A program made the translations under genes and the position numbers. 64,000 nucleotides of DNA from a virus: the IMG/VR virus record IMGVR_UViG_3300027969_000092, positions 1-64,000 of that record; one strand, written 5' to 3'. The number at the start of each line of letters is the position of its first letter. The stretch's first letter is position 1. Shown here one piece after another: positions 1 through 64,000 of the stretch. The notes under the pieces were generated by a model. It had not been told where the DNA came from. It made no database searches and saw only the letters and a program-made list of their open reading frames with translations.

Positions 1-75
1 AACAGGTACAGGCACAACAGGTACAGGCACAACAGGTACAGGCACAACAGGTACAGGCACAACAGGTACAGGCAC
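1..75 (+). repeat. 15-bp coding minisatellite, five perfect copies
   Basis: Five exact tandem copies of AACAGGTACAGGCAC fill the first 75 bases, followed to about position 165 by degenerate GGT/GGC/ACA codons. The unit is 15 bp, so it keeps the reading frame and encodes a Gly/Thr linker. The array starts at the window edge, so more copies may lie to the left. Perfect identity suggests recent slippage and probable copy-number variation. Confidence 0.95.
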
Positions 76-805
76 AGGCGGCGGTGGCACTGGAACAGGT
101 ACGGGCGGTGGTGGTACGGGTACGGGTGGTGGTGGCACAGGAACCGGTACAGGCACAACAGTAACAAATCCATTTAGCTACGGTAAGTCTGCAGCTGAAG
201 ATATGCAAGGTATCTACAATTTAGTGCCGGGTCTTACCAAGGCCAGAACAGATTATGAACTAGCTGGCCATTTTGGCATGGCTACAGGAGGCGCAGTGGC
301 AACACCACAATATGACCCGTTTGGGCTAGAAAAATCAACATATGGAACTAGCGATAGTGCCGGTATTTCAGACCCGTCTGCATCGCCATTTGTTGGTTCA
401 TCTTTAAAAATGCCTAAGCTAACAGTTGGGGTTACAAAACACAATGTGGATTATAATCTACCTGGTGTAAACCCCAAGTTTAAAGCTGAAGGTGGTACTA
501 TCAGTGGCCACAATCCGCAGTTCTTTAGTGAAGGCGGCTTGGGAACATTAGACAATCGCTATGTTAAAGGTGATGGTAACGGAACTAGTGATGAAGTACC
601 AGCCATGTTGGCAAACGGAGAATTTGTAATTCCAGCGGATGTTGTGTCCGCGTTAGGTAATGGTAGTAACGATGCGGGTGCTGGTGTACTAGACCAGTTC
701 TTACAAACTATCAGAGAACACAGACAAAAACACGACTCAAAACAACTGCCCCCAGATTCAAAGGGACCACTTGCATATTTACTTGAAGCTAAAAAGAGAG
801 CATAA
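2..805 (+). CDS. Virion protein, 5'-truncated; Gly/Thr-rich linker plus C-terminal domain
   Basis: The frame is open from the left edge, so the start codon lies outside the window and the visible ATG at 203 is internal. The visible part is a Gly/Thr repeat linker, then a domain with repeated Gly-Gly segments. Near the end is a motif of the form GDGNGTSDEVPAML-NGEFVIP. Similar GDGTSD-PAML-NGEFV motifs are common near the C-termini of large phage tail and internal virion proteins. It is followed two bases later by another virion gene, so it heads the ejection-protein cluster. It might be the C-terminal part of the DUF4214 protein cut at the right edge, if the molecule is circular. The exact role is unknown. 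Confidence 0.8.
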   Translation, partial: TGTGTTGTGTTGTGTTGTGTTGTGTGGGGTGTGTGGGGTGTGGGGTGTGTGTTVTNPFSYGKSAAEDMQGIYNLVPGLTKARTDYELAGHFGMATGGAVATPQYDPFGLEKSTYGTSDSAGISDPSASPFVGSSLKMPKLTVGVTKHNVDYNLPGVNPKFKAEGGTISGHNPQFFSEGGLGTLDNRYVKGDGNGTSDEVPAMLANGEFVIPADVVSALGNGSNDAGAGVLDQFLQTIREHRQKHDSKQLPPDSKGPLAYLLEAKKRA

Positions 806-807
806 TC

Positions 808-1806
808 ATGGCCGGACTATCAGATCTAATCACAAATACCGCTAATCAAACAACCTCAATGCCTGCGTGGTATGATACCGCGCAACAAGCAATTGTAAAC
901 CAAGCTGGTACGGCATCTAGTCAAATGCCGAGCCTTCAAAACACGGTTGCTGGTCAGGCAATTAATAACTTGCAAGGACCGAACAATCCGTTCATGCAAG
1001 CTCAAGGTAGCCTTAGCCAAATTGCTTCTGGCGCTGCAAATCCTTGGATTGTAGATCAGTCTACTGGTCAAGTAACACCAAACACTGGTACCGCCATGGG
1101 TGGTTTGTTCCAAGCGCAGAACCAGCAACTACAACAGTTGATGCCAAACTATACAGCACCAGTTCAGGGAGCTAATATTGCTGGTGGTAACTTTGGTAGT
1201 CTACGTGGCGAGACAGCGGTTAACAAAGCCATGGGTGACGCACAAGCTAAACTGTTTGCTGACCAAATGCAGGCCGCACTACAGAACCAACAAACTGGTG
1301 TTGCAGCTGGTACAGGTTTAGGTAACGTAGGTCAATCTGGTACTGCATCTATGACTACACTAGGTCAAGCACAACAATCTGATCCGTTTACTGCAGCAGC
1401 AAACTATGGTAAAATTGTTGGGGGTATTCAAGCCCCGACAACCGTTGCAAATAGAACACAATTATCCCCACTTAATACATTAGGTAGCTTAGCTACAGCA
1501 GGTTCTACCGGTTACAGTGCAATTGACCAAGCGTTAAAAAGTTATGGTGGGATTGGTGGGGTGCTGGGTAAACTATTTAGTGGTGGTAATAATTTATCTG
1601 GAGTTGATGTTGCAGGTCAGGGAAAAACTGTAGTTGCCCTCGATACTTCTGGTGGCGGTTATGGTTCTCCAGTAATTGGAACAGGCGGTGGTGGTGGTGC
1701 GGGTCCTGGTCAAGTGCTTGGACAAGACGGTAATATTTATAATGACCCATCTTACGGAACCGGCGGTTCAAGCGGCGTTGATACTGGTATTGAGCCAACT
1801 CCTTAA
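808..1806 (+). CDS. Putative internal virion protein, Gln/Ala/Gly-rich (332 aa)
   Basis: The ATG at 808 follows the previous stop by two bases. The protein is rich in Gln, Ala, Asn and Gly; the first 200 residues look helical (repeated QxxL/QxxA patterns), and a glycine-rich tail runs from about residue 245 to the end. No transmembrane segment or enzyme motif is seen. Its place between the preceding virion gene and two larger ejection-type proteins recalls the small internal core protein of T7-like phages (gp14 position). That comparison rests on gene order only; no homology is claimed. Confidence 0.7.
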   Translation: MAGLSDLITNTANQTTSMPAWYDTAQQAIVNQAGTASSQMPSLQNTVAGQAINNLQGPNNPFMQAQGSLSQIASGAANPWIVDQSTGQVTPNTGTAMGGLFQAQNQQLQQLMPNYTAPVQGANIAGGNFGSLRGETAVNKAMGDAQAKLFADQMQAALQNQQTGVAAGTGLGNVGQSGTASMTTLGQAQQSDPFTAAANYGKIVGGIQAPTTVANRTQLSPLNTLGSLATAGSTGYSAIDQALKSYGGIGGVLGKLFSGGNNLSGVDVAGQGKTVVALDTSGGGYGSPVIGTGGGGGAGPGQVLGQDGNIYNDPSYGTGGSSGVDTGIEPTP

Positions 1807-1827
1807 TAGTTAATACGAAAGAAATAT

Positions 1828-3672
1828 ATGGCAATTGCACCACTATCACCTGATACAACTGAAGAGCAAACCCCAGGACCGTTGTCCGGTGGCGCTACTT
1901 TTGAGGCTGGCAAACCTAAAGCTGGTACACTTGGCGTTTCCGGTAAAATTAATTTAGGTCCGCAAGATACATCTGAAATTTTAAGAAACTTGCAAGCCGA
2001 GTTAGATAAACGCAACGGTCCAATGAGCACATTCCTTGGTGGATTGCAACGTGCATCTGCTTGGGGTTCTGGAGGCGCACAAGGCCCTGCAGCTGCATTG
2101 ACTGCCATGGATCGTGAACAGCTTTTAAAAGACCAAGATACTCGCGCCTTACAAGAAAGAATGCTTGCTGTTAAAGGTGCTGAATCAACACGTCAAGGAA
2201 AAATTCAATCCTACGGTGGGATGCCTGGACAGTTTGCGCAACCGGGTGCTGAGGGTGCTGCCCCACAAAATGTTTCCCCGCTTCAAAAAATGATATCGTC
2301 TTTGCCAGCGGCGCAACAACCCATTGCTATGAACGCATGGAAATCCGGTGATGTGGATACTGTTGAGTCTATGGTTATTGCCAATGAAAAGAACCGCACA
2401 ACTGAAGCTAAAAACTTAGACATGTTGCGTAGTTTGCCCGCTGGTCCGGAGCGTGATATGTTTATGGCTCAAGCATATAAAGACGCAGCAGCTAATCGTA
2501 CAATGATTACGCCTGAAGGCGAGATTCCGTTTACACCAAGTTACGCACCTAGGCCACCTGGCATGGGTGGTGCTACCACACCAACACCAACAGGCGGTGT
2601 AGATTTAAGACAGGTTGCATTAAATGCTGGAATACCAGCTAGTGCAATTATTAGTGATTATCGTGATCCCGCCAAACAGTTAAGTTTAATTGACCGTGAA
2701 GATCCTAATAATCCTGGAAAATTTTTAACTAAAGAGGGTCGTTCTGTAGCATTACCTGGTCAAAGCGCCCACCAAATTCCGGGGGCTGGTTTAGATCTTA
2801 AATTATCTTATACCCCAACTGCAGCACAAGAAAAAGCGTTGGCGGCAGCTGGAGCAATAAAAATTCCAGGTCATGCTGGGCACTATCAACTGCCAATTTC
2901 TAAAATGAACGCCTCTTTGGCCGCTAATGCAACAGCCCCAACTGAAAACATTGGTGGCTATAGTCCTCAATCTAAACAAGGTCAGGAGTTAATTACTAAG
3001 GGTATCGCTGGCGACAATGAGTCTCTCATTAAAAATCTTCAAGATCCAGCGCTTGCTCAAGCAAGAGCTCAGGAAAAATTACCAGGTCAAATCACTAGAA
3101 CTTTAGATATTTTAGATAAAACTAAAACCGGTCCTGGCGCATCTACAGCAATGTTAGTGACAGAGTTAAAAGGCTTTTTTGGCGAATTAAAACCTGAACA
3201 ATTGCAACAGTTAGTTAATCAAAAAACAATTACTCAAACCCAAGCAACGTTAATTGCTAGTGGAATTAAATCTGCGTTTGGTGCTCAGTTGTCCGACAAA
3301 GAAGGTGATCGTTTTGCAAAAACCTTGTTTACAATTGACGATCCAAAACAATTTATTAGAGCAACTTTAGAATTGCAACGAGCTGGTGTTTTTGCTAACA
3401 GAGCGTTTGCTAACGCTATGGTTGGTGCTCCTGTTAAAGCACAAGCCTATAGAGAATACTTATCAAAAGAAGAATCCATTAATGATAAGATTCTTAAAGA
3501 GCATGCTCCAACAGTTTGGGCTCAGATGCAAAAAACTCAAGCTGAGAAACCTGCTGCTGCAGCTGAAAAACCTGCAAACATTCCGAAAGAATACACTTTG
3601 GCCCCGGATAACAAATATTATGCTCCGGACCCAAAACGCCCTGGAAAATACTTAATGTGGGAAGGTAAATAA
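1828..3672 (+). CDS. Internal virion protein with an M15-like peptidase domain (614 aa)
   Basis: The ATG at 1828 follows a purine-rich GAAAGAAAT stretch. Residues 1-250 are low-complexity and helical. Residues about 255-360 resemble a D-Ala-D-Ala carboxypeptidase (M15) fold: SAHQIPGAGLDL gives His315 and Asp323, and GHAGHYQL gives His352, matching the usual SxHxxGxAxD and terminal His motifs. There is one extra residue between His and Asp, so activity is uncertain. The remaining 250 residues are alpha-helical and Lys/Ala-rich. Peptidoglycan-degrading domains in podovirus internal proteins usually open the cell wall during DNA ejection, which fits this gene's position. A structural, inactive domain is the alternative. 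Confidence 0.75.
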   Translation: MAIAPLSPDTTEEQTPGPLSGGATFEAGKPKAGTLGVSGKINLGPQDTSEILRNLQAELDKRNGPMSTFLGGLQRASAWGSGGAQGPAAALTAMDREQLLKDQDTRALQERMLAVKGAESTRQGKIQSYGGMPGQFAQPGAEGAAPQNVSPLQKMISSLPAAQQPIAMNAWKSGDVDTVESMVIANEKNRTTEAKNLDMLRSLPAGPERDMFMAQAYKDAAANRTMITPEGEIPFTPSYAPRPPGMGGATTPTPTGGVDLRQVALNAGIPASAIISDYRDPAKQLSLIDREDPNNPGKFLTKEGRSVALPGQSAHQIPGAGLDLKLSYTPTAAQEKALAAAGAIKIPGHAGHYQLPISKMNASLAANATAPTENIGGYSPQSKQGQELITKGIAGDNESLIKNLQDPALAQARAQEKLPGQITRTLDILDKTKTGPGASTAMLVTELKGFFGELKPEQLQQLVNQKTITQTQATLIASGIKSAFGAQLSDKEGDRFAKTLFTIDDPKQFIRATLELQRAGVFANRAFANAMVGAPVKAQAYREYLSKEESINDKILKEHAPTVWAQMQKTQAEKPAAAAEKPANIPKEYTLAPDNKYYAPDPKRPGKYLMWEGK

Positions 3673-3673
3673 T

Positions 3674-5917
3674 ATGGCTGGAGTTCCAGTTGAGCATGAC
3701 CCATTTGGTGCAAATTCAAAAGCGGTTCCAGTTGAATATGATCCATTTAAAAAAGCAGCTCCTAAGTACGAGCCTGCAGAGGATACAATGTATTCTCCTG
3801 ACGGAGCTCCTTTAATTACACCACAATCTATGGGTGAAGGCACCACTGGTGGTAGGTTTGCTAGGGACATTATGACAGACGTAGTGTCTGCTCCTATTAG
3901 AGCCAGTATGAGCCTAGCCAAGCCCGCTGTTGGTGCAGCAGAATGGGCTGGCATATCCACTCCATCTAAAGCTGTCCTTGAGATGGACAAAGGTATTGCA
4001 AAACAATCAGAAATTTTGGATTCCGGTATCAGTCCCTTTTCAACCGCTGCCAGTTTGGCTGGCGACATTTACGGCTTTAACAAGCTGGGCGGTTTGGCAA
4101 GTAAAGTTGCTCCAGCTGCAATGAAAGTACCCGCTTGGTTAAAGCCAATCATGGGTGGTGCCGCAGCCGGTGCAATTCAGCCAACTGGAAAAGCTATGGG
4201 AGAAGAAGGTTTCCTGCCAGAGAAAGCAGCTGACATTGGTATTGGTGCTGCATTAGGCCCAGTTGCTGAAAAAGTTGTTAAGGGTGCGGGTGCTGTTTTG
4301 TCTCCTCAGCTGCAGCGTTTAAAAGATTTAGCTGCACAAGGCATTGACACATCTAAGTTAACCTTGGGTCAAATACTTGGTGGTAAAGCTCAATCTGTAG
4401 AAAACTTTTTACAGGGTATCCCTGGCGGCGGAGTTAAAACACTTGTAAAAGAAGGTCAAGAAAGTATTCAAGAACAAGCTGCTAAACGTACATCTAATTT
4501 TGATAATCTTTTAGACCAGTTTAAAGATACAAACAAACAAAAAATTACTCAAGATTTTGAGGCAGCTAAGTTTAATTTAGAGAAACAAGGTTTAGCTTCA
4601 GATCCTAAGTTAAATGAATATATTAAAATGATGGAAAAAGGTCTTGCTGATAAAAACGCAGACTTTAGCTTGCCAATCTTTAATAAGGTTCTTTCCAATC
4701 TTGGTCAAAAACTACCCACTGGTGTTAAAGGTAACGCTGCTGTTGACTTTACACAGACAGCAGTTTCAAAAGGCTATGATGATGCCCTTGAAAAAATAGG
4801 CACTGTAAAAATTACACCGAATCGGATGCAAGAGTTTAATGATATTTTAGAACGAGCCAAGGGTGAGTTTGGTGATGCAGATCCAGCGTTGTTTAAACAA
4901 CTGCAAACTGATATTAATACAAAGATGCTAGGTAATTTTGCAGAATCTACAAACATTCCGGCAAATAAATGGCATACCGTTTTTAAAGAAATTGGTGAGA
5001 AATCTTTTGGTAAGCGTGATGCCACTGGGTTTGAAAGAGACTATGCTAAGTCTTTGTATGAAGCCCAAAAAGTATGGAAAAAGATGGCAGAAGACGCCGA
5101 TCCAACTGGTGCCATTAAGAAGGTAAACGCAGCTCACTCTGAATTGCAAATCCCACAACGTGCTGCGTCATACGTTTCTGGTGTTAAGCTACGTGGTGGT
5201 GCATTTAGTCCTGAAGAGCTGCTTGGTGCAAGTGCTAAGGAAAGCAGTCAGAAGGCTTTTGCCGCTGGTAAAGCTCCGTATCAACAGCAAGCCAAAGAAA
5301 GTTTTGACACAATGAAATTGGCAGAAAAAGATTTAAATGCCAAAATTAAAGCATTACAAAGTTCTAAAGAAAAATCTAAAAGCACTAAACTTGAGGCTTT
5401 ACAAAAAGAACGCGATGTGCTTCTAGAAAACATGAATAGTTTACAAGCTAAATTGGAAAAGCGTGTTGGTGCCAAGAAAGAAAAGCTAGCTGATGTAGTT
5501 GGAGAAATTAAAGAACGTGGCAAGCCTGTCGGTGCTTTAGCTGGTATGGCCCCAATGACATTGCCTTTAGTCCCAGCGGCTTTACGTGGTTTAATGCAAA
5601 ACGAAGGTGCAACAATTCCGAACGTAGCTGCTCAGTTAAGTGATTTAGGGCCAGCGTACTATGGTTTATTGGCAGCACCAACTATTGCAACTAAACTTGG
5701 ATATGGCAACCCATTGGCTCAGAAACTATTCAAGGGCGCTGCAACCACGCGTCCAGAGTTTATGACTCAAGCTGGTGAAGCATTAAAGCAAGCGCCTAAT
5801 ACAGGAATGCTTGCCGGTACAGAGGCTGTTCAAGAGCCAGTGAAACAGTTTATGAATCAAATACAAGGCCTCGGTCAAAAAGAAGGTGGCCTTGTGTCTT
5901 TGGAAAAGAAACAATAA
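3674..5917 (+). CDS. Large internal virion (ejection) protein (747 aa)
   Basis: The ATG at 3674 lies just after the TAA of the previous gene. The N-terminus carries three short repeats: GVPVEHDPF, AVPVEYDPF and a weaker third copy. This tandem DPF motif often begins large internal proteins of environmental podoviruses. Residues 40-200 are Ala/Gly-rich with hydrophobic stretches that could become membrane-active. Residues 210-620 are charged and helical, with a clear coiled coil around 540-610. It is likely one of the proteins ejected with the DNA, in the T7 gp16 position. The gene ends at 5917, directly against the stop of the convergent polymerase gene. Confidence 0.75.
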   Translation: MAGVPVEHDPFGANSKAVPVEYDPFKKAAPKYEPAEDTMYSPDGAPLITPQSMGEGTTGGRFARDIMTDVVSAPIRASMSLAKPAVGAAEWAGISTPSKAVLEMDKGIAKQSEILDSGISPFSTAASLAGDIYGFNKLGGLASKVAPAAMKVPAWLKPIMGGAAAGAIQPTGKAMGEEGFLPEKAADIGIGAALGPVAEKVVKGAGAVLSPQLQRLKDLAAQGIDTSKLTLGQILGGKAQSVENFLQGIPGGGVKTLVKEGQESIQEQAAKRTSNFDNLLDQFKDTNKQKITQDFEAAKFNLEKQGLASDPKLNEYIKMMEKGLADKNADFSLPIFNKVLSNLGQKLPTGVKGNAAVDFTQTAVSKGYDDALEKIGTVKITPNRMQEFNDILERAKGEFGDADPALFKQLQTDINTKMLGNFAESTNIPANKWHTVFKEIGEKSFGKRDATGFERDYAKSLYEAQKVWKKMAEDADPTGAIKKVNAAHSELQIPQRAASYVSGVKLRGGAFSPEELLGASAKESSQKAFAAGKAPYQQQAKESFDTMKLAEKDLNAKIKALQSSKEKSKSTKLEALQKERDVLLENMNSLQAKLEKRVGAKKEKLADVVGEIKERGKPVGALAGMAPMTLPLVPAALRGLMQNEGATIPNVAAQLSDLGPAYYGLLAAPTIATKLGYGNPLAQKLFKGAATTRPEFMTQAGEALKQAPNTGMLAGTEAVQEPVKQFMNQIQGLGQKEGGLVSLEKKQ

Positions 5918-7867
5918 CTACTTCTTATAGCGCTTACTGACCCAGCCCTCTGCAGCTAGGGGGAAGTCAGAAGCCCAAGATGGTGGTGTAGTCATAATCT
6001 GCATCACCTCATTCTCTAGGGCTTCTTCTGCACCATCCTCATCAACTAGGAGTAGCACCTCATCGTGAATAGAGTTGATAACCTCGAACCCTTTGTTCTC
6101 CAAAGCCAACATGGAGTTAGCCAAGAAATCCCTAGCGGTGCCTTGGACAGCCGATTGGAAGATGGAGCTACCAATCAGGGGGTTACGCTTCCACTGTCTG
6201 GTGTAGGTGTTCTGAGAATGGATAGTGATGCCGAGCTTCTCCTGACCCCAGGGTGTGGTGAGCAACTCGAGCTCTGGCCTCTGCCAACAAATCAGCCGTC
6301 CACTGGGTAGTTGCATCCACAACGCATTTCTAGCAACCTTTAACTTCAACTTTGTGCCAGCGACAAACCCTGTACCGGGATTGTTTACCGCATCAATTGC
6401 AGCAGCTTCGCATTTACCCCAAAGTGCCTTTACCCTTGCATAAGACGTTCGGTAGTTATCTACTGCGTTCTTAGCCTGTCCCTCACTTATCTTGACACCC
6501 ATCCCCTCAGCATATTTAACAAGGCCTTTAGCACCCTGACCAAACATCGCACCAAGGACCGCAGACTTGCTAATCTGGCGTTGTTCCTTCGTGACTTCCT
6601 CATAGGGTACGTGGTATAAACTTTCCGAAGCGAAGACCTTGTACTCATCTAATCCTTTCCGGAACAATTCCACTTTGTCATTTTGCCCAGCCAAGTAGAC
6701 ACCAACTCGGTTTTCAATTGAGCTAAAATCCACGTCAACGAAGGTCTTGCCCCGTGGAGCAACAATAGCAGATCGGACAAGGGAAGAGAGTTGTTGCATT
6801 GTAGCGCGACCCTCATTAAATGCGCTTGGTATTGCGAGTTCAATTTCCTCATCGCTGATGGTTGGTCGGGCAATATTTTGTAAATTAAGCCCACCACGGC
6901 TCGCCCAGCGGCCGGTACTAGCGCCATGATATACCAGTGTATTCCTAATCCTGCCTTCACGTTGTATCTCCATCATCTTAGCGTACTTAGCCACGCTAGT
7001 TTGGCTTCCTTCTTGGCGCAATCTCAGCACCTTTTTAATGCTATCAAATATGTTGCTTTGCAGCATTTTTTCAACGGTCTCTGCGGTCAAATCTGGCAGT
7101 GGTGCATGCGGTACACGCAGGTTAATCCATGCCAGTAATTGAGCCCGTTCAGAGGGCTTACAACCGGTCAGGGAGCGACATTCGTCATCCAGTAAGGCCT
7201 GGGCATCACCTACAGCTTTGACGGCGTTTTGGAGCTCTATAGGATCCACTGGGACGCCTCTTAGGTTGATACGCTGGGTGAGGGTCCAGACATCCTGTTC
7301 GGCCGGTGATAGGGGCCTTAAATTGGCTGCAATCGCCATCTCTGTACGGACGTCCTGTGCGCAGTAATCAAACAGCTCTTTTAGAAGAGCAGGATCGTTG
7401 TTAAATTCACCTTTGTGGGGTTTGCATAGCTTCTGAATTAGGTATCTGCCACGGGTATCTTTTTGCTGGTTTGCGTCCATAAAGATAGCCGCTTCACCCA
7501 GTGATTGGGGTATGTTATTGGCTGCCGCTATGGCCATGGAGTCAATGCACTGTTCCAGCTTTAGTGGCGGCCAGCCGTACTTTGGCACACAGACACAGTT
7601 CCAGATGGCGTACTCGAACATGGCGTTCCATGCCTGGATTTTGCCGCCACGTTTTACATGGTCAAGAAGGCAATTAAACTTGTACCTGCGAATTGTTAAA
7701 TTTTCTGTTGGGCCGGTTTGAGCCAATCCAACAACAGTCACATCGGAAGGTTCGGTGCCGAACGCAATACACAAAACTTCTGTGCTGGGGTCGTTGGCGT
7801 AAATGTCTAGCCCTTGGTCGGCTAGGTCGATGGCGCTGCGTGTTTCAAAGTCAATGCTGTAAATCAT
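5918..7867 (-). CDS. polA: Family A DNA polymerase with 3'-5' exonuclease domain (649 aa)
   Basis: This is the replicative polymerase. The N-terminus begins MIYSIDFETRS, whose DFET is the Exo I motif of the proofreading domain (about residues 1-190). Polymerase motif A is DVDFSSIENR (about 376-385), motif B is RQISKSAVLGAMFGQG (about 430-445), and motif C is SIHDEVLL (about 597-605). No 5' nuclease domain is present, and the length is normal for phage PolA-type enzymes. GGAG lies 5-6 bases before the ATG. Motif B has FGQG where most PolA enzymes have an aromatic FG-YG, a mild departure. The stop codon abuts the convergent virion gene with no intervening base. Confidence 0.97.
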   Translation of the reverse strand: MIYSIDFETRSAIDLADQGLDIYANDPSTEVLCIAFGTEPSDVTVVGLAQTGPTENLTIRRYKFNCLLDHVKRGGKIQAWNAMFEYAIWNCVCVPKYGWPPLKLEQCIDSMAIAAANNIPQSLGEAAIFMDANQQKDTRGRYLIQKLCKPHKGEFNNDPALLKELFDYCAQDVRTEMAIAANLRPLSPAEQDVWTLTQRINLRGVPVDPIELQNAVKAVGDAQALLDDECRSLTGCKPSERAQLLAWINLRVPHAPLPDLTAETVEKMLQSNIFDSIKKVLRLRQEGSQTSVAKYAKMMEIQREGRIRNTLVYHGASTGRWASRGGLNLQNIARPTISDEEIELAIPSAFNEGRATMQQLSSLVRSAIVAPRGKTFVDVDFSSIENRVGVYLAGQNDKVELFRKGLDEYKVFASESLYHVPYEEVTKEQRQISKSAVLGAMFGQGAKGLVKYAEGMGVKISEGQAKNAVDNYRTSYARVKALWGKCEAAAIDAVNNPGTGFVAGTKLKLKVARNALWMQLPSGRLICWQRPELELLTTPWGQEKLGITIHSQNTYTRQWKRNPLIGSSIFQSAVQGTARDFLANSMLALENKGFEVINSIHDEVLLLVDEDGAEEALENEVMQIMTTPPSWASDFPLAAEGWVSKRYKK

Positions 7868-7897
7868 ATATGCTCCTTAGGCAACCGACGTATCGGG

Positions 7898-7923
7898 AAA
7901 AAAGGGGGCCGGACTGCGCCCCC
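7898..7923 (-). terminator. Rho-independent terminator before the polymerase gene
   Basis: On the minus strand, GGGGGC (7918-7923), an 8-base loop and GCCCCC (7904-7909) are followed by six T. It lies between the DUF1289 gene and the polymerase gene, so the polymerase needs read-through or its own promoter. Confidence 0.85.
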
Positions 7924-7948
7924 AAACCAACCACCATGTAAAACTTAA

Positions 7949-8140
7949 TTATACACCAATTCTATTTATTACCTGTTGCTTTTCACTGTTTGATAAACGG
8001 GTCCAAGCTGTAATCTCCTCTCTTGTTCTTTGGCATCCTTTACAAACGCCAAAGAAGTCGAGTGAACATTTTCCCACACAGGGACTTGCCACCTCCATGC
8101 TTCGTTCCAGTTCCACAGATTGAGTGGAGGGCAGGCCCAT
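7949..8140 (-). CDS. DUF1289-family small cysteine protein (63 aa)
   Basis: The core matches the DUF1289 family of proteobacteria: SPCVGKCSLDFFGVCKGCQR carries the Cys pattern PCxGxC-(x)n-CxGC, followed by RTxEEIxxWxxLS and a KQQVINRI helix. Four cysteines could bind a metal or an Fe-S cluster; the family's function is not established. The ATG lies just after the stop of the reductase gene (three bases between), so it is probably co-translated with it. A second in-frame ATG 14 codons later is an alternative start. Its link to the reductase suggests a redox or cofactor role; this is inference. Confidence 0.85.
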   Translation of the reverse strand: MGLPSTQSVELERSMEVASPCVGKCSLDFFGVCKGCQRTREEITAWTRLSNSEKQQVINRIGV

Positions 8141-8143
8141 GGA

Positions 8144-10018
8144 TCAGATCTCACAGACACCAGCGGTACACGCTAACATCTGAGCGCCCTCTACGTTGTC
8201 CGTGTTTTCTTTGAGGTCGAGCCAGTTGATCGTGGGGATCTTGGCTTTGAGCTCGTTGTACTCTTCTTCGGTGCACTCTTCGTACGGGGCTTGGCGGTAC
8301 GTTCCTCCGTCGTAAGGCAGGTAGGAAACTCCTGAGATTTCGTCAAAGTTTTCCCACGTCCAGGCGCCGACTGCTGGCCAGTCTTTTTCTTCAACTGAAA
8401 TGGTGACCGACGGCTTATGCTCGCACCAGTGTCTTTGGTATGTGAGCCAAAGCGCAAGATGCGATAGAGGAGTAACATCTGATCTTGTGATTCCGGCGGG
8501 TGCTTTTTGAGGAAAGCTAAACACAACCGTCTGATCTGGTTTATAAACACATGCTTCATTTGGTACTCCTTGATTAACTAAGAACGTTGTGAGAGGATCT
8601 TTTTTGTCTCCTCTAACTCGGCGGATATAGAATTTAGAATGTCTTGGGTGGATTCCAGAAGCGCTGTCAACGAGTTGGCTGACTGTTCCGCTGGGTTTAA
8701 CGCAAGTAATTGCAGCACTCTTAGGTATTCCAAGCAATCCTGCAAACTCTTCATTAGTTCTTCTAGCTTCCTCTCGAAGCTCGGTAAGTAAGGCATTTAA
8801 CTCTTCTCCTTGCGTTGTAAGTAACGGATTATCGTAGATCCCCGTGAGAGAGACTCCGAGGAGGCGTTCTTCTTCGGTATTGCGTTGCCACACTTTTCGC
8901 AGGTAAGGGAATTTTGTGAAGGTGGACTGGATTGTACCAAGGATGGCGGCAAGCCGCACTTTACGCAATAAGGTTTCTTTGGTGTCATCATGTCTTACCA
9001 CCACTTCAGAGAGGTTACAAAATTGGTAGGGGCGAAGAACAATTTCGGAACAAGGATTGGTCCCAAACTCAAAATTAGGATCACGATGACCATATTTAGC
9101 CACAGTTTTTTGAGCAGCTTCACGATTAAATATCCCACGCTCACCGGAATGACTATTATAAAGGCTAAGCCATTCTTCCATAAACTTTCCGACTGTAGGA
9201 GTTGTGTTATAGACTGCTGAGTTATTGGCAAGGGCTCTGTGTGGTGCTGTGTCCCACCAAGGTCCTGCTTTGGCATGGCGAATCCTTTCATCATCAAGGT
9301 CAGATAGTGAGATCATTGCAGAGCGGCGAACGCCACCCACTACAACAACTTCACCAATTTTACACATCAAGTCGTGGCACTCCAGTGAGTGCAAGCGACG
9401 ACCTTTAGCATGTTTAAATGTTGCTACAGTAAACTCAAACAGGTCAATCAGTGGTTGTGGCCCGGAAGCTCTTCCACCAAAAGTTTTGAGTCGTGCTCCG
9501 GCAGGGCGCACGGCGCTGACGTCCCACTTTGGTATTTCTCCAGCCCAGAGGTGGGCGAGGAGTAAACGTAATGATTTTGCCCATCCTTCTTTACTATCGT
9601 GTACTGCGATGGTGTGGCTGCTTTCAAATAACTGTTCCGGCACTTCGGGCAAGTTATTAATATACTTAGACTCGACCGAAAAGCCAACGCCCGTTCCGCA
9701 TAGCAAAATGAACATGGCTTCGTCAAAACTTTTGGGGTCATCAATCGGGAGATAGCTGCAGTTATATACGCAAGTATTGTCACGGTCGGCACTCTTTCCT
9801 GCAGTCATCATGGCTCGCATTGACGGCATAAGTTCTAGGTTTTTAATTGCGGAGAATAATTCTTCTTTCACCGCAGAATTTGCGGAGATTACAGGAGTTC
9901 GGGTAAAAATGTAGTCAACAAAACGTTGTACTGTTTCCTCCCAGGTTTCACGACGACCTTTGTCATCTTGGAAACGGGCATAACGGCTTGCAGCTATATA
10001 TTCTTGATATTGATCCAT
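8144..10018 (-). CDS. nrdJ: Adenosylcobalamin-dependent (class II) ribonucleoside-triphosphate reductase
   Basis: This enzyme reduces ribonucleotides to deoxyribonucleotides for phage DNA synthesis using a B12 cofactor. Evidence includes CVYNCSYLPI with the N-terminal redox cysteine, GTGVGFS in the nucleotide-binding region, the catalytic NPCSEIVL motif, CVKPSGTVSQL, and a C-terminal CTAGVC cysteine pair that would be re-reduced by thioredoxin. I start at the ATG at 10018 (624 aa), giving the MDQYQEYIAASRYARF N-terminus typical of this enzyme. The longer frame to 10090 reads through a terminator hairpin. At 624 aa it is shorter than the Lactobacillus enzyme (about 740 aa). A class II enzyme implies the host makes or imports cobalamin. 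Confidence 0.95.
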   Translation of the reverse strand: MDQYQEYIAASRYARFQDDKGRRETWEETVQRFVDYIFTRTPVISANSAVKEELFSAIKNLELMPSMRAMMTAGKSADRDNTCVYNCSYLPIDDPKSFDEAMFILLCGTGVGFSVESKYINNLPEVPEQLFESSHTIAVHDSKEGWAKSLRLLLAHLWAGEIPKWDVSAVRPAGARLKTFGGRASGPQPLIDLFEFTVATFKHAKGRRLHSLECHDLMCKIGEVVVVGGVRRSAMISLSDLDDERIRHAKAGPWWDTAPHRALANNSAVYNTTPTVGKFMEEWLSLYNSHSGERGIFNREAAQKTVAKYGHRDPNFEFGTNPCSEIVLRPYQFCNLSEVVVRHDDTKETLLRKVRLAAILGTIQSTFTKFPYLRKVWQRNTEEERLLGVSLTGIYDNPLLTTQGEELNALLTELREEARRTNEEFAGLLGIPKSAAITCVKPSGTVSQLVDSASGIHPRHSKFYIRRVRGDKKDPLTTFLVNQGVPNEACVYKPDQTVVFSFPQKAPAGITRSDVTPLSHLALWLTYQRHWCEHKPSVTISVEEKDWPAVGAWTWENFDEISGVSYLPYDGGTYRQAPYEECTEEEYNELKAKIPTINWLDLKENTDNVEGAQMLACTAGVCEI

Positions 10019-10051
10019 GGCTTCTTTTATTATTGTAAGGTTATAAGGGGC

Positions 10052-10083
10052 AAAAAGGCCCAGCGCAGTTTCTACGCCGGGCC
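10052..10083 (-). terminator. Rho-independent terminator after the ssDNA-binding protein gene
   Basis: On the minus strand GGCCCGGCG (10075-10083) pairs with CGCTGGGCC (10057-10065) around a 9-base loop, followed by TTTTT (10052-10056). It ends the transcript of the SSB gene and decides the reductase start at 10018, since an upstream start would lie inside the hairpin. Confidence 0.85.
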
Positions 10084-10111
10084 AGCCCATCTACTGGGTA
10101 CTACTGACTAC

Positions 10112-10642
10112 TTATACTGCGAAGTCTGCTGCGAAGTCGTTGGCAGACACTGAAGCGCCACCAAGTTTCTCACCGTCTTCAGTCTTCTTAACTGCGTTTA
10201 AACCGATTGCAATACCTTTGGTACCACTCACATCGTACGGATACATTGTGATTGAAGCACGGCCATAGCAACCGCTATAAAATTCATTCTTGTCCAAGAT
10301 CTCTTGTGAGTTCTCATCAAAGATGCCAGGCTTCTCGTTAGAGTTAGCATTAAAGAAATAATGACCTGCGTATACCTTGTCATCTTTCTCTAAGTCACCG
10401 TCACGTAATCCACCCTTTAATACTTTAGGCAATGATCCACCGAAGTAACCAATGTTGGCTTGCTTTGTTTCCTCAAATGCTTTGTTAAATGCTGCAACAC
10501 CAGCCTTGTCTGATTTAGGAATCAGAATAGATGCTGAGTATTTCATAGAACCATTAAGTGTTTCTGCTGGCTCAAATACATGAACGAATGAGAAGCGAAC
10601 TTTGTTAGTTACGTGTTTTACTTTTGTAGATTTTCCAGCCAT
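10112..10642 (-). CDS. DUF2815 ssDNA-binding protein (176 aa)
   Basis: DUF2815 proteins are OB-fold ssDNA-binding proteins comparable to T7 gp2.5. Seen here are the N-terminal RFSFVHVFEP segment, SASILIPKSD (strand and basic loop), GHYFFNANS, YSGCYGRASITMYPYD and a short acidic/aromatic tail DFAADFAV, the usual partner-recruiting end. It likely coats replication intermediates and acts with the DUF2800 nuclease encoded upstream in the same direction, a frequent phage pairing. AAAAAGG lies upstream of the start. Confidence 0.9.
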   Translation of the reverse strand: MAGKSTKVKHVTNKVRFSFVHVFEPAETLNGSMKYSASILIPKSDKAGVAAFNKAFEETKQANIGYFGGSLPKVLKGGLRDGDLEKDDKVYAGHYFFNANSNEKPGIFDENSQEILDKNEFYSGCYGRASITMYPYDVSGTKGIAIGLNAVKKTEDGEKLGGASVSANDFAADFAV

Positions 10643-10728
10643 GATAGTTATTACCTTTTTAACGTTTTATTGGATTGGACTTCAATCGGGGCCAATCCGG
10701 CAACCCGTACAACTATTATACTACACAT

Positions 10729-10986
10729 TTACGCATCGTACAATATTCCGTGCTTTGCTAATGCTTGCCTCATTGCCAGTGCGTTAACGAAGTCTAAAAG
10801 ATACTCTTTTTCCTCTAACAACTCTGGCTCTTCTGCAACTATATCCAGTATATCATAAACTGATTCTCGTAGTTGCCTAATTGAATCATGTTGTCCGCTA
10901 CCTGGAAGGCACTCAAAATCTTTTGCAAACTTTTCAATCATTATATCAGGTACTTCAAACTTTGAGTCATAATATTGTACTATCAT
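10729..10986 (-). CDS. Hypothetical acidic protein (85 aa)
   Basis: Not recognised. It is an acidic, helical protein with a Glu-rich centre (EEPELLEEKEYLL) and no cysteine pair or membrane segment. Its ATG overlaps the stop of the upstream small membrane gene by ATGA, which supports both start and reality. Downstream is a GGATTGG/CCAATCC inverted repeat (10673-10697 region) before the SSB gene. Confidence 0.75.
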   Translation of the reverse strand: MIVQYYDSKFEVPDIMIEKFAKDFECLPGSGQHDSIRQLRESVYDILDIVAEEPELLEEKEYLLDFVNALAMRQALAKHGILYDA

Positions 10987-11126
10987 TTTGCAACCATTAC
11001 AAGCCCCACGTTGCCCAGAGCATATCCTAGGAACATGATGCCTGTACCGGTTCCCCCTTTGTAGAATTGTTCACAAGCTACGACAAAATAAACTACTCCC
11101 ATTGCTGCAATTAACCATGAGCTCAT
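10983..11126 (-). CDS. Small membrane protein (47 aa)
   Basis: The protein begins MSSWLIAAMGVVYFVVACEQ. It has two predicted hydrophobic segments (about residues 4-18 and 30-45) separated by a polar FYKGGTGTG loop. Both ends overlap their neighbours by ATGA: the start with the DUF2800 stop, and the stop with the start of the 85-aa gene. That arrangement is strong evidence that this short frame is translated. The function is unknown; the topology suggests an inner-membrane hairpin. Confidence 0.8.
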   Translation of the reverse strand: MSSWLIAAMGVVYFVVACEQFYKGGTGTGIMFLGYALGNVGLVMVAK

Positions 11127-12256
11127 TTGAAGTCTTCCTTTGCATCGTCCTTAACTCGTACCAATTTTGGCTGACCCTCTGGTCGTGATACCAAGTCGCC
11201 TAACCAAGAATCAATAGGAGATTTTGGTGATAGCTTCTTAATGGCTGAAACGGATTTTAGCTTTGGTTGCTCCCAAATGGCTTTTGCGTCCATACCTTTG
11301 TCAACTAAGATTGCTGCAGCTAACGCTGAATCAGTAATCTTTCTGTGTGTCACAGAGGTACCTAGTTTAAAACCTGGCGGAATTATGTCTTTATCTACCG
11401 CCTGTGATAATGCAAAATCTTCTACATCAGATGCCCATGTACGTAAGTCTTGTGCTTTAGTAAGAACCTGTGATACTTCATCAGCACTTAGCAGCGGTGG
11501 GTCTTTAAATTCCAGTCTTGTAAGCTCTGTGTTGAAATCAGAACGTGCACGGCATTGTGCTTTTGCCCTACAGAACTGGCAGTGCTCACCCGGTAAGAAA
11601 TCACCAGCGCCAGCCCATGCCTTCTTGGCTTTTGGTTTTACGAAGTAATTCGCCCAGTCGACCAACTTAGCGATTGAAGTGCCATCAGATGAGATGCTGT
11701 CCAAGCGAGGCTGGTGGATCGTGTAGGATACCTCTTTGATATCTGGATACTCTTCCTTAAATTTTGAGTAAGCACCAAGAGCGTATAGTCGCAGCTGGGC
11801 GTTGTCCTGTGCGTAGACAGGCACACCTTTTCCAAATTTGAGGTCGATGACACGAATGGAGTGCTTAGAAAGTATAACCACATCGGCTGTACCAAAGCCA
11901 TCAGGTACCCAGTCAGAGAAGTCCACACGCTGCTCAAATAATGGGGTATCTCCTTCACCGATTTGAGAACGGACGTATAGAACGTAATTATCGACGTTAG
12001 CCTCGAAATCGTCGTTGTAGTAGGGTGTTGCTTTGATGATTTCGATTTCACGTTCGTATTCTTCATAATCAATTTGTCCAAAATGATGTCGTAATTTAAC
12101 CTCTGCCAGTGAGTGGGCCATAGTTCCCTCTTGACTAAAGTCAAAAGATCCTGATTGCCGTTTTTGCTCTGGGAGGGTTGCTTCTAGTCTAGCGCTTGGG
12201 GTGCAGGTAAGCCACCGTTTTGCGCCGGACGCACTGAGGAGTGCATGTGCTGTCAT
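11123..12256 (-). CDS. DUF2800 PD-(D/E)XK nuclease (377 aa)
   Basis: The protein starts HALLSASGAKRWLTCTPSAR, the usual DUF2800 opening. Nuclease-core residues are visible in FGTADVVIL and IRVIDLKFGKGVPV (the D-xK signature), followed by QLRLYALGA. A cysteine cluster GEHCQFCRAKAQCRAR (about 215-230) recalls the Fe-S cluster of RecB/Cas4-like nucleases. It probably processes DNA ends for recombination or replication together with the DUF2815 protein. It is the first gene of the unit starting at the promoter near 12283. Confidence 0.9.
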   Translation of the reverse strand: MTAHALLSASGAKRWLTCTPSARLEATLPEQKRQSGSFDFSQEGTMAHSLAEVKLRHHFGQIDYEEYEREIEIIKATPYYNDDFEANVDNYVLYVRSQIGEGDTPLFEQRVDFSDWVPDGFGTADVVILSKHSIRVIDLKFGKGVPVYAQDNAQLRLYALGAYSKFKEEYPDIKEVSYTIHQPRLDSISSDGTSIAKLVDWANYFVKPKAKKAWAGAGDFLPGEHCQFCRAKAQCRARSDFNTELTRLEFKDPPLLSADEVSQVLTKAQDLRTWASDVEDFALSQAVDKDIIPPGFKLGTSVTHRKITDSALAAAILVDKGMDAKAIWEQPKLKSVSAIKKLSPKSPIDSWLGDLVSRPEGQPKLVRVKDDAKEDFK

Positions 12257-12282
12257 TTTTAGCCTTTTTAAACGTTTTAGAA

Positions 12283-12305
12283 TCTACTTATACTAATGCA
12301 AAAAA
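12283..12305 (-). promoter_or_regulatory. GCATTAGT-type phage promoter (minus-strand copy 1)
   Basis: On the minus strand six T (12300-12305), GCATTAGT (12292-12299) and ATAAGTAG follow directly after a terminator hairpin. It matches the composite found nine times in the window and would drive the DUF2800 to SSB unit. The 3' block is AGTAGAT, the weakest match. Confidence 0.8.
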
Positions 12306-12325
12306 GGGGCTATGTCAAGCCCCTT
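12304..12325 (-). terminator. Bidirectional terminator fused to promoter
   Basis: AAGGGGCT (12304-12311) and AGCCCCTT (12318-12325) form an 8-bp stem with a six-base loop. T-runs are present on both strands. It ends the operon finishing with the small terminase gene, and its T-run is the beginning of the next promoter. Confidence 0.85.
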
Positions 12326-12343
12326 TTTGAAATAAATATAAAT

Positions 12344-12730
12344 TTACGCTTTAAGGGCTGAAATTAAATCTGAAATTTCTTTGTTGAAGTCAATCTTTAC
12401 TTCTACCTTGGCATCTAGCTTGGTATCACGGGTCTCACGATAGTCAGTCTGAAACTGGCCACGGAGTGCGATTTCTGCCAAACGGCTGTTGAAGTTTTTG
12501 TTGTCCAAATTGGCGAGCAGCTGTGTCTCCCAATATGCCTGTGAGTGTACCAGGGCTAAGTCAAGAGCTTCTGCAAACTCAGGGTGATTCTTCTTGTATG
12601 CCTCAGCGGTTGCCTTGCTGATGCCTAGTTTAGACCACATCATTTTTTGAGATGCGCCTTCCTGACCTAGCGCTACCATCTGAGCGCACATGGCTGGATC
12701 ATACTTGGATAGGGGTTTCTTAGCTGCCAC
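12344..12730 (-). CDS. terS: Terminase small subunit-like protein (128 aa)
   Basis: The protein resembles small terminases that recognise packaging sites. It has a helix-turn-helix of the form MVALGQEGASQKMMWSKLGI-KATAEAY, then YPEF-like NHPEFAEALDLA, SQAYWETQ, and an ALRGQFQTDYRE segment. The C-terminus (VKIDFNKEISDLISALKA) would contact the large subunit. It is unusually placed: about 20 kb from terL, on the opposite strand, and in an early-type operon. Another HTH DNA-binding role cannot be excluded. Confidence 0.75.
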   Translation of the reverse strand: MAAKKPLSKYDPAMCAQMVALGQEGASQKMMWSKLGISKATAEAYKKNHPEFAEALDLALVHSQAYWETQLLANLDNKNFNSRLAEIALRGQFQTDYRETRDTKLDAKVEVKIDFNKEISDLISALKA

Positions 12731-12983
12731 ACTTCCACCTTTTCAAAGCTGCTGCTTTTCTTGTTGGTTTGCCGTTCTCGTCTTTCATTGGGCCTTTAAC
12801 GCCGCTCATACGAGCACAGAATGAGTCTTTACGTGAACCACCTTCAGGCTGTGGTGCCTTTAGATTGGAGCCGGTTGCTGCATTGTATTTAGCACGGCCT
12901 TTAGCCGTTAGTCCAGCACCTTGGGATGCCGGTAGCTTTTCGCCACGGCCAATGGATAGTGAAGGATTCTTTTTAGTTGCCAT
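12720..12983 (-). CDS. DUF6321-like small basic protein (87 aa)
   Basis: It carries the conserved block LTAKGRAKYNAATGSNLKAP, then GGSRKDSFCARMSGVKGPM and KPTRKAAALKRWKC. This block is widespread in environmental phages and usually called DUF6321. It is basic and probably binds nucleic acid; the function is unknown. It overlaps the small terminase by 11 bases, and its ATG shares one A with the stop of the next upstream gene (TAATG). Confidence 0.8.
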   Translation of the reverse strand: MATKKNPSLSIGRGEKLPASQGAGLTAKGRAKYNAATGSNLKAPQPEGGSRKDSFCARMSGVKGPMKDENGKPTRKAAALKRWKCGS

Positions 12984-13135
12984 TACTTAGTCTTCGCAGT
13001 CTTCGCTGATTGTTTAAATGCTTTGGCTGTTGGTGCACCTGTGGCGCCCGGCTTGCGCATCTTCTCGCCAGAGCCAGCCTTGATGCGTTCTTGTTTAGCG
13101 TGGATGTTTGCGTATAGGCCGGGTTTAGTTGCCAT
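12983..13135 (-). CDS. Small basic protein (50 aa)
   Basis: The product begins MATKPGLYANIHAKQERIKA and continues with SGEKMRKPGATGAPTAKAF and a Lys-rich end. The GLYANIHAK/GSGEKMRKPG pattern recurs in many phage small proteins next to DUF6321 genes. The stop (TAA) overlaps the next ATG. It may bind nucleic acid or a virion component; unassigned. Confidence 0.8.
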   Translation of the reverse strand: MATKPGLYANIHAKQERIKAGSGEKMRKPGATGAPTAKAFKQSAKTAKTK

Positions 13136-13144
13136 GTTTGCCTC

Positions 13145-13402
13145 TTAGAATGTAATGCCAATACCGTTAATGCGTTTTACTGTTTTGAGTAGTTCACGCT
13201 CGTTGGCGTCGCTAACAAATTTGTTGATTTCAACAGCTTTCTCAATGACCTCTTCCATAGTTGGAAACTTAGGTGCTAGTTCGGCTGCGTCTTTAGCTGC
13301 CTTGTCTACTGCATCAAAGGCGGCTAGGTTGGCTTTATATTGCTGCTCCATAAAGTCTTTGGCTGTGTTAAATACGGAAAAGCGTAGTTCAAATGGATTC
13401 AT
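13145..13402 (-). CDS. Conserved phage hypothetical protein (85 aa)
   Basis: The N-terminus MNPFELRFSVFNTAKDFMEQ resembles a short conserved protein of myo- and podoviruses of unknown function. It is helical and Ala/Lys/Glu-rich. AGGAG lies six bases before the ATG. It is the first gene after a 100-base structured leader that follows the promoter at 13503-13527, so it leads the transcript running to the small terminase. Confidence 0.75.
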   Translation of the reverse strand: MNPFELRFSVFNTAKDFMEQQYKANLAAFDAVDKAAKDAAELAPKFPTMEEVIEKAVEINKFVSDANERELLKTVKRINGIGITF

Positions 13403-13502
13403 GTAATTCTCCTGTGTATGTGTGTGGATGCCCGCATCTAGTAATTCTTACTGTCTTGGGCGTTGTAAGAATAGGTTTCCGGGCGTCTCCCGACGTACCA
13501 TA
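13403..13502 (-). promoter_or_regulatory. Structured 5' leader
   Basis: The leader contains an 8-bp perfect inverted repeat, ATTCTTAC (13444-13451) and GTAAGAAT (13465-13472), with a 13-base loop, and upstream a short CGGGAGACGCCCGG hairpin. No T-run follows, so neither looks like a terminator. They may stabilise the mRNA or regulate translation; no known riboswitch is recognised. Confidence 0.5.
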
Positions 13503-13527
13503 CTCCCTATATACACTAATGCAAAAA
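13503..13527 (-). promoter_or_regulatory. GCATTAGT-type phage promoter (minus-strand copy 2)
   Basis: On the minus strand TTTTT, GCATTAGT (13515-13522), then GTATATAGGGAG. It closely matches the plus-strand copy at 56387. The upstream gene ends in TAGGGCGG, the same GGGCG remnant seen at other copies. Confidence 0.85.
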
Positions 13528-13543
13528 CACAGAGATTTCCGCC

Positions 13544-13801
13544 CTAGTCCGGCATGATAATTTTGCGGATGGGTTTCTGGCCAGCTTGTTCCTGTGCCTT
13601 TTGCTCTTCTTCTATCATCTTGCGGAAGGTTGGCATCATTTCGTTGACAATTAGTTTGGTCATGGCCTCAGCTTTTAGGCGGTCTTCCATTTCCTTTTCT
13701 GCAGACGTGCGCTTGGTCTTTTCATCTACCGCATCGGCAATGTTGTTACCAAACTTACGATGCTTTAAAAACTGACGGATAAAGTTCTCATCATTCGCCA
13801 T
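13544..13801 (-). CDS. Hypothetical charged coiled-coil protein (85 aa)
   Basis: Not recognised. It has a basic N-terminal part (FLKHRKFGNN) followed by a heptad-rich helix of Lys and Glu from about residue 28 to 70. It overlaps the upstream gene by 11 bases. Its stop TAG opens the GGGCGG remnant of the promoter element. Confidence 0.75.
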   Translation of the reverse strand: MANDENFIRQFLKHRKFGNNIADAVDEKTKRTSAEKEMEDRLKAEAMTKLIVNEMMPTFRKMIEEEQKAQEQAGQKPIRKIIMPD

Positions 13802-14000
13802 CTTTTTTCAGTGCCTCCTCTACGGCTTTTAATGAAGCCTGTGCCTTCTCAATCTGTGGGCCAGCTTGCATTTGTAACAGTTGAATGAATGCCACCAGGG
13901 ACACTGAATTGGTGTGTAGTGGGTTGTTAAGGATGTTGAGCAGTGCGTTAATCTCTTTGACTGTCAACTCCACGGTTACTGCAAAATCATCTATGGTCAT
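13791..14000 (-). CDS. Hypothetical helical protein (69 aa)
   Basis: Not recognised. It is helical throughout, with a LTVKEINALLNIL segment. The start overlaps the previous stop by ATGA, and the end overlaps the next gene by 11 bases, consistent with a compact early operon. Confidence 0.75.
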   Translation of the reverse strand: MTIDDFAVTVELTVKEINALLNILNNPLHTNSVSLVAFIQLLQMQAGPQIEKAQASLKAVEEALKKDGE

Positions 14001-14278
14001 TTCTTATTACCTTTCTTTGGTTTAAATAGTTGTTCTCTTGCTTTTAATTTTTCTGGGTCAGTGCAATACTGATCCAGCTCAAACTTGCGACTATACGTGT
14101 CCATTAGTTTTTCCATACGCATGTCGTGTAAAACTTTAATACCCCACAGTGCATTGCCAACTTCATCTTCTGTCATTGGTATTGGATGATCGCCGTGATG
14201 CTTGTATAACAAATCAAGATCTTCACTGGTTTGCCAAGCTGCCATAATGGCGCTTTCCAAATCTATTTTGTCATTCAT
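13997..14278 (-). CDS. Conserved hypothetical protein (93 aa)
   Basis: I use the ATG at 14278: GAGGA lies six bases upstream, and the ATG overlaps the upstream stop as ATGA. The sequence begins MNDKIDLESAIMAAWQTSED, a pattern seen in short phage proteins of unknown function. It has an acidic, helical N-terminus and a Lys-rich tail (KPKKGNKK). Confidence 0.75.
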   Translation of the reverse strand: MNDKIDLESAIMAAWQTSEDLDLLYKHHGDHPIPMTEDEVGNALWGIKVLHDMRMEKLMDTYSRKFELDQYCTDPEKLKAREQLFKPKKGNKK

Positions 14279-14475
14279 TTTGTCCTCTTTTTCCAATCAA
14301 AAACATAGAAGGGGCCAACAATTTTAAGTGCCTCAAATACTTCTTCAAACGCTTTGAAGTCATCTTCATGCCATTGCTCTGGGTGCTTTAAATCTTCCCG
14401 TAATTGCTTGTATGTTTGGATTAACTCTGCGCCAATAATCTCATCAACGCATTCATCAGTGACTTCTATTTTCAT
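14275..14475 (-). CDS. Hypothetical acidic protein (66 aa)
   Basis: Not recognised. It is acidic (DECVDEIIGAE, HEDDFKAFEEVFEAL) and ends in the aromatic/basic stretch YVFDWKKRTK. It overlaps both neighbours by four bases, so it is translated within the same coupled series. Confidence 0.75.
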   Translation of the reverse strand: MKIEVTDECVDEIIGAELIQTYKQLREDLKHPEQWHEDDFKAFEEVFEALKIVGPFYVFDWKKRTK

Positions 14476-14693
14476 TTACCGCACTCCCTGTCTGCTTGAC
14501 GTTTTGCCAGCTCACGGTCGATGTACCACTTTGCTTTCTTAAGATCTTCAATGGCGTCTTTTTTTAAGTCGCAGCGCCAAATGTATTTAAGTGCGTTACC
14601 TAAATTAAAACCCATGTGCTCAGTAATCTGAATGCACTCGATGCCACTGGGGTGGTCGGTATAATGCTTAGGATGGTTGACCGGATCGTTCAT
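14472..14693 (-). CDS. DUF3310 (SaV-like) protein (73 aa)
   Basis: It contains the family signature NDPVNHPKHYTDHPSGIECI followed by LGNALKYIWRCDLK and AKWYIDREL. DUF3310 proteins are common in phage replication operons and are sometimes annotated as nucleotide kinases without good evidence. The position among replication genes agrees with a nucleotide-metabolism or replication role. Confidence 0.92.
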   Translation of the reverse strand: MNDPVNHPKHYTDHPSGIECIQITEHMGFNLGNALKYIWRCDLKKDAIEDLKKAKWYIDRELAKRQADRECGK

Positions 14694-14862
14694 GTCTCAT
14701 TTTCCTTAATTCGTTTTCCATTACCATGGCTTCTTGTTCTGTTGCGCAGACCCATAGCCCCATAAAAGGTTGGTACATACTGGTATCAATGTCCTCTACA
14801 CCAGTGATTGTTTCTAATGTATAACTACCACCTTTGCGATGCTCAACAACAAAGTAGCTCAT
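14668..14862 (-). CDS. Hypothetical protein (64 aa)
   Basis: Not recognised. It appears to be a small alpha/beta protein with beta-like FVVEHRKGGSYTLETI and a C-terminal Glu/Arg helix. The start overlaps the upstream stop by ATGA, and the 3' end overlaps the DUF3310 gene by 26 bases. Confidence 0.7.
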   Translation of the reverse strand: MSYFVVEHRKGGSYTLETITGVEDIDTSMYQPFMGLWVCATEQEAMVMENELRKMRHERSGQPS

Positions 14863-15164
14863 AGCTTCAGTTCCTTTTTAATAAACTCAATGCCTTTAGT
14901 AAAATGATACCGCCAGTACTTCTCACTGACACCAACGTCATAGTACATATGGCCATTGAGAAACGCTGTTAAAACATAGCGTTGCTTTTGTGGCATTTTG
15001 GTATCAATTAATCTACGAATATCAATTATATCATCGTTATCCCAAGGAAGCCAGCCCTCTTGTAATAAATGAAAGCCATCTGGTGCATCGTCTTGCTCAA
15101 TGGGATCTGGATCTTCGTCAGATAGTCTCGGTGTCACCGCTTTTATTTTATGTTTTTTTATCAT
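14859..15164 (-). CDS. Sigma region 4-like HTH protein (101 aa)
   Basis: The C-terminal half reads MPQKQRYVLTAFLNGHMYYD, then VSEKYWRYHFTKGIEFIKKEL. This matches the layout of sigma-70 region 4 (P-x-KQRxV, a turn, SEK-VRYH, and a final helix), though the turn is degenerate. The N-terminal 40 residues are acidic. It is coupled to the helicase gene by ATGA. It may be a DNA-binding transcription factor, but the weak helix-turn-helix leaves this open. Confidence 0.55.
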   Translation of the reverse strand: MIKKHKIKAVTPRLSDEDPDPIEQDDAPDGFHLLQEGWLPWDNDDIIDIRRLIDTKMPQKQRYVLTAFLNGHMYYDVGVSEKYWRYHFTKGIEFIKKELKL

Positions 15165-16495
15165 ATTACTAATGAGTCTAACAACGCTTCCTGTAAGTTA
15201 ATTTTGCCTTCTAATACTTTGACTACGTGTTCATCAATACTCTTAGCTATCGTCAGGTGATGTATGATAACCGGTTTTTCTTGCCCTTGGCGGTAGATCC
15301 TAGCATTCGCCTGGATGTAGTTCTCTGAGCTCCATGGTAGATCGAACCAGACCGTCTGTGCTGTGTCTCCAACGTTGCACTGTAAATTAAGCCCGATCCC
15401 ACCACTTTGCGGGTGGGCAAGGAGCATACGAATCTCGCCACGACGCCACGCCGCAATGTTGTCATCGTCCAGCACCACCGCCTGTGGGAACTGAAGACGT
15501 ATTCGTTGTAGCGAATGCTTGAAATGATAGAAGACAAGCGTGGGACTTGAAGATTCTTCCATGATCGACTCAAGACATTCCAATTTAGAGCGGTGTACTT
15601 CTTGTGCCTCTCCTTCCGCATTATAAACTGCTCCCGATGTGAACTGGAGCAGCTTGTTCGCCAATGCTGCCGCTGTTGGAGCTGTGATTTTTTCTTTCTT
15701 GACCTCAACGACCATATCTTTTCTAAGTTGGTCATATTTACTCCTTACATTCTTATCAATTTCTATGGGGTGATACAAACTGGTACATTCAGGCAGCTGC
15801 AAGTAGTCCTCCGCCCGCAATGAAAAGCAGATATCTTCTATTTTACTCTTAATTGCATCTTCAGCGCCCGCTTGCATCTTCCATGAGTACACCACCTTGG
15901 TATGGCGGTTGTACTGGTCTGGTGTCAGGTACTTATCCCTAAACTTGGTAAGGCTAGTCTCTAGACGTGCCCCTAAGTCCAATATACCCACCTGTGACCA
16001 GAGATCAGCCAGGCCTTGAGGGGTGGGTGTGCCGGTGAGGATGATGCGCCTGGTGAACGTTTTAAGGTGCTTCTTGAGCGCTTTAAAACGCTTGGTGCTG
16101 GAGTCCTTGAAACGGCTCGATTCATCTATTACTAAGTTAGTAAACACTAACTTAGGTGAGACGTCACAGAGCCATGCTACGTTCTCAAGGTTAACTAAGT
16201 ATACGTCTGCATCAGCGTTCAATCCAGCCATACGTTGGGTGGAGCTGCCAAGTATCTTCGAGACCCTTAGATGCTTCAGATGGGCCCATTTCTGTACTTC
16301 TGTGTCCCATACTGTCTCGGCCACTCGTTTCGGTGCAATGATCAGCGTTTTCCCTTGAAACTGTTCTGCGATGATGGTCAAGGTGGTAGTCGTTTTCCCT
16401 AGACCTGGAGGCAGGAAGAGTCCCAGGTTTGGAATCGTCTTCGCTCGGTCGATGATTTGTGTTTGATACGGATGTAAGTTGGTTCGCTTGAGCAC
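15161..16495 (-). CDS. SNF2/DEAD-type helicase (444 aa)
   Basis: This is a superfamily 2 ATPase. Motifs in order are LHPYQTQII (Q-like), LPPGLGKTTTT (Walker A, about residues 28-38), VIDESSRFK (motif II), LTGTPTPQG (motif III), and QANARIYRQGQEKPV with an arginine finger (motif VI, near 405). The length suits the compact phage SNF2 helicases found beside PolA and VRR-NUC genes. It probably remodels replication or recombination intermediates. Q-motif residues begin right after the start, so the ATG at 16495 is well supported. The first 284 bases overlap the HNH-like frame. Confidence 0.93.
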   Translation of the reverse strand: MLKRTNLHPYQTQIIDRAKTIPNLGLFLPPGLGKTTTTLTIIAEQFQGKTLIIAPKRVAETVWDTEVQKWAHLKHLRVSKILGSSTQRMAGLNADADVYLVNLENVAWLCDVSPKLVFTNLVIDESSRFKDSSTKRFKALKKHLKTFTRRIILTGTPTPQGLADLWSQVGILDLGARLETSLTKFRDKYLTPDQYNRHTKVVYSWKMQAGAEDAIKSKIEDICFSLRAEDYLQLPECTSLYHPIEIDKNVRSKYDQLRKDMVVEVKKEKITAPTAAALANKLLQFTSGAVYNAEGEAQEVHRSKLECLESIMEESSSPTLVFYHFKHSLQRIRLQFPQAVVLDDDNIAAWRRGEIRMLLAHPQSGGIGLNLQCNVGDTAQTVWFDLPWSSENYIQANARIYRQGQEKPVIIHHLTIAKSIDEHVVKVLEGKINLQEALLDSLVI

Positions 16496-16853
16496 GTTCT
16501 ATTCCTTTAACCATGGCTTTTAATATTGGTAGCATTATTTTTGTTCCGTACTCTGACAGGGCACAGTTTACAGCCCACAGTATAACTCTTGTATTTGATT
16601 CTGTATACGGCAGGTTTTTGTCAATACGATCTAATGACGGTGCATCCCAACGCCTAGTGGCATTTCCATCTGTTGGTTCAAAACAAAAGTGAAGTCCTGT
16701 TATCTCACATGTGCCTCTGGTAAGGTGTGCTTCTATCCACGCTTGAGTAATTGCCAGTTCAATACCTTTGTCTTTACATCTGCGCCTAGCATTACCTATT
16801 AACGTGTTTGCTCGCCCAACAACAGTTCTTTTGTAGTCGTTACTGTATGCCAT
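16212..16853 (-). CDS. HNH-like endonuclease with an overlapping 3' extension (213 aa)
   Basis: Residues 1-120 resemble phage HNH-type proteins: ARRRCKDKGIELAIT, the pair CEITGLHF, WDAPSLDRIDKNLPYT and NTRVILWAVNCA. Only one Cys-x-x-Gly pair is clear, so metal binding is uncertain. From about residue 120 the frame runs through the helicase coding sequence. That tail (Ser/Arg/His-rich) looks like out-of-frame translation of the helicase start. Either the overlap is real, or a stop near 16495 has been lost by mutation or sequence error. The start overlaps the VRR-NUC gene by 14 bases. Confidence 0.65.
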   Translation of the reverse strand: MAYSNDYKRTVVGRANTLIGNARRRCKDKGIELAITQAWIEAHLTRGTCEITGLHFCFEPTDGNATRRWDAPSLDRIDKNLPYTESNTRVILWAVNCALSEYGTKIMLPILKAMVKGIERAQANQLTSVSNTNHRPSEDDSKPGTLPASRSRENDYHLDHHRRTVSRENADHCTETSGRDSMGHRSTEMGPSEASKGLEDTWQLHPTYGWIER

Positions 16854-17136
16854 TTATGAAGTCCTCAACGTCTTCTTTGCTTCGTAAAATATGGACAGGA
16901 AACCCCTGTTCACCCAGCTCGTCGAACACGACTACTTGTCTTGGACTTAGTATTCCTGTTTCCGTTTTTAACTCGACTAGAAAAACTTTCTGATTCAGAA
17001 ACACTATTCGATCCGGCACCCCCGTCACGCTGCTCAGCCATTTGAATGAGAGCCCCGATGACTGCTTGATTCGTTTTGTCAGGTAACTTTCTATTTCTTT
17101 CTCTAGTACGCTCACGTTTGTCTTCCTCCGTCGCAT
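16840..17136 (-). CDS. VRR-NUC domain nuclease (98 aa)
   Basis: It contains the VRR-NUC core: EKEIESYLTKRI, GVPDRIVFLNQKVFLVELK (with the D and E-x-K catalytic residues) and LSPRQVVVFDEL. Such stand-alone nucleases cut branched DNA and often sit beside phage SNF2 helicases. I use the ATG at 17136, which starts just before the domain; a GTG at 17169 is possible. The 5' part overlaps the upstream metallopeptidase gene by more than 200 bases. Confidence 0.88.
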   Translation of the reverse strand: MRRRKTNVSVLEKEIESYLTKRIKQSSGLSFKWLSSVTGVPDRIVFLNQKVFLVELKTETGILSPRQVVVFDELGEQGFPVHILRSKEDVEDFINGIQ

Positions 17137-17515
17137 AGATTGCGAATACTTGTTTAAATATGTGTTCACCTAAATACGAACGACTCTCATCACCAATCTT
17201 GGTTTCATCCTCACCAATGAATTCAAAGACGTGGGTGACTGTGTGAGAAACTTCATGGTAGATAACCCCCATGCGCTCCAAGGCATCACACTTAGACATC
17301 TCATCATAGTTAAACACAATGCCCAACATGGCAGCATGTGTGCCCTCTTGTTGGATTAGATGTGACTCTGCCAGGCCAATGTCTAATGACTGATGGCGGG
17401 TGGTAATCTTAGAGTCTCTGACTGCTTGCTGGAATGCTGCGTCGTCAAAGCATACCTTGATCTTGATACCAAAGTGTCCCGTGTCGGCAATGTAGTATGG
17501 CAGTTTCTTTTTCAT
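16910..17515 (-). CDS. HExxH metallopeptidase-like protein (201 aa)
   Basis: MGVIYHEVSHTVTHVFEFIG gives a zinc-binding HEVSH motif (His87, Glu88, His91), followed by GDESRSYLGEHIFKQVF, whose Glu110 could be the third ligand (gluzincin type). There is no signal peptide, so it is cytoplasmic. The last 70 residues (basic/Ser-rich) overlap the VRR-NUC gene in another frame, so the C-terminus may be an unconstrained extension. The substrate is unknown. The ATG overlaps the upstream stop as ATGA. Confidence 0.75.
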   Translation of the reverse strand: MKKKLPYYIADTGHFGIKIKVCFDDAAFQQAVRDSKITTRHQSLDIGLAESHLIQQEGTHAAMLGIVFNYDEMSKCDALERMGVIYHEVSHTVTHVFEFIGEDETKIGDESRSYLGEHIFKQVFAIYATEEDKRERTRERNRKLPDKTNQAVIGALIQMAEQRDGGAGSNSVSESESFSSRVKNGNRNTKSKTSSRVRRAG

Positions 17516-17682
17516 AGCAAGTCTTTAGATAATATGCCACGTTTATAAAATATCTCTCGGATTTTTTGTAGCGCACGTTTTTCAATTGCACTAACTGTCT
17601 TGATATCCAAAAACATTACTTCAGCAATTTGAGCATGTGTCATGGCACGATCAAGTATTTCTTGGCGGTCTTCTTTGTTCAT
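17512..17682 (-). CDS. Stand-alone sigma-70 region 4-like protein (56 aa)
   Basis: The core MTHAQIAEVMFLDIKTVSAI continuing EKRALQKIREIFYKRG matches sigma region 4.2: an LT-x-EIA-like first helix, a turn, and V-x-x-IEKRALxKIR as recognition helix. Only this module is present. It overlaps both neighbours by ATGA. Because the phage sigma factor at 22433-23005 has regions 1.2-3 but no region 4, this could be a detached promoter -35 or co-activator module, as in T4 gp55/gp33. That link is inference. Confidence 0.75.
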   Translation of the reverse strand: MNKEDRQEILDRAMTHAQIAEVMFLDIKTVSAIEKRALQKIREIFYKRGILSKDLL

Positions 17683-17792
17683 TTTGTTAGTTCACGCAAT
17701 AATTTAATAGCTTCTTGAATAAGAGCACAGTCTGGTGCTAACGGATTGCCATATCGTTGGTCAAGTGCTTCAATTAGTTCTTGGGTTGTCAT
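17679..17792 (-). CDS. Hypothetical small protein (37 aa)
   Basis: The product is MTTQELIEALDQRYGNPLAP followed by DCALIQEAIKLLRELTK. It is helical and weakly acidic. ATGA overlaps at both ends place it firmly in the coupled operon. No function can be suggested. Confidence 0.7.
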   Translation of the reverse strand: MTTQELIEALDQRYGNPLAPDCALIQEAIKLLRELTK

Positions 17793-18322
17793 ACTATCTC
17801 CTTTTTAATACCATAAAAATACAAATCTGCTGGAAAGTCGCAGGTTGAAAATTTGTGCTCAGTAAACATAGAATGTAAATCAAACTCACTGGCAAAATCG
17901 TATGCAGTCAGATTACTGTAATAGTCGTTTGTGAACGGCGCATCTGCTGGGCTGGTGCGAGTTGTACCATGCTCTGGTCTGCCAGTGGTAGCGCAACTAA
18001 ACACAAACAAACCGCCAGGTTTAAGAACGTCGTACATCCTTGCAAATGACTGTCTCCAAAACTGATCATGCTCAAAACATTCACAAGAGATAACAGTATC
18101 AAATGCGTTGTTCGGTGATTCTAATCCATGGGCTGGGCATACTAGATCCACATCCTTGCCGGGACCCAAATCAATACCTAGATAGTCACAGTCATCAAAG
18201 AAGATACGCACTGAGCCGTTAATGTTTAGTGAACCAACTTCTAATACTTTGGTGTGATTAAATGCTTTTGGAAACTTAGTGCGTACACTAGATACAAAAT
18301 CTAATTGAGTTTGATGAGACAT
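17789..18322 (-). CDS. Class I SAM-dependent methyltransferase (177 aa)
   Basis: VLEVGSLNINGSVR is motif I, YLGIDLGPGKDVD carries the acidic residue at the end of strand beta2, and FDTVISCECFEH and LKPGGLFVFSCATTGR are motifs IV-VI. It looks like a small-molecule or glycan methyltransferase; no DNA-methylase (D/N)PP(Y/W) motif is seen. The start at 18322 shares its A with the TAA of the glycosyltransferase (TAATG), so the two are coupled and may act on one substrate. Confidence 0.85.
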   Translation of the reverse strand: MSHQTQLDFVSSVRTKFPKAFNHTKVLEVGSLNINGSVRIFFDDCDYLGIDLGPGKDVDLVCPAHGLESPNNAFDTVISCECFEHDQFWRQSFARMYDVLKPGGLFVFSCATTGRPEHGTTRTSPADAPFTNDYYSNLTAYDFASEFDLHSMFTEHKFSTCDFPADLYFYGIKKEIV

Positions 18323-18972
18323 TATTGATACCACCTTCTATATAGTTCGGGTCTGTTTGCTTTAATCCACTCTTTGGGTTCATTATAGTTCTTTTCGCTG
18401 TCTAAGCCAATAGTTGCGCTACCAACGTGGTGAACATAAGCACGGGATGCGTAGTGGTGGCGTCCTTTGTTAGTCATGTCAAGACATTGGATGTCATCAC
18501 TGAACCAGTTGATTGGCGGGTAGTCTATCCATGCCTCTTTGCTGATGTATGCAAACAAGGGGGCTACTGCACCTTGATGCAACAAAGCATTGCCCACAAT
18601 GTGTTGGTTGGTAGACGGGCGAGCATAGTCTGACTTAGCCGCCACCCATCCCAACTTACCCATCTTCTTCAATCCTTGCACATCTTCATTAAGCAAACGA
18701 TAAGTATCTGGGGTGAGCACTACATCATCGTTCGCCACAATGATTTCATCAAACTCTTGAAACGCACGATTGACTACGCAGTTGTATGAGTCGCCATAGT
18801 TCGTACCTTTGTTTTCGTGCATGATTGTTATTTGATTGCCAGTAGTGTGAAACTTTAAGTTTTTAGGTGCAGAGATAAACACCACTACATCGTCCGGCAC
18901 GTAGTGTTTGATAGATGCCAGCATGACAGGCAAGCATCTTGCATTGATGGTTGCTATAACAATCGCTTTCAT
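18322..18972 (-). CDS. GT-A type glycosyltransferase (216 aa)
   Basis: The protein begins MKAIVIATINARCLPVMLAS as in GT2-like enzymes. IIVANDDVVLTPD supplies the acidic nucleotide-sugar/metal-binding motif (about residues 78-90), and INWFSDDIQCLDM carries likely catalytic acids. It ends with HHVGSATIG, common in short phage glycosyltransferases. It lies in the early operon with a methyltransferase and primase, suggesting an early modification of host envelope, or less likely of phage DNA. Confidence 0.85.
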   Translation of the reverse strand: MKAIVIATINARCLPVMLASIKHYVPDDVVVFISAPKNLKFHTTGNQITIMHENKGTNYGDSYNCVVNRAFQEFDEIIVANDDVVLTPDTYRLLNEDVQGLKKMGKLGWVAAKSDYARPSTNQHIVGNALLHQGAVAPLFAYISKEAWIDYPPINWFSDDIQCLDMTNKGRHHYASRAYVHHVGSATIGLDSEKNYNEPKEWIKANRPELYRRWYQ

Positions 18973-19106
18973 TCTGTTTGTGCCTTCATCATCTCAGCTA
19001 TCAGATGTTGTGTGGTTTCAGGGATTGACGCTACAGGGGCGCCACGGATTAGCAGTCCTAATAGGATCATGCCAGTGTAAAACGATTTTTGGTCTTGCTC
19101 ATTCAT
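18969..19106 (-). CDS. Small protein with one hydrophobic segment (45 aa)
   Basis: MNEQDQKSFYTGMILLGLLI is followed by RGAPVASIPETTQHLIAEMM. Residues 10-21 are hydrophobic but short for a full membrane span. The start overlaps the primase stop (TAATG) and the stop overlaps the glycosyltransferase ATG (ATGA). Unknown function. Confidence 0.72.
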   Translation of the reverse strand: MNEQDQKSFYTGMILLGLLIRGAPVASIPETTQHLIAEMMKAQTE

Positions 19107-21415
19107 TAGAATATACTTTCATCAAAGGTTTGGATTGAGTCGACATACTTCTGTGCCTTCTCGTTTAATTTAACACCACGATAGACATGGGAGCGGTTGC
19201 CGTCTGTTCTATCTAATGCTGATTCAATACGGTGTTCTTGTGTAGCTGCCAAGAAACGACGTTTAAACGCAAGCTCTGTTCCTGGCACAATGCTCTTCTT
19301 CAACGCCCAGTGCTTGTAGCAAGCAAACACTTCGTCTTTAGATACCTTGGATTCAGGTTCAAACACAAGGGCATCTTCTACAAACGAACCGATAGGGTTG
19401 CCCAGTTCACTCATCAACTCTAACAACTCAATGCCCGTCTTAGGTTGGATGAAGTGACCACCACGTGCTAAGCGACGCTTTAAGCCTTCCATTGCCCAGT
19501 TGAAGATACCCGACAGTTCTTGCTCTAACTTGTGTGCTAACTCTGTGTCTTCGTTGTTGTAGAACGAGCGCGTCATCTTAAGCACTACCATACGACCAGT
19601 TAGCGCGTTAGAGTTCTCTGTTAACTGTAAGACCTCGTTTGAATAAACTACTATTCGTGTGGGTAAGTAACCATTCCACGATTCCTTATTTTTTCTATTA
19701 ATGGTGATAGTATCACCTCCCACAATGCGCAACAGCTGACTGACCACAGCAGAACGATTACGCTCAGGAGCACGGGCATCAGTAAAGGATGCAAGGAGTT
19801 TACCCAGCCAAGGTTGTAGTCCAAAAGTATCACAGAGTTCCTCCAGTTGTGGTGCTACAGTGTTGTGTTGTCCTAACAGGGCAACAAGGATTTTGTTAAT
19901 TGTACCTTTACCTGAGCGACGTGGGCCAATAATGTTAAAAAACTTCTGCTGGCTGGTATCTCCTGAGAGGATGTAACCAAACATCTCTTGCAGTGCGTCA
20001 ATAGACTCTTGATCTTCGTCCCAAACGGATTTAAGAAATGCGAGCCATAGTGGGCAGGTGGCGCTTTGGTTGTAAGAGAAAGGGAGAGAGTTTTGTGTAA
20101 AGAAACCCAATGAGTGCGGTATGAGCAATGTGTCTTCAAGGTGGAAGATACCATTCTGAAGAGACACCAACTTAGAGGCATCGGGTTTGTCCTGAGCATA
20201 AGACTCTAACCAAATCGGTGGCTTTGTATTAGCGTGATTGGGTAAGTGGGTAATTGACTTGATGGCATCTAATGCTGCGGATACAGTTGCAGGGGACGGA
20301 TTAAACGCTTCTAATGCGCCCTTCTTACCAGTTTTCTTACATCTGTCTAGGAGGGCATAGAGTCTCGAACGGATAGTAGCCTCTTCAATTACATCATAGT
20401 TTGTGGTGTTGTAGAGGTAGAAGTCCTGAGCATAGTGTACAAGGCGGTAGCCTTCCTCAGAGGAGTAGAGGTTGTCTAGGAATGTACGGGCATGGTTCAT
20501 TGCTCCTTGGTCAAGGATAATCTCGCCACGTTGGAGGGCTTCAGTACGTTCTTGTTGGTTGACCTTAAAGATCAATGAGCGCAATGTGGCACCAGAACCC
20601 TTAAACGTCGGCCACTTGGAATCACATTGACCAGAGGCATAGTTCTCTACTGAACCATCTCCATAGCTCCAACGCTCCCATAGTTCTAGGGCTTCGTAAT
20701 CCCCGCCAAACTGGTGGTGTAGAGCAAACCCTACATTAAGCCAATCCGTATACCCACAGTCGGGTGATATGTGTGTCAGGATCTCTGTCTCTACCCTATG
20801 AATATCATAGTCCGCTACGGGTGGTGCATAATCCTCGAATGCGTCTCCTGTGTTACGAATGGCTCTAGCCGGAATAATGGATGTGAGGTCTTGTGGTTCC
20901 TGTGGCACTGTGCCGGTGAGGTGATGTCCTGTGATGGTGAAGTATCTGCCACGTGGATAGATTTCTAAGCCTTTGGTATGGTCAACGTGGGCATTTGGCA
21001 GTACAGAACGGGTAAATATCTTTACACCAGTACCAGATGGGCTGATTTCCATGTAACCATCAATACTATCTGCTAATTGTTGCAGTGCAGCATTTGTAAA
21101 GCCTTTGTTGGTGTCGTAGCAATCATCTAAATCTACGCCAATGAGGTTGTCTTCATCGGAAAAGACGAATCCAACGCCATCAAAGCGGTTTGGGTTGTCC
21201 TCATAGGCAGATTGGACAGATAGAAAGTCCGCCCATGTTGCTGGGTTGGTTGAGGAGGCAGACTGTCCATTGGATTGGGCTGGCAGTTTTGACCACCTTT
21301 TGGTGTCTCCACTGCCAACTTCCACAAATCGCCATAGAACCCACCTTGGAATACGCTTCAGTTCCATGGGGATGTTTTCAAATATAACTGGTAGGGTGGT
21401 AGGTTTTGTATTCAT
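19106..21415 (-). CDS. Primase-helicase (PrimPol plus D5-like SF3 helicase, 769 aa)
   Basis: This likely synthesises primers and unwinds DNA for the PolA polymerase. The N-terminal part (1-200) has archaeo-eukaryotic primase features: WSKLPAQSNG, IGVDLDDCYD (metal-binding acids), ISPSGTGVKIF and GLEIYPRGRYFTITGHHL. The middle (200-450) resembles DUF3987/D5_N-type linkers. The helicase has Walker A GPRRSGKGT, LASFTDARAPERNR (Walker B region) and IVVYSNEVLQL (sensor). It is the first gene downstream of the 21.4-21.8 kb control region. Confidence 0.93.
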   Translation of the reverse strand: MNTKPTTLPVIFENIPMELKRIPRWVLWRFVEVGSGDTKRWSKLPAQSNGQSASSTNPATWADFLSVQSAYEDNPNRFDGVGFVFSDEDNLIGVDLDDCYDTNKGFTNAALQQLADSIDGYMEISPSGTGVKIFTRSVLPNAHVDHTKGLEIYPRGRYFTITGHHLTGTVPQEPQDLTSIIPARAIRNTGDAFEDYAPPVADYDIHRVETEILTHISPDCGYTDWLNVGFALHHQFGGDYEALELWERWSYGDGSVENYASGQCDSKWPTFKGSGATLRSLIFKVNQQERTEALQRGEIILDQGAMNHARTFLDNLYSSEEGYRLVHYAQDFYLYNTTNYDVIEEATIRSRLYALLDRCKKTGKKGALEAFNPSPATVSAALDAIKSITHLPNHANTKPPIWLESYAQDKPDASKLVSLQNGIFHLEDTLLIPHSLGFFTQNSLPFSYNQSATCPLWLAFLKSVWDEDQESIDALQEMFGYILSGDTSQQKFFNIIGPRRSGKGTINKILVALLGQHNTVAPQLEELCDTFGLQPWLGKLLASFTDARAPERNRSAVVSQLLRIVGGDTITINRKNKESWNGYLPTRIVVYSNEVLQLTENSNALTGRMVVLKMTRSFYNNEDTELAHKLEQELSGIFNWAMEGLKRRLARGGHFIQPKTGIELLELMSELGNPIGSFVEDALVFEPESKVSKDEVFACYKHWALKKSIVPGTELAFKRRFLAATQEHRIESALDRTDGNRSHVYRGVKLNEKAQKYVDSIQTFDESIF

Positions 21416-21468
21416 ACCTGTGATTTTATAGTAAGTTTAAACACTTTGCAAACCTATTTATGTAGGTA

Positions 21469-21483
21469 TTTCACATTATGAAA
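21469..21483. promoter_or_regulatory. Operator-like palindrome upstream of primase
   Basis: TTTCACATTATGAAA, with TTTCA/TGAAA half-sites. The identical 15-mer occurs at 23011 and a near copy at 30615, each in a non-coding control position. It is probably bound by a dimeric repressor or activator that was not identified in the window. Confidence 0.6.
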
Positions 21484-21655
21484 TGCCAATTTGCCAAACC
21501 TCCCCGCAAACCCTTATAGTAGAGCCATTGTCACGGTAGCTTTCCTATAACCACGGGGGTTAGCGGGTGATTTGTCACTTTTTGTCGAAAAATTGTCAGG
21601 GTACAAATGAGAATGATTCCTATTTGACTACCAATAATCAACGACTTACGAACAA

Positions 21656-21778
21656 ATTGTCATAGTAGTCATAGTAGTCACCCTTACTTTTATTATTTTT
21701 ATTATTTTTAAAAAACATAAAGTAAAGAGAGGGGGTAAAAGTGATTTAGACCCTGACTACTGTTACTACTATGACAAT
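21656..21778. repeat. 123-bp inverted-repeat element, copy A
   Basis: Two 25-bp arms (21656-21680 and 21754-21778) are inverted repeats with three mismatches and enclose 73 bp that is very A/T-rich in its left half. The arms are built from overlapping TAGTCATAGTAGTCA-type units. Copy B at 30886-31008 has the same arm length, the same spacer length and clearly related sequence in the same orientation. Confidence 0.9.
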
Positions 21779-21842
21779 CCATAACTTTTAGTTATATAGA
21801 AATTGAAATGCTACTACTTTTGGTTATAAAAAGGGGACGACT

Positions 21843-21980
21843 TTAATAGCATGTCATATAGCCACCCTGGGAGATACACACAGTTTGTCCCCCGTTGGGT
21901 TGATTAATGATGATAGTTTCCGCAGCCAAAACGGGAGAGCTTATAAGGCATACTGTCAATATAACTAAAAGTTTGGTCAT
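21843..21980 (-). CDS. Small exported protein with signal peptide (45 aa)
   Basis: It begins MTKLLVILTVCLISSPVLAA, a classic Sec signal peptide with likely cleavage after VLA. The mature part ETIIINQPNGGQTVCISQGG ends YMTCY and has two cysteines that could form a disulfide in the periplasm. The ATG overlaps the upstream stop as ATGA. A periplasmic role, for example superinfection exclusion, is conceivable but unsupported. Confidence 0.8.
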   Translation of the reverse strand: MTKLLVILTVCLISSPVLAAETIIINQPNGGQTVCISQGGYMTCY

Positions 21981-22171
21981 TTGTTCACCTCATAACCTTT
22001 CTGTTCAATCATTCTGTATGCCCATTTTCTGAACTCAATGCGGTTTTCGCTTGTTTGGGCTTCTTTGTCATCCCATACGGCATCAAGGATATGCTCGCCT
22101 GTGGCATCGTTAAACTCAATCTTTAGCATATTGCCGTCTTTATCATAGATATCTACTGGTATTGCTCTCAT
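21977..22171 (-). CDS. Hypothetical protein (64 aa)
   Basis: The start at 22171 overlaps the previous stop as ATGA, which favours it over an ATG four codons upstream. MRAIPVDIYDKDGNMLKIEF suggests a small beta-rich N-terminus followed by an acidic helix. Unrecognised. Confidence 0.72.
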   Translation of the reverse strand: MRAIPVDIYDKDGNMLKIEFNDATGEHILDAVWDDKEAQTSENRIEFRKWAYRMIEQKGYEVNK

Positions 22172-22440
22172 TTTGCACCCCATGTGTCTTGGTTGTTGTA
22201 ATCGCCTCTAATCATGCTCATTCTTTCGTCTTTCCTACTTTTTGGCTCAACTGCAAGCCATTGTTTAAACATCGCCTGATAGTGTAGGTAGTCATGGTTC
22301 ATCTCAAACAATGGATGATTCATGCCCGCCACATCAACTGTGCTTAATACATCGCTAGACGGAATCCATTTATTTGAATGTCGGATTTTGTCTCGGGCTT
22401 GAATATATAGGGCATATGCTCGTTTTTGTTCGTCAGTCAT
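22168..22440 (-). CDS. Hypothetical protein (90 aa)
   Basis: Unrecognised. It is hydrophilic, with a helical N-terminus MTDEQKRAYALYIQARDKIR and several aromatic residues around HDYLHYQAMFKQWL. It overlaps the sigma-factor gene by eight bases and contains one GTTTAAAC (22263). Confidence 0.72.
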   Translation of the reverse strand: MTDEQKRAYALYIQARDKIRHSNKWIPSSDVLSTVDVAGMNHPLFEMNHDYLHYQAMFKQWLAVEPKSRKDERMSMIRGDYNNQDTWGAK

Positions 22441-23005
22441 CGTGTTTCTCCTCTAGGTGATCATCATTCTTTAACTCATTCAAATATGCGGGTTCTCTTG
22501 ATATGTGGGCTTGCAATTCACTTATACGGACTTCTGACATCTTTGTATGGCTTGATAGCTCTGTCTTGGTAGGTTGCCTACATAACGATTGGGATAGGCT
22601 TCTCTCTATGTATTTGAGCTTCTTGATATCAAGCATGATATTGACAGGCAAACGGATAAGGTTCTCGGTGTTGTTTAACTCCCGCTTAACACCCCTCAAT
22701 ATGAATGGCTTGGCATAGGTGGCAAAACTGGCATTGTTAGTGGGTTTCCATGCCCTTGCTGACATGAATAGGGCTTCATTACCCATGCTAAGGATGTCCT
22801 CAACGGGTGTCTTACCATGTTGCCATGCGGATAGGCTACGGACTACATAGACTACGAATCTAAGGTTGTGTTTGATTAGCTTTTCTAAGGCTTGTTGGTT
22901 GCCCTGTTGAATCTGACTAGCTAATTGGTGCTCCTCTGTAACTGAAAGAGGTTCTATCCCATACAGGGATTGGAGGTAATCACTTAAAATATCATTTTGG
23001 GTCAT
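22433..23005 (-). CDS. Phage sigma-70 family factor lacking region 4 (190 aa)
   Basis: Region 1.2 is visible as DYLQSLYGIEPLSVTEEHQL, region 2 as KLIKHNLRFVVYVVRSLSAW through VEDILSMGNEALFMSARAW, FATYAKPFILRGVKRELN and IRLPVNI, and region 3 as LCRQPTKTELSSHTKMSEVR. The protein then ends in a charged tail, with no -35-binding region 4. It should redirect host RNA polymerase to phage promoters, alone or with a separate region-4 protein. No Shine-Dalgarno is seen; the start codon lies in an inverted repeat. Confidence 0.9.
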   Translation of the reverse strand: MTQNDILSDYLQSLYGIEPLSVTEEHQLASQIQQGNQQALEKLIKHNLRFVVYVVRSLSAWQHGKTPVEDILSMGNEALFMSARAWKPTNNASFATYAKPFILRGVKRELNNTENLIRLPVNIMLDIKKLKYIERSLSQSLCRQPTKTELSSHTKMSEVRISELQAHISREPAYLNELKNDDHLEEKHDD

Positions 23006-23039
23006 CAGGGTTTCACATTATGAAATACGAAACCCTGAT
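23004..23039 (-). promoter_or_regulatory. Hairpin/operator over the sigma-factor start codon
   Basis: An 11-bp perfect inverted repeat, ATCAGGGTTTC (23004-23014) and GAAACCCTGAT (23029-23039), includes the first two bases of the sigma start codon. It also contains TTTCACATTATGAAA (23011-23025). It could hide the start in mRNA, bind a regulator as DNA, or both. No T-run follows, so it is not a normal terminator. Confidence 0.7.
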
Positions 23040-23043
23040 TATA

Positions 23044-23190
23044 TTACTTTTTGTTATATAGGTGGTAATGATGCCAACAATACCATATAAGCAATGGTAG
23101 CCATGTATAGGTTAGTGCTTCCCACGCTAGACTTCCAAGCCACATGATAAAAACTGCGGGTAAATATAATATGTTTGCTACGAAATTCAT
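23044..23190 (-). CDS. Small membrane protein, Trp-rich (48 aa)
   Basis: MNFVANILYLPAVFIMWLGS followed by LAWEALTYTWLPLLIWYCWH gives two hydrophobic segments and six tryptophans, ending HHYHLYNKK. The start overlaps the upstream stop as ATGA. It is the gene just before the sigma factor, with 38 bases between. Unknown function. Confidence 0.75.
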   Translation of the reverse strand: MNFVANILYLPAVFIMWLGSLAWEALTYTWLPLLIWYCWHHYHLYNKK

Positions 23191-23369
23191 ATCAATGCCT
23201 CTTTTAATAATGCGGTTGCCAACTCGTAATCTGTTGGTTGGGTTGGGAGTTCGGTTAGGGTCATGCCCTCTGTTAAGTAGGGCTTTGCCTCTCGTCTTGA
23301 TGCAAACTTACGCAATGCCCCACCGAACTCATCAACAAGGATAAATTTATAGACAGATCGTTTAAACAT
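23187..23369 (-). CDS. Hypothetical protein (60 aa)
   Basis: Unrecognised. MFKRSVYKFILVDEFGGALR looks like a beta hairpin, followed by FASRREAKPYL and a final helix. GTTTAAAC overlaps its first codons. It is coupled by ATGA to the following membrane gene. Confidence 0.7.
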   Translation of the reverse strand: MFKRSVYKFILVDEFGGALRKFASRREAKPYLTEGMTLTELPTQPTDYELATALLKEALI

Positions 23370-23508
23370 CTTCTTCGTTGTCGTATAGACTATACTCCTC
23401 CTCGATCATTTCAATAACTTTCAATCGCCACATTAGCGTAGTCTTATCCTCATACTCATCTTCCAACTCAGAGTTAAGGATTGCATCTTCAATTTGATCT
23501 TGGGTCAT
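23362..23508 (-). CDS. Hypothetical acidic protein (48 aa)
   Basis: Start at 23508, with GAGGAG eight bases upstream and an ATGA overlap with the preceding gene. It is strongly acidic (SELEDEYEDK, EEEYSLYDNEEDV) and helical. Acidic small early proteins often bind and inhibit host enzymes; this is only a possibility here. Confidence 0.7.
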   Translation of the reverse strand: MTQDQIEDAILNSELEDEYEDKTTLMWRLKVIEMIEEEYSLYDNEEDV

Positions 23509-23723
23509 GTTCTGCTCCTCATAATGTCTGCTACTTCTTTGGTTATAACAACACAATCGCCTACGGGTGCTCGTCTTTCCATTCTGTCAAAACCATATAT
23601 CAAGCCATTTGCCTCGTAATACTCCTTTGGCGGGTCAAGATATATCGTGCATCCTAACTGTCTAGATACTTTGCAAGCAAATCCCCTGTGCAACACATAA
23701 TCTCCAAATTTAACAATGTCCAT
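23505..23723 (-). CDS. Hypothetical protein (72 aa), paralogue of the next gene at its C-terminus
   Basis: MDIVKFGDYVLHRGFACKVS suggests a small beta-barrel fold. The end ITKEVADIMR is shared with the neighbouring 23726-23905 gene, and the underlying 27 bases (23520-23546 and 23738-23764) are identical. The start follows the GTTTAAAC junction directly. Confidence 0.7.
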   Translation of the reverse strand: MDIVKFGDYVLHRGFACKVSRQLGCTIYLDPPKEYYEANGLIYGFDRMERRAPVGDCVVITKEVADIMRSRT

Positions 23724-23725
23724 GT

Positions 23726-23905
23726 TTAAACACCTCGCATAATGTCTGCTACTTCTTTGGTTATGGGGTACAACTCATCATTAGATACAATCTTGGGGTG
23801 CTTGTTTCCATCCAGATCGAATATGTTTATCTGGGTATACATACCACCCACCACCCACACTTGACCAACATCCTCATTGGTCATAACCCAATCATTAGGG
23901 TTCAT
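23726..23905 (-). CDS. Hypothetical protein (59 aa), paralogue of the preceding gene
   Basis: Start at 23905 (ATGA overlap). MNPNDWVMTNEDVGQVWVVG and a following IFDLDGNKHPKIV suggest a small beta-barrel fold. It ends ITKEVADIMRGV, with the stop inside GTTTAAAC. It arose with its neighbour by duplication or shares a recombination site with it. Confidence 0.7.
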   Translation of the reverse strand: MNPNDWVMTNEDVGQVWVVGGMYTQINIFDLDGNKHPKIVSNDELYPITKEVADIMRGV

Positions 23906-24711
23906 TCCATCACCCAATATGAGGATTCGTTTTCCCTTAAACCAACACCCTCAACAAAATCCTTTCCGTCTGTGATATCCAACACAAACATCTTGCCTTT
24001 GATATCTTCAGGTAGATCATCTTTGTTGGCTAGTTTTACTACATCCTTTGTGCCGTCTTTGATGTATTGCACCTCATTGGCTTTGACCCACACAAAATAT
24101 GTGACGGGTTTGTAGTCGTGATATTTGTCAATCTGCTCTCGGTTAGTTACTAAATACTCCATTGCATTTTTAAATGTAGGGGACTTAGGTGTATAGCCTG
24201 TGCTATGTAAGTAAAGCATATCTTCATAAGCAAGGTTAAACGCACCATTGGTCTTTTGATTTACTTCCCATGACCATTTGTTGCGTAAAGATTGGACTGC
24301 TTGTTCGTAGTTTCGCTTGCAACTCTCAATGTGTTGGAAGATAGTAATGGGTGCTAATGTTTTCTTAGCAATCTTCACAATGTTCTTAGCGTGGATAGAC
24401 TGTTTCATTTGACCCATACCACCATACCCGTATCTACCATCATCAATGTTGCGGTTGGTAATGGTGTATTTGCCGTCATACCTATGCTTTCCAATCTCCC
24501 CAATCTGCGTGTTTGGGTCATCGGCATGGTATATCTTCAATCCGAAACAAACACCCTGTTTAAACTCATCGGGCATATTGTATGTAGATATGTCGCATGG
24601 CTTATATGACAAATTGGGTATAGCACTTTGGATGTCTTTAGCTAGTGCCACTAAATTAGAATCAACAAACGGAATGTCGTTAAATGGTTCGCAAATAATT
24701 TTATCACTCAT
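23902..24711 (-). CDS. Hypothetical protein (269 aa)
   Basis: No family recognised. It is soluble, mixed alpha/beta, with a glycine-tyrosine patch DDGRYGYGGMGQMKQS near residue 90, a central helical region (IESCKRNYEQAVQSLRNKW) and a C-terminal beta-rich part. It lies next to another unknown and the VWA/MoxR pair, all read in one direction, so it may be a partner or substrate of that system. Confidence 0.8.
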   Translation of the reverse strand: MSDKIICEPFNDIPFVDSNLVALAKDIQSAIPNLSYKPCDISTYNMPDEFKQGVCFGLKIYHADDPNTQIGEIGKHRYDGKYTITNRNIDDGRYGYGGMGQMKQSIHAKNIVKIAKKTLAPITIFQHIESCKRNYEQAVQSLRNKWSWEVNQKTNGAFNLAYEDMLYLHSTGYTPKSPTFKNAMEYLVTNREQIDKYHDYKPVTYFVWVKANEVQYIKDGTKDVVKLANKDDLPEDIKGKMFVLDITDGKDFVEGVGLRENESSYWVME

Positions 24712-24721
24712 AATTTTCTCC

Positions 24722-25681
24722 TCAATTAAACCAAGATTTATAGCGGTCTTTACACATCTTACCCAATGGCACTTCTACTTCTTTAACAGGTTTAAACAAC
24801 TCGTAAGCATGTTTGTTCAACAACTTGGGTAACTTTTCTTTGTGATAAGTGACGATTGATTTAGGATTTTGTCTATCTGTCCAATCATAGCGTTCATTTT
24901 TAATGAGATATTTGTAACTCTCTGCTATTGCAAACCAATGTTGGGGTGCATTGTCATCAACTTGTTTAAACATATCGTGCTCGTCTATATCTAATTCTTG
25001 GCAAGCAAGGGTAATGGGGTTTTGCCAATAACCCACATACTTATCATCCACCATGTCCACCATGACATTTAAATACTCTATCAATGGCTTAATTTGTGCT
25101 CTTACTTCCTTGGTTTTTGTGCGGTCTAATTGGTGTATTGTTTCACGATGCACTACCAATGGTTGCCAATACTTATCACCCTGTTTGCGTGTAAATGTAG
25201 TATCACCCTTCTCTGCGGTGTAATACTGAAAGCCATCCTCTGTTGATACTGCAACATACTTACAAGAATTGTGATTGACCATGTTTAAACCGATTGGTAG
25301 GTTGTAATGGTAAAACCCGAATGTTGATGCACTACTCAAATACTTAGGATGTAACTGTGTGCCTTCTTTCCAATATGCCTTTGGTGTGTGGACTGTAACA
25401 GTTTCAATGCCATCGTTTAAACACCATGTAATAGCCCTGTTCAATGTTCTGTTACTGTGTTGCCATGCGTCAAACACAATCGCATATTCTGTGTCGCTAA
25501 TCTTTAAAACTTGTTCCCAATCCCTTCTGCGTTCACCACATGGTCGAATGTTCAATGCTTTGCGTTTGCCTTGCAATGGTTTGATTGATTCATAACGGGA
25601 TTTAATCTTCTCAAAATCCGAATAGGTTTGTGTTTGTGCCTGTACTTCCATTGGCGTTCTCATGTAATTTCCGTAACCCAT
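24722..25681 (-). CDS. Hypothetical protein (319 aa)
   Basis: Start at 25681, three bases after the VWA gene stop, with GAGGAG upstream. An N-terminal region MGYGNYMRTPMEVQAQTQTY is followed by a segment containing RPCGERRRDWEQVLKI and YAIVFDAWQHSNRTL. The latter and CLNDGIETVTVHTP suggest an alpha/beta domain. It contains three GTTTAAAC copies. No family recognised; clustering with the VWA gene suggests a functional link. Confidence 0.8.
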   Translation of the reverse strand: MGYGNYMRTPMEVQAQTQTYSDFEKIKSRYESIKPLQGKRKALNIRPCGERRRDWEQVLKISDTEYAIVFDAWQHSNRTLNRAITWCLNDGIETVTVHTPKAYWKEGTQLHPKYLSSASTFGFYHYNLPIGLNMVNHNSCKYVAVSTEDGFQYYTAEKGDTTFTRKQGDKYWQPLVVHRETIHQLDRTKTKEVRAQIKPLIEYLNVMVDMVDDKYVGYWQNPITLACQELDIDEHDMFKQVDDNAPQHWFAIAESYKYLIKNERYDWTDRQNPKSIVTYHKEKLPKLLNKHAYELFKPVKEVEVPLGKMCKDRYKSWFN

Positions 25682-25682
25682 C

Positions 25683-26843
25683 TTAATTCTCCTCAATATG
25701 AATTGCTGACCCAATGGTAGGGTTAGCGTGTTTGTTGTTTACAATAGCCCATAAAACAGGGCAACTCCATGACCCACCCCAATCGTTACCAACATGACCA
25801 TCCGTTAAGACAATGGCACAAACTGGGTCAATCTTATGCTTACTCATGTACTTAGTAATGCAAGAGGGTCGTGTACCACCACCCCCGACTGGCTTAGTTG
25901 ATGATGTCATGCGGGTGGCATCGTTTAAACCATATACCTCATGCCCCGCCACTTCGCTATCCCAATAGATCAGATCGACTTGTTCAGGGTTCACATTCTC
26001 CATAATGCTTGCAACTTCAGAGATAAACCTATTAAGGATGTCACCTTGGATAGACCCCGATGTATCAATGGCAACAACAACTCGACCCATAGTTTCACTA
26101 TATTGTGATGGCATATAGATGTCATGTTGTAACCATCTGCGGTTAGGTTTTCTCCATGTTGAATCGTCTTTGCCTTGGCATATAGCCGATACAAATTCAC
26201 GGAGAGCATCTTTCCAATTTACCTTGGCACTCATAAGATCATCAAACGATCTGTTTAAACTACCCCCCACCTTACCCGCTAAGATTGCACCTTGTCTAAT
26301 GGCTTGGTCGATCTCTTTGGCTAATTCTTGGGCTTGGGCATCTGTCATCTCCTCTGCTCCTTCCCAATCATGCTCATCGAACCCGCCACCCATGCCTTGC
26401 CCACCATCTTGACTGTCTAGCAATGCAAACACCTCGGCACTATTTAAGCCACGATACTTCTCGTCATGTAAGCCACCCTTGGGTAATGTTACAAACCCAT
26501 TACTAGCTTTGCCCTCATCGACAATCTCAATGTTAATCACATAGTCACAAGCCATATTTGCCCGTTGTGGGTCTTGCTTATTTAAGTGTTTCCATGTCAG
26601 TAGATGTCTATACATTTTGTGCTTTGCCTCATGCAAGATAACACCCCGCAAATCGGCATCGTTTAAACTCTCTACAAACTCCCTACCAAAATACACATCT
26701 TTACCATTGGTGCAAGCGGTTGGCACATCGTCTTTAACCTTAGCCTCGCCAATCATTAAGATACCTGAATAGGCAACAAACTGCGGGGACTTCATTAAAT
26801 CAATGTGTGCTCTTTCAATGCGTTGTTCTGCGGTTAGTGCCAT
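25683..26843 (-). CDS. VWA domain protein with N-terminal metallopeptidase motif (DUF2201-like, 386 aa)
   Basis: The N-terminal domain has GVILHEAKHKMYRH (HExxH at His71-His75), as in DUF2201_N. A Gly/Asp/Glu-rich linker (about 145-175) leads to a VWA-like domain with the MIDAS motif VVAIDTSGSIQG (about 255), GGGGTRPS and AIVLTDGHVGND. Proteins of this kind pair with a MoxR AAA+ ATPase to remodel or activate targets, metal loading included. Here the MoxR gene is encoded upstream, separated by two short genes. Confidence 0.92.
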   Translation of the reverse strand: MALTAEQRIERAHIDLMKSPQFVAYSGILMIGEAKVKDDVPTACTNGKDVYFGREFVESLNDADLRGVILHEAKHKMYRHLLTWKHLNKQDPQRANMACDYVINIEIVDEGKASNGFVTLPKGGLHDEKYRGLNSAEVFALLDSQDGGQGMGGGFDEHDWEGAEEMTDAQAQELAKEIDQAIRQGAILAGKVGGSLNRSFDDLMSAKVNWKDALREFVSAICQGKDDSTWRKPNRRWLQHDIYMPSQYSETMGRVVVAIDTSGSIQGDILNRFISEVASIMENVNPEQVDLIYWDSEVAGHEVYGLNDATRMTSSTKPVGGGGTRPSCITKYMSKHKIDPVCAIVLTDGHVGNDWGGSWSCPVLWAIVNNKHANPTIGSAIHIEEN

Positions 26844-27012
26844 GATTTTCCCTTTCGATTTGATTTAAAAAGTGTGCCTTTAATTCTGCACCCGTTCTAG
26901 ACTTATAAGTTCGATTGTATTTTTCAAACTTGTACTTGCCCTCGGTGACTGTATTCCTACCAACTCCCCACCTCTCATCTGAATGATCTAATGAATATGC
27001 TTGCCACTCCAT
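26815..27012 (-). CDS. Hypothetical basic protein (65 aa)
   Basis: Start at 27012, with GAGGAG eight bases upstream. MEWQAYSLDHSDERWGVGRN is followed by a Lys/Tyr-rich KYKFEKYNRTYKSRTGAELK. The 3' end overlaps the VWA gene by 29 bases. Unrecognised. Confidence 0.7.
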   Translation of the reverse strand: MEWQAYSLDHSDERWGVGRNTVTEGKYKFEKYNRTYKSRTGAELKAHFLNQIERENHGTNRRTTH

Positions 27013-27014
27013 AA

Positions 27015-27125
27015 TCAATTCTCCTCTTTAAAGTAAAGACAAAACACAATGTAACCAACAATGCCCCAAGCCAATATCCCGCTATATGCTAAGAATGTAA
27101 AAAGGTAATCGTAAAATGTCATCAT
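27015..27125 (-). CDS. Single-span membrane peptide (36 aa)
   Basis: MMTFYDYLFTFLAYSGILAW then GIVGYIVFCLYFKEEN. It is almost entirely hydrophobic with a short charged C-terminus, so a single long or kinked membrane span. It begins directly after GTTTAAAC with GGGAG upstream, the standard island junction. It lies between MoxR and VWA, and could tether them to the membrane; that is speculative. Confidence 0.7.
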   Translation of the reverse strand: MMTFYDYLFTFLAYSGILAWGIVGYIVFCLYFKEEN

Positions 27126-27127
27126 GT

Positions 27128-28207
27128 TTAAACTCCCTGTGCAAATAGGTAATTGTTATTGGTAGCCCATTTAATGAACCCTTGATTAGTGCCAACTGTT
27201 GCCTTCTTGGATGTACGCATAACACTCGTGGCAAACAATCCCTGTGCCTCTTTGGATAGTCTGTCTAGATACTTCATAAACTTAGACACATCATCTTTTT
27301 CAATCCTTTGGATTGCTGAATAGATAAGCATACAAACGGCACTAGGGGACTTAGGAATGGCACACTTATCGGGGTTGGCTAGTACATCTTCCCATTGTGG
27401 CAACTCGTCATTTAATTGGATGATAGAGAGCATATCGTAGGTGGCTCGTTTTCCTATCGTGCCTGTGAGAGTATGCCCCATGATGTTTAAACCTAATCCC
27501 TTGGTTTTCTTAATGATGTCACTAGCCTTTTCTAAACTGCGTGGGGTAGTAAATGCGGGTCTAGGTGCTCTTGGGTCGTAGATATATTCATTGTCGCTTG
27601 CCTTGTCGAAATCCTCAAAACTTCCAAGCATTTGGGGGAATTGTTTTACAGTCAATAAAACTTCAGGGGCAATGTTGTTCTCTAATGCCCATTCAATCCA
27701 TTGGTCTGCTGATGGCTTGCGAACCTTTACAACTGCTAAGCGATTGCGGGCATGGGGTGGTAGATTGTCCCCAATAGCCTCATTAGCAAGGTTTGTAGTG
27801 GCGAACACAATAGACCCCTTGGGTAGATCATATATGCCTAGCTTGCGTTCTAGCATCAATCTAAGGCAAGCGTTCATTACTGCTTTACTTGCCTTGCCGA
27901 TCTCATCAAGCATTAACACAATGGGCTTATTAAGGTGAAAGCCGAATTCCTCATTGGGTATGAATGAGCACACCTCTGTGCCGTCAATGGTACGGATTTT
28001 AGGCACTAAAAAATCCCCTACATCCTTGGTAGTCATATCGCCATAACATACAAAATGATCGGGCAATTTGGCTTGTAACATCTTGAGCATGGATGACTTA
28101 CCAATACCCATTTCGCCTTGTGCTAGGACTGTTACGCTGTCCCCTACGGCATGAATAAGGTCGGCACACTCTTGGAGAGTGACTGATTTGTATAGATCGT
28201 TTGACAT
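27128..28207 (-). CDS. MoxR-type AAA+ ATPase (359 aa)
   Basis: Walker A is GEMGIGKSS (Lys37), Walker B is IVLMLDEIGKA (about 93-103), sensor 1 is IVFATTNLANEAIG and the arginine finger region is LPPHARNRLAVV. This matches MoxR-family chaperone-like ATPases that act with VWA proteins, as in RavA-ViaA. The pair with 25683-26843 suggests a phage-encoded remodelling machine aimed at a host or phage protein. AAAGGAG partly overlaps GTTTAAAC before the start. Confidence 0.93.
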   Translation of the reverse strand: MSNDLYKSVTLQECADLIHAVGDSVTVLAQGEMGIGKSSMLKMLQAKLPDHFVCYGDMTTKDVGDFLVPKIRTIDGTEVCSFIPNEEFGFHLNKPIVLMLDEIGKASKAVMNACLRLMLERKLGIYDLPKGSIVFATTNLANEAIGDNLPPHARNRLAVVKVRKPSADQWIEWALENNIAPEVLLTVKQFPQMLGSFEDFDKASDNEYIYDPRAPRPAFTTPRSLEKASDIIKKTKGLGLNIMGHTLTGTIGKRATYDMLSIIQLNDELPQWEDVLANPDKCAIPKSPSAVCMLIYSAIQRIEKDDVSKFMKYLDRLSKEAQGLFATSVMRTSKKATVGTNQGFIKWATNNNYLFAQGV

Positions 28208-28222
28208 GGTGTTTAAACTCCT

Positions 28223-28318
28223 TTAATTGGTATAGGTTGGGTTATATAAATCAGGTGCTATACAAGCCACAAAAAACAGGCAAAGCAATAAGACAATAAT
28301 TGCGATATTTTCTCTCAT
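28223..28318 (-). CDS. Small membrane or lipoprotein-like peptide (31 aa)
   Basis: MRENIAIIVLLLCLFFVACI then APDLYNPTYTN. One hydrophobic segment ends at FFVAC, resembling a lipobox although the -3 residue is Phe. The ATG overlaps the upstream stop (ATGA). Unknown function. Confidence 0.6.
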   Translation of the reverse strand: MRENIAIIVLLLCLFFVACIAPDLYNPTYTN

Positions 28319-28389
28319 AATGTCGTTCCCCATAATAGCAAAATGGCAATAAATATGGCTAGGGATAAACCCTTTAATAAATAGATCAT
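28315..28389 (-). CDS. Very small membrane peptide (24 aa)
   Basis: MIYLLKGLSLAIFIAILLLW ends GTTL. One membrane span. It starts at a canonical GTTTAAAC-ATG junction with AAGGAAGG upstream and is coupled by ATGA to the next small membrane gene. The size makes it tentative, but both signals agree. Confidence 0.6.
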   Translation of the reverse strand: MIYLLKGLSLAIFIAILLLWGTTL

Positions 28390-28391
28390 GT

Positions 28392-28550
28392 TTAAACACC
28401 TTCCTTTGGTTTTGTATTAGTTGAATAATGGCTTTTTATATAGTCGGACAATATGTCAGTCAATCTACCTGAATCCCCATAAAACCAATTATCGGCTTCA
28501 ATGTATTCAAGTAAATCTTCAAGGGCTTGAAATTCTGCATATGTCATCAT
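28392..28550 (-). CDS. Hypothetical acidic protein (52 aa)
   Basis: MMTYAEFQALEDLLEYIEAD then NWFYGDSGRLTDILSDYIKS. It is helical and acidic. It starts at a GTTTAAAC-ATG junction with AAGGAG, and its TAA stop lies within the next GTTTAAAC. Unrecognised. Confidence 0.72.
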   Translation of the reverse strand: MMTYAEFQALEDLLEYIEADNWFYGDSGRLTDILSDYIKSHYSTNTKPKEGV

Positions 28551-28552
28551 GT

Positions 28553-28711
28553 TTAAACCACTCCTTCAGGTATCTGTTTAAATAAATAATATAAATGGTC
28601 AGGCACATAAACAACTTGCCCTTCTTCATCTCTAAATTCGTGTCCATCGGGGGTCAATGCTTTTCCCCGTTGGTCTATGTGGTAAAACTGTTCATAAATT
28701 GGGGTAATCAT
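28553..28711 (-). CDS. Hypothetical protein (52 aa)
   Basis: MITPIYEQFYHIDQRGKALT then PDGHEFRDEEGQVVYVPDHL. Beta-rich, aromatic. Flanked on both sides by the GTTTAAAC junction (start preceded by GGGAG, stop in the next copy). Unrecognised. Confidence 0.72.
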   Translation of the reverse strand: MITPIYEQFYHIDQRGKALTPDGHEFRDEEGQVVYVPDHLYYLFKQIPEGVV

Positions 28712-28713
28712 GT

Positions 28714-28956
28714 TTAAACACTCCCGTCTAATAGGTTGTCAAAATAGGACTGTGGCAACTCGGGGGCTTGGACACCATCAAGCCATTTATTGATGTGGCG
28801 GGTTGTTGTCTTGCTCCATTTCGTATCAGTCTTAGAAAATGAATAAGTGCTCTTATCAAAACTAGCAACGGGTGTGGAATAGCTGAATAAGACTATCTGA
28901 TTATTTGATTCTAAGAGGGTCATATTAGATGCGAGAATTTTTACTTGTAATGACAT
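28714..28956 (-). CDS. Conserved phage hypothetical protein (80 aa)
   Basis: It has a beta-rich start (VKILASNMTLLESNNQIVLF) and a KTTTRHINKWLDG segment near residue 48 that recurs in short phage proteins (DUF8033-like by memory, not verified). It ends in GSV with the stop in GTTTAAAC. Function unknown. Confidence 0.7.
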   Translation of the reverse strand: MSLQVKILASNMTLLESNNQIVLFSYSTPVASFDKSTYSFSKTDTKWSKTTTRHINKWLDGVQAPELPQSYFDNLLDGSV

Positions 28957-29008
28957 GGTGTGATTCCTTTGTGGTTGGTTTTAAGGGGGTTTTTAGCCCC
29001 CGTTTGGG

Positions 29009-29212
29009 TTAGATGGTGGGCTTGCCTAGCATTTGTGCTAATTCGTTATAGACTGCGGTTCTAGTGCCTTTTAGACCTAGCTCCTTTTTAACTAGGCTAT
29101 ACATGGTCATGCCCCTTGATACTCTCATTCCTTTGATCTCAAGACCTAGACCCCGTAGGATAGTTATGTAACGGAATGTTGCTATTTGTGTTGGATTGGT
29201 GATCATGGTCAT
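29009..29212 (-). CDS. Hypothetical protein (67 aa)
   Basis: MTMITNPTQIATFRYITILR followed by MRVSRGMTMYSLVKKELGLK. The second half looks like a small helical DNA- or protein-binding module and recurs in phages. GGAG lies about eight bases upstream of the first ATG. Unknown function. Confidence 0.7.
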   Translation of the reverse strand: MTMITNPTQIATFRYITILRGLGLEIKGMRVSRGMTMYSLVKKELGLKGTRTAVYNELAQMLGKPTI

Positions 29213-29215
29213 GGT

Positions 29216-29389
29216 TTATTCTCCTAAATAAAAATTGTCTGACATTACTACGGGTAGGTAATTATTACGGATCTGTCTAAGTGCTCCCGAATCTTTCCCG
29301 CTATACCATAGCAAGGACAATTCGTTTTTCCAATTAGCCCCATGTATACGGGCAAACTCTCTTAATGCGGTGATCTGTGTATCGTTCAT
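29216..29389 (-). CDS. Hypothetical protein (57 aa)
   Basis: MNDTQITALREFARIHGANW then KNELSLLWYSGKDSGALRQI. The WK-x-x-LxxxW-xSGxDSGxLRQIRN pattern is a recurrent small phage protein of unknown function. It is separated from the next gene by three bases. Confidence 0.72.
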   Translation of the reverse strand: MNDTQITALREFARIHGANWKNELSLLWYSGKDSGALRQIRNNYLPVVMSDNFYLGE

Positions 29390-29447
29390 GGTGTTAGTTT
29401 CCTTTGGTGTTGTTTAAACATGGCGGGGGTTTGCCCCGCCTGTTGGT

Positions 29448-30038
29448 TTAATCTTCTTTAATCTCTACTGTCATACCCCATCCGTAGGCTTCACAGTCTT
29501 GGTCAGGGCAAGTAGGTAGGGCAACTTCGATCCATTTCTTAGATGTGTACACCTGATACTCACAATGTGAGCATACGCATTTGATTTGGCGGGTGGTTTG
29601 CTTTTTGGTGTTGGATTGCATTAGGGGGGCATGTGGATATTGTCCCGCTTGATCTACCCATGACTGAATGAGGGCTTTCAATTCGGCATTGGCACTAGCT
29701 GATCTCATTTGACCCTCTAATCCTACGGCATTGGCACATTGTTTAAACACCTTGCCATGTCCCGCCTTGTTGCCTACTGTGGCATGGCATAACTCATGGA
29801 TAAGGATATCAATAACCTCTACGCTATCGGCTACCTTGGGGCTAATGAAGATCTCTGATGTATTGTCCTCACTATTGGCACTAGACCAACATTCGCCAAT
29901 GTGTTTCTTACTAGATGTAAGGGAACAAGACATTCTGACATTGTCGGGGATGGTGTAACCCGCTTTGGCAAAATGCGGTCTAGCATATGTATCGGTGATG
30001 TAGTTGAGGTATGTTTCTCTGTTGGTAGTGTGGTTCAT
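29448..30038 (-). CDS. SprT-like zinc metalloprotease (196 aa)
   Basis: The catalytic motif is ILIHELCHATVGN (His81, Glu82, His85) with KAGHGKVFK supplying a third His (94). The C-terminus has a zinc ribbon: CVCSHC followed by CPDQDC. Eukaryotic SPRTN cuts DNA-protein crosslinks; bacterial SprT is poorly known. It is the first gene of the island transcript, about 1 kb from the late genes, so it is probably expressed early. Confidence 0.9.
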   Translation of the reverse strand: MNHTTNRETYLNYITDTYARPHFAKAGYTIPDNVRMSCSLTSSKKHIGECWSSANSEDNTSEIFISPKVADSVEVIDILIHELCHATVGNKAGHGKVFKQCANAVGLEGQMRSASANAELKALIQSWVDQAGQYPHAPLMQSNTKKQTTRQIKCVCSHCEYQVYTSKKWIEVALPTCPDQDCEAYGWGMTVEIKED

Positions 30039-30361
30039 GGTTTGCTCTATTCCTTAGTGGTTAGTTGTCATGGGTTAGCCCCATAACTTAAACAATATAG
30101 ATGTTTTGGCATTGTGTCTAATAATAAAAAGTAATATAGGAATGGTTCTTTATACTAAGGGTTAACCCTGACAAAATCGAGATCGCATGGGGTGTAATAG
30201 TAAGGCAAGCCAAGCGATCAAGTCGGCTATAAACCCCCTTAAAACCCCTTGGCTTCGATTGTCATTTTGTCGGGTAGTTTTCTTGATCTTGGTGGCGGGT
30301 TCTTTTTGATGCGTTGCAACATTACTTCCACTCTCCCTCTCAGCTCTCGCACCCGCATAGC

Positions 30362-30611
30362 TATGTTGCACCGCACAAAAACCATACTGCCATTGTGGTT
30401 ATGTTGCACCGCAACATATTGTTTAAACACCATGCCATTATGTTAGTGTGTGCTAACATCCGTATCATCTATGTTGCACCGCACCATTATGTTGCGTTGC
30501 ACAATAACCATATTGCCATTGTGGTTATGTTGCACCGCACAAAGACCATGATGCCATTGTGGTTATGTTGCACCACACCATTATGTTGCGTTGCATCATT
30601 GTTGCACCGCA
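30362..30611 (+). repeat. Iteron-like array of TATGTTGCACCGCA, six copies
   Basis: Copies at 30362, 30400, 30470, 30526, 30564 (one mismatch) and 30598 (shortened match). All have the same orientation, with spacings of about 38, 70, 56, 38 and 34 bp. GTTGCGTTGCA variants and CCATTGTGGT blocks lie between. Directly repeated sites next to an A/T-rich palindrome resemble replication-initiator iterons. Confidence 0.85.
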
Positions 30612-30614
30612 CCA

Positions 30615-30649
30615 TTTCACATTATGAGATATGATTTCACAATGCGAAA
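30615..30649. promoter_or_regulatory. Tandem operator-like palindromes, 20 bp apart
   Basis: TTTCACATTATGAGA (30615-30629) and TTTCACAATGCGAAA (30635-30649) are variants of the palindrome at 21469 and 23011. Their starts are exactly 20 bp apart, about two helical turns, as expected for cooperative binding by a regulator. Confidence 0.65.
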
Positions 30650-30826
30650 CAAAGGTAAGGTTTTTATGATGCGATGCACCATTTTTCGAGACCCCCATGC
30701 CACGGTCTTGAGTCTCTACCCAAAAGCCAGCTCCTATAATTCCGGCCCCCAGAAATTTTTTTTTGAAAATTTGACAGAAATCAATGCACCTTTTTGGTGC
30801 ATCCATACTACTGTTGCTTTAACTAC

Positions 30827-30890
30827 CGCTCGTAAGTCCTTGATAGTTCGTAGAAGTTGTATGACGAGGCGCTCGTAAGTCCTTGATAGT
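30827..30890 (+). repeat. Perfect 21-bp direct repeat pair
   Basis: CGCTCGTAAGTCCTTGATAG plus T occurs at 30827-30847 and 30870-30890. An inverted 15/17 match lies at 21637-21653, immediately before element A. The second copy runs into the left arm of element B. Confidence 0.85.
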
Positions 30891-31008
30891 AACAGTAGTC
30901 ATAGTAGTCACCCTTACTTTTTATTATTTTATTATTTTAAAAAAATAAAAAACGTATAGGGAGCCCTAAAGTGATTTAGACCCTGACTACTATGACTACT
31001 GTTACTAT
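30886..31008. repeat. 123-bp inverted-repeat element, copy B
   Basis: Perfect 25-bp arms (30886-30910 and 30984-31008) around 73 bp with a TTATTATTTTATTATTTT-type core. It shares arms, spacer length, the CCCTTACTTTT edge and the GTGATTTAGACCC edge with copy A. It ends about 45 bp before the first late-gene promoter. Confidence 0.92.
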
Positions 31009-31050
31009 TTTTGGTATATTTTTGGATTGAGGGCGCTAACCCCCTGGTTT

Positions 31051-31069
31051 TTGCATTAGTTGAAGTATG
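31051..31069 (+). promoter_or_regulatory. GCATTAGT promoter, leaderless type
   Basis: T-run, GCATTAGT (31053-31060), TGAAG, then TATG. The start codon of the next gene (31067) occupies the place of the TAGG block in other copies, with six bases between GCATTAGT and ATG. A GGGCGC remnant precedes it. Confidence 0.8.
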
Positions 31070-31375
31070 AGCAAGTATGTCTATCAAATCCAAGGTGCAT
31101 TGGAAAATGCCCGTGGCCAACTCAAAGGCCTGCGAATTCTGATATGCGACGTGCACAACATCGATATGGTAGACGTACCAGTGGAAATCTTGGACCAAGC
31201 AACAGCCAAGTATCTGCAGTTTAGGATTAGTATTACATCCAACGCTGTCAATATCCAACGACTGCCAGTCGAAGTCCAAAACAAAATACGCGCTCCGTTA
31301 GGGAGATGGCTGGACCATTGGGTCCTAGAAAACTTTCATGGCAATCCTAGCAAACGAAAAAGTACTAACCCTTGA
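31067..31375 (+). CDS. Hypothetical protein from a probable leaderless mRNA (102 aa)
   Basis: Not recognised. MSKYVYQIQGALENARGQLK is helical, and the middle (ILICDVHNIDMVDVP) is beta-like. No Shine-Dalgarno can exist because the promoter core is directly upstream. It overlaps the intein-like gene by 38 bases. As first gene of the packaging unit it could be a packaging or regulatory factor; unproven. Confidence 0.75.
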   Translation: MSKYVYQIQGALENARGQLKGLRILICDVHNIDMVDVPVEILDQATAKYLQFRISITSNAVNIQRLPVEVQNKIRAPLGRWLDHWVLENFHGNPSKRKSTNP

Positions 31376-32330
31376 CTATTGGAAACCAGCCCGCCTTCTA
31401 AAGGTCGGTGATTATGTATTTGACCGTACTGGCAAGCTGGTACAGGTTAAATTGGTACAAGAGTACCGTGCCCAGCGGTGCTACCTAGTACAGTTCTCTG
31501 ACAACCTGACCATGTCCGGTGATGAGAACCTTGGATTTCTCACAGAAAACAAGTTCCACCGCAGCAGAATCCACCAGTATAAGCAAGTTCGCAAGTTCAA
31601 ACGCCCATTACGGCATATTGACGTTAAGCAACTACTTACCAAGTCTCTCAAATGTCGACCAGTAGAGTATCAGTACTCCATTCAGACTGCGCAACCCCTG
31701 GAATTACCCCACCAAACCCTGCCAGTACCCCCATTTGTGTTTGGTTTTTGGTTTTTTAACCGCAAAATGAACCGGCGCATGACGCCACCCAAAGGTTTTA
31801 AGGACGATGTACACCAGGAATTCAAAGACGCTGGGTACAAACTGACAGAAGGGTGGCTATCCGAATCAGGTGAACGGGAATTCTCTGCGCTTCCTAGCAT
31901 TGAGCACCACTTACTGCCTAACATCCCTTACAAAATTCCGAATAACTACCTGTTGGCGGACAAAGACCAGCGAATTGCCCTGCTCCGTGGCATAATTTAT
32001 TCCAAACCCCGGCAATACAACCACAAAACTGACACGTTTCGGTTTTCTAACAAGAATTTAAGTGTTGTGCAGCAGGTTCAGTCCCTGGTAGAGTCCTTGG
32101 GGCATAGAACTACCCTGCAACACAACGAACCTAACGGTACCTATATACTTTTATTTAGAAGTAAGTTAAAATTGGTATCTAACCAAGTATCAAAACCTTT
32201 AAAAATTGTATATGGACGTAGATTCATACGGGCTATTGAAGAAATAGCGCCACAATCTTGCGTTCATATTGAAACCACTGCACCAGACAACACTATTCTC
32301 GTAGGAGAAGGATTTATTTCAACATGTTGA
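31338..32330 (+). CDS. Free-standing intein-like (Hint) protein with degenerate LAGLIDADG domain (330 aa)
   Basis: The N-terminus LANEKVLTLDYWKPARLLKV followed by GDYVFDRTGKLVQV matches intein block A/B (V-T-x-x-G-x-x-x-x-x-L-x-x-GD), without the nucleophilic Cys1. The centre has RIALLRGIIYSKPRQY and LVESLGHRTTL, resembling a LAGLIDADG endonuclease block that lacks the DADG acids. The end CVHIETTAPDNTILVGEGFI plus STC resembles intein blocks F/G without the usual HN. It therefore looks like an inactive intein relic, and it overlaps the terL start by seven bases. Confidence 0.8.
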   Translation: MAILANEKVLTLDYWKPARLLKVGDYVFDRTGKLVQVKLVQEYRAQRCYLVQFSDNLTMSGDENLGFLTENKFHRSRIHQYKQVRKFKRPLRHIDVKQLLTKSLKCRPVEYQYSIQTAQPLELPHQTLPVPPFVFGFWFFNRKMNRRMTPPKGFKDDVHQEFKDAGYKLTEGWLSESGEREFSALPSIEHHLLPNIPYKIPNNYLLADKDQRIALLRGIIYSKPRQYNHKTDTFRFSNKNLSVVQQVQSLVESLGHRTTLQHNEPNGTYILLFRSKLKLVSNQVSKPLKIVYGRRFIRAIEEIAPQSCVHIETTAPDNTILVGEGFISTC

Positions 32331-33766
32331 CATCAAAACAAGAGCTTATACTTAAAAAGTTTGCAGAAGCACATAAACACTGGCCTAAGCAACAGCTTGA
32401 TGCTGCACTGTGGCAAGTCAAATGGCAGGTTCAAGCCCTGCCGCACCAAAGAGAACCAGAGGATGGAGAGTATGATACGTTTCTTATGTTGGCCGGACGG
32501 GGATCTGGCAAGACGCACACTGCCAGCCATTGGATTGGCATTCGTGCTTGGAAGTATGACAACACCCGTTGGCTCGTCACTGCCCCCACTTCCAACGACA
32601 TACGAGCAACTTGTTTTGAGGGAGATAGCGGACTCCTTAATATCATCCCCGCCAGCCTCATTCGGGATTACAACAAATCCCTTTTTGAGATTACCCTCAC
32701 CAACGGCTCCATCATCCAAGGAATCCCCGCGTCAGAGCCGGAGCGGTACCGTGGTAAGCAGTACCATGGAGCCTGGTTTGACGAGCTGTGTGCTTTCGAC
32801 TACATCGATGATGCGTACGATGGTGTTCAGTTCACCTTGCGTCTTAAAGACTCTCGAATCCCACGAGTCCAGCAGATCATCACCACCACCCCCAAACCTA
32901 AAGAGCTCATCGTTGATCTCAACGAAGGTAAGGTCGGTGGAGACGTCTATGTAGCCAATGCCAGTTCCTATGACAATAGATCCAATCTATCTGAAACGTT
33001 CTTCAAACAGCTAGAGACGTACGATGGTACAGACCTAGGTCGTCAGGAGATCTATGGTGAGATCCTGGATCCAGAAGCTGCGGGTATTATCAAACGTAAG
33101 ATGTTCCGCATGTGGCCAGCCAATCGTGCCACCCCAGACCTTGAGTATGTGATTGCCTCGTATGATCCGGCTACCTCAGAAAAGACAACCAACGACCCAA
33201 CGGCATGTACGGTGTGGGGTGTGTTCGAGCAACTGGACTCCGGTACAGCAGTTATCCTGTTAGATGCTTGGGATGCGCATATGTCCTACCCCGAACTGCG
33301 TCGTAAGGTGATTGAAGACTTTAAAGAAGTAGTGTACGGTGCTGACAATGACTTCGGTAAGGGCCGCAAAGCTGACCTTATACTGATGGAGGACAAGTCT
33401 GCAGGTATCTCCCTTATCCAAGAGCTACAGGGCGCAGGGGTGCCTGTACGTGGCTACAATCCGGGTCGTGCAGATAAGGTGCAGCGTGTTAACATTGTGG
33501 CGCCATTGGTTGCTAAGGGCAAGGTGTACATACCAGAAGACATGAAACTTAAGGGTGACTTTGCCGAATGGGCCAAACGATTCCTCAGACAGGTGTGTTC
33601 GTTCCCAGAAGCCGGGGGACATGATGACTATGTGGATTCCCTGTCCCAGGCCTTGCGTGTCTTAAGAGACTCTGGTTGGGTAAGACTGGATCCTCTGCCA
33701 GCTAGGGATTATGACTACGCTGACGATGAGTACAAAAAGAAATTCTTTAACCCGTATGCCCAGTAG
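32324..33766 (+). CDS. terL: Terminase large subunit (480 aa)
   Basis: The DNA-packaging motor. ATPase: LAGRGSGKTHT (Walker A, Lys63), YHGAWFDELCAF (Walker B) and IITTTPKP (coupling motif). Nuclease: VIASYDPATSE (first Asp), LILMEDKSAG (second acid) and GGHDDYVDSLSQAL (third acid cluster). Length is typical. The intein-like gene overlaps its start; no intein is present within the protein. Confidence 0.97.
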   Translation: MLTSKQELILKKFAEAHKHWPKQQLDAALWQVKWQVQALPHQREPEDGEYDTFLMLAGRGSGKTHTASHWIGIRAWKYDNTRWLVTAPTSNDIRATCFEGDSGLLNIIPASLIRDYNKSLFEITLTNGSIIQGIPASEPERYRGKQYHGAWFDELCAFDYIDDAYDGVQFTLRLKDSRIPRVQQIITTTPKPKELIVDLNEGKVGGDVYVANASSYDNRSNLSETFFKQLETYDGTDLGRQEIYGEILDPEAAGIIKRKMFRMWPANRATPDLEYVIASYDPATSEKTTNDPTACTVWGVFEQLDSGTAVILLDAWDAHMSYPELRRKVIEDFKEVVYGADNDFGKGRKADLILMEDKSAGISLIQELQGAGVPVRGYNPGRADKVQRVNIVAPLVAKGKVYIPEDMKLKGDFAEWAKRFLRQVCSFPEAGGHDDYVDSLSQALRVLRDSGWVRLDPLPARDYDYADDEYKKKFFNPYAQ

Positions 33767-33782
33767 GGCGGAAACCCCATAC

Positions 33783-33805
33783 TTTTTGCATTAGTAGGTA
33801 TAGGA
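33783..33805 (+). promoter_or_regulatory. GCATTAGT promoter upstream of portal
   Basis: TTTTT, GCATTAGT (33788-33795), AGGTATAGGA. It follows TAGGGCGGAAACCCC at the terL stop, a weak hairpin. The core is nearly identical to the copy at 40859. Confidence 0.85.
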
Positions 33806-33833
33806 CAAATACATCCACCAAATTCAGAGACAT

Positions 33834-36653
33834 ATGGCAAATCCAACAATACCGATGCAAATGGGCGCTAACTTGCCCGGGCTAGAGCGAGAAGAAGATG
33901 TAAAACTGGCAGCCCAGCAAGAAGCTGAGATGGACCATTACGAGGAAGTTTTGGGTTTAGACCCTGATGAAGTAGAGCAAGAAGTTATTGAACTTGATGA
34001 TGGCTCTGTTGTTGTTAACTTCCAAGAAAAAAGCGGGCCACGCAAAGACCCAGAGTTTTATGAGAATTTAGCCGAAGTACTGGACGAGGATTTCCTCGAT
34101 ACATTGGCATCCGATTATCTTGATCTGATTGATGAAGATAAGGAAGCACGTAAAGAACGTGACAAACAATACGAAGACGGCTTACGCCGTACCGGTTTAG
34201 GTAAGGACGCACCTGGAGGCGCGACATTCGATGGGGCTTCCAAAGTCGTCCACCCCGTTATGGCTGAGGCATGCGTTGACTTCGCTGCGTCATCCGCTAA
34301 AGAACTTCTTCCACCAGATGGCATTGTTAAGTCAAACATCAAGGGTGAGGCAGACCGCCAAAAAGAAGAAACTGCTGAGCGTAAAGTAACATTCCTTAAC
34401 TGGCAGCTAACAGAACAAGTACAAGAGTACCGTGATGAGATGGAGCAGTTGCTCACTCAGCTACCCCTTGGTGGTTCACAGTACCTTAAATGGCGCTATG
34501 ACTTAGAACAGTGCCGTCCGATGTGCGAGTGGATTCCAATTGACAATCTACTCCTCCCATACGCTTCTACCAACTTCTATACGTCAGCACGTATTACTGA
34601 AGTACAAGACATCACTGAAGACATCTTCCAACAACGTATTGAGCAAGGTATCTATCGTGACATAGACGCTTCATATACATCAGATGCACCAATTGATGAT
34701 ATGACTGGCTCAGAAAAAGCCAACAACAAGATTGAAGGTAAGCAGTCATCAGGTAAAAACATTGACGGCCTGCGCCGTGTGTATGAAGTAACATGCTTTA
34801 TGCGTATGGATGAAGACGAAATGACCGATGGTCGTCGTGCTCCGTACATCCTCACAATTGATGAATCATCCAGCAAAGTTCTGGCACTATATCGTAACTG
34901 GGAAGCAAACGATGAGAAACTTGAAAAACTCGAATGGTATGTCGAGTTTAAATTCATTCCTTGGCGTGGAGCGTACGCTATTGGATTACCTCATCTCATT
35001 GGCGGCCTTTCTGCTGCTCTTACCGGTGCTCTTCGTGCTCTCCTTGACGCTGCTCATATCAACAACAGCCAGACACTTCTTAAGCTCAAAGGTGGACGAA
35101 TTGGTGGACAGTCAGACCGAATCGAACCGACCCAAGTAATTGAGATTGAAGGCGCACCTGGTGTAGACGACGTACGTAAGATTGCAATGGCAATGCCGTT
35201 TAACCCGCCATCATCCGTTCTTATGGAATTAATGGGTTGGTTGACAGCAGCTGCTAAGGGTGTTGTAACTACATCCGAAGAAAAGATTGGCGAAGCAAAC
35301 AACAACATGCCAGTCGGCACGGCCCAAGCTCTGATTGAGCAAGGTGCTAAGGTGTTCTCTGCTATCCACGCCCGCTTACACCGTTCACAAGCTAAGTCTC
35401 TCAAGATTATCTCCAGACTAAACCACTGGTACCTTGAAGAGATGGACAACCAGTCTGGCACTGAAGTTGAAGTGCGTGACTTTGCGTATAACAACGACGT
35501 ACGCCCAGTATCCGATCCTAACATCTTCTCTGAGACACAGCGTGTTGCTCAGAACCAAGCTCTCTTACAGATGGCTTCTTCTGCGCCTCCAGGTATGTTT
35601 GACATCCGTAGTGTGTATCGTAGAATTTTGGGACAACTTAAAGTTCCAGCTATTGAGGAAGTATTGCCAAACCCACTAGGTGCTAAAGAATCCAATCCAG
35701 CACTTGAGAACGTGGCTATGACAATGAACCGTCCTGCAGCTGCCTACCCCGACCAAGACCACATCGCTCACTTAAAGATCCACCTAGAATATGCAAATAA
35801 TCCCGCTTATGGCGGTAACCCTGTTATTGGCCCTGTGTTTGCACCTCATGCTTTAGAGCATATCAAACAACATTTAACATTACACTACTTGCAATCCATG
35901 CGTGGTTATGTAGCACAAGCCGCAGGCGGCCGTGATTCACTTGAGTTGCACCAAGAGAAGCCATTGGATCAAGAAGCCCAGCAAGCTCTGGCAATTGCAT
36001 CTCAAATGGTCAACCAAGACTCACAGCAAGAAATGCAACCGTTTATCCAGCAGATCCAAGGTCTGGCTCAGAAAGTACAACAAGCCAACCAACAGAAACA
36101 AGAGTCTGCTGCTATGGCCGATCCTTCCGCTGCGGTCTTTATGAAGACTCAGATGGCTGAGACAGAGCGTAAGAGCAAAGAGTTCCAGTCTAAGATGCAA
36201 GCTGAGTTACAAAAATCGCAACAAGAGTATCAACTTAAAACTCAAGAAATGCAACAACAGGTTCAAGAGCTTATTGCTAAATACCAAACTCAGTCTAACA
36301 TTGACAGCCAACGTAATGCTACAGACATTGCAATGGCCAACATCAACAATGCAGCAAAAGAGCGTGTAGCTATGATTTCAGCTGGTGCTCAGTTAGATCA
36401 GCAACAACGTATGTTGGAACATGAGCAAAACATGTCTGCTATGGAAGCTACTAGAGCATCCGAACAAGACATCCGTCAACATGGTATTGCAGTGCAGCAA
36501 CAAGCGTTCCAAGCGCAAGCTGACCAACAAAACCATCAGTTGGAATTGGAAAAGCAAGCATTATTAGCAGATCAACAGCACCAACAACAGATGGCGCAAC
36601 AAGAGCAACAAGCATCATTAACCCCACCCCCACAACCCACTCAAGGACAATAA
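33834..36653 (+). CDS. Portal protein with long Gln-rich C-terminal extension (939 aa)
   Basis: The portal ring forms the DNA entry vertex. Indicative segments are FDGASKVVHPVMAEACVDFA, QVQEYRDEMEQLLTQLPLGG, WIPIDNLLLPY, LPHLIGGLSAALTGALRALL and NNMPVGTAQALIEQGAKVF, typical of portals of environmental podoviruses. Residues about 690-939 form a Gln/Ala/Glu coiled coil ending SLTPPPQPTQGQ, making it unusually long. The gene follows terL and precedes the scaffold and capsid genes. Confidence 0.9.
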   Translation: MANPTIPMQMGANLPGLEREEDVKLAAQQEAEMDHYEEVLGLDPDEVEQEVIELDDGSVVVNFQEKSGPRKDPEFYENLAEVLDEDFLDTLASDYLDLIDEDKEARKERDKQYEDGLRRTGLGKDAPGGATFDGASKVVHPVMAEACVDFAASSAKELLPPDGIVKSNIKGEADRQKEETAERKVTFLNWQLTEQVQEYRDEMEQLLTQLPLGGSQYLKWRYDLEQCRPMCEWIPIDNLLLPYASTNFYTSARITEVQDITEDIFQQRIEQGIYRDIDASYTSDAPIDDMTGSEKANNKIEGKQSSGKNIDGLRRVYEVTCFMRMDEDEMTDGRRAPYILTIDESSSKVLALYRNWEANDEKLEKLEWYVEFKFIPWRGAYAIGLPHLIGGLSAALTGALRALLDAAHINNSQTLLKLKGGRIGGQSDRIEPTQVIEIEGAPGVDDVRKIAMAMPFNPPSSVLMELMGWLTAAAKGVVTTSEEKIGEANNNMPVGTAQALIEQGAKVFSAIHARLHRSQAKSLKIISRLNHWYLEEMDNQSGTEVEVRDFAYNNDVRPVSDPNIFSETQRVAQNQALLQMASSAPPGMFDIRSVYRRILGQLKVPAIEEVLPNPLGAKESNPALENVAMTMNRPAAAYPDQDHIAHLKIHLEYANNPAYGGNPVIGPVFAPHALEHIKQHLTLHYLQSMRGYVAQAAGGRDSLELHQEKPLDQEAQQALAIASQMVNQDSQQEMQPFIQQIQGLAQKVQQANQQKQESAAMADPSAAVFMKTQMAETERKSKEFQSKMQAELQKSQQEYQLKTQEMQQQVQELIAKYQTQSNIDSQRNATDIAMANINNAAKERVAMISAGAQLDQQQRMLEHEQNMSAMEATRASEQDIRQHGIAVQQQAFQAQADQQNHQLELEKQALLADQQHQQQMAQQEQQASLTPPPQPTQGQ

Positions 36654-36886
36654 TGGCTAAAAACCCACAAGACGGCGGAGAATTAGGCTTCCGCAAGACT
36701 TACAAAATGACTGGTACCCCCGGCTTCGGCGGCGGTCCTGGTGAGAAAACTCTCGATGCAGGTCCATCTGGATCTTCAAGAAAAAACAACTGGAAAATTG
36801 GTAACAGCCAAGCCAAAATGGCAAATGCTGAAAAAATTGGTCCAGATAAGAATCTTAAAGATATCAAAGGCGGAAACTTTTATTAA
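36653..36886 (+). CDS. Hypothetical Gly/Lys-rich protein (77 aa)
   Basis: Its ATG shares the A of the portal stop (TAATG), so translation is coupled. MAKNPQDGGELGFRKTYKMT then GFGGGPGEKTLDAGPSGSSR. It looks disordered and basic, and may bind DNA or a capsid partner. Unrecognised. Confidence 0.7.
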   Translation: MAKNPQDGGELGFRKTYKMTGTPGFGGGPGEKTLDAGPSGSSRKNNWKIGNSQAKMANAEKIGPDKNLKDIKGGNFY

Positions 36887-36892
36887 TCATTG

Positions 36893-36914
36893 GGGCGGAA
36901 ACCTCCGCCCTTTT
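36893..36914 (+). terminator. Terminator fused to promoter
   Basis: GGGCGGA (36893-36899) and TCCGCCC (36904-36910) with a four-base loop, then TTTT, which is also the 5' edge of the next promoter. It ends the portal unit. Confidence 0.85.
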
Positions 36915-36931
36915 GCATTAGTAAAAGTATG
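36911..36931 (+). promoter_or_regulatory. GCATTAGT promoter, leaderless type
   Basis: TTTT, GCATTAGT (36915-36922), AAAAG, then TATG, where ATG (36929) is the next start codon. The spacing to ATG is six bases, identical to the copy at 31053. Confidence 0.82.
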
Positions 36932-37117
36932 AAGGACTTTATAAGCACTATTATCGGTCGTGTAAAGACTGAGCGCAATACCCTTGCAGACACCATCACT
37001 GCGGGAATGAATGTAAATACATTTGATGACTATCAGAGGATGGTCGGAAGGTACGAAGGGCTAACACAGACTTTAAACCTCATTGAAGAAATTTTGACGG
37101 AAGACGACGAAGCATAG
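36929..37117 (+). CDS. Hypothetical protein from a probable leaderless mRNA (62 aa)
   Basis: Starts MKDFISTIIGRVKTERNTLA; a longer reading from 36890 would pass through the terminator hairpin and is rejected. Helical, with a YQRMVGRYEGLTQTLNLIEE segment resembling small phage proteins found before GroES or scaffold genes. Acidic C-terminus. Unknown function. Confidence 0.75.
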   Translation: MKDFISTIIGRVKTERNTLADTITAGMNVNTFDDYQRMVGRYEGLTQTLNLIEEILTEDDEA

Positions 37118-37130
37118 AAAGGATTGCCGG

Positions 37131-37571
37131 ATGGCGATTGATTTTAACAGTAACGACGAACCGGATCTACGTAGCGAGCAGGAATGCTTTCCAGAAGTAG
37201 ATGCGGGGGTAGAAATCCTTGGGGACCGAGTAATGGTGCAGTTACGCCGTGAAAAGATCACAAGTAAAGGCGGAATCATCTTAGTGGATGAAACCAGACA
37301 AACTTTACGCTTTAATGAAACAGTAGCTAAAGTAATTGGCATTGGTCCCTTGGCTTACAAAAGCCCAGATGATCTATCACCATGGCCTGAAGGTCCTTGG
37401 TGTAAAGTCGGCGACTTAGTTCGTACTATCAAGTACGGCGGCGATCGGTTTGTTGTGCAACCAGACGATGATGGTGCTCCAGTAGTGTTTATTACACTGC
37501 AAGCACGTGAAGTGATCTCCAAGATCAAATCGTTCGAGGCAGCACAAAAAATGAAAGCGTTTGTAGATTAA
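37131..37571 (+). CDS. groES: GroES-like co-chaperonin (146 aa)
   Basis: The Cpn10 fold is indicated by VEILGDRVMVQLRREKITSK, GGIILVDETRQTL (mobile-loop position), VAKVIGIGPLAYK and VGDLVRTIKYGGDRFVV. It is longer than bacterial GroES (about 97 aa) by an N-terminal acidic segment and a C-terminal helix. No GroEL is in the window, so it should dock on host GroEL, as T4 gp31 does, to fold the capsid protein encoded downstream. Confidence 0.88.
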   Translation: MAIDFNSNDEPDLRSEQECFPEVDAGVEILGDRVMVQLRREKITSKGGIILVDETRQTLRFNETVAKVIGIGPLAYKSPDDLSPWPEGPWCKVGDLVRTIKYGGDRFVVQPDDDGAPVVFITLQAREVISKIKSFEAAQKMKAFVD

Positions 37572-37589
37572 CTTTGTAGAAAGTCGAGC

Positions 37590-38579
37590 ATGGCAGACAA
37601 TGAAAAAGACGTTCCAATTAAGGAACAGGAAGATGGGTCTATACTGGCCCGCGTCGAACTCCCCGAGCAAATTGAGGACGACGAAAAAGTAGAAGTTGCG
37701 GTAGAAGCATCAGACGATCAAGATGACGAAGGTGGCCAAGATGAAGATAATGGCTCTGACGACAACGATAGCGATGAGTCCGATGAAGACCGTGAAAGAA
37801 TTCGTGAAGCCCGCAGAGAAGAGCGAAAGCTAAAGAAAGAACTAGCTAAGCAACGCGAGGCATCCGCCAAACACAAAATCAGTGCGCTTGAAAAGCGTAA
37901 TGAAGATCTTGCTAGGCGATTGGCAGCTGTAGAAGATACAGCAGCATCATATCAGTTTGCGCAGATTGACAAGGCCCTTGAAGATGAGGCAACCCGTGTC
38001 GAGTACGCTAAGATGAAGATGGTGCAGGCAGCCCAAGCAGGTGATGTAAATGCGCAGATGGAATACTTGGAGCAGTTAACAGACGCCAAACAGCGTTTGA
38101 ACCAAGCCCAGCATTACAAGAAAGAACAGCTCGAAAAAGCTAAGGCACCAAAACAAAACGTTCCAAACCCAGTTAGCAATGAAGTGCAACAAAATGCTAA
38201 CACATGGTTAAAACGTAACTCTTGGTTTGACCCGCAAGCTCGAGATACAGATAGTAGAATTGCCAAAGTAGTTGACCAAGAGCTTGTCGCTGATGGTTGG
38301 GATCCGTCTGATCCTGAGTATTGGGATGAGTTAGATAATCGTTTAACAGCTCGTTTGCCTCATCGCTACACAGCGAAGAGTGGTAACAACCAGCGACGTT
38401 CAGCAGGCCCAACAGCCTCTAGCCGAGTTGCAAACACAGCAAGTACCAAGCCAGGTACGATCACACTGTCAAGAGATCGTGTGAATGCAATTAAAGACGC
38501 TGGCGCATGGGACGATGTAGCTAAACGAAACAAAATGATCCGTGCATATGCACAGTATGATCGTGAAAATAAAGGTTAA
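37590..38579 (+). CDS. Putative capsid scaffolding protein (329 aa)
   Basis: The N-terminus is extremely acidic (EASDDQDDEGGQDEDNGSDD and onward to about residue 70). A long coiled coil follows (about 70-190), then a basic C-terminal part with LPHRYTAKSGNNQRRSAGP. This acidic plus coiled-coil plus basic-tail layout just upstream of the major capsid gene is typical of scaffolding proteins. The call rests on composition and position. Confidence 0.75.
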   Translation: MADNEKDVPIKEQEDGSILARVELPEQIEDDEKVEVAVEASDDQDDEGGQDEDNGSDDNDSDESDEDRERIREARREERKLKKELAKQREASAKHKISALEKRNEDLARRLAAVEDTAASYQFAQIDKALEDEATRVEYAKMKMVQAAQAGDVNAQMEYLEQLTDAKQRLNQAQHYKKEQLEKAKAPKQNVPNPVSNEVQQNANTWLKRNSWFDPQARDTDSRIAKVVDQELVADGWDPSDPEYWDELDNRLTARLPHRYTAKSGNNQRRSAGPTASSRVANTASTKPGTITLSRDRVNAIKDAGAWDDVAKRNKMIRAYAQYDRENKG

Positions 38580-38584
38580 TTATC

Positions 38585-39139
38585 ATGGCAAATCCAAGAA
38601 TCAAACGTGACATCGAAGACCGCTTAGCGGACCGAGTACAAGAAACAAAAGAACGGATTGCGGAAGCAGATCCGGGCAATAAGAGCAAGCGCGAACGTGC
38701 AGAGGCGTTCAGGGATAAATGGCAAAATAGCGCACTGCCTGACCTACCGGAGGGAATTATTCCGGGTATGCACTTGTGCTGGTTATCCACCACAAATAAT
38801 TATGACAGCATCGACAAGCGATTAGCATTGGGCTATGAGCCAGTGAAAGCCAGCGACTTAGGTAAAGGCTTTGAAAATCTCGGCAAAATGAGTTCCGGCA
38901 AGTACGAAGGCTGTGTAAGTTGTAATGAAATGGTTCTTTTTAAGTTACCAGAAGAAATCTACCAAGAAGTGATGCGTATGATGCACCTAGAGGATCCGCT
39001 AGCTCATCAACAAAATATTACCGCAAACGTTCGGAGCTCAGCTCAAGAAGGTAAAGGCGGTAGATCAATTCTTGAAGGCGGTATTTTGGAGATGGAAAAA
39101 GAACAAGCAAAGGCGAATAGCAATATTCGTTTTGAATAA
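38585..39139 (+). CDS. Hypothetical head-region protein (184 aa)
   Basis: Not assigned. A charged N-terminal helix (RDIEDRLADRVQETKERIAE) is followed by LPDLPEGIIPGMHLCWLSTT and YEGCVSCNEMVLFKLPEEIY with a Cys-x-x-Cys pair. Its location between scaffold and capsid genes suggests a head-assembly role. Confidence 0.75.
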   Translation: MANPRIKRDIEDRLADRVQETKERIAEADPGNKSKRERAEAFRDKWQNSALPDLPEGIIPGMHLCWLSTTNNYDSIDKRLALGYEPVKASDLGKGFENLGKMSSGKYEGCVSCNEMVLFKLPEEIYQEVMRMMHLEDPLAHQQNITANVRSSAQEGKGGRSILEGGILEMEKEQAKANSNIRFE

Positions 39140-39172
39140 CATACTTCAAATTAACAAAGGAACTAATAGACA

Positions 39173-39835
39173 ATGTCTACTACATTAAAACCCTTTGGTC
39201 TGAAGCCATCGTTCCACCCTAGCGGTCTGGATCGTTCGACACCTTTTGCAGGTACGAACTCCTTCGTTACTGGAACACCTAACTATTCAGCAAACTACTC
39301 TTTGTCAACTGGTCAAGCATTTTACCAGTTTACACCAGTGGCTGTGAATAGTTCTGGCGCCCTGACCATAGCCGGTACTTCCGGCACACGCTTTTTTGGC
39401 TCTTTCGACGGTGTTGAATTCACAGACTCACAAGGTCGTCGTTCAGTATCCAAATGGGCTTCTAAAGCAACTCTTGACGCTTCAACCGAAATTATTTTCT
39501 GGATCTTCTCTGATCCTCAATTAGTTTACGAGGTTCAAGCCGAAGGTACTATTGCTAACACAGCAATTGGTAGAGAGTTTGACTTCTCATCCACGGTTGG
39601 TTACACAGTTACTGGTGGCTTTGCTATCGGCAATGGTGGCGCTGGCTTCTCAACTACAGCAATTAGCAACACTGCCGTTACTTCAGGTACTGGTCAAGGT
39701 CAAGTTAAAGTGGTTGGTTTGGGTCGTGAAGTTGCTTACCCAACAGGCGAACTTAATGCGTGGGGTGATACAAACACCATCGTTCAAGTTCAGATCGCAA
39801 ACAGCCAGCTCGTAGCCCCATCGGTTTCAGCTTAA
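39173..39835 (+). CDS. Putative capsid decoration protein (220 aa)
   Basis: Beta-rich, Ser/Thr/Gly-rich sequence beginning MSTTLKPFGLKPSFHPSGLD. AAAGGAACTAATAGACA precedes the ATG. Proteins of this type encoded directly upstream of the major capsid gene often decorate or cement the shell. No sequence motif proves this. Confidence 0.65.
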   Translation: MSTTLKPFGLKPSFHPSGLDRSTPFAGTNSFVTGTPNYSANYSLSTGQAFYQFTPVAVNSSGALTIAGTSGTRFFGSFDGVEFTDSQGRRSVSKWASKATLDASTEIIFWIFSDPQLVYEVQAEGTIANTAIGREFDFSSTVGYTVTGGFAIGNGGAGFSTTAISNTAVTSGTGQGQVKVVGLGREVAYPTGELNAWGDTNTIVQVQIANSQLVAPSVSA

Positions 39836-39860
39836 TCTAACGAAAGAAAAGGAATAGCAC

Positions 39861-40778
39861 ATGGCAACCCCAATGCGTAGTACCGACTTTCGTGCGGTAG
39901 TCGAACCGATTATCAACGAAGTCTTTGATGGCGTATACGAACAACGCGCCGATGAGTGGAAGGGATTTGTAGAACAGATCCAAGGTATTCCACGTAATTA
40001 CCACGAAGAAGTAATGCTTTATGGTATGAATGCAGCTCCTGCGATGCCTGACGGCACTCCAGTTAGCTACGATCAAGGTGGTACATTGTACATCACCCGA
40101 TTCATCTACCAAATCTATGGCTTGGCTTATGCTTTGACCAAAGTTTTGATGGAAGATGGCGATCACATTCGTATCGGTAGCACCTTCGCTAAACACTTAG
40201 CTCAGTCTATGATTGAAACTAAGGAAACCCTCTGTGCCAACTTGTTGAACTTCGCGTTCACAACTGGTTATGTAGGCGGCGACGGCGTTACTTTGGTTAA
40301 TACAGCTCACCCTGTTGCTAACGGTTTGACATACTCAAACAAGTTATCAACTCCAGCTGCATTGAGCCAAACTTCTGTTGAGCAAATGTTGATTCAGATC
40401 CGTTCTGCTATCGACAACAACGGTAAGCGTATCCGTCTGAAGGCAGAACAGTTAGTTGTTCCACCAGCACTCGAGTTCCAGGCTGAGGTTATCCTCAAGT
40501 CTGTACTCCGTTCTGGTACAGCTGACAACGATTTGAACCCTATCAAATCAACAGGCATGTTGCCTAAAGGCACACACGTGGTAACACGTTTGTCCTCTAG
40601 CAAAGCCTGGTGGGTTCAGACTGATGCTGAAAATGGTCTCATGCTCGTAATGCGTCGTCCAATGGAGAAATCCATGGAAGGTGACTTCGAGACTGATTCT
40701 ATGCGTTATAAGGCTACTGAGCGTTATGCTACAGGTTGGCACGATGCGCGTAACATTTACGGTACTCAAGGCGTCTAA
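39861..40778 (+). CDS. Major capsid protein (305 aa)
   Basis: MATPMRSTDFRAVVEPIINE, then EWKGFVEQIQGIPRNYHEEV, GGTLYITRFIYQIYGLAYAL, NTAHPVANGLTYSN, LKAEQLVVPPALEFQAEVIL and ERYATGWHDARNIYGTQG. This matches the layout of HK97-fold capsid proteins (the AEQLVVPPALE and terminal W-D-R-x-IYG segments). It follows scaffold and decoration genes and is closed by two terminators. AAAGAAAAGGA precedes the start. Confidence 0.9.
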   Translation: MATPMRSTDFRAVVEPIINEVFDGVYEQRADEWKGFVEQIQGIPRNYHEEVMLYGMNAAPAMPDGTPVSYDQGGTLYITRFIYQIYGLAYALTKVLMEDGDHIRIGSTFAKHLAQSMIETKETLCANLLNFAFTTGYVGGDGVTLVNTAHPVANGLTYSNKLSTPAALSQTSVEQMLIQIRSAIDNNGKRIRLKAEQLVVPPALEFQAEVILKSVLRSGTADNDLNPIKSTGMLPKGTHVVTRLSSSKAWWVQTDAENGLMLVMRRPMEKSMEGDFETDSMRYKATERYATGWHDARNIYGTQGV

Positions 40779-40804
40779 GCAAACAACCCCACAAGGGTAT
40801 TTGG

Positions 40805-40833
40805 AACCCCAGGCTAAAAACCTGGGGTTTTTT
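40805..40833 (+). terminator. Strong terminator after the major capsid gene
   Basis: AACCCCAGG (40805-40813) and CCTGGGGTT (40821-40829), 9-bp stem, seven-base loop, T-run to 40833. Confidence 0.92.
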
Positions 40834-40843
40834 GTTTTATAGG

Positions 40844-40864
40844 GGCGGATTAACCGCCTTTTTT
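40844..40864 (+). terminator. Second terminator, fused to promoter
   Basis: GGCGG (40844-40848) and CCGCC (40854-40858) with T6 (40859-40864) leading into GCATTAGT. The capsid unit is thus closed twice. Confidence 0.8.
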
Positions 40865-40882
40865 GCATTAGTAGGTATAGGA
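40859..40882 (+). promoter_or_regulatory. GCATTAGT promoter for the accessory head/fibre unit
   Basis: TTTTTT, GCATTAGT (40865-40872), AGGTATAGGA. Followed by an 88-base leader to the next gene containing no obvious gene; the leader has a CCGCCGAACC/CCCGGCAGG segment. Confidence 0.87.
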
Positions 40883-40969
40883 AGAATAATCCCATTCTGA
40901 CCGCCGAACCTTCCCGGCAGGACGACTTAGAGACAGTTTGGGACACCCACTAAGAAATGGAATCAAATA

Positions 40970-41431
40970 ATGTCAAGTACATTTACACTACCACTACGTC
41001 TTAACACACGTCAAACAACCAGCAATGACGGCACAATTTCTGCCGACAACACTGGCGCAGCAATGATTTCCCAGCAATCTGCTATTGTTGCTAGTACAGC
41101 ATCCGTAGATGTATTGCCAGCTGGCTCTATCATTCACTCAATCGATGCTTACCTTAACGTTGTTGGTGCAGCATCACGTTCTGTAACTTTAACATCAAAC
41201 GGCACGACCACAACTATCGGCACATTGACAACTACTGCTTTAGGTAAAGCAACTGTAGCTTTTACAGCATCTGCTGCTGTAGCTAACTTGTTGGCTAACG
41301 TTGGTATCTACGACGTGACTATTACTTTAGCTTCTGAGGCTGCTTCTGCTGGCACATTGTCTATCCAGTACACTGGCCGCAATCAAGACGGTACAATCAC
41401 TCCTTACGGTTCTGGTTATACAAATAACTAA
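40970..41431 (+). CDS. Putative virion surface protein, Thr/Ala-rich (153 aa)
   Basis: Beta-rich with repeating Thr/Ser/Ala patterns (SRSVTLTSNGTTTTIGTLTT). No enzyme motif. It opens the unit downstream of the capsid, so it is probably a minor head or tail component. Confidence 0.65.
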   Translation: MSSTFTLPLRLNTRQTTSNDGTISADNTGAAMISQQSAIVASTASVDVLPAGSIIHSIDAYLNVVGAASRSVTLTSNGTTTTIGTLTTTALGKATVAFTASAAVANLLANVGIYDVTITLASEAASAGTLSIQYTGRNQDGTITPYGSGYTNN

Positions 41432-41477
41432 TTAAGATGGCGGGCTAGTCCCGCCTTCTTTAACTTAAGGAAAAATA

Positions 41478-41762
41478 ATGACAACATTAAATGATGTAGC
41501 TGCGGCCCATTTAAACGCAAGCGGTCAAGCCTTTACCGGCCCCGGTCGTGTTGGTGGCTGGCAAGTAAAACCAGGGGGCACTGCGGGTTCAGCACTGTTT
41601 TATGACAATACTTCAGCAACTGGCACACCACTAATTGAAGTAGACTTAACAACCAATACTGCGGTTATTTCAACATTGGTTCCGGGAACTGGTATCCGTT
41701 TTTCTACGGGCTGTTACGTTACACTACCCGCTTCTGCAGCTATTACAATATTCTGGGGCTAA
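41478..41762 (+). CDS. Putative virion protein (94 aa)
   Basis: MTTLNDVAAAHLNASGQAFT then GRVGGWQVKPGGTAGSALFY. Small beta-sandwich-like composition, TAAGGAAAAATA before the ATG. Compact decoration-type proteins look like this, but there is no specific family match. Confidence 0.65.
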   Translation: MTTLNDVAAAHLNASGQAFTGPGRVGGWQVKPGGTAGSALFYDNTSATGTPLIEVDLTTNTAVISTLVPGTGIRFSTGCYVTLPASAAITIFWG

Positions 41763-41765
41763 GTA

Positions 41766-43260
<1,495 letters not shown>

Positions 43261-43261
43261 A

Positions 43262-43666
43262 ATGGCAAACCCAAATATTGCAGCACTAACCACGATCTAC
43301 GGCAATACTGCTTATGTGGTTCCATCTACCACTGGTGCAACTACAAGCTGGACATATAACGGCTCAACAACGCTTACTGGTTTAACACCAGCAGCTGGCA
43401 CTGTTAACAAGATCACTGGCTTGATTGTATCTAACACAACTGCTTCAGCTGCTTATGCAACTGTTGGTGTGGGTAACAACGCCACGTTCGGTTCTGCTAC
43501 AGTCATTGGATATATTTCTTATCAGATCTCTGTGCCAGCTAACGCTTCACTCATCATAGTTGATAAGACTACTGATCTGTATATTACGGAGAATCAATCT
43601 GTTGGTGTGACATCAGGCACTGCAAGTGCTTTGACCTACACAGCAATCTTTGAAGCGATAACCTAA
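43262..43666 (+). CDS. Putative fibre-associated virion protein (134 aa)
   Basis: Beta-rich protein, MANPNIAALTTIYGNTAYVV, with a Thr-rich middle and a final SGTASALTYTAIFEAIT. It follows the collagen-like gene by one base, so is probably co-expressed and part of the same fibre or of the baseplate vertex. Confidence 0.65.
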   Translation: MANPNIAALTTIYGNTAYVVPSTTGATTSWTYNGSTTLTGLTPAAGTVNKITGLIVSNTTASAAYATVGVGNNATFGSATVIGYISYQISVPANASLIIVDKTTDLYITENQSVGVTSGTASALTYTAIFEAIT

Positions 43667-43667
43667 G

Positions 43668-44807
43668 ATGTCCCTGCGTTACACAGGAGCTTGGCTACAG
43701 GACGGAGCGTTCAACCCGCTGACTGCGCCTACGCCCATACCTAACTACCAACTATATTTAAATACTTGGGGATATGACGGTTACGGTCAATTAGGTTTTA
43801 ACAACACAACAAATTACTCTTCACCTAAACAACTTGGATCTTCAATTTGGGCATCACTATCTGGGCAATGCACTAATTCTTACGGCATTAAAACAGACGG
43901 CACATTATGGGCTTGGGGTAGAAATACTTACGGGCAATTAGGTCAAGGAAACACTACATATAGATCTTCTCCTGTGCAAGTTGGAGCTTTAACTAATTGG
44001 TCTTCACTGGCTACAGGGTCTATAGGCTCAAATGCTATATTAGCAATCAAAACTGATGGTACGCTTTGGTCATGGGGTTTAAATAGTTCAGGTCAATTGG
44101 GTCTTGGAAATACAACAAGCTATTCATCTCCTAAACAGGTCGGTGCATTAACAAATTGGCTAATTGTTACTTGTGGGTATACATATTCTTTAGCAATTAA
44201 AACCGATGGAACATTGTGGTCATGGGGTGCAAATACATATGGAATGTTAGGTCTTGGCAATACCACTTCCTATTCATCGCCAAAACAAGTTGGTGCGCTT
44301 ACTAACTGGTTAAATATTTCTGCGGGATATAATTGTCAAATAGCACTTAAAACCGATGGAACATTGTGGTCCTGGGGGCAAAATACTTATGGAGCATTAG
44401 GTTTAGGAAATACCACTAATTATTCCTCACCTAAACAGGTTGGTGCATTAACTAATTGGTTAAAAATTGCAGCGGGCACATATTCTATTGCAGCCATTAA
44501 AACAGACGGCACATTATGGGCTTGGGGCCAAAATCAATCAGGTCAATTGGCGCAAAATAATGTTACACACAGATCATCGCCTGTCCAAATAGGTGCATTA
44601 ACTACTTGGAAATATGTTTCAGGTGGTCAAAATTATTTTTTATCTTCAAAGACAGATGGCACTTTATGGTCATGGGGTGGTAATTCATTTGGTCAATTAG
44701 GTTTAGGAAACACCACTTCCTATTCGTCTCCAAAACAAGTTGGCGCTCTTACCAATTGGTTAAATATTGTTTCTGGTCAATATCACGTTTTAGCACTAAC
44801 TTTTTAA
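43668..44807 (+). CDS. RCC1-repeat propeller protein, type A (379 aa)
   Basis: A short N-terminus (MSLRYTGAWLQDGAFNPLTA) leads to about seven RCC1-like repeats of the form GTLWSWGxNxxGQLGLGNTT followed by SYSSPKQVGALTNW. The repeats predict a seven-bladed beta-propeller. Its place among fibre genes suggests receptor recognition. The N-terminus resembles that of the 47760 gene. Confidence 0.9.
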   Translation: MSLRYTGAWLQDGAFNPLTAPTPIPNYQLYLNTWGYDGYGQLGFNNTTNYSSPKQLGSSIWASLSGQCTNSYGIKTDGTLWAWGRNTYGQLGQGNTTYRSSPVQVGALTNWSSLATGSIGSNAILAIKTDGTLWSWGLNSSGQLGLGNTTSYSSPKQVGALTNWLIVTCGYTYSLAIKTDGTLWSWGANTYGMLGLGNTTSYSSPKQVGALTNWLNISAGYNCQIALKTDGTLWSWGQNTYGALGLGNTTNYSSPKQVGALTNWLKIAAGTYSIAAIKTDGTLWAWGQNQSGQLAQNNVTHRSSPVQIGALTTWKYVSGGQNYFLSSKTDGTLWSWGGNSFGQLGLGNTTSYSSPKQVGALTNWLNIVSGQYHVLALTF

Positions 44808-44808
44808 T

Positions 44809-45966
44809 ATGCCAGTTACTTATACCTACCCCTACATTCAATACGGTGGCGTTTGGACAACAAGCCAAGCCACTGATGCCGTTGCCTCTGGTACATGGCC
44901 CGTACCTACATCGCCTAAACTTTTTGTTTGGGGTGATAATTCAGAAGGGCAATTAGGTCTTGGTAATACAACAACTTATTCATCTCCAAAACAAGTTGGA
45001 TCGTCAACCAATTGGTCTGTTATAAATGCTGCGTATGGTAATCTGTTTGCAACTAATGTTACTAATCAACTATATGCTTGCGGTGCTGGATATGCTGGTG
45101 GCTTAGGTCTTGGTAGTACAACATCATTTTCTTCGTTACAACAAGTTGGCTCGTTAACTACTTGGACTAATGTTTCCAGTAATGCTTATAGCACAATGGC
45201 GCTTAAAAGTGATGGCACTTTATGGGTTTGGGGAAGAAATAACCAAGGGCAACTAGGTCTTGGAAATACAACAAACTATTCATCCCCTAAGCAACTAGGG
45301 TCTTTAACTACATGGTTAAAAATAAGTGCTGGAATTTATTCAAAATACGCTATTAAAACCGATGGCACTTTATGGTCTTGGGGTGGAAATTCTGTAGGGC
45401 AACTTGGGCTTGGTAATACGACAAGTTATTCTTCGCCTATGCAAGTTGGCTCCTTAACAACATGGTACGCAATATCTGGTGGACAAAATTTTGCCGCAGC
45501 AATTAAAACAGACGGCACTTTATGGACTTTTGGGAATGGATTCCAAGGTCAATTAGGCTTAGGAAATCAAACATATTATTCATCTCCAAAACAAGTTGGA
45601 GCTTTGACTACTTGGGCATATATTAGTGCAGGCGGCACTGGTATGATGGCGCTTAAAACAGATGGCACATTATGGTCATGGGGCAGGAACAATGTAGGAC
45701 AGCTAGGTCTTGGTAATACAACCAATTATTCATCACCTAAGCAAATCGGTGCGTTAAATACTTGGAGTATGATTTCAAAAAATAATATCCAAGCAATGGC
45801 TTTAAAATCCAATGGAACCGCATGGTCGTGGGGCGGAAATGGTAACGCTCAATTAGGTCTTAATGACACAACCAGTAGATCATCTCCAACGCAAATTGGC
45901 GCTTTAACAAGCTGGTTATCAATATCTTGTGGCTATTTAAGTGGCGCAGGAATAGTAGCAACTTAA
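44809..45966 (+). CDS. RCC1-repeat propeller protein, type B (385 aa)
   Basis: N-terminus MPVTYTYPYIQYGGVWTTSQ, then about seven RCC1-like blades. It starts one base after the type A gene. The N-terminus matches that of the 48895 gene (MPV-x-TYPY-x-QY-x-G-x-W), distinct from type A, so A and B probably form different attachment modules or a heteromeric tip. Confidence 0.9.
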   Translation: MPVTYTYPYIQYGGVWTTSQATDAVASGTWPVPTSPKLFVWGDNSEGQLGLGNTTTYSSPKQVGSSTNWSVINAAYGNLFATNVTNQLYACGAGYAGGLGLGSTTSFSSLQQVGSLTTWTNVSSNAYSTMALKSDGTLWVWGRNNQGQLGLGNTTNYSSPKQLGSLTTWLKISAGIYSKYAIKTDGTLWSWGGNSVGQLGLGNTTSYSSPMQVGSLTTWYAISGGQNFAAAIKTDGTLWTFGNGFQGQLGLGNQTYYSSPKQVGALTTWAYISAGGTGMMALKTDGTLWSWGRNNVGQLGLGNTTNYSSPKQIGALNTWSMISKNNIQAMALKSNGTAWSWGGNGNAQLGLNDTTSRSSPTQIGALTSWLSISCGYLSGAGIVAT

Positions 45967-45987
45967 CAACATAAAGGACATAACGTT

Positions 45988-47760
45988 TTGAAAAAAACAT
46001 TGCATTTCTTATCAGGTATTCCCCGTTCAGGATCTACAGTCTTGGCGGCAATCCTTAACCAAAATCCACAGACGCATGTATCTACAACGTCTGGGTTGGT
46101 TCATGCTTTAGATGGCTTGGCTAACACTTGGCACTCCGCTGGGCTACTGAATGAGAATGACCCAGAGCGTAAACTCCTTGCCCAGACTATGCGCGGCACG
46201 ATTGATGCGTTCTATGAGTCTACTGATAAGCCTGTAATTATTGATAAAGGTCGTGGCTGGCCCGTACCTGTCATCATGCAAGCCATGAGCCAAGTGCTAC
46301 AACACAAACCAAAGATTATTGCGACTGTACGTTCTGTGCCTGACTGTATGGCATCGTTTGTGCGTATTGCCAAGCCTGAAGATTTAGATGAGTTTATGCA
46401 CTCTGGACAGCTTGCTGACCACTTAAAGGCGGCTTATATTTCCTTGCAAGAAGGTTACCAGTTTATGCCTGAGTGCTTCTTGTTTGTAGAGTATGAAGAC
46501 CTATTGGCTAACCCAAAGGCACAATTAGACCGCATCCATGAGTTCTTGGAGTTGCCAGCGTTTGATTATGACCTGTCTAATATTGATGGTTCCTCAGTAA
46601 AAGAGGACGATGAGAATTTACATGGTTACTCTGGTATGCACGATGTTAAGCCTGTATTGGCACGTCAGCATTCTGAGTCACCAAAAGATGTATTAAAGAA
46701 CCACTACGCAGCGTTTTGCCAGCCTGAGTTCTGGTTAGCAACACCCCGTACAGTTCCAGAGTTAACAGACTTAGACCTCCAATTAGCAGCTTCTACCTCT
46801 GGTGACTTTGTTGAAGGCTTGCGTCTGGCACAGAAGTTAGAAGCCAATGAGCCTAATAACCATCGTGCAGCCTATAACCGTGGTTGGTACGCATTGCGTC
46901 AAGGGCAGATTCAAAAGGGCTATCAGCTCATGGATAGGGGTCGCTTTGTTGGTGTATTTGGCAATAAGCACCCAGAGACAGTCACCCAGCAATGGGATGG
47001 CAAGTCTAAAGGCACAATTCTGCTTTATTTAGAAGGCGGTCTAGGAGATCAGATCCACCAGATTCGTTACGCTAAAGACATTGCTGACCGTGGCAATAAA
47101 GTTGTGGTAGCTTGTACTGGATCCTTGGTTCCAATGTTTAACCAGTTGGACGGTGTTTCTGCTGTGGTGCAACATGGCGCTGAGTATGGGGTATACCATG
47201 ACTACTGGGTAGCTGGTATGAGCGCTGTAGTGCCTCTAGGATACGAATTAAAGGACTTGAAGGGTACGCCCTACATTGACAAGCCAATCGCCATCAAAGG
47301 GCGCAAGAAGCGTATTGGACTACGTTGGCAAGGCAACCCTACATTTGAGCATGAGCATCATAAGAAGTTCCCATATGAACTAATGTTTGATGCCGTTAAG
47401 TCTGACGAGTACGAGTTTATTTCTCTCCAGCGTGATGAAGGCGTTGATGCCTGTCCACCTTGGGTACGTCAGGTTCCGTTAAATAGCTGGGAAGATACAC
47501 AAAATGCAATTGCCTCCTGCGATTTGGTTATATCTGCTTGCACTTCCGTTAGTCATTTGGCTGGTGCTATGGGTGTTGAGACATGGGTGGTAACACCTGT
47601 TATGCCTTACTTCTTGTATGCCCTAGACGGTGATAAGACACCCTACTATAATAGTATGACCCTAATCCGCCAAGAAGTGTTTGGTGATTGGACAGCCCCA
47701 TTTGACCGCATCAAGACTAAATTGAATGCAACCAAGCAACCTATCAGAATGGTAAGTTAA
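45988..47760 (+). CDS. Sulfotransferase-TPR-glycosyltransferase fusion (590 aa)
   Basis: TTG start with AAAGGA upstream. Residues 1-250: PAPS-dependent sulfotransferase with FLSGIPRSGSTVLAAIL (5'-phosphosulfate loop) and IATVRSVPDCMASFVR (3'-phosphate motif). Residues about 255-320: TPR-like NNHRAAYNRGWYALRQGQIQ. Residues 330-570: GT-B domain like GT9/GT41, with YLEGGLGDQIHQIRYA and VISACTSVSHLAGAMGVETW. It could both build and sulfate a glycan. It splits the two pairs of RCC1 genes. Confidence 0.87.
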   Translation: MKKTLHFLSGIPRSGSTVLAAILNQNPQTHVSTTSGLVHALDGLANTWHSAGLLNENDPERKLLAQTMRGTIDAFYESTDKPVIIDKGRGWPVPVIMQAMSQVLQHKPKIIATVRSVPDCMASFVRIAKPEDLDEFMHSGQLADHLKAAYISLQEGYQFMPECFLFVEYEDLLANPKAQLDRIHEFLELPAFDYDLSNIDGSSVKEDDENLHGYSGMHDVKPVLARQHSESPKDVLKNHYAAFCQPEFWLATPRTVPELTDLDLQLAASTSGDFVEGLRLAQKLEANEPNNHRAAYNRGWYALRQGQIQKGYQLMDRGRFVGVFGNKHPETVTQQWDGKSKGTILLYLEGGLGDQIHQIRYAKDIADRGNKVVVACTGSLVPMFNQLDGVSAVVQHGAEYGVYHDYWVAGMSAVVPLGYELKDLKGTPYIDKPIAIKGRKKRIGLRWQGNPTFEHEHHKKFPYELMFDAVKSDEYEFISLQRDEGVDACPPWVRQVPLNSWEDTQNAIASCDLVISACTSVSHLAGAMGVETWVVTPVMPYFLYALDGDKTPYYNSMTLIRQEVFGDWTAPFDRIKTKLNATKQPIRMVS

Positions 47761-48893
47761 TGAGCTATCGGTATGCCAACGCTATAGTAGATCCGGGGTT
47801 AAACACCCTAGTAGCGCCTACACCTACGTATAACTACACCTATGAGTTTTGGATGTGGGGATTTAATGGTAACGGTGAGCTTGGCATTGGCAATACAACA
47901 AGCTATTCTTCTCCTAAACAAATTGGGGCTTTAGTTGATTGGTCAACCGCTGCATTAGCAAGAAATGGTGCTGTAGCTACTAAAAAAGACGGAACTTTTT
48001 GGGCTTGGGGCTCTAACGGCACTGGCCAACTAGGACTTGGAAACATAACATCCTACTCTTCACCCAAACAAGTCGGTGCGCTAACCGATTGGCTGGTTGC
48101 TGCATCTGGTACATACCATACAATAGGAATTAAAACCAATGGAACACTATGGACTTGGGGTGCAAATAGTCGCGGTCAGCTAGGGCTTGGAAATATAACA
48201 CAATATTCTTCCCCAAAACAAGTTGGCAGTTTAACCAATTGGCTTACTGCTGCTGCTGGGTATAATTTTACAATTGCTCTTAAAACAAATGGCACTTTAT
48301 GGTCATGGGGCAATAATGATGCTGGGCAATTGGGTCTAAATGTAGCTTACTATATCGATAAATCTTCTCCTAATCAAATTGGTGCATTAACAACATGGGC
48401 AGCTATTGGTTGCGGAAGAGCATTTGTTTTAGCCGTACAAACTGACGGAACTTTGTGGGCTTGGGGTCAAAATGCTTATGGAACGCTTGGTCAAGGAAAT
48501 ACTGCAAGTAGATCCTCTCCAGTTCAAGTTGGTGCGTTAACAAACTGGCTACAAACCGCTGGAGGAAGCAATCATTCAATAGCTGTTAAAACCAATGGAA
48601 CACTATGGACTTGGGGTGGTAATGCTCAAGGTCAACTTGGAACTAACAACACAAATTATTATTCCTCGCCTAAACAGATCGGGTCGTTAGCAACTTGGTC
48701 AATGGTTGCCGCTGGATCAAATTGTTGTTTAGCTACTCAAAGCGGAAAATTATTTTCGTGGGGACAAAATAGTAGTGGTCAGCTGGGAATAGGAAATACA
48801 ACATTTTATTCTTCTCCTAAACAAATAGGTGCTTTAGCAACTTGGTTAAAAGTGTACCCTGCAAGAGCAGATTTTATGTTAGCGTCCAAATAA
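47760..48893 (+). CDS. RCC1-repeat propeller protein, type A' (377 aa)
   Basis: MSYRYANAIVDPGLNTLVAP followed by about seven RCC1-like blades. One blade has an insertion (LNVAYYIDKSSPNQIG). The start overlaps the previous stop (TAATG). It is a diverged copy of the 43668 gene at the N-terminus. Confidence 0.9.
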   Translation: MSYRYANAIVDPGLNTLVAPTPTYNYTYEFWMWGFNGNGELGIGNTTSYSSPKQIGALVDWSTAALARNGAVATKKDGTFWAWGSNGTGQLGLGNITSYSSPKQVGALTDWLVAASGTYHTIGIKTNGTLWTWGANSRGQLGLGNITQYSSPKQVGSLTNWLTAAAGYNFTIALKTNGTLWSWGNNDAGQLGLNVAYYIDKSSPNQIGALTTWAAIGCGRAFVLAVQTDGTLWAWGQNAYGTLGQGNTASRSSPVQVGALTNWLQTAGGSNHSIAVKTNGTLWTWGGNAQGQLGTNNTNYYSSPKQIGSLATWSMVAAGSNCCLATQSGKLFSWGQNSSGQLGIGNTTFYSSPKQIGALATWLKVYPARADFMLASK

Positions 48894-48894
48894 T

Positions 48895-50067
48895 ATGCCT
48901 GTAATCGTAACTTACCCATACACCCAATACACAGGCATCTGGAAGCTGAACGCAGCAAGCGCAGCTCAAGGCGCTGGTACTTGGGCTATTCCGCCACAAC
49001 CCCATTTATACAGTTGGGGTAATGGCGCCAATGGTAGACTTGGTCTTGGCAATACAACTTCTTATTCGTCTCCTAAGCAAGTTGGATCTCTTACTACATG
49101 GAGCATGGTTTCTACATCTGGCGGTAGTTTATTTTCCGTTGCATTAAAAACAGATGGCACACTATGGACTTGGGGTCAGGGCGCTCAAGGTCAATTGGGG
49201 CAAGGAAATACAACTTCTTATTCATCTCCCAAACAAGTCGGTGCGCTCACTAATTGGTTACAAGCATCAGCTGGATATGCTTGGATAGCAGCTATTAAGA
49301 CTGACGGAACATTGTGGACTTGGGGAAAAAATACTTTAGGTCAACTTGGTCTTAATAACACCACCTATTACTCTTCCCCTAAACAAGTTGGCACATTAAC
49401 TAACTGGTCTAGCGTATCTTGCGGATACTATATTTCTGGAGCTATTAAAACAAATGGAACCTTATGGACATGGGGATACAACGGATATGGAACATTAGGG
49501 TACGGCAATACCAATTATTACTCTTCTCCTAAACAAGTAGGCGCCTTAACTACTTGGCTTTCTGTTTCGGCTGGATACTTATCCATGTATGCGATTAAAA
49601 CAGATGGTACTTTGTGGTCATGGGGCAGAAATAATAAAGGTCAATTAGGCAATAGTAATACATCGTATTATTCTTCACCTATTCAAGTTGGCGCTCTTAC
49701 AAATTGGGTGCTTGTAGGGCCAGCTGCTGCAACCAGTTCATCTGTTTTAGCCATTAAAACAAATGGAACTCTTTGGGGTTGGGGTGGCAATGGTTTAGGT
49801 GCTTTGGGATTGGGAAATTCAACCAATTATTCATCTCCTAAACAAGTTGGAACTTTAACCAATTGGTTGAGTGTTGCATCAGGGTATTATCATACAGTTG
49901 CTATTAAAACTGATGGTACAGCTTGGTCATGGGGTTACAATAGTTTTGGTCAGCTTGGTTTTGGAAATGTAACTAATTATTCATCTCCTAAACAAATTGG
50001 TAGTTTAACAACTTGGTTGAAAATAGTTGGCGGTCAAAATTCAACATTAGCAATAGCAAAAACTTAA
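48895..50067 (+). CDS. RCC1-repeat propeller protein, type B' (390 aa)
   Basis: MPVIVTYPYTQYTGIWKLNA followed by about seven blades. One base separates it from type A'. Together with 44809 it defines the B family. The pair order A-B, enzyme, A'-B' indicates duplication of a two-gene unit. Confidence 0.9.
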   Translation: MPVIVTYPYTQYTGIWKLNAASAAQGAGTWAIPPQPHLYSWGNGANGRLGLGNTTSYSSPKQVGSLTTWSMVSTSGGSLFSVALKTDGTLWTWGQGAQGQLGQGNTTSYSSPKQVGALTNWLQASAGYAWIAAIKTDGTLWTWGKNTLGQLGLNNTTYYSSPKQVGTLTNWSSVSCGYYISGAIKTNGTLWTWGYNGYGTLGYGNTNYYSSPKQVGALTTWLSVSAGYLSMYAIKTDGTLWSWGRNNKGQLGNSNTSYYSSPIQVGALTNWVLVGPAAATSSSVLAIKTNGTLWGWGGNGLGALGLGNSTNYSSPKQVGTLTNWLSVASGYYHTVAIKTDGTAWSWGYNSFGQLGFGNVTNYSSPKQIGSLTTWLKIVGGQNSTLAIAKT

Positions 50068-50083
50068 CAAAAGGAGCATTAAA

Positions 50084-50527
50084 ATGGCATTATATGTACA
50101 AGTAGTAAACGGGCAAATGGCACAGTGCATTGACACTACGCCACCCGTACCAGTCGGTCAAGACGGCTGGAAGAACGCAGTTGAAATCAAACCAACACCA
50201 GTACCTTATCGTCAAGGTTTAAATGGGCCAGTTTATGATTGCTCTAAAGACCCTGTAGAAATCGTATGGACTGTGTTTGATTACGACATCCCAACACGTA
50301 AGAACAGCCAATTAGGTCAAGCAGCTGGTCAGTTCAATCAGGTAGTTGCACAGCAATCTGCCCTTGAGACAGACGGCAACCCAGACAGCCACTATGACGC
50401 TACTGTAGTAGCCGCTGCTCAGGTTCGCTATCAGGACTTGCGTGACCAGATCAACGCTGCAACAACTCAAGATGAGTTAGATGTAACTCAGGCTGAATTG
50501 AACGCAAACCAGATCGCTGGAGTATAA
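50084..50527 (+). CDS. Putative fibre assembly or minor virion protein (147 aa)
   Basis: MALYVQVVNGQMAQCIDTTP then WKNAVEIKPTPVPYRQGLNG; a beta-rich first half and helical second half (ARVRYQDLRDQI-like). The size, layout and position after the last receptor-binding gene resemble tail-fibre assembly chaperones. AAGGAGCATTAAA precedes the start. Confidence 0.55.
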   Translation: MALYVQVVNGQMAQCIDTTPPVPVGQDGWKNAVEIKPTPVPYRQGLNGPVYDCSKDPVEIVWTVFDYDIPTRKNSQLGQAAGQFNQVVAQQSALETDGNPDSHYDATVVAAAQVRYQDLRDQINAATTQDELDVTQAELNANQIAGV

Positions 50528-50558
50528 TTAACACCCATCTTTTACTTTGGAGAAAAGT

Positions 50559-51395
50559 ATGCAAAAGATATTAATCATGGGCCTACCTGGCTCAGGCAAG
50601 ACGTACCTAGCACAGGCCCTCAAAGCCTATTTAGAAGAGCATGGCGAGATGTCATACGCAAGAGCATTAAACCAATACATGGGCGATTTGAATTGCGTAG
50701 TAACCTGGTTTAATGCTGACGAAGTACGTAAGAAGTACAACGATTGGGACTTCTCAAAAGAAGGTCGTATTCGCCAATCATTAAGGATGGCCGAGTTTGC
50801 CTTGTCCGCTGGTGGTGATTATGTGATCTGCGACTTTGTTGCTCCTTTGGTCGAGATGCGTAACAACTTCAAAGCGCACTGGACAATTTGGATGGACACG
50901 ATTGATGCCGGACGCTTTGAAGATACCAACAAGGCATTCGTGCCACCAGAGGTATATGACTTCAGAGTGACGGAGCAAAACTGCGAGAAGTGGGCTGAGT
51001 TCATTGGCAACCACATTATTGAGAACCGCAGACGTCCGGTGTTTAACTGGCAAAAGGAAACGGTTCAGATGTTGGGTCGTTGGCAACCGTGGCATGCAGG
51101 CCACCGCGCCCTATTTGAGCGCTCGATTGCAAAAACGGGGCAAGTGGTAATTCAGATCCGTGACTGCCAAGGTTGGCAGGGGTCAAACCCATTTGCCATC
51201 GAGCAAGTAAAAAGCTATATCAAACGAGATCTAGATCCGTTGTTTCAAGGGCAGTATGAAATTCAAGTAGTACCTAACATCGTTAATATTACCTACGGGC
51301 GCGATGTGGGCTACAAGATTGAACAGGAAACCTTTGATGATGCAACGCACTCTATCTCTGCTACAAAGATTCGTAAAGAGCTGGGATTAAAGTGA
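50559..51395 (+). CDS. Adenylylsulfate kinase-nucleotidyltransferase fusion (278 aa)
   Basis: ATG at 50559 with GGAG six bases upstream. The N-terminal kinase has GLPGSGKTYLA (Walker A), WFNADEVRKKYNDWDFSKEG and DYVICDFVAP, matching phage/bacterial APS kinases that make PAPS. The C-terminal domain (about 165-278) has GRWQPWHAGHRALF (HxGH) and HSISATKIRKEL (ISSTKIR-like) of adenylyl/cytidylyltransferases. With the sulfotransferase upstream it would supply the sulfate donor. A NadR-like role is the alternative. Confidence 0.85.
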   Translation: MQKILIMGLPGSGKTYLAQALKAYLEEHGEMSYARALNQYMGDLNCVVTWFNADEVRKKYNDWDFSKEGRIRQSLRMAEFALSAGGDYVICDFVAPLVEMRNNFKAHWTIWMDTIDAGRFEDTNKAFVPPEVYDFRVTEQNCEKWAEFIGNHIIENRRRPVFNWQKETVQMLGRWQPWHAGHRALFERSIAKTGQVVIQIRDCQGWQGSNPFAIEQVKSYIKRDLDPLFQGQYEIQVVPNIVNITYGRDVGYKIEQETFDDATHSISATKIRKELGLK

Positions 51396-51616
51396 ACAAG
51401 TATCACGTTAGGTTTAACACCAAGAACGAAGGTTCAAAGTTAGTCTGGCGTATTTTTGAAAATGGTGTGGAACATCTTGCGTCAGATGTCCGCATCATTG
51501 GCGAAACGTTTACTGAATGCACTGAAGAACACGGGCAGACTAAATGGAACATTGCCTGTATGGGCCGGATGGTATGGGACAAAGACGCCGTTGTGATAGT
51601 AACTAATAAAGATTAG
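51392..51616 (+). CDS. Hypothetical protein (74 aa)
   Basis: GTG start overlapping the previous stop (GTGA). MNKYHVRFNTKNEGSKLVWR then FENGVEHLASDVRIIGETFT suggests a small beta-barrel. The end WNIACMGRMVWDKDAVVIV is a recurrent phage pattern of unknown role. Its TAG stop opens the GGGCG remnant of the next promoter. Confidence 0.72.
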   Translation: MNKYHVRFNTKNEGSKLVWRIFENGVEHLASDVRIIGETFTECTEEHGQTKWNIACMGRMVWDKDAVVIVTNKD

Positions 51617-51631
51617 GGCGTAAAACCCCAG

Positions 51632-51655
51632 TTTTTTGCATTAGTATATACAGGA
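51632..51655 (+). promoter_or_regulatory. GCATTAGT promoter for the GT2/fibre/lysis unit
   Basis: TTTTTT, GCATTAGT (51638-51645), ATATACAGGA. Preceded by AGGGCGTAAAACCCC, a weak hairpin. Confidence 0.83.
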
Positions 51656-51673
51656 TAAACATCGGAGAGATCC

Positions 51674-52720
51674 ATGAAAATAGCTGTATATGCTATTGCG
51701 AAAAACGAAGAAAAGCACGTAAAACGCTTCTGTGAGTCAGCTAAAGATGCAGATCTTATAGTAATTGCTGACACAGGCTCAGAAGACGATACAGTACCAT
51801 TGGCAAAAGATTGTGGTGCCATAGTGCATGAAATCAACATCACACCCTTTAGGTTTGATGTGGCCCGTAATGCAGCATTAGCGCTCGTCCCTGCTGACGT
51901 GGACATCTGCGTCTCTATGGACCTGGACGAGCTGCTACTGCCAGGGTGGCGAGAAGAGATTGAAAAGTGCTGGAGCGAAGATATAACCCGTCTTAATATT
52001 GGGTTTGACTTTGGTGAGCATCGTGTATTTTATCCATCCAGAGCGCACAATCGCCATGGTTACTACTGGAAGTACCCGTGCCATGAGTACATTACTCCTG
52101 ACATCCGAGTAAAAGACACCTGTGGTCATACATCCTTTGTGATGATGACTCACAAACCAGATGATACAAAATCAAGAGGTCAGTATATGGACCTTTTAGA
52201 AATGGCAATAAAAGAAGACCCAAATTGCCATCGTAGTTGTTATTACTATGCCAGGGAGCTGACCTTTAAGGCACGATGGCAAGAAGCCATTGTAGAACTT
52301 AAACGCTACCTTGCACTACCAGCAGCAACCTGGTCATTAGAGCGCAGTCATGTAATGCGACTGATTGGGGCTTCATTGGAAAAGACTCAGCAAGATGGCA
52401 TTGCTTGGTTTCGTAAGGCGGTAGCAGAAGATCCAAACATCCGGGAAAACTGGTTTGATTTGGCAATGCTTTGTTACGAAAAGCAACGTTGGGCAGAATC
52501 ATATAGTGCAGGTAAGAACGCAATAGCAATAACGCAAAATACTGCGCAACACACAGGAGCACCACAAGCGTGGGGTTTTATGTTACCAGACGTGATAGCC
52601 ATTGCGGCGTATCACTTAAAGTTTAAAGACGAAGCAATTAAATACGGTGAGATGGCATTAGAGATGAACCCCACCGACGGACGATTAAAAACTAACCTTA
52701 AGTTTTACAAGGAACTATAA
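51674..52720 (+). CDS. GT2 glycosyltransferase with TPR-like C-terminus (348 aa)
   Basis: MKIAVYAIAKNEEKHVKRFC and DLIVIADTGSEDDT are GT2 N-terminal motifs, and DICVSMDLDELLLPGW supplies the D-x-D metal site (about residues 78-90). Residues about 190-345 form TPR-like repeats (AITQNTAQHTG, YGEMALEMNPTDGRLKTNLK). It overlaps the S74 fibre gene start and may glycosylate virion fibres or host surface. Confidence 0.9.
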   Translation: MKIAVYAIAKNEEKHVKRFCESAKDADLIVIADTGSEDDTVPLAKDCGAIVHEINITPFRFDVARNAALALVPADVDICVSMDLDELLLPGWREEIEKCWSEDITRLNIGFDFGEHRVFYPSRAHNRHGYYWKYPCHEYITPDIRVKDTCGHTSFVMMTHKPDDTKSRGQYMDLLEMAIKEDPNCHRSCYYYARELTFKARWQEAIVELKRYLALPAATWSLERSHVMRLIGASLEKTQQDGIAWFRKAVAEDPNIRENWFDLAMLCYEKQRWAESYSAGKNAIAITQNTAQHTGAPQAWGFMLPDVIAIAAYHLKFKDEAIKYGEMALEMNPTDGRLKTNLKFYKEL

Positions 52721-54057
52721 TGGCTCAAACAGGCTACACACCCATTCAGCTTTACCACAGCACGACCGCACTGTCGGTGCCGCTTGCTGCGGACTTAGAA
52801 ACAGGCGAATTGGCGCTCAACGTAGCAGACGGAAAGCTATACTACAAAGACGGCGGCGGAGCTGTCCAATTACTTACCTCCGCTGGTACCGGTGGCGGTA
52901 CAGTAACCAGCGTATCAGGTTCAGGTGGCACTACGGGGCTTACATTGTCTGGTGGCCCAATCACCAACTCTGGCACACTAACCCTTAGTGGCACGTTAAA
53001 TATTCTTAATGGTGGTACAGGCCAAACAACAGCCAATGCCGCACTTAATGCACTTATTCCATCACAAGCAACTAACTCTGGTAAGTTTCTAACTACCGAT
53101 GGTACCAATACATCTTGGGCCACAGTTGGTGGTGGCGGTGGTGGCGTAACGGCAGTTAACGCAGCATTCCCAATCACTGTAACTGGTTCTACAACCCCAA
53201 CCATTGGTTTAGCAAACGGCGCTGGAGCAGTCACTGGTTCTACAGGAACCGGCGCAATGGTGTGCAACATTTCACCAACATTAGTAACCCCAGCCCTTGG
53301 CACACCTAGCGCATTGGTGCTTACCAACGCCACTGGATTGACATCAACACAAGTTACTACTGCACTTACGTACACACCTCCGCAACCAAACGGCACTGGA
53401 GCATCCGGTACTTGGGGCATTAATATTAGTGGTACTGCGGCAAGTGCATCTTTTGCAACTTCCGCTGGCAGTGCTACAACAGCTGCTAGCGCAACAACAG
53501 CAGGTAGTGCAACAACAGCAACAACCGCGACCAACCAATCTGGCGGTTCTGTCAATGCCACAACAGTTGTAGCCTCTGGATATATTACAGGTAATTCAGG
53601 CGGCTTTTCTAGACTCGGCGATAATTCCGTTTTCATGTACAACTCAGGTACAAACCATTATAACAATGGTTCTCAATTTGGTTGGATTGCTAATAGTGGC
53701 CCCACTGTTGCAGCTTTGACCAACACGGGTGCTATGTATAACTTAACAGGCACATACGGTACTATTTCTGATTCCAGAATAAAAGAAAACATTGTTCCTG
53801 CAAGAAATTATTTAGATAGCCTTTGCCAGTTAAATGTGGTTAATTACAATCTAGTTAATAACCCACAAAAAATGCTTGGTTTTGTTGCACAACAAGTGGA
53901 AACCGTAATGCCGGGGTTAATAGAAACTTCTCAAAACGATTACTACAATATTGCAGATTTTAAATCTGTTAAAACATCTGTAATGGTTCCAATGCTAGTT
54001 CAAGCTATTCAAGAACTCAAAGCTGAGATTGATGCCCTGAAAGCGGCACAACAATGA
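52720..54057 (+). CDS. Tail fibre with S74 intramolecular chaperone (445 aa)
   Basis: The N-terminus MAQTGYTPIQLYHSTTALSV through ELALNVADGKLYYKD is typical of phage fibre anchors. The middle is Gly/Thr/Ser/Ala-rich repeats. The C-terminal 100 residues contain SDSRIKENIVPARNYLDSL and MLGFVAQQVETVMPGLIE, the S74 peptidase/chaperone that trimerises then releases itself. The ATG overlaps the GT2 stop (TAATG). Confidence 0.92.
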   Translation: MAQTGYTPIQLYHSTTALSVPLAADLETGELALNVADGKLYYKDGGGAVQLLTSAGTGGGTVTSVSGSGGTTGLTLSGGPITNSGTLTLSGTLNILNGGTGQTTANAALNALIPSQATNSGKFLTTDGTNTSWATVGGGGGGVTAVNAAFPITVTGSTTPTIGLANGAGAVTGSTGTGAMVCNISPTLVTPALGTPSALVLTNATGLTSTQVTTALTYTPPQPNGTGASGTWGINISGTAASASFATSAGSATTAASATTAGSATTATTATNQSGGSVNATTVVASGYITGNSGGFSRLGDNSVFMYNSGTNHYNNGSQFGWIANSGPTVAALTNTGAMYNLTGTYGTISDSRIKENIVPARNYLDSLCQLNVVNYNLVNNPQKMLGFVAQQVETVMPGLIETSQNDYYNIADFKSVKTSVMVPMLVQAIQELKAEIDALKAAQQ

Positions 54058-54287
54058 ACATGCAAGATATATTTAACATTGCAATACCAGTCATTTGTAG
54101 TATTCTTGGCTGGTTTTGCAGAGAGCTTTGGACGGCAGTCCAAGAACTTAAACAAGATCTGGCTAAACTGCGCGAAGAGTTACCAACGCACTATGTATCA
54201 AAAGACGATTTTAATGACCGCTGGAATGAGGTGTTAAAAGCCCTTCATCGTATTGAAGATAAACTAGATAAAAAAGTAGATAGATAA
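54054..54287 (+). CDS. Membrane-anchored coiled-coil protein (77 aa)
   Basis: MNMQDIFNIAIPVICSILGW anchors it (about 6-25), followed by a coiled coil VQELKQDLAKLREELP and KALHRIEDKLDKKVDR. It overlaps the fibre stop by ATGA. Its place at the head of the lysis genes suggests an i-spanin-like or antiholin-like role, not shown. Confidence 0.7.
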   Translation: MNMQDIFNIAIPVICSILGWFCRELWTAVQELKQDLAKLREELPTHYVSKDDFNDRWNEVLKALHRIEDKLDKKVDR

Positions 54288-54293
54288 CTATGT

Positions 54294-54749
54294 ATGCCAC
54301 CAGATCCGTTTGGAATTACAGAAGGAGCAAAGACTCTTACAGGTAGCCTTGACGCATCAAGAGAAGGCGCTAAACAACTAACCAAAAGCATTGAAGGCAT
54401 ACAGCAAGACGCCACCGATGTAGCCCAACAAAAAGCCCAAGAGCGCCGCAGAGCTGCCCGTGAGGCTGAAATCAAAAAGCAAAACGCCCTCATCAAAGCA
54501 CTAGATGAGTGGAAACGCAAAAAACAAATCTCCGACGAGGAGGCAAAACTCAAAATAGACTTCGTAAGGAAGTATGGTGCAAAGGAGTGGGATGCCCTAC
54601 TCAAAATAAAACTAGACATCGAGAATCTAGAGAGGAAAAATAATGAAGAGTTTCAACACGATCTTAAAGCAGTGCGTAGAGTTCAGTTCTACTGTTTTGC
54701 AGCGGCTGCGTTCATTGCTTGGTACCTTACTTGGGGCCATAAAGGCTAA
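54294..54749 (+). CDS. Coiled-coil protein with C-terminal membrane anchor (151 aa)
   Basis: A long charged helix (about 30-120, e.g. QQKAQERRRAAREAEIKKQN) ends with FYCFAAAAFIAWYLTW, a tail anchor. It is located in the lysis cassette, so is possibly a spanin or a holin regulator. The ATG is preceded by another out-of-frame ATG; no Shine-Dalgarno is evident. Confidence 0.65.
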   Translation: MPPDPFGITEGAKTLTGSLDASREGAKQLTKSIEGIQQDATDVAQQKAQERRRAAREAEIKKQNALIKALDEWKRKKQISDEEAKLKIDFVRKYGAKEWDALLKIKLDIENLERKNNEEFQHDLKAVRRVQFYCFAAAAFIAWYLTWGHKG

Positions 54750-54754
54750 GTTAA

Positions 54755-55162
54755 ATGTTCGGAATTGATGACATTATTGGTGCCGGTCTTAAGATTATCG
54801 ACAAGGTAATCCCAGACCCGGCAGCCAAGGCAGCAGCACAACTAGAGCTACAGAAGATTGCCAACGAGGGCAAGTTAGCAGAACTACAAGCTGACATGAA
54901 CGAGCAGAACAACATCTCTGATCGTTGGAAAGCCGACCTTGCTTCAGACTCTTGGCTATCTAAAAACATTCGACCTATGAGCCTTATTGCCATCTTTACT
55001 GGTTATTTCTTGTTTGCCATGATGTCGGCCTTTGGTTATGAGGCAAATGAAGCCTATGTAACCCTATTAGGTAACTGGGGCATGCTCGTCTTTGGGGCGT
55101 ATTTTGGATCACGTAGCCTAGAGAAAGTAGCTCAAATGAAATATAAGGCAGAAGATAAATGA
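54755..55162 (+). CDS. GTA-type 3TM holin-like protein (135 aa)
   Basis: FGIDDIIGAGLKIIDKVIPD, PAAKAAAQLELQKIANEGKL and SWLSKNIRPMSLIAIFTGYF match the 'holin of 3TMs' family of gene-transfer agents and phages. Hydrophobic segments at about 76-95 and 102-120. It would permeabilise the inner membrane for the lysins encoded downstream. Confidence 0.87.
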   Translation: MFGIDDIIGAGLKIIDKVIPDPAAKAAAQLELQKIANEGKLAELQADMNEQNNISDRWKADLASDSWLSKNIRPMSLIAIFTGYFLFAMMSAFGYEANEAYVTLLGNWGMLVFGAYFGSRSLEKVAQMKYKAEDK

Positions 55163-55389
55163 TAGCAAAAGAATCAGTACCTGGGTTTGTAACTGTTACG
55201 GTAACCCTGACCCTTTGCGTTGTAGTTTGTGGCATGATTGGCGGAATGTTAGTTGGACTATTTGACGACAACATCAACAACGACAAAATATTTGAAGCCA
55301 TTACGCCAGCGTTCCAGACCATTATTGGTGGGTTCATTGGTCTAATTACTGGCATTAAAATAGGACAAGATAGTAATGAATCTGAGTGA
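55159..55389 (+). CDS. Two-span membrane protein, possible holin (76 aa)
   Basis: VTVTVTLTLCVVVCGMIGGM and ITPAFQTIIGGFIGLITGIK are two membrane spans, with a short polar loop DDNINNDK. ATGA overlap with the 3TM holin gene, and 14-base overlap with the endolysin gene. A second holin or antiholin. Confidence 0.75.
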   Translation: MIAKESVPGFVTVTVTLTLCVVVCGMIGGMLVGLFDDNINNDKIFEAITPAFQTIIGGFIGLITGIKIGQDSNESE

Positions 55390-55804
55390 GCATTTTACAA
55401 TTGAAGAACTTACCCATACAGACCATCGCGAGTTTGATAATACTCCTAATGATAGTGAACTGGCCAATTTGACCAGACTAGCTGCCTTCTTAGAACAAGT
55501 AAAGACTGTTCTTGGTGGCAAGCCCATTATGGTCAATAGCGCATTTAGGTCTAAGAAAGTCAACGATGCTGTAGGATCTAAAGATACCAGCCAGCACCGT
55601 ATTGGTTGTGCAGCGGACATCCGTGTACCTGGGATGACCCCAGACGAGGTAGTTCGTGCTGTTATTGCATCGGGGATTGAATATGATCAAGTTATTCGAG
55701 AATTTGACCGTTGGACACATATTAGTGTGCCTAATACTACTGGCGGCAAGCCTCGCAGACAAGCTCTTATTATAGACAAAGCCGGAACTCGCACATTTAC
55801 TTAA
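55376..55804 (+). CDS. Peptidase M15 endolysin (142 aa)
   Basis: FTIEELTHTDHREFDN and NSAFRSKKVNDAVGS are M15A features. The zinc site is SQHRIGCAADI (His74, Asp81) and WTHISV (His115). It cleaves peptide bonds in peptidoglycan. No signal peptide, so it depends on a holin. A second lysin of different chemistry follows. Confidence 0.92.
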   Translation: MNLSEHFTIEELTHTDHREFDNTPNDSELANLTRLAAFLEQVKTVLGGKPIMVNSAFRSKKVNDAVGSKDTSQHRIGCAADIRVPGMTPDEVVRAVIASGIEYDQVIREFDRWTHISVPNTTGGKPRRQALIIDKAGTRTFT

Positions 55805-55837
55805 GTTTGTGATATAGTCACAAACCTGGAGGAAAAT

Positions 55838-56371
55838 ATGATTAAGACAATCACAGCTTGTCTGTGCTCGGCTGTCATCGTGTTCGGCTCAGTAACATAC
55901 GACCCGTTTAGCACATGGCTAATACAGTATGAAAAGAAGTTTGAATGGGTGGCAGAGTCAACCATTGAACTCATCACCGGCTTTGAGGGCAAGCGCTACA
56001 AAGCCTATATTGATGGCGCCGGAAGGTGGACCATTGGCGTTGGGCACATGATACTGCACAGAGAGTCCCATATGCTGCACAGGGAGCTTTCTGAAGAGGA
56101 GGTAAGGGGTATCCTACACTCCGACCTTAAAAAGTGCTCAGATGCCCTAGAATCGGCTGTAAAGGTGCCTGTTACCAGGACCCAAGCTGACGCTATGCAC
56201 AGCCTATGCCATAACATCGGTCCAGACCGGATGGTTAAGTCGGACGTGGTAAAGCACTTAAACGATGGAAACATATACAAAGCCGCAGACGCTTTTATGA
56301 ACTGGAGTAATCCAAGTCAGTTAAAGCAACGGCGTAAAGCCGAAAGGGCTTTGTTTTTAGCTGGAATTTAG
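55838..56371 (+). CDS. GH24 lysozyme with SAR-like N-terminus (177 aa)
   Basis: Residues 45-70 (GFEGKRYKAYIDGAGRWTIG and VGH) give the T4-type triad Glu50, Asp59, Thr65 with normal spacing. The N-terminal MIKTITACLCSAVIVFGSVT is a weakly hydrophobic signal-anchor-release segment, as in P21-type lysozymes, so it may be held in the inner membrane until pinholin-type depolarisation. GGAGGAAAAT precedes the start. Confidence 0.92.
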   Translation: MIKTITACLCSAVIVFGSVTYDPFSTWLIQYEKKFEWVAESTIELITGFEGKRYKAYIDGAGRWTIGVGHMILHRESHMLHRELSEEEVRGILHSDLKKCSDALESAVKVPVTRTQADAMHSLCHNIGPDRMVKSDVVKHLNDGNIYKAADAFMNWSNPSQLKQRRKAERALFLAGI

Positions 56372-56392
56372 GGCGCAAATGTGCCCTTTTTT
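56371..56392 (+). terminator. Terminator fused to promoter after lysis genes
   Basis: GGGCGC (56371-56376) and GTGCCC (56381-56386) pair with one G-T wobble, loop of four, then T6. Confidence 0.85.
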
Positions 56393-56411
56393 GCATTAGT
56401 GTATATAGGGA
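56387..56411 (+). promoter_or_regulatory. GCATTAGT promoter for the tail unit
   Basis: TTTTTT, GCATTAGT (56393-56400), GTATATAGGGA. It is nearly identical to the minus-strand copy at 13503. Confidence 0.87.
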
Positions 56412-56449
56412 CTGATCACCCAAACTAACCAATTACTCGAGGAAATATC

Positions 56450-57082
56450 ATGGAAGGCTTTAAGAACACCACTAAAATTCAATACTTCAAAGAAGGCGGA
56501 TTCGTCACTAAGAAGGAATTTACTAAATACGAGAAAAAAGAAGACAAGTCTGAAGTTAAAGCTGACATGGCTAAAGATAAGCAACTCGTTAAAAAAGGTG
56601 TTAGCCAGCATGAGTCATTCCTCCATAAGGGCGAGCCAAAGACTGAGTTAAAACTCAAGCAAGGCGGTCGTGCCAAAAAAGACTGCGGTACTGTTAAGAA
56701 GTACAAAGCTGGCGGTAACGTATCTAATGTATACGAAGCCAAAAAAGACTCTGGCGACAAAGACGCCATCAGAAAAGTAAAAGATATTAAGCCTACAATG
56801 TTGTGTGGTGGTAAGTCAGTTAAAAAATACCAAGCCGGTGGTATGGTATCCGTAGACCAGAAATTGGCAGCTCTTGAGCAGCAACGTGCTATGGAAAAAA
56901 TGAAACGTGCCAAAATGCTTGGCGCCGCTCAGCAAAGCGAACTCATCAAACAAAGCCCTGCAGCAGCTGGTTTAACTCCCCCTGCAGCAGCTGGTTTACC
57001 TGCAGCAGCCCCATCTGCGCCAACGGCTGATGTGAATGGTATGCCAATGAAAAAGGGTGGTAAAGCTGCAAAAAAGTGCTAA
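56450..57082 (+). CDS. Lys-rich virion-type protein, zero-frame product (210 aa)
   Basis: MEGFKNTTKIQYFKEGGFVT; strongly basic, with repeated KxGG/AGG units (YKAGGNVSN, YQAGGMVSV) and an Ala/Pro-rich end. The zero-frame stop (57080-57082) follows an A AAA AAG heptamer by one codon and precedes a stem-loop, giving a probable -1 frameshift to the 57076 frame. It probably binds DNA or a head/tail structure; no family recognised. Confidence 0.8.
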   Translation: MEGFKNTTKIQYFKEGGFVTKKEFTKYEKKEDKSEVKADMAKDKQLVKKGVSQHESFLHKGEPKTELKLKQGGRAKKDCGTVKKYKAGGNVSNVYEAKKDSGDKDAIRKVKDIKPTMLCGGKSVKKYQAGGMVSVDQKLAALEQQRAMEKMKRAKMLGAAQQSELIKQSPAAAGLTPPAAAGLPAAAPSAPTADVNGMPMKKGGKAAKKC

Positions 57083-57105
57083 GCGGCGCTAATAAAAGCG
57101 TCGCT
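57070..57105 (+). promoter_or_regulatory. Probable -1 programmed frameshift signal
   Basis: Slippery heptamer A AAA AAG (57070-57076) is in the correct phase. A five-base spacer TGCTA and a 9-bp stem AGCGGCGCT (57082-57090)/AGCGTCGCT (57097-57105), with one G-T wobble and a six-base loop, follow. The -1 frame then continues for 60 codons. These are the three standard elements of a bacterial-type -1 site. Confidence 0.85.
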
Positions 57106-57258
57106 AAGAAAATGCAAGCTGGTGGATTAACAAGCGCCGTTCCAATGCAGCAACAACTAGGCGTTGGTGCAGCCAGCCCATCTGGTGATATGGGTGTAGC
57201 AGCCCCCGGTGCAGCATACACACCTGGCAAAGGCCCAAACATTCGAGTAGGATACTAA
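57076..57258 (+). CDS. -1 frame extension of the preceding protein (60 aa)
   Basis: Reading from the GTG at 57076: [20 protein letters not shown]. The K-x-QAGG-x pattern continues that of the upstream frame, supporting a fusion product of about 269 residues made by -1 shifting. Independent initiation at GTG is the alternative; no clear Shine-Dalgarno is seen. Confidence 0.75.
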
Positions 57259-57259
57259 T

Positions 57260-57427
57260 ATGCCATACGAATCAAAAGCACAAAAAGGCGCAATGTACGC
57301 CGCAGCAGCCGGTAAGTCAACCCTTGGCATCCCTAAAAAGGTTGGCAAGGAGTTTGTAAAAGCTGGTCCTGCATCAAACAAACTCCCAAATAAAGTGCCT
57401 AAGCGAGCAGCTGGCAGAGGACGTTAA
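57260..57427 (+). CDS. Small basic protein (55 aa)
   Basis: [20 protein letters not shown] then [20 protein letters not shown]. Basic, Lys/Ala-rich, ends KRAAGRGR. Only one base lies between the previous stop and its ATG, and it ends two bases before the next gene. Small basic phage proteins with [10 protein letters not shown] recur in environmental phages; unknown function. Confidence 0.75.
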
Positions 57428-57429
57428 GA

Positions 57430-58509
57430 ATGGCCTACTCCGGCACCTATAATAAAACCAAGATAACAGTAGACCAACTGGTCTCGTATGCGTATCGTGA
57501 CGCAGGAAGAACTGCGGAAGAAATTACTCCGGAGTATTCTGATGCTGGTAAGCAAGCATTGTTCTACATCTTGCAAAACTCTGCTAACCGTGGCATTAAT
57601 ATTTGGCTACAACAAAACGTAGTCCTTGGTGCACAGACCAATCAGCAATGGTTGACTATGCCAGCAAACTGCGTAGATGTCTTGGAAGCTAACTGGGTAT
57701 ACATTGTTAACCCGTCTATTACTGCAGCTCTGCCGTTGACTAGCGTTGATGCGTATGCTTTGTTTGATCAAACAGACAACGCAGACCTTGAGCTACATGC
57801 TACATCTACGTTAACAGATAACTACTTTGGTGCATCATATAGCGAAGGCACACGTATCTTTTACGTTGGTTTTAATGCGTATGCTCCAGCTGGTGCAGCA
57901 GATTACAGTTTAGATTTAGAAGTAACTAACGATGGTGTTACTTGGACTACTTGGGAATCATTCCCAACACAAACACTATCAGACCGTCAGTGGGCTTACT
58001 TCACCATTAACGCAACCCAAGAGTTTTATGGTTTCCGTTTAAAGAACCGCGAAACTACATCCACATTCTCTCTTCGTGCTATTCAGTTTGCACAGAGCCA
58101 GCAAGTTATTCCACTGTCCCGTTTAAACCGTACAGACTACTGGAATCTACCAAACAAGCAATTCCAAAGTCAACGTTCACTGCAATACTGGTTTAATCGT
58201 CAGATTGATCCCCAAATGTACCTGTGGCCAGTGCCAAACAATAACTACCAAGTATTCCAGTTAATACTAGACATTCAACCACAAGACGTTGGAACACTTA
58301 CTAACGAACTGTATTTACCAGATCGTGTTATTCCGTATATCCAAGCTGCGTTGTCCCATAAGGTTGCTATGCAGTTACCTGGGATTGACCTTGGTCGTGT
58401 GGGTTATTTAGAAAAGCTGGCATTGCAAGCCCGTACAGAGTTTGAAGAAGAGGATCGTGACAAGTCACCGATCTATTTCCAACCTAACTATAGTTACTAC
58501 ACACGATGA
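57430..58509 (+). CDS. Putative head-tail connector/accessory protein (359 aa)
   Basis: YNKTKITVDQLVSYAYRDAG and ALFYILQNSANRGINIWLQQ resemble the N-termini of connector proteins in environmental podoviruses. The centre is beta-rich (YSLDLEVTNDGVTWTTWESF), and the C-terminal helix carries YIQAALSHKVAMQLPG. Position directly before the adaptor gene supports a connector role; not certain. Confidence 0.75.
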   Translation: MAYSGTYNKTKITVDQLVSYAYRDAGRTAEEITPEYSDAGKQALFYILQNSANRGINIWLQQNVVLGAQTNQQWLTMPANCVDVLEANWVYIVNPSITAALPLTSVDAYALFDQTDNADLELHATSTLTDNYFGASYSEGTRIFYVGFNAYAPAGAADYSLDLEVTNDGVTWTTWESFPTQTLSDRQWAYFTINATQEFYGFRLKNRETTSTFSLRAIQFAQSQQVIPLSRLNRTDYWNLPNKQFQSQRSLQYWFNRQIDPQMYLWPVPNNNYQVFQLILDIQPQDVGTLTNELYLPDRVIPYIQAALSHKVAMQLPGIDLGRVGYLEKLALQARTEFEEEDRDKSPIYFQPNYSYYTR

Positions 58510-59126
58510 GCGGCGCATACGTAATGACCTATGACAACCTGGTTCAGGATGTCAAAAATTACATGGAGCGGGATGATGCTGGATTTATTGCGCAGATTCC
58601 TAATCTAATTGGTTTAGCAGAGTCTGCCATTGCGGCAGAGCTAAAAACATTGCTCCAATTAACCGTTGTGGAGACAACATTAGCAGTTAACCAGGTGGTG
58701 CTTAACAAGCCAGCTCGTTGGCGTAAGACAGTCTCCATGAAGGCCAATGGACGACCATTGTTACTTCGTTCACAGGACTATGTGGCACAGTACCAGTCAG
58801 AGTCTGACGCTAGCACAGTCAAATACTACGCTGAGTACGACTACAACAACTTTGCGTTTGCTCCTGCACCAGCTGCAGAGACACCAATTGAAATCATTTA
58901 TTACAGTGAAATTCAGCCGTTAGATACTACCAACCAACAAAACCTATTCACCCGTGAGTGCCCACAGGCCATGTTATTTGGCACTTTGTTGCAAGCTCAG
59001 GGCTATTTGAAGGCACTTGATAAACTGCCTGTTTGGAAATCATACTATACCGATTCATTGAACGCACTGAAAAAAGAAGACAATTCACGTCGTGTGGATC
59101 GCAACACTACTATTCAAGAGCCCTAA
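58506..59126 (+). CDS. Phage adaptor protein, gp11-like (206 aa)
   Basis: MTYDNLVQDVKNYMERDDAG followed by QIPNLIGLAESAIAAELKTL, MLFGTLLQAQGYLKAL and LPVWKSYYTDSLNALK match the adaptor family linking portal to tail nozzle in short-tailed phages. The start overlaps the previous stop (ATGA). Confidence 0.82.
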   Translation: MSGAYVMTYDNLVQDVKNYMERDDAGFIAQIPNLIGLAESAIAAELKTLLQLTVVETTLAVNQVVLNKPARWRKTVSMKANGRPLLLRSQDYVAQYQSESDASTVKYYAEYDYNNFAFAPAPAAETPIEIIYYSEIQPLDTTNQQNLFTRECPQAMLFGTLLQAQGYLKALDKLPVWKSYYTDSLNALKKEDNSRRVDRNTTIQEP

Positions 59127-59129
59127 TCT

Positions 59130-60398
59130 ATGTCCACTACATTTACCTCGCCGTTTACCGGCACCGTTGTTGTACCAACAGACGTATCGTACTACGCCTT
59201 AGATTTTGCAACAGACACCGAACTATACTGGCCTGCAGTTGTTAATCCAACTCAAGTACCTGCAGCCCGTATCATGGACTGCACACCGTCAACTTTTGGC
59301 TTGACAATCTTTTTACCACAAGGTGATCAGGGTTCCGTTGGCTCAGACATTCTTATTCGTAACTTTGGTGCCAACTCATTTATTGTAGCGGACTTTACTG
59401 GCGGAGCTTCAATAACAGTAGACCCAGGTATTGCAATTTATTTCTATCTGTCGGATAATACTACTGCCGCTGGTGTATGGCAAAACGTTACATTTGGTGC
59501 TGGTACATCCTCAGCGGATGCCGCAACACTGCAAGGCGCTGGCCTTACCACTATTGCTGGTAAGCTGGCAGTAACATCCAATATCTCTCGTGTATCCACA
59601 GTACCGACACTCTCTGATTCTAGCCGTGCCACTTCGTTTATCTGGGAAGGTGGTAACAATACTTGGAGTTTACCAAGTTCTGTTGGTCTATCAACCGGCT
59701 GGTGGATTGCGTTTAGAAACAACGGCACTGGTGCATTAACTATTCAGCCACAGGGCATCTCACTTATCAACGGTGAGAGCAACATTATTGCCAACCCAGG
59801 GGACTCTGGTTATGTGATGTATGAGCAGTCTACGGGTAACTTCTTTACCATTGGCTACACAATTCCAGCTAACGTTACATTTACTGCGGCTACCTATGAC
59901 GTAGATAGTATTGTTGGCAGCACGTTGAACCTTGTGTCCTATGCACCAATTATTCAAACATATGTAGCCCTATCTGGAACACGTACAAGCACATTGAACG
60001 TGGTATTGCCTGCTATTACCCAGATGTATGTGTTGGTTAACAAAGTGCCTGTAGGTACCTACAGCACGATTACATTCCAAATCTCTGGTAGCGGTGGCCC
60101 ATCGTTCTCATTGGCTGGTAATCAAGTCGCTACAGTTATCAGTGATGGCAACACTATTTTCTCATTGACTAGTGCAACGGTAGACTCATTTTACGCAATT
60201 AATGGAACAGCAAGTTCACCTCCGTTCTCATTCCTATCAGATACTAACACCGGCATGTACTTAGTTGGTGCTAACGTTTTAGGTTTAACAGCAAACGGCA
60301 CACAAATAATGAGGCTTGATAACTCAAACCTATCAGATCCACAAGTGGTGACTCCTGCTACATTTACGGCGGGCTTAATTAGCGGCGGTTCGTTCTGA
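59130..60398 (+). CDS. Putative tail fibre/spike protein (422 aa)
   Basis: Beta-rich with Ser/Thr/Gly repeats. N-terminus MSTTFTSPFTGTVVVPTDVS; the C-terminal FSFLSDTNTGMYLVGANVLG and TANGTQIMRLD motif recurs near the ends of phage fibre proteins before a chaperone domain, absent here. Overlaps the next gene by one base (TGATGG). Confidence 0.72.
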   Translation: MSTTFTSPFTGTVVVPTDVSYYALDFATDTELYWPAVVNPTQVPAARIMDCTPSTFGLTIFLPQGDQGSVGSDILIRNFGANSFIVADFTGGASITVDPGIAIYFYLSDNTTAAGVWQNVTFGAGTSSADAATLQGAGLTTIAGKLAVTSNISRVSTVPTLSDSSRATSFIWEGGNNTWSLPSSVGLSTGWWIAFRNNGTGALTIQPQGISLINGESNIIANPGDSGYVMYEQSTGNFFTIGYTIPANVTFTAATYDVDSIVGSTLNLVSYAPIIQTYVALSGTRTSTLNVVLPAITQMYVLVNKVPVGTYSTITFQISGSGGPSFSLAGNQVATVISDGNTIFSLTSATVDSFYAINGTASSPPFSFLSDTNTGMYLVGANVLGLTANGTQIMRLDNSNLSDPQVVTPATFTAGLISGGSF

Positions 60399-62548
60399 TG
60401 GCTGACGGTCAAGTCGATCCTCAGTTTAACCAAATTCATACCCTGGGTGTTACTCAGGGTATTAAACGTGACGGTACAGTATTTGAAGCACGTGAATACA
60501 GTGACGGTGTATGGTGTCGTTTCCAACGTGGCACACCTAAGAAAATGGGTGGCTATCGTCAACTATTTAATAGCTTCAGTGGTATCCCCCGTGGCTTTAT
60601 TACAAACCCATACAACGGCGTAAACTACTCGTTTGCTGGTACACAGGTTGGTCTAGATGTATTTACTACTGGTACTACACTAGGTGCTGGTAGTGGTCCG
60701 TTTGCCGCTATATTTACACCGGGTTATTCGCAATTTCCGATAACTGGTGACACAATCACTAACACCACGACTTCATTTGTTATTGACAGTAACGCAACGT
60801 CACCTATTAATTACACCTCAGTCTATCCTGCAGGCACTAAAGTAATCTTTTCTCAAAGTGGCACACCCACTGTACACACAGTAACTTCTTCCACTTTTGC
60901 AACACCAAACACAACAGTAAACTTTACTCCAGCGGTTGGTGGCTCTGTAGTTATCAGCAACGTTTGGATTTATAACACCTACTTTCAGCCAGATCCAAGG
61001 TTAATGTGGCAGTTTGACTTCCAATACGACCCATCTGGTGGTGCGTTAAAGTTGCTAGCGCATCCAGGGTTAAACCTACAAAACATTGACAATGGCGTTA
61101 ATACTGCAATCTACTATGGCAACACATTGCCAAACTCTAGCGAGCAGTGGACGTTCCAGGTACTAGCCGACAGCACTGGCCAGAACCCCACATATGAACC
61201 TATTAGCGTAGATGGCGGTGTGTGCTGTCTGTACCCCTTTATCTTTGCATATGGCTCAAACGGATTCATATCTAATAACAACGTAGACACAACCTACGCT
61301 GACCAAACCCCTACCGATTGGAACGGCCCCCTAGCAAACCAAGTTAACATGTCGGCCTCTAAGGTTGTCAAAGGTATGCCAACACGTGGTGGTACCAATG
61401 CGCCGTCCGGTTTGTTCTGGGCGTTAGACAGTCTTATTCGTACGTCATTTACAGGCTCAGCGCCTAACTACTGGCGCTATGATATCGTTTCTAGCCAAAT
61501 CTCTATTATGTCTTCCGCTTCCGTTGTTGAAATGGATGGAACATATTATTGGATGGGTGTTGACCGTTTCTATTGCTATAACGGTAGTGTTACAGTTGTT
61601 GCCAATGATAAAAACGTAAACTGGCTGTTTGACAACCTTAACTATGAGCAACGCCAAAAAGTGTGGGCCACCAAGGTACCACGCTACAATGAGATTTGGT
61701 TCTTTTATCCACGTGGCACAGCAACAGAATGTACTGATGCAATTATCTACAACGTAAAAGATAAGTTCTGGTTTGATGCTGGCCAAGCAGTTGGCGCACA
61801 AAGATCTTGTGGCTACACAACAGAGATTTTCCCAACACCTGTATGGTGTGATTGGAATTACAACGTAGAATATAGTCAAGGTTTTAACACCATTACAGCT
61901 CCATCTGGACTCGCAGCACCAACAACATATCAAATTTATGTTGCAGGTGACCAGAGCCAAGTGTTTAGCCCTGGTGACTATCTAGCGTTTAGTAACATTC
62001 CTGGAGATGTAGCATACCAAGTTGCTACTGCAGATTTTTTATACAATACTAGTGGTAACCCACTACCTGGTTGCACATTGATTACTGTTGAAACAGAGAT
62101 TGACCCTTATCCAGATGTAGGGCAATTGTTCTATATGGTTACCGGCGGATACGCTATTTGGCAGCATGAGTTTGGACTTAATAAAGTTACATTCTTAGAC
62201 GAACAAGCTATTCAGTCTAGCTTTACTACCTGTGATATTAGTTGGGTTGGTGGCACACCATCCCAAGATACTGCATCCGGTGTTAACCGCCGTATGCACT
62301 TACGTCGTATTGAGCCTGACTTTGTTCAAGCTGGTGTTATGAATTTGAATATTATCGGTCGTAAGTTTGCCAGTGGTGTATCGGAAGAGATATCTGGCCC
62401 GTTTGAATTTGATGAGAACACACCAAAGATTGACTTGCGTGTTGAGCACCGTGAGACTCGTTTGCAGTTTGAGTCTAATACCATTAACGGCAACTACGAA
62501 ATGGGTCGTATCTTGATCACCGCAGAGTACGGTGACGAGAGGCCGTAA
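60398..62548 (+). CDS. Tail nozzle/stabilisation protein, P22 gp10- or T7 gp12-like (716 aa)
   Basis: GVTQGIKRDGTVFEAREYSD and VWCRFQRGTPKKMGGYRQLF match the start of packaged-DNA stabilisation/nozzle proteins, which are beta-propeller rings below the adaptor. Internal NYWRYDIVSSQISIMSSASV and VWATKVPRYNEIWFFYPRGT are typical. Length agrees with the family. Confidence 0.85.
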   Translation: MADGQVDPQFNQIHTLGVTQGIKRDGTVFEAREYSDGVWCRFQRGTPKKMGGYRQLFNSFSGIPRGFITNPYNGVNYSFAGTQVGLDVFTTGTTLGAGSGPFAAIFTPGYSQFPITGDTITNTTTSFVIDSNATSPINYTSVYPAGTKVIFSQSGTPTVHTVTSSTFATPNTTVNFTPAVGGSVVISNVWIYNTYFQPDPRLMWQFDFQYDPSGGALKLLAHPGLNLQNIDNGVNTAIYYGNTLPNSSEQWTFQVLADSTGQNPTYEPISVDGGVCCLYPFIFAYGSNGFISNNNVDTTYADQTPTDWNGPLANQVNMSASKVVKGMPTRGGTNAPSGLFWALDSLIRTSFTGSAPNYWRYDIVSSQISIMSSASVVEMDGTYYWMGVDRFYCYNGSVTVVANDKNVNWLFDNLNYEQRQKVWATKVPRYNEIWFFYPRGTATECTDAIIYNVKDKFWFDAGQAVGAQRSCGYTTEIFPTPVWCDWNYNVEYSQGFNTITAPSGLAAPTTYQIYVAGDQSQVFSPGDYLAFSNIPGDVAYQVATADFLYNTSGNPLPGCTLITVETEIDPYPDVGQLFYMVTGGYAIWQHEFGLNKVTFLDEQAIQSSFTTCDISWVGGTPSQDTASGVNRRMHLRRIEPDFVQAGVMNLNIIGRKFASGVSEEISGPFEFDENTPKIDLRVEHRETRLQFESNTINGNYEMGRILITAEYGDERP

Positions 62549-62799
62549 TGGCTCTTGAATCGTTCTTTCCGTTCACTCCAGACTACATGTCTTGGGAAGA
62601 TTGGAATGGCAATCTGGTCATGTTCTATGGTGAAGAGCCTATTCCAGTGCTTCCAGAAGCAGAATGGAAAGCCGTTGCTGATAACGTAGCCCAGCTACCC
62701 ACGTTTCTTAATTACCCCGTTCCAGACCCGGCCCTATATACAAATTGGCAGGATTGGGCATACGAATTTACCGAAATTATTAACGGGCCAACTCAATAA
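62548..62799 (+). CDS. Hypothetical tail-region protein (83 aa)
   Basis: MALESFFPFTPDYMSWEDWN then LVMFYGEEPIPVLPEAEWKA. It has two repeated aromatic W-x-DW motifs (SWEDWN, NWQDWA). Overlaps the nozzle gene stop (TAATG). Small proteins of this form follow gp10-like genes in related phages and may be vertex or needle components; not assigned. Confidence 0.72.
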   Translation: MALESFFPFTPDYMSWEDWNGNLVMFYGEEPIPVLPEAEWKAVADNVAQLPTFLNYPVPDPALYTNWQDWAYEFTEIINGPTQ

Positions 62800-62802
62800 T
62801 TA

Positions 62803-62824
62803 GGGCGTTTTTACGCCCTTTTTT
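62803..62824 (+). terminator. Terminator fused to promoter
   Basis: GGGCGT (62803-62808) and ACGCCC (62813-62818) with a T4 loop, then T6. Ends the tail unit. Confidence 0.87.
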
Positions 62825-62842
62825 GCATTAGTTAATGTAGGA
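62819..62842 (+). promoter_or_regulatory. GCATTAGT promoter for the ejection-protein unit
   Basis: TTTTTT, GCATTAGT (62825-62832), TAATGTAGGA, 18 bases before the next start codon. Confidence 0.85.
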
Positions 62843-62859
62843 CAAATTACTTAAAGACC

Positions 62860-64000
62860 ATGGCACTAGAGACACTAGATACAACACAGCAACAATCTAC
62901 AGGAGGCCAGCAGCAGGAGGCTAGTCCTATTGTTGGCTTGTATCAAAATGTTTTTAATCGTGCTCCAGATGCCGGTGGGTTGGCTTATTGGCAAAATGCC
63001 TACGACACGGGCACTTCGTTAGACCAAATTAGAAATCAGTTTCAAAACTCACCAGAAGCTCAAGCAAAACCATACGTCAACACCCTTGGCGGCACTGGGT
63101 CCAACCTTGATAAAGATTTTGTAAATCCAAACTTAAATCAACAAATGGGTGTTACTGGCGCTACTAATCTTTTAGGTGCCGGCAATATTAATCTTACAGG
63201 CGCCACTGGTGTTACAGGTGTAACCGGTGTTACTAACGTCACAGGCGCTGTTACCGGCGTCACTGGTGTTACTGGTATATATTTAGATGTTTTAGGTCGT
63301 GCTCCAGATGCGTCTGGTTTAACTTATTGGCAGAGTCAGATTGATAAAGGCACACCAATAGAAAAAATTCGTGCTGAAATTGCTGCTTCAAAAGAATCAG
63401 CAACACCTAATGCGCAAGTTGCTCAAGCGTACCAAACTATTTTAGGTCGTTCTCCGGATCCAAACGGGCTGCAATATTGGCAGCAACAAGCTGCTAACGG
63501 TGTGCCTTTAGATCAAATTATGGCGGCAATGAAGGCGTCTCCTGATGCCCAAACTTATGCTATTAATCAAGCATATAACAATGTTTTGGGTAGAGATGCT
63601 GATCCTGAAGGTTTGGCATACTATAAAAAACTTGCAGCAAGTGGCACCCCAATTGATCAAATTGTTAAAACCATTCAAAGCACTTCAGAAGGTACTGTTG
63701 CTCAAGATTATTTTAATTATTTAGGTCGTAAGCCTGACGCCGCTGGTTTAAAGTATTGGCAAGATCAGTTAGCCGCTGGCAAAACAAAAGAACAAATTGC
63801 ACATGAGATTGCATTGTCTGGCGAAAGTGTCACAACAAATGCACCGGACGTTAAAGCATTATTAACTGCTACGTTGGATAAAAGTATCGTTGATAAATTG
63901 ACACCAGATCAACTTACAGCGTATACAAAATTATTTTTAGATACTACCACAGGAAATGAAAACGATAATTTAAAAGCAATATATAAACAAATTGCTTTAG
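62860..64000 (+). CDS. DUF4214-repeat protein, 3'-truncated by the window
   Basis: Open from ATG 62860 to the right edge. Five DUF4214-like units are visible, each of the form (V/I)LGR-x-PD-x-x-GL-x-YWQ (e.g. DVLGRAPDASGLTYWQ, TILGRSPDPNGLQYWQ), with a Thr/Gly/Val linker (about residues 96-140) between units 1 and 2. DUF4214 occurs in surface and S-layer-like proteins and in phage virion proteins; its function is open. It is the last gene in the window and may continue into the ejection-protein cluster. Confidence 0.85.
   Translation, partial: MALETLDTTQQQSTGGQQQEASPIVGLYQNVFNRAPDAGGLAYWQNAYDTGTSLDQIRNQFQNSPEAQAKPYVNTLGGTGSNLDKDFVNPNLNQQMGVTGATNLLGAGNINLTGATGVTGVTGVTNVTGAVTGVTGVTGIYLDVLGRAPDASGLTYWQSQIDKGTPIEKIRAEIAASKESATPNAQVAQAYQTILGRSPDPNGLQYWQQQAANGVPLDQIMAAMKASPDAQTYAINQAYNNVLGRDADPEGLAYYKKLAASGTPIDQIVKTIQSTSEGTVAQDYFNYLGRKPDAAGLKYWQDQLAAGKTKEQIAHEIALSGESVTTNAPDVKALLTATLDKSIVDKLTPDQLTAYTKLFLDTTTGNENDNLKAIYKQIAL

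Follow-up and report, generated by a model that had tools for sequence, protein, structure and literature searches.

Cluster A mycobacteriophages carry dozens of copies of a short site, the stoperator, which is found in coding and non-coding DNA, is tied to one phage protein and occurs in lineage-specific variants. Two reports describe these sites as asymmetric, with an orientation that follows transcription, and their repressor as a monomer with two DNA-binding domains (PMC9283540, PMC4351075). For cluster O mycobacteriophages (Corndog) the latter report describes 34 copies of a 17-bp repeat, TGTTCGG-N3-CCGAACA, in intergenic and coding DNA; these invariant inverted repeats are denser in one leftward operon, and no recogniser is assigned to them there (PMC4351075). 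Conserved sites without an assigned function have also been described in early or right-arm operons, namely the SAS/ESAS of cluster K mycobacteriophages and the 18-bp inverted repeats of cluster EG Microbacterium phages (PMC7302621), and the 43 and 21 motif copies in the Nostoc cyanophages A-1 and N-1 have been suggested to be stoperators (PMC4916379).

The GTTTAAAC array of the early operon

The window analysed here, a 64-kb stretch of a 66,261-bp virus record, contains 25 copies of GTTTAAAC, which is also the total of the full record. As the sequence-only reading had claimed, 21 of them are packed between 21435 and 30428 (~9 kb), clearly above chance: dinucleotide shuffles of the whole window gave a mean of 2.07 copies and a maximum of 6. 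Its count of three copies outside this island has to be corrected to four (4891, 10196, 19261 and 58121). Versions with one mismatch are depleted in the island (3 versus 45 in the other 55 kb). The island copies are distributed over coding sequence (12), gene junctions (5) and intergenic DNA (4), so the earlier statement that both coding and non-coding DNA are affected holds, and one site recurs, in the manner of stoperators, many times across a phage region. A codon null that kept proteins and codon usage and resampled the codons (n=2000) yielded a mean of 1.93 coding copies and a maximum of 6 compared to the 12 observed. The excess of GTTTAAAC is thus explained neither by the shuffle null nor by the codon null.

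The rightmost copy (30421-30428; 4/7 aligned carriers) belongs to the early-operon leader. It precedes by 383 bp the start of the operon's first gene, which encodes a SprT-like protein of 196 aa (29448-30038, minus strand). This gene contains one copy (29741-29748) and is directly followed by another (29412-29419) which is intact in all 19 aligned carriers. Three gene junctions (28712-28719, 5/5 aligned carriers; 28551-28558; 28390-28397) and a copy at 28211-28218 precede the gene of a MoxR-type ATPase (27128-28207, minus strand; phrog_1297), which harbours one copy (27485-27492) and is followed by a further junction (27126-27133, 3/3 aligned carriers). Three copies lie within the DUF2201 metallopeptidase/VWA-like gene of the same early block (25683-26843, minus strand; PF13203, PF09967): 26661-26668 (AGT TTA AAC; intact in 20 of 25 aligned carriers and in 18 of 25 in the codon alignment), 26253-26260, and 25923-25930 (GGT TTA AAC; intact in 21 of 25 carriers, the following codon being variable). 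The gene at 24722-25681 holds four (25415-25422, intact in 13/13 aligned carriers; 25283-25290; 24964-24971, 5/5; 24790-24797) and the gene at 23902-24711 one (24558-24565). The remaining copies are found at a junction (23724-23731, 4/4 aligned carriers), where gene ends overlap (23360-23367), within the gene at 22168-22440 (22263-22270, 3/3 aligned carriers) and in the primase gene leader at the left edge of the array (21435-21442). The codon alignment also covers the copies at 27485 and 26253.

Comparison with related phages indicates what is being conserved. In the alignments the motif columns are identical in 62.6% and carry one mismatch in 0.5% of cases, compared to 16.6% and 23.1% for flanking 8-mers, in agreement with the earlier proposal of a pressure on the nucleotide sequence itself. 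At the codon level GTTTAAAC is all-or-none and accompanied by amino-acid changes and small insertions. Homologous islands without the motif at the same positions had been named as evidence that would speak against a function; related carriers keep GTTTAAAC at the same codons, and where it is absent the sequence departs from it by 3-6 mismatches and not by drift. As judged from these alignments, selection is acting on the DNA itself at GTTTAAAC.

The 461 unique copies show dyad-symmetric flank preferences reaching ~20 bp (-5 R.88 / +12 Y.80; -6 S / +13 S), which are seen in the coding and non-coding classes, and the same preference for -5 R and -1 Y was found in 259 sites of unrelated phages. 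GTTTAAAC therefore appears to be the core of a ~20-bp two-fold symmetric DNA site, S-R-nnn-Y-GTTTAAAC-R-nnn-Y-S. A promoter element of a phage sigma factor was rejected, since the 461 copies show no second box or downstream signal at fixed spacing.

The sequence-only reading had also noted five identical gene junctions, and these were found at 23724, 27126, 28390, 28551 and 28712, each with the order GTTTAAAC-ATG on the minus strand and the TAA of the upstream gene within the palindrome. They could suggest an element acting in the mRNA or in translation. However, 16 of the 21 copies form no such junction, both open coding frames are used and the palindromic flank preferences extend to non-coding sites, so that such a role seems highly improbable. 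An RNA hairpin was rejected because a gapless 8-bp palindrome is too short to form one.

The SprT-like protein and its co-occurrence with arrays

The product of the first gene matches PF10263 with 38.2 bits (E=1.4e-9; curated cut-off 25.6), whereas the same search gave no match for the relatives L314, L255 and L223. It keeps the HExxH motif (HELCH) and has a C-terminal KKQTTR and zinc-ribbon-like module. Of 37 SprT-like sequences, which include fragments, 19 contain HExxH and 18 do not. The group with the densest arrays has SprT-like proteins without HExxH, which argues for a non-proteolytic core function. A family profile compared by sequence with solved structures gave no match.

Sister phages (TerL 83-95% identical) that lack the SprT-like gene and the MoxR-VWA block also lack the array. 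Among the loci L005 to L121 a SprT HMM matches array loci only, and in an unbiased clustering of ORFs from unrelated contigs the SprT-like family was the most enriched one (30 of 47 array-rich versus 3 of 66 array-poor contigs), although these association counts treat loci that are not phylogenetically independent. A search by SprT-like protein only retrieved 60 loci unrelated to the window that hold 365 copies of GTTTAAAC versus 11.0 expected; in the loci of the protein-only search 409 copies were counted versus 6-34 for each control 8-mer (mostly AT-rich palindromes). No SprT-like gene was detected in 15 of 41 array-rich loci of the scan, many of them fragments, and six SprT-positive loci have just 1-3 copies. 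Since the protein and such arrays co-occur in many otherwise unrelated phages, the 21 copies are most likely bound by the SprT-like protein. It is fairly probable that the phage itself supplies the reader of the ~20-bp symmetric site with GTTTAAAC as its core, namely the SprT-like protein (29448-30038), and that the site serves a stoperator-like control of transcription.

Association alone would fit equally well a SprT-like protein that is a partner, processing or removing another phage or host protein which reads GTTTAAAC. Many members, the window protein included, keep HExxH, and phage SprT-like proteins have been assumed to be proteases directed at host proteins (PMC7824862). Nevertheless, this alternative appears rather unlikely considering that the SprT-like protein is the sole window protein common to 11 of 12 unrelated array carriers (the next best reaching 3), that the versions accompanying the densest arrays are protease-dead and that the site variant follows the SprT clade (GTTTAAAC versus GTTTACAC, see below).

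Other candidate readers were rejected. Phages with a sigma factor 72-73% identical to that encoded at 22433-23005 have no array, the recognition helix of the HTH (Cro-like) gene product preceding the primase in relatives is alike across different motifs, and G015 carries a 51% identical copy of the 24722-25681 protein but a different motif. The gene of the 80-aa protein (28714-28956) is absent from most unrelated carriers, and the AlphaFold2 model of its product (pLDDT 88) gave no significant PDB match (best E 0.085). The MoxR-VWA block is not a sufficient cause, since arrays are missing from the N4-like phage Presley, CRP-7 and phage G although all of them encode MoxR and VWA.

In relatives whose arrays consist of other palindromes the first gene is a different, hypervariable one, and the N-terminal part of its product varies together with the motif; for MM2_92 of Synechococcus phage MinM2 the candidate site is GGTTCAGnCTGAACC. 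The first-gene protein of these lineages has no homologue in GTTTAAAC carriers and was rejected as its reader; its model (pLDDT 76) had no PDB match.

Cultured phages and the proposed regulation

Three cultured phages of 62-63% G+C contain GTTTAAAC far above expectation: R5C (17 versus 0.16), Pan1 (16 versus 0.11) and the Burkholderia phage Mica (7 versus 0.20). One Mica copy is located 13 bp before the start of the SprT-like gene (gp69), just after a TACAAT -10-like box. A restriction or modification site, or an accident of composition or codon usage, might be considered since GTTTAAAC is an ordinary 8-bp palindrome, the PmeI site. This explanation is very improbable in view of the rejected null models and of an expectation of at most 0.2 in these GC-rich genomes; the modification site listed by the earlier reading is unlikely given that the copies of the window phage target a single operon.

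In R5C and Pan1 the copies occur genome-wide, ~4.5 kb apart and mostly within genes, which also speaks against the previously suggested role at gene junctions. Of 19 loci, nearly all space their copies more evenly than random placement would (CV 0.43-0.66 versus ~0.95; P ~0.02 or less in most), and so do R5C (P 0.014) and Pan1 (P 0.005). This regularity and the many sites in coding DNA could point to a role in genome organisation or marking (compaction, partition, protection or recombination) instead of transcriptional control. Such a function seems improbable, however, since the array of the window phage is limited to the early operon and ends at the leader of the next operon, and since Mica and several actinophages have sites at the leader of their SprT-like gene.

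Actinophages with a SprT-like protein carry GTTTACAC instead, a one-base variant which is asymmetric, unlike GTTTAAAC, and is present in 17-28 copies spread over the whole genome (Zeta1847 22, Reedo 28, Emotion 17, UtzChips 23, Powerpuff 27; 0 for the reversed-pattern control). These arrays had been predicted from the SprT-like leaders, and the prediction was borne out. The genome of Eden, whose SprT-like protein lacks KKQxTR, contains neither GTTTAAAC nor GTTTACAC. A literature search for either site in phages retrieved nothing relevant.

The SprT-like protein, as putative binder, would contact the site probably via the conserved C-terminal KKQxTR and the zinc-ribbon-like module. As a transcriptional regulator it may repress its own promoter and, by analogy to stoperators, block elongation at the dispersed sites; in the window phage the early operon headed by its gene would be silenced or shut off. 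The sequence-only reading had rightly listed a dispersed operator like stoperators among the possible roles; the SprT-like binder and the roadblock are what we infer in addition from sequence comparison, and neither the associated protein nor the link to other phages had been part of that reading. One function may not fit all phages because the site distribution differs (one operon here, the whole genome in R5C, Pan1 and the actinophages).

The Arthrobacter phage Powerpuff (laboratory host A. globiformis B-2979), which combines its 27 copies of GTTTACAC with the SprT-like gp49, is a proven temperate phage without a known repressor (PMC8758107). Cluster AZ/EH phages, Powerpuff included, form immune lysogens or encode integrases, yet "lack identifiable repressors" (PMC8758107). 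In such temperate relatives with genome-wide arrays the SprT-like protein may supply the immunity repressor that is missing. In the window phage, a scan against family libraries of the proteins of part of the window genes revealed no integrase. We tentatively propose, with rather less than even confidence, that the SprT-like proteins of phages form a new class of master regulators which bind DNA sequence-specifically. They would derive from a protease fold, often be protease-dead, recognise GTTTAMAC arrays across phages infecting cyanobacteria, Pseudomonadota and Actinomycetota, and represent the missing immunity repressor of the cluster AZ/EH temperate phages, while in related phages unrelated, rapidly diversifying first-gene proteins with palindromes of their own would do the same job. 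Phages commonly encode SprT-like proteins, which are annotated as proteases; a link to a defined DNA site provides them with a testable function and the stated question of the missing repressor (PMC8758107) with a candidate.

Comparison with known systems

Phage dispersed repeat arrays, unexplained since the cluster O and K descriptions, become approachable in the same way, by searching for a gene whose occurrence follows that of the site. The window protein resembles SprT/Spartan-type metalloproteases in its PF10263 match and HExxH motif, whereas in phage members a conserved module is added at the C-terminus, HExxH may be lost and there is an association with one particular DNA site. The array shares its dispersed nature with the motifs of A-1 and N-1, which differ in being asymmetric, mostly located between ORFs and without an assigned protein. 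SAS/ESAS and the cluster EG repeats likewise recur as conserved sites of early or right-arm operons, but SAS/ESAS are tied to start codons, whereas just 5 of the 21 copies of GTTTAAAC are fixed directly upstream of one. The cluster O repeats are similar as invariant inverted repeats in intergenic and coding DNA that are denser in one operon, although GTTTAAAC is a different sequence. Unlike the cluster A stoperators, which are asymmetric and follow the direction of transcription, the core here is palindromic with symmetric flanks, and a SprT-like protein is the candidate; the system nevertheless resembles that of the L5-type immunity repressor in its dispersed short site, one tied phage protein and lineage-specific site variants.

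The GTTTAAAC array and its setting

The sequence-only reading had placed 21 copies of the palindrome GTTTAAAC in one island, and our recount returned the same 21 (21435-30428) among 25 in the window; the whole 66,261-bp virus record contains the same 25, while shuffled windows contained about 2 (maximum 6). Twelve island copies lie within genes, five form GTTTAAAC-ATG junctions and four are intergenic. The excess also held against the codon-matched null proposed by that reading: with proteins and codon usage unchanged, 1.93 coding copies were expected (at most 6 in 2000 runs) versus the 12 observed.

The island coincides with a leftward early operon encoding a SprT-like protein (29448-30038), small proteins, a MoxR ATPase (27128-28207), a DUF2201/VWA protein (25683-26843), two larger proteins without assigned function and a sigma factor (22433-23005), followed by the primase-helicase gene (19106-21415). 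On either side of the island (21650-21790 and 30880-31000) lies a promoter-like element some 130 bp long (AGTAGTCAGGGTCTAAATCACTTT...AAGTAAGGGTGACTACTATGACTACT), and the operon leader (30380-30620) consists of repeats of a GCGGTGCAACATAACCACAATGG-like unit, with hairpins of the form TGTTGC-GGT-GCAACA.

The sigma factor resembles sigma region 2/3, and a 101-aa protein encoded 7 kb away (14859-15164) resembles region 4 by eye, with no Pfam match; the two possibly represent a split sigma factor. The protein encoded at 31338-32330, immediately ahead of the TerL gene, shows a weak LAGLIDADG match (E 0.003), matches terminase-profile inserts and is likely Hint/intein-derived. Unlike any of its neighbours, the gene at 12720-12983 encodes an 87-aa protein that is 71-87% identical across phages G009-G017, which otherwise differ strongly.

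Conservation and shape of the site

Related IMG/VR phages carry 14-40 copies per locus (about 0.5 expected). In codon alignments of the VWA and MoxR genes the sites are all-or-none: at one of them, for example, 21 of 25 carriers use GGT TTA AAC followed by a variable codon, the remaining carriers use entirely different codons, and insertions of two or three residues create sites. Since 62.6% of the motif columns in nucleotide alignments are identical and 0.5% have one mismatch, compared with 16.6% and 23.1% for flanking 8-mers, GTTTAAAC is either retained entire or gone completely.

Flanking-base preferences are symmetric across 461 unique copies (-6 C/G, -5 A/G (0.88) and -1 T (0.46) on one side; +8 A (0.58), +12 C/T (0.80) and +13 C/G on the other), the one at -5/+12 being present separately in genic, edge and intergenic sites. 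Such a pattern, about 20 bp wide, is as left by a dimeric DNA-binding protein. No second box at a fixed distance was seen among these copies, which disfavours a promoter element. Spacing was evener than random in nearly all of 19 loci (CV 0.43-0.66 versus about 0.95).

Proteins associated with the arrays

Both the array and the SprT/MoxR/VWA block are missing from close sister phages (G024, L086-L088, L094, L100, L105) with 83-95% identical TerL, where the locus includes it, and 52-73% identical sigma factor. Sigma factor, primase and terminase are ruled out as GTTTAAAC readers by these array-free sisters.

A blind IMG/VR scan with one junction pattern yielded 119 loci, about 50 of which, mostly from phages unrelated to the window, have at least five copies, at densities of up to 4.45 per kb. 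Clustering of all ORFs identified the SprT-like family as most enriched in array-rich loci (30/47 versus 3/66 array-poor; Fisher p = 3.6e-12, loci non-independent). Among loci L005-L121, SprT HMM matches were confined to array loci, and the six array loci without a match are partial contigs. Of the window proteins, the SprT-like one alone recurs in 11 of the 12 unrelated array carriers; the runner-up occurs in three. No SprT-like gene was detected in 15 of 41 array-rich loci, many of these fragments. In the reverse test, starting from the protein only, GTTTAAAC was present in 77 of 80 loci encoding SprT-like relatives. The 60 loci unrelated to the window, as judged by VWA, MoxR, sigma, primase and TerL, contained 365 copies versus 11.0 expected; a set including five loci with distant TerL matches contained 409, versus 6-34 per control 8-mer, mostly AT-rich palindromes. 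Locus counts throughout are not independent observations.

Cultured phages with genomes of about 62-63% G+C also carry the site: Dinoroseobacter phage R5C (17 versus 0.16 expected), Pseudanabaena phage Pan1 (16 versus 0.11) and Burkholderia phage Mica (7 versus 0.20). GTTTAAAC is absent from the Arthrobacter and Microbacterium phages that encode SprT-like proteins. In several of their SprT-like leaders TGTTTACAC adjoins a -10-like box, and the one-base variant GTTTACAC was therefore searched in actinophages, giving 22 copies in Zeta1847, 28 in Reedo, 17 in Emotion, 23 in UtzChips and 27 in Powerpuff (reversed control 0 in each). Powerpuff is temperate by experiment and its lysogens are immune, yet no repressor could be identified (PMC8758107). 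The genome of Microbacterium phage Eden (L397) contains neither GTTTAAAC nor GTTTACAC, so that its SprT-like protein (9001-9579), which has lost the KKQxTR motif, may read another site or none.

In relatives that have MoxR-VWA and no SprT-like gene, this operon contains dispersed inverted repeats of other sequences (TACTGTC-n-GACAGTA, TAATGTC-n-GACATTA, TCGGGAC-n-GTCCCGA, GTTAGTC-n3/4-GACTAAC, TTAACA-n2-TGTTAA, GTTATAAC and others), and in each relative its first gene encodes a hypervariable protein, mostly of 160-220 residues. Lineage-specific repeats together with a first-gene protein whose N-terminal portion follows the motif were seen in L024, L026, L037-L040, L043, L047, L058, L059, L071, L072, L074, L078, L083 and other loci. 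Among pairs of loci whose VWA is 65-100% identical, the first-gene protein had a median N-terminal similarity of 0.50 when the motif was the same and 0.06 when the motifs differed (p = 5e-14; pairs not independent). In two phages whose VWA is 90% identical but whose motifs differ, the C-terminal domains of this protein are nearly identical and the N-terminal parts unrelated; the pair G021 and L068 represents a natural domain swap. The early operon thus seems to need a dispersed-site regulator, a post filled by different protein families.

The cultured Synechococcus phage MinM2 (L191, OQ594354.1) combines a MoxR/VWA/DUF3150 block with an array of 17 GGTTCAGnCTGAACC-like sites in 40 kb, 13 of them within a 16.5-kb early-region stretch. 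Its length is identical to that of Planktothrix phage Pag-Yong1; OQ594354.1, OL906435.1 and PP438419.1, named for different cyanobacterial hosts, are each 65,014 bp.

Proposed mode of action

Every functional statement made here is inferred from sequence. The SprT-like protein presumably binds the GTTTAAAC site, most likely via its C-terminal module (YPHA...KKQxTRLxK..C..CGY...KWL..P.CP), which is conserved even in the densest-array group, where HExxH is lost. These protease-dead proteins belong to a second phage group (L314, L255, L216, L223, L241, L198, L228). One of the Mica sites is 13 bp upstream of the SprT-like start, directly past a TACAAT -10-like box, which is the geometry expected of self-repression.

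A genome-organising role is possible as well, since the sites of R5C and Pan1 are spread genome-wide at even spacing (P = 0.014 and 0.005). For the putative regulation of the early operon by the SprT-like protein, a roadblock resembling that of stoperators would fit better than a classical promoter switch, because the sites are dispersed within genes, show the geometry of self-regulation and are confined to one operon.
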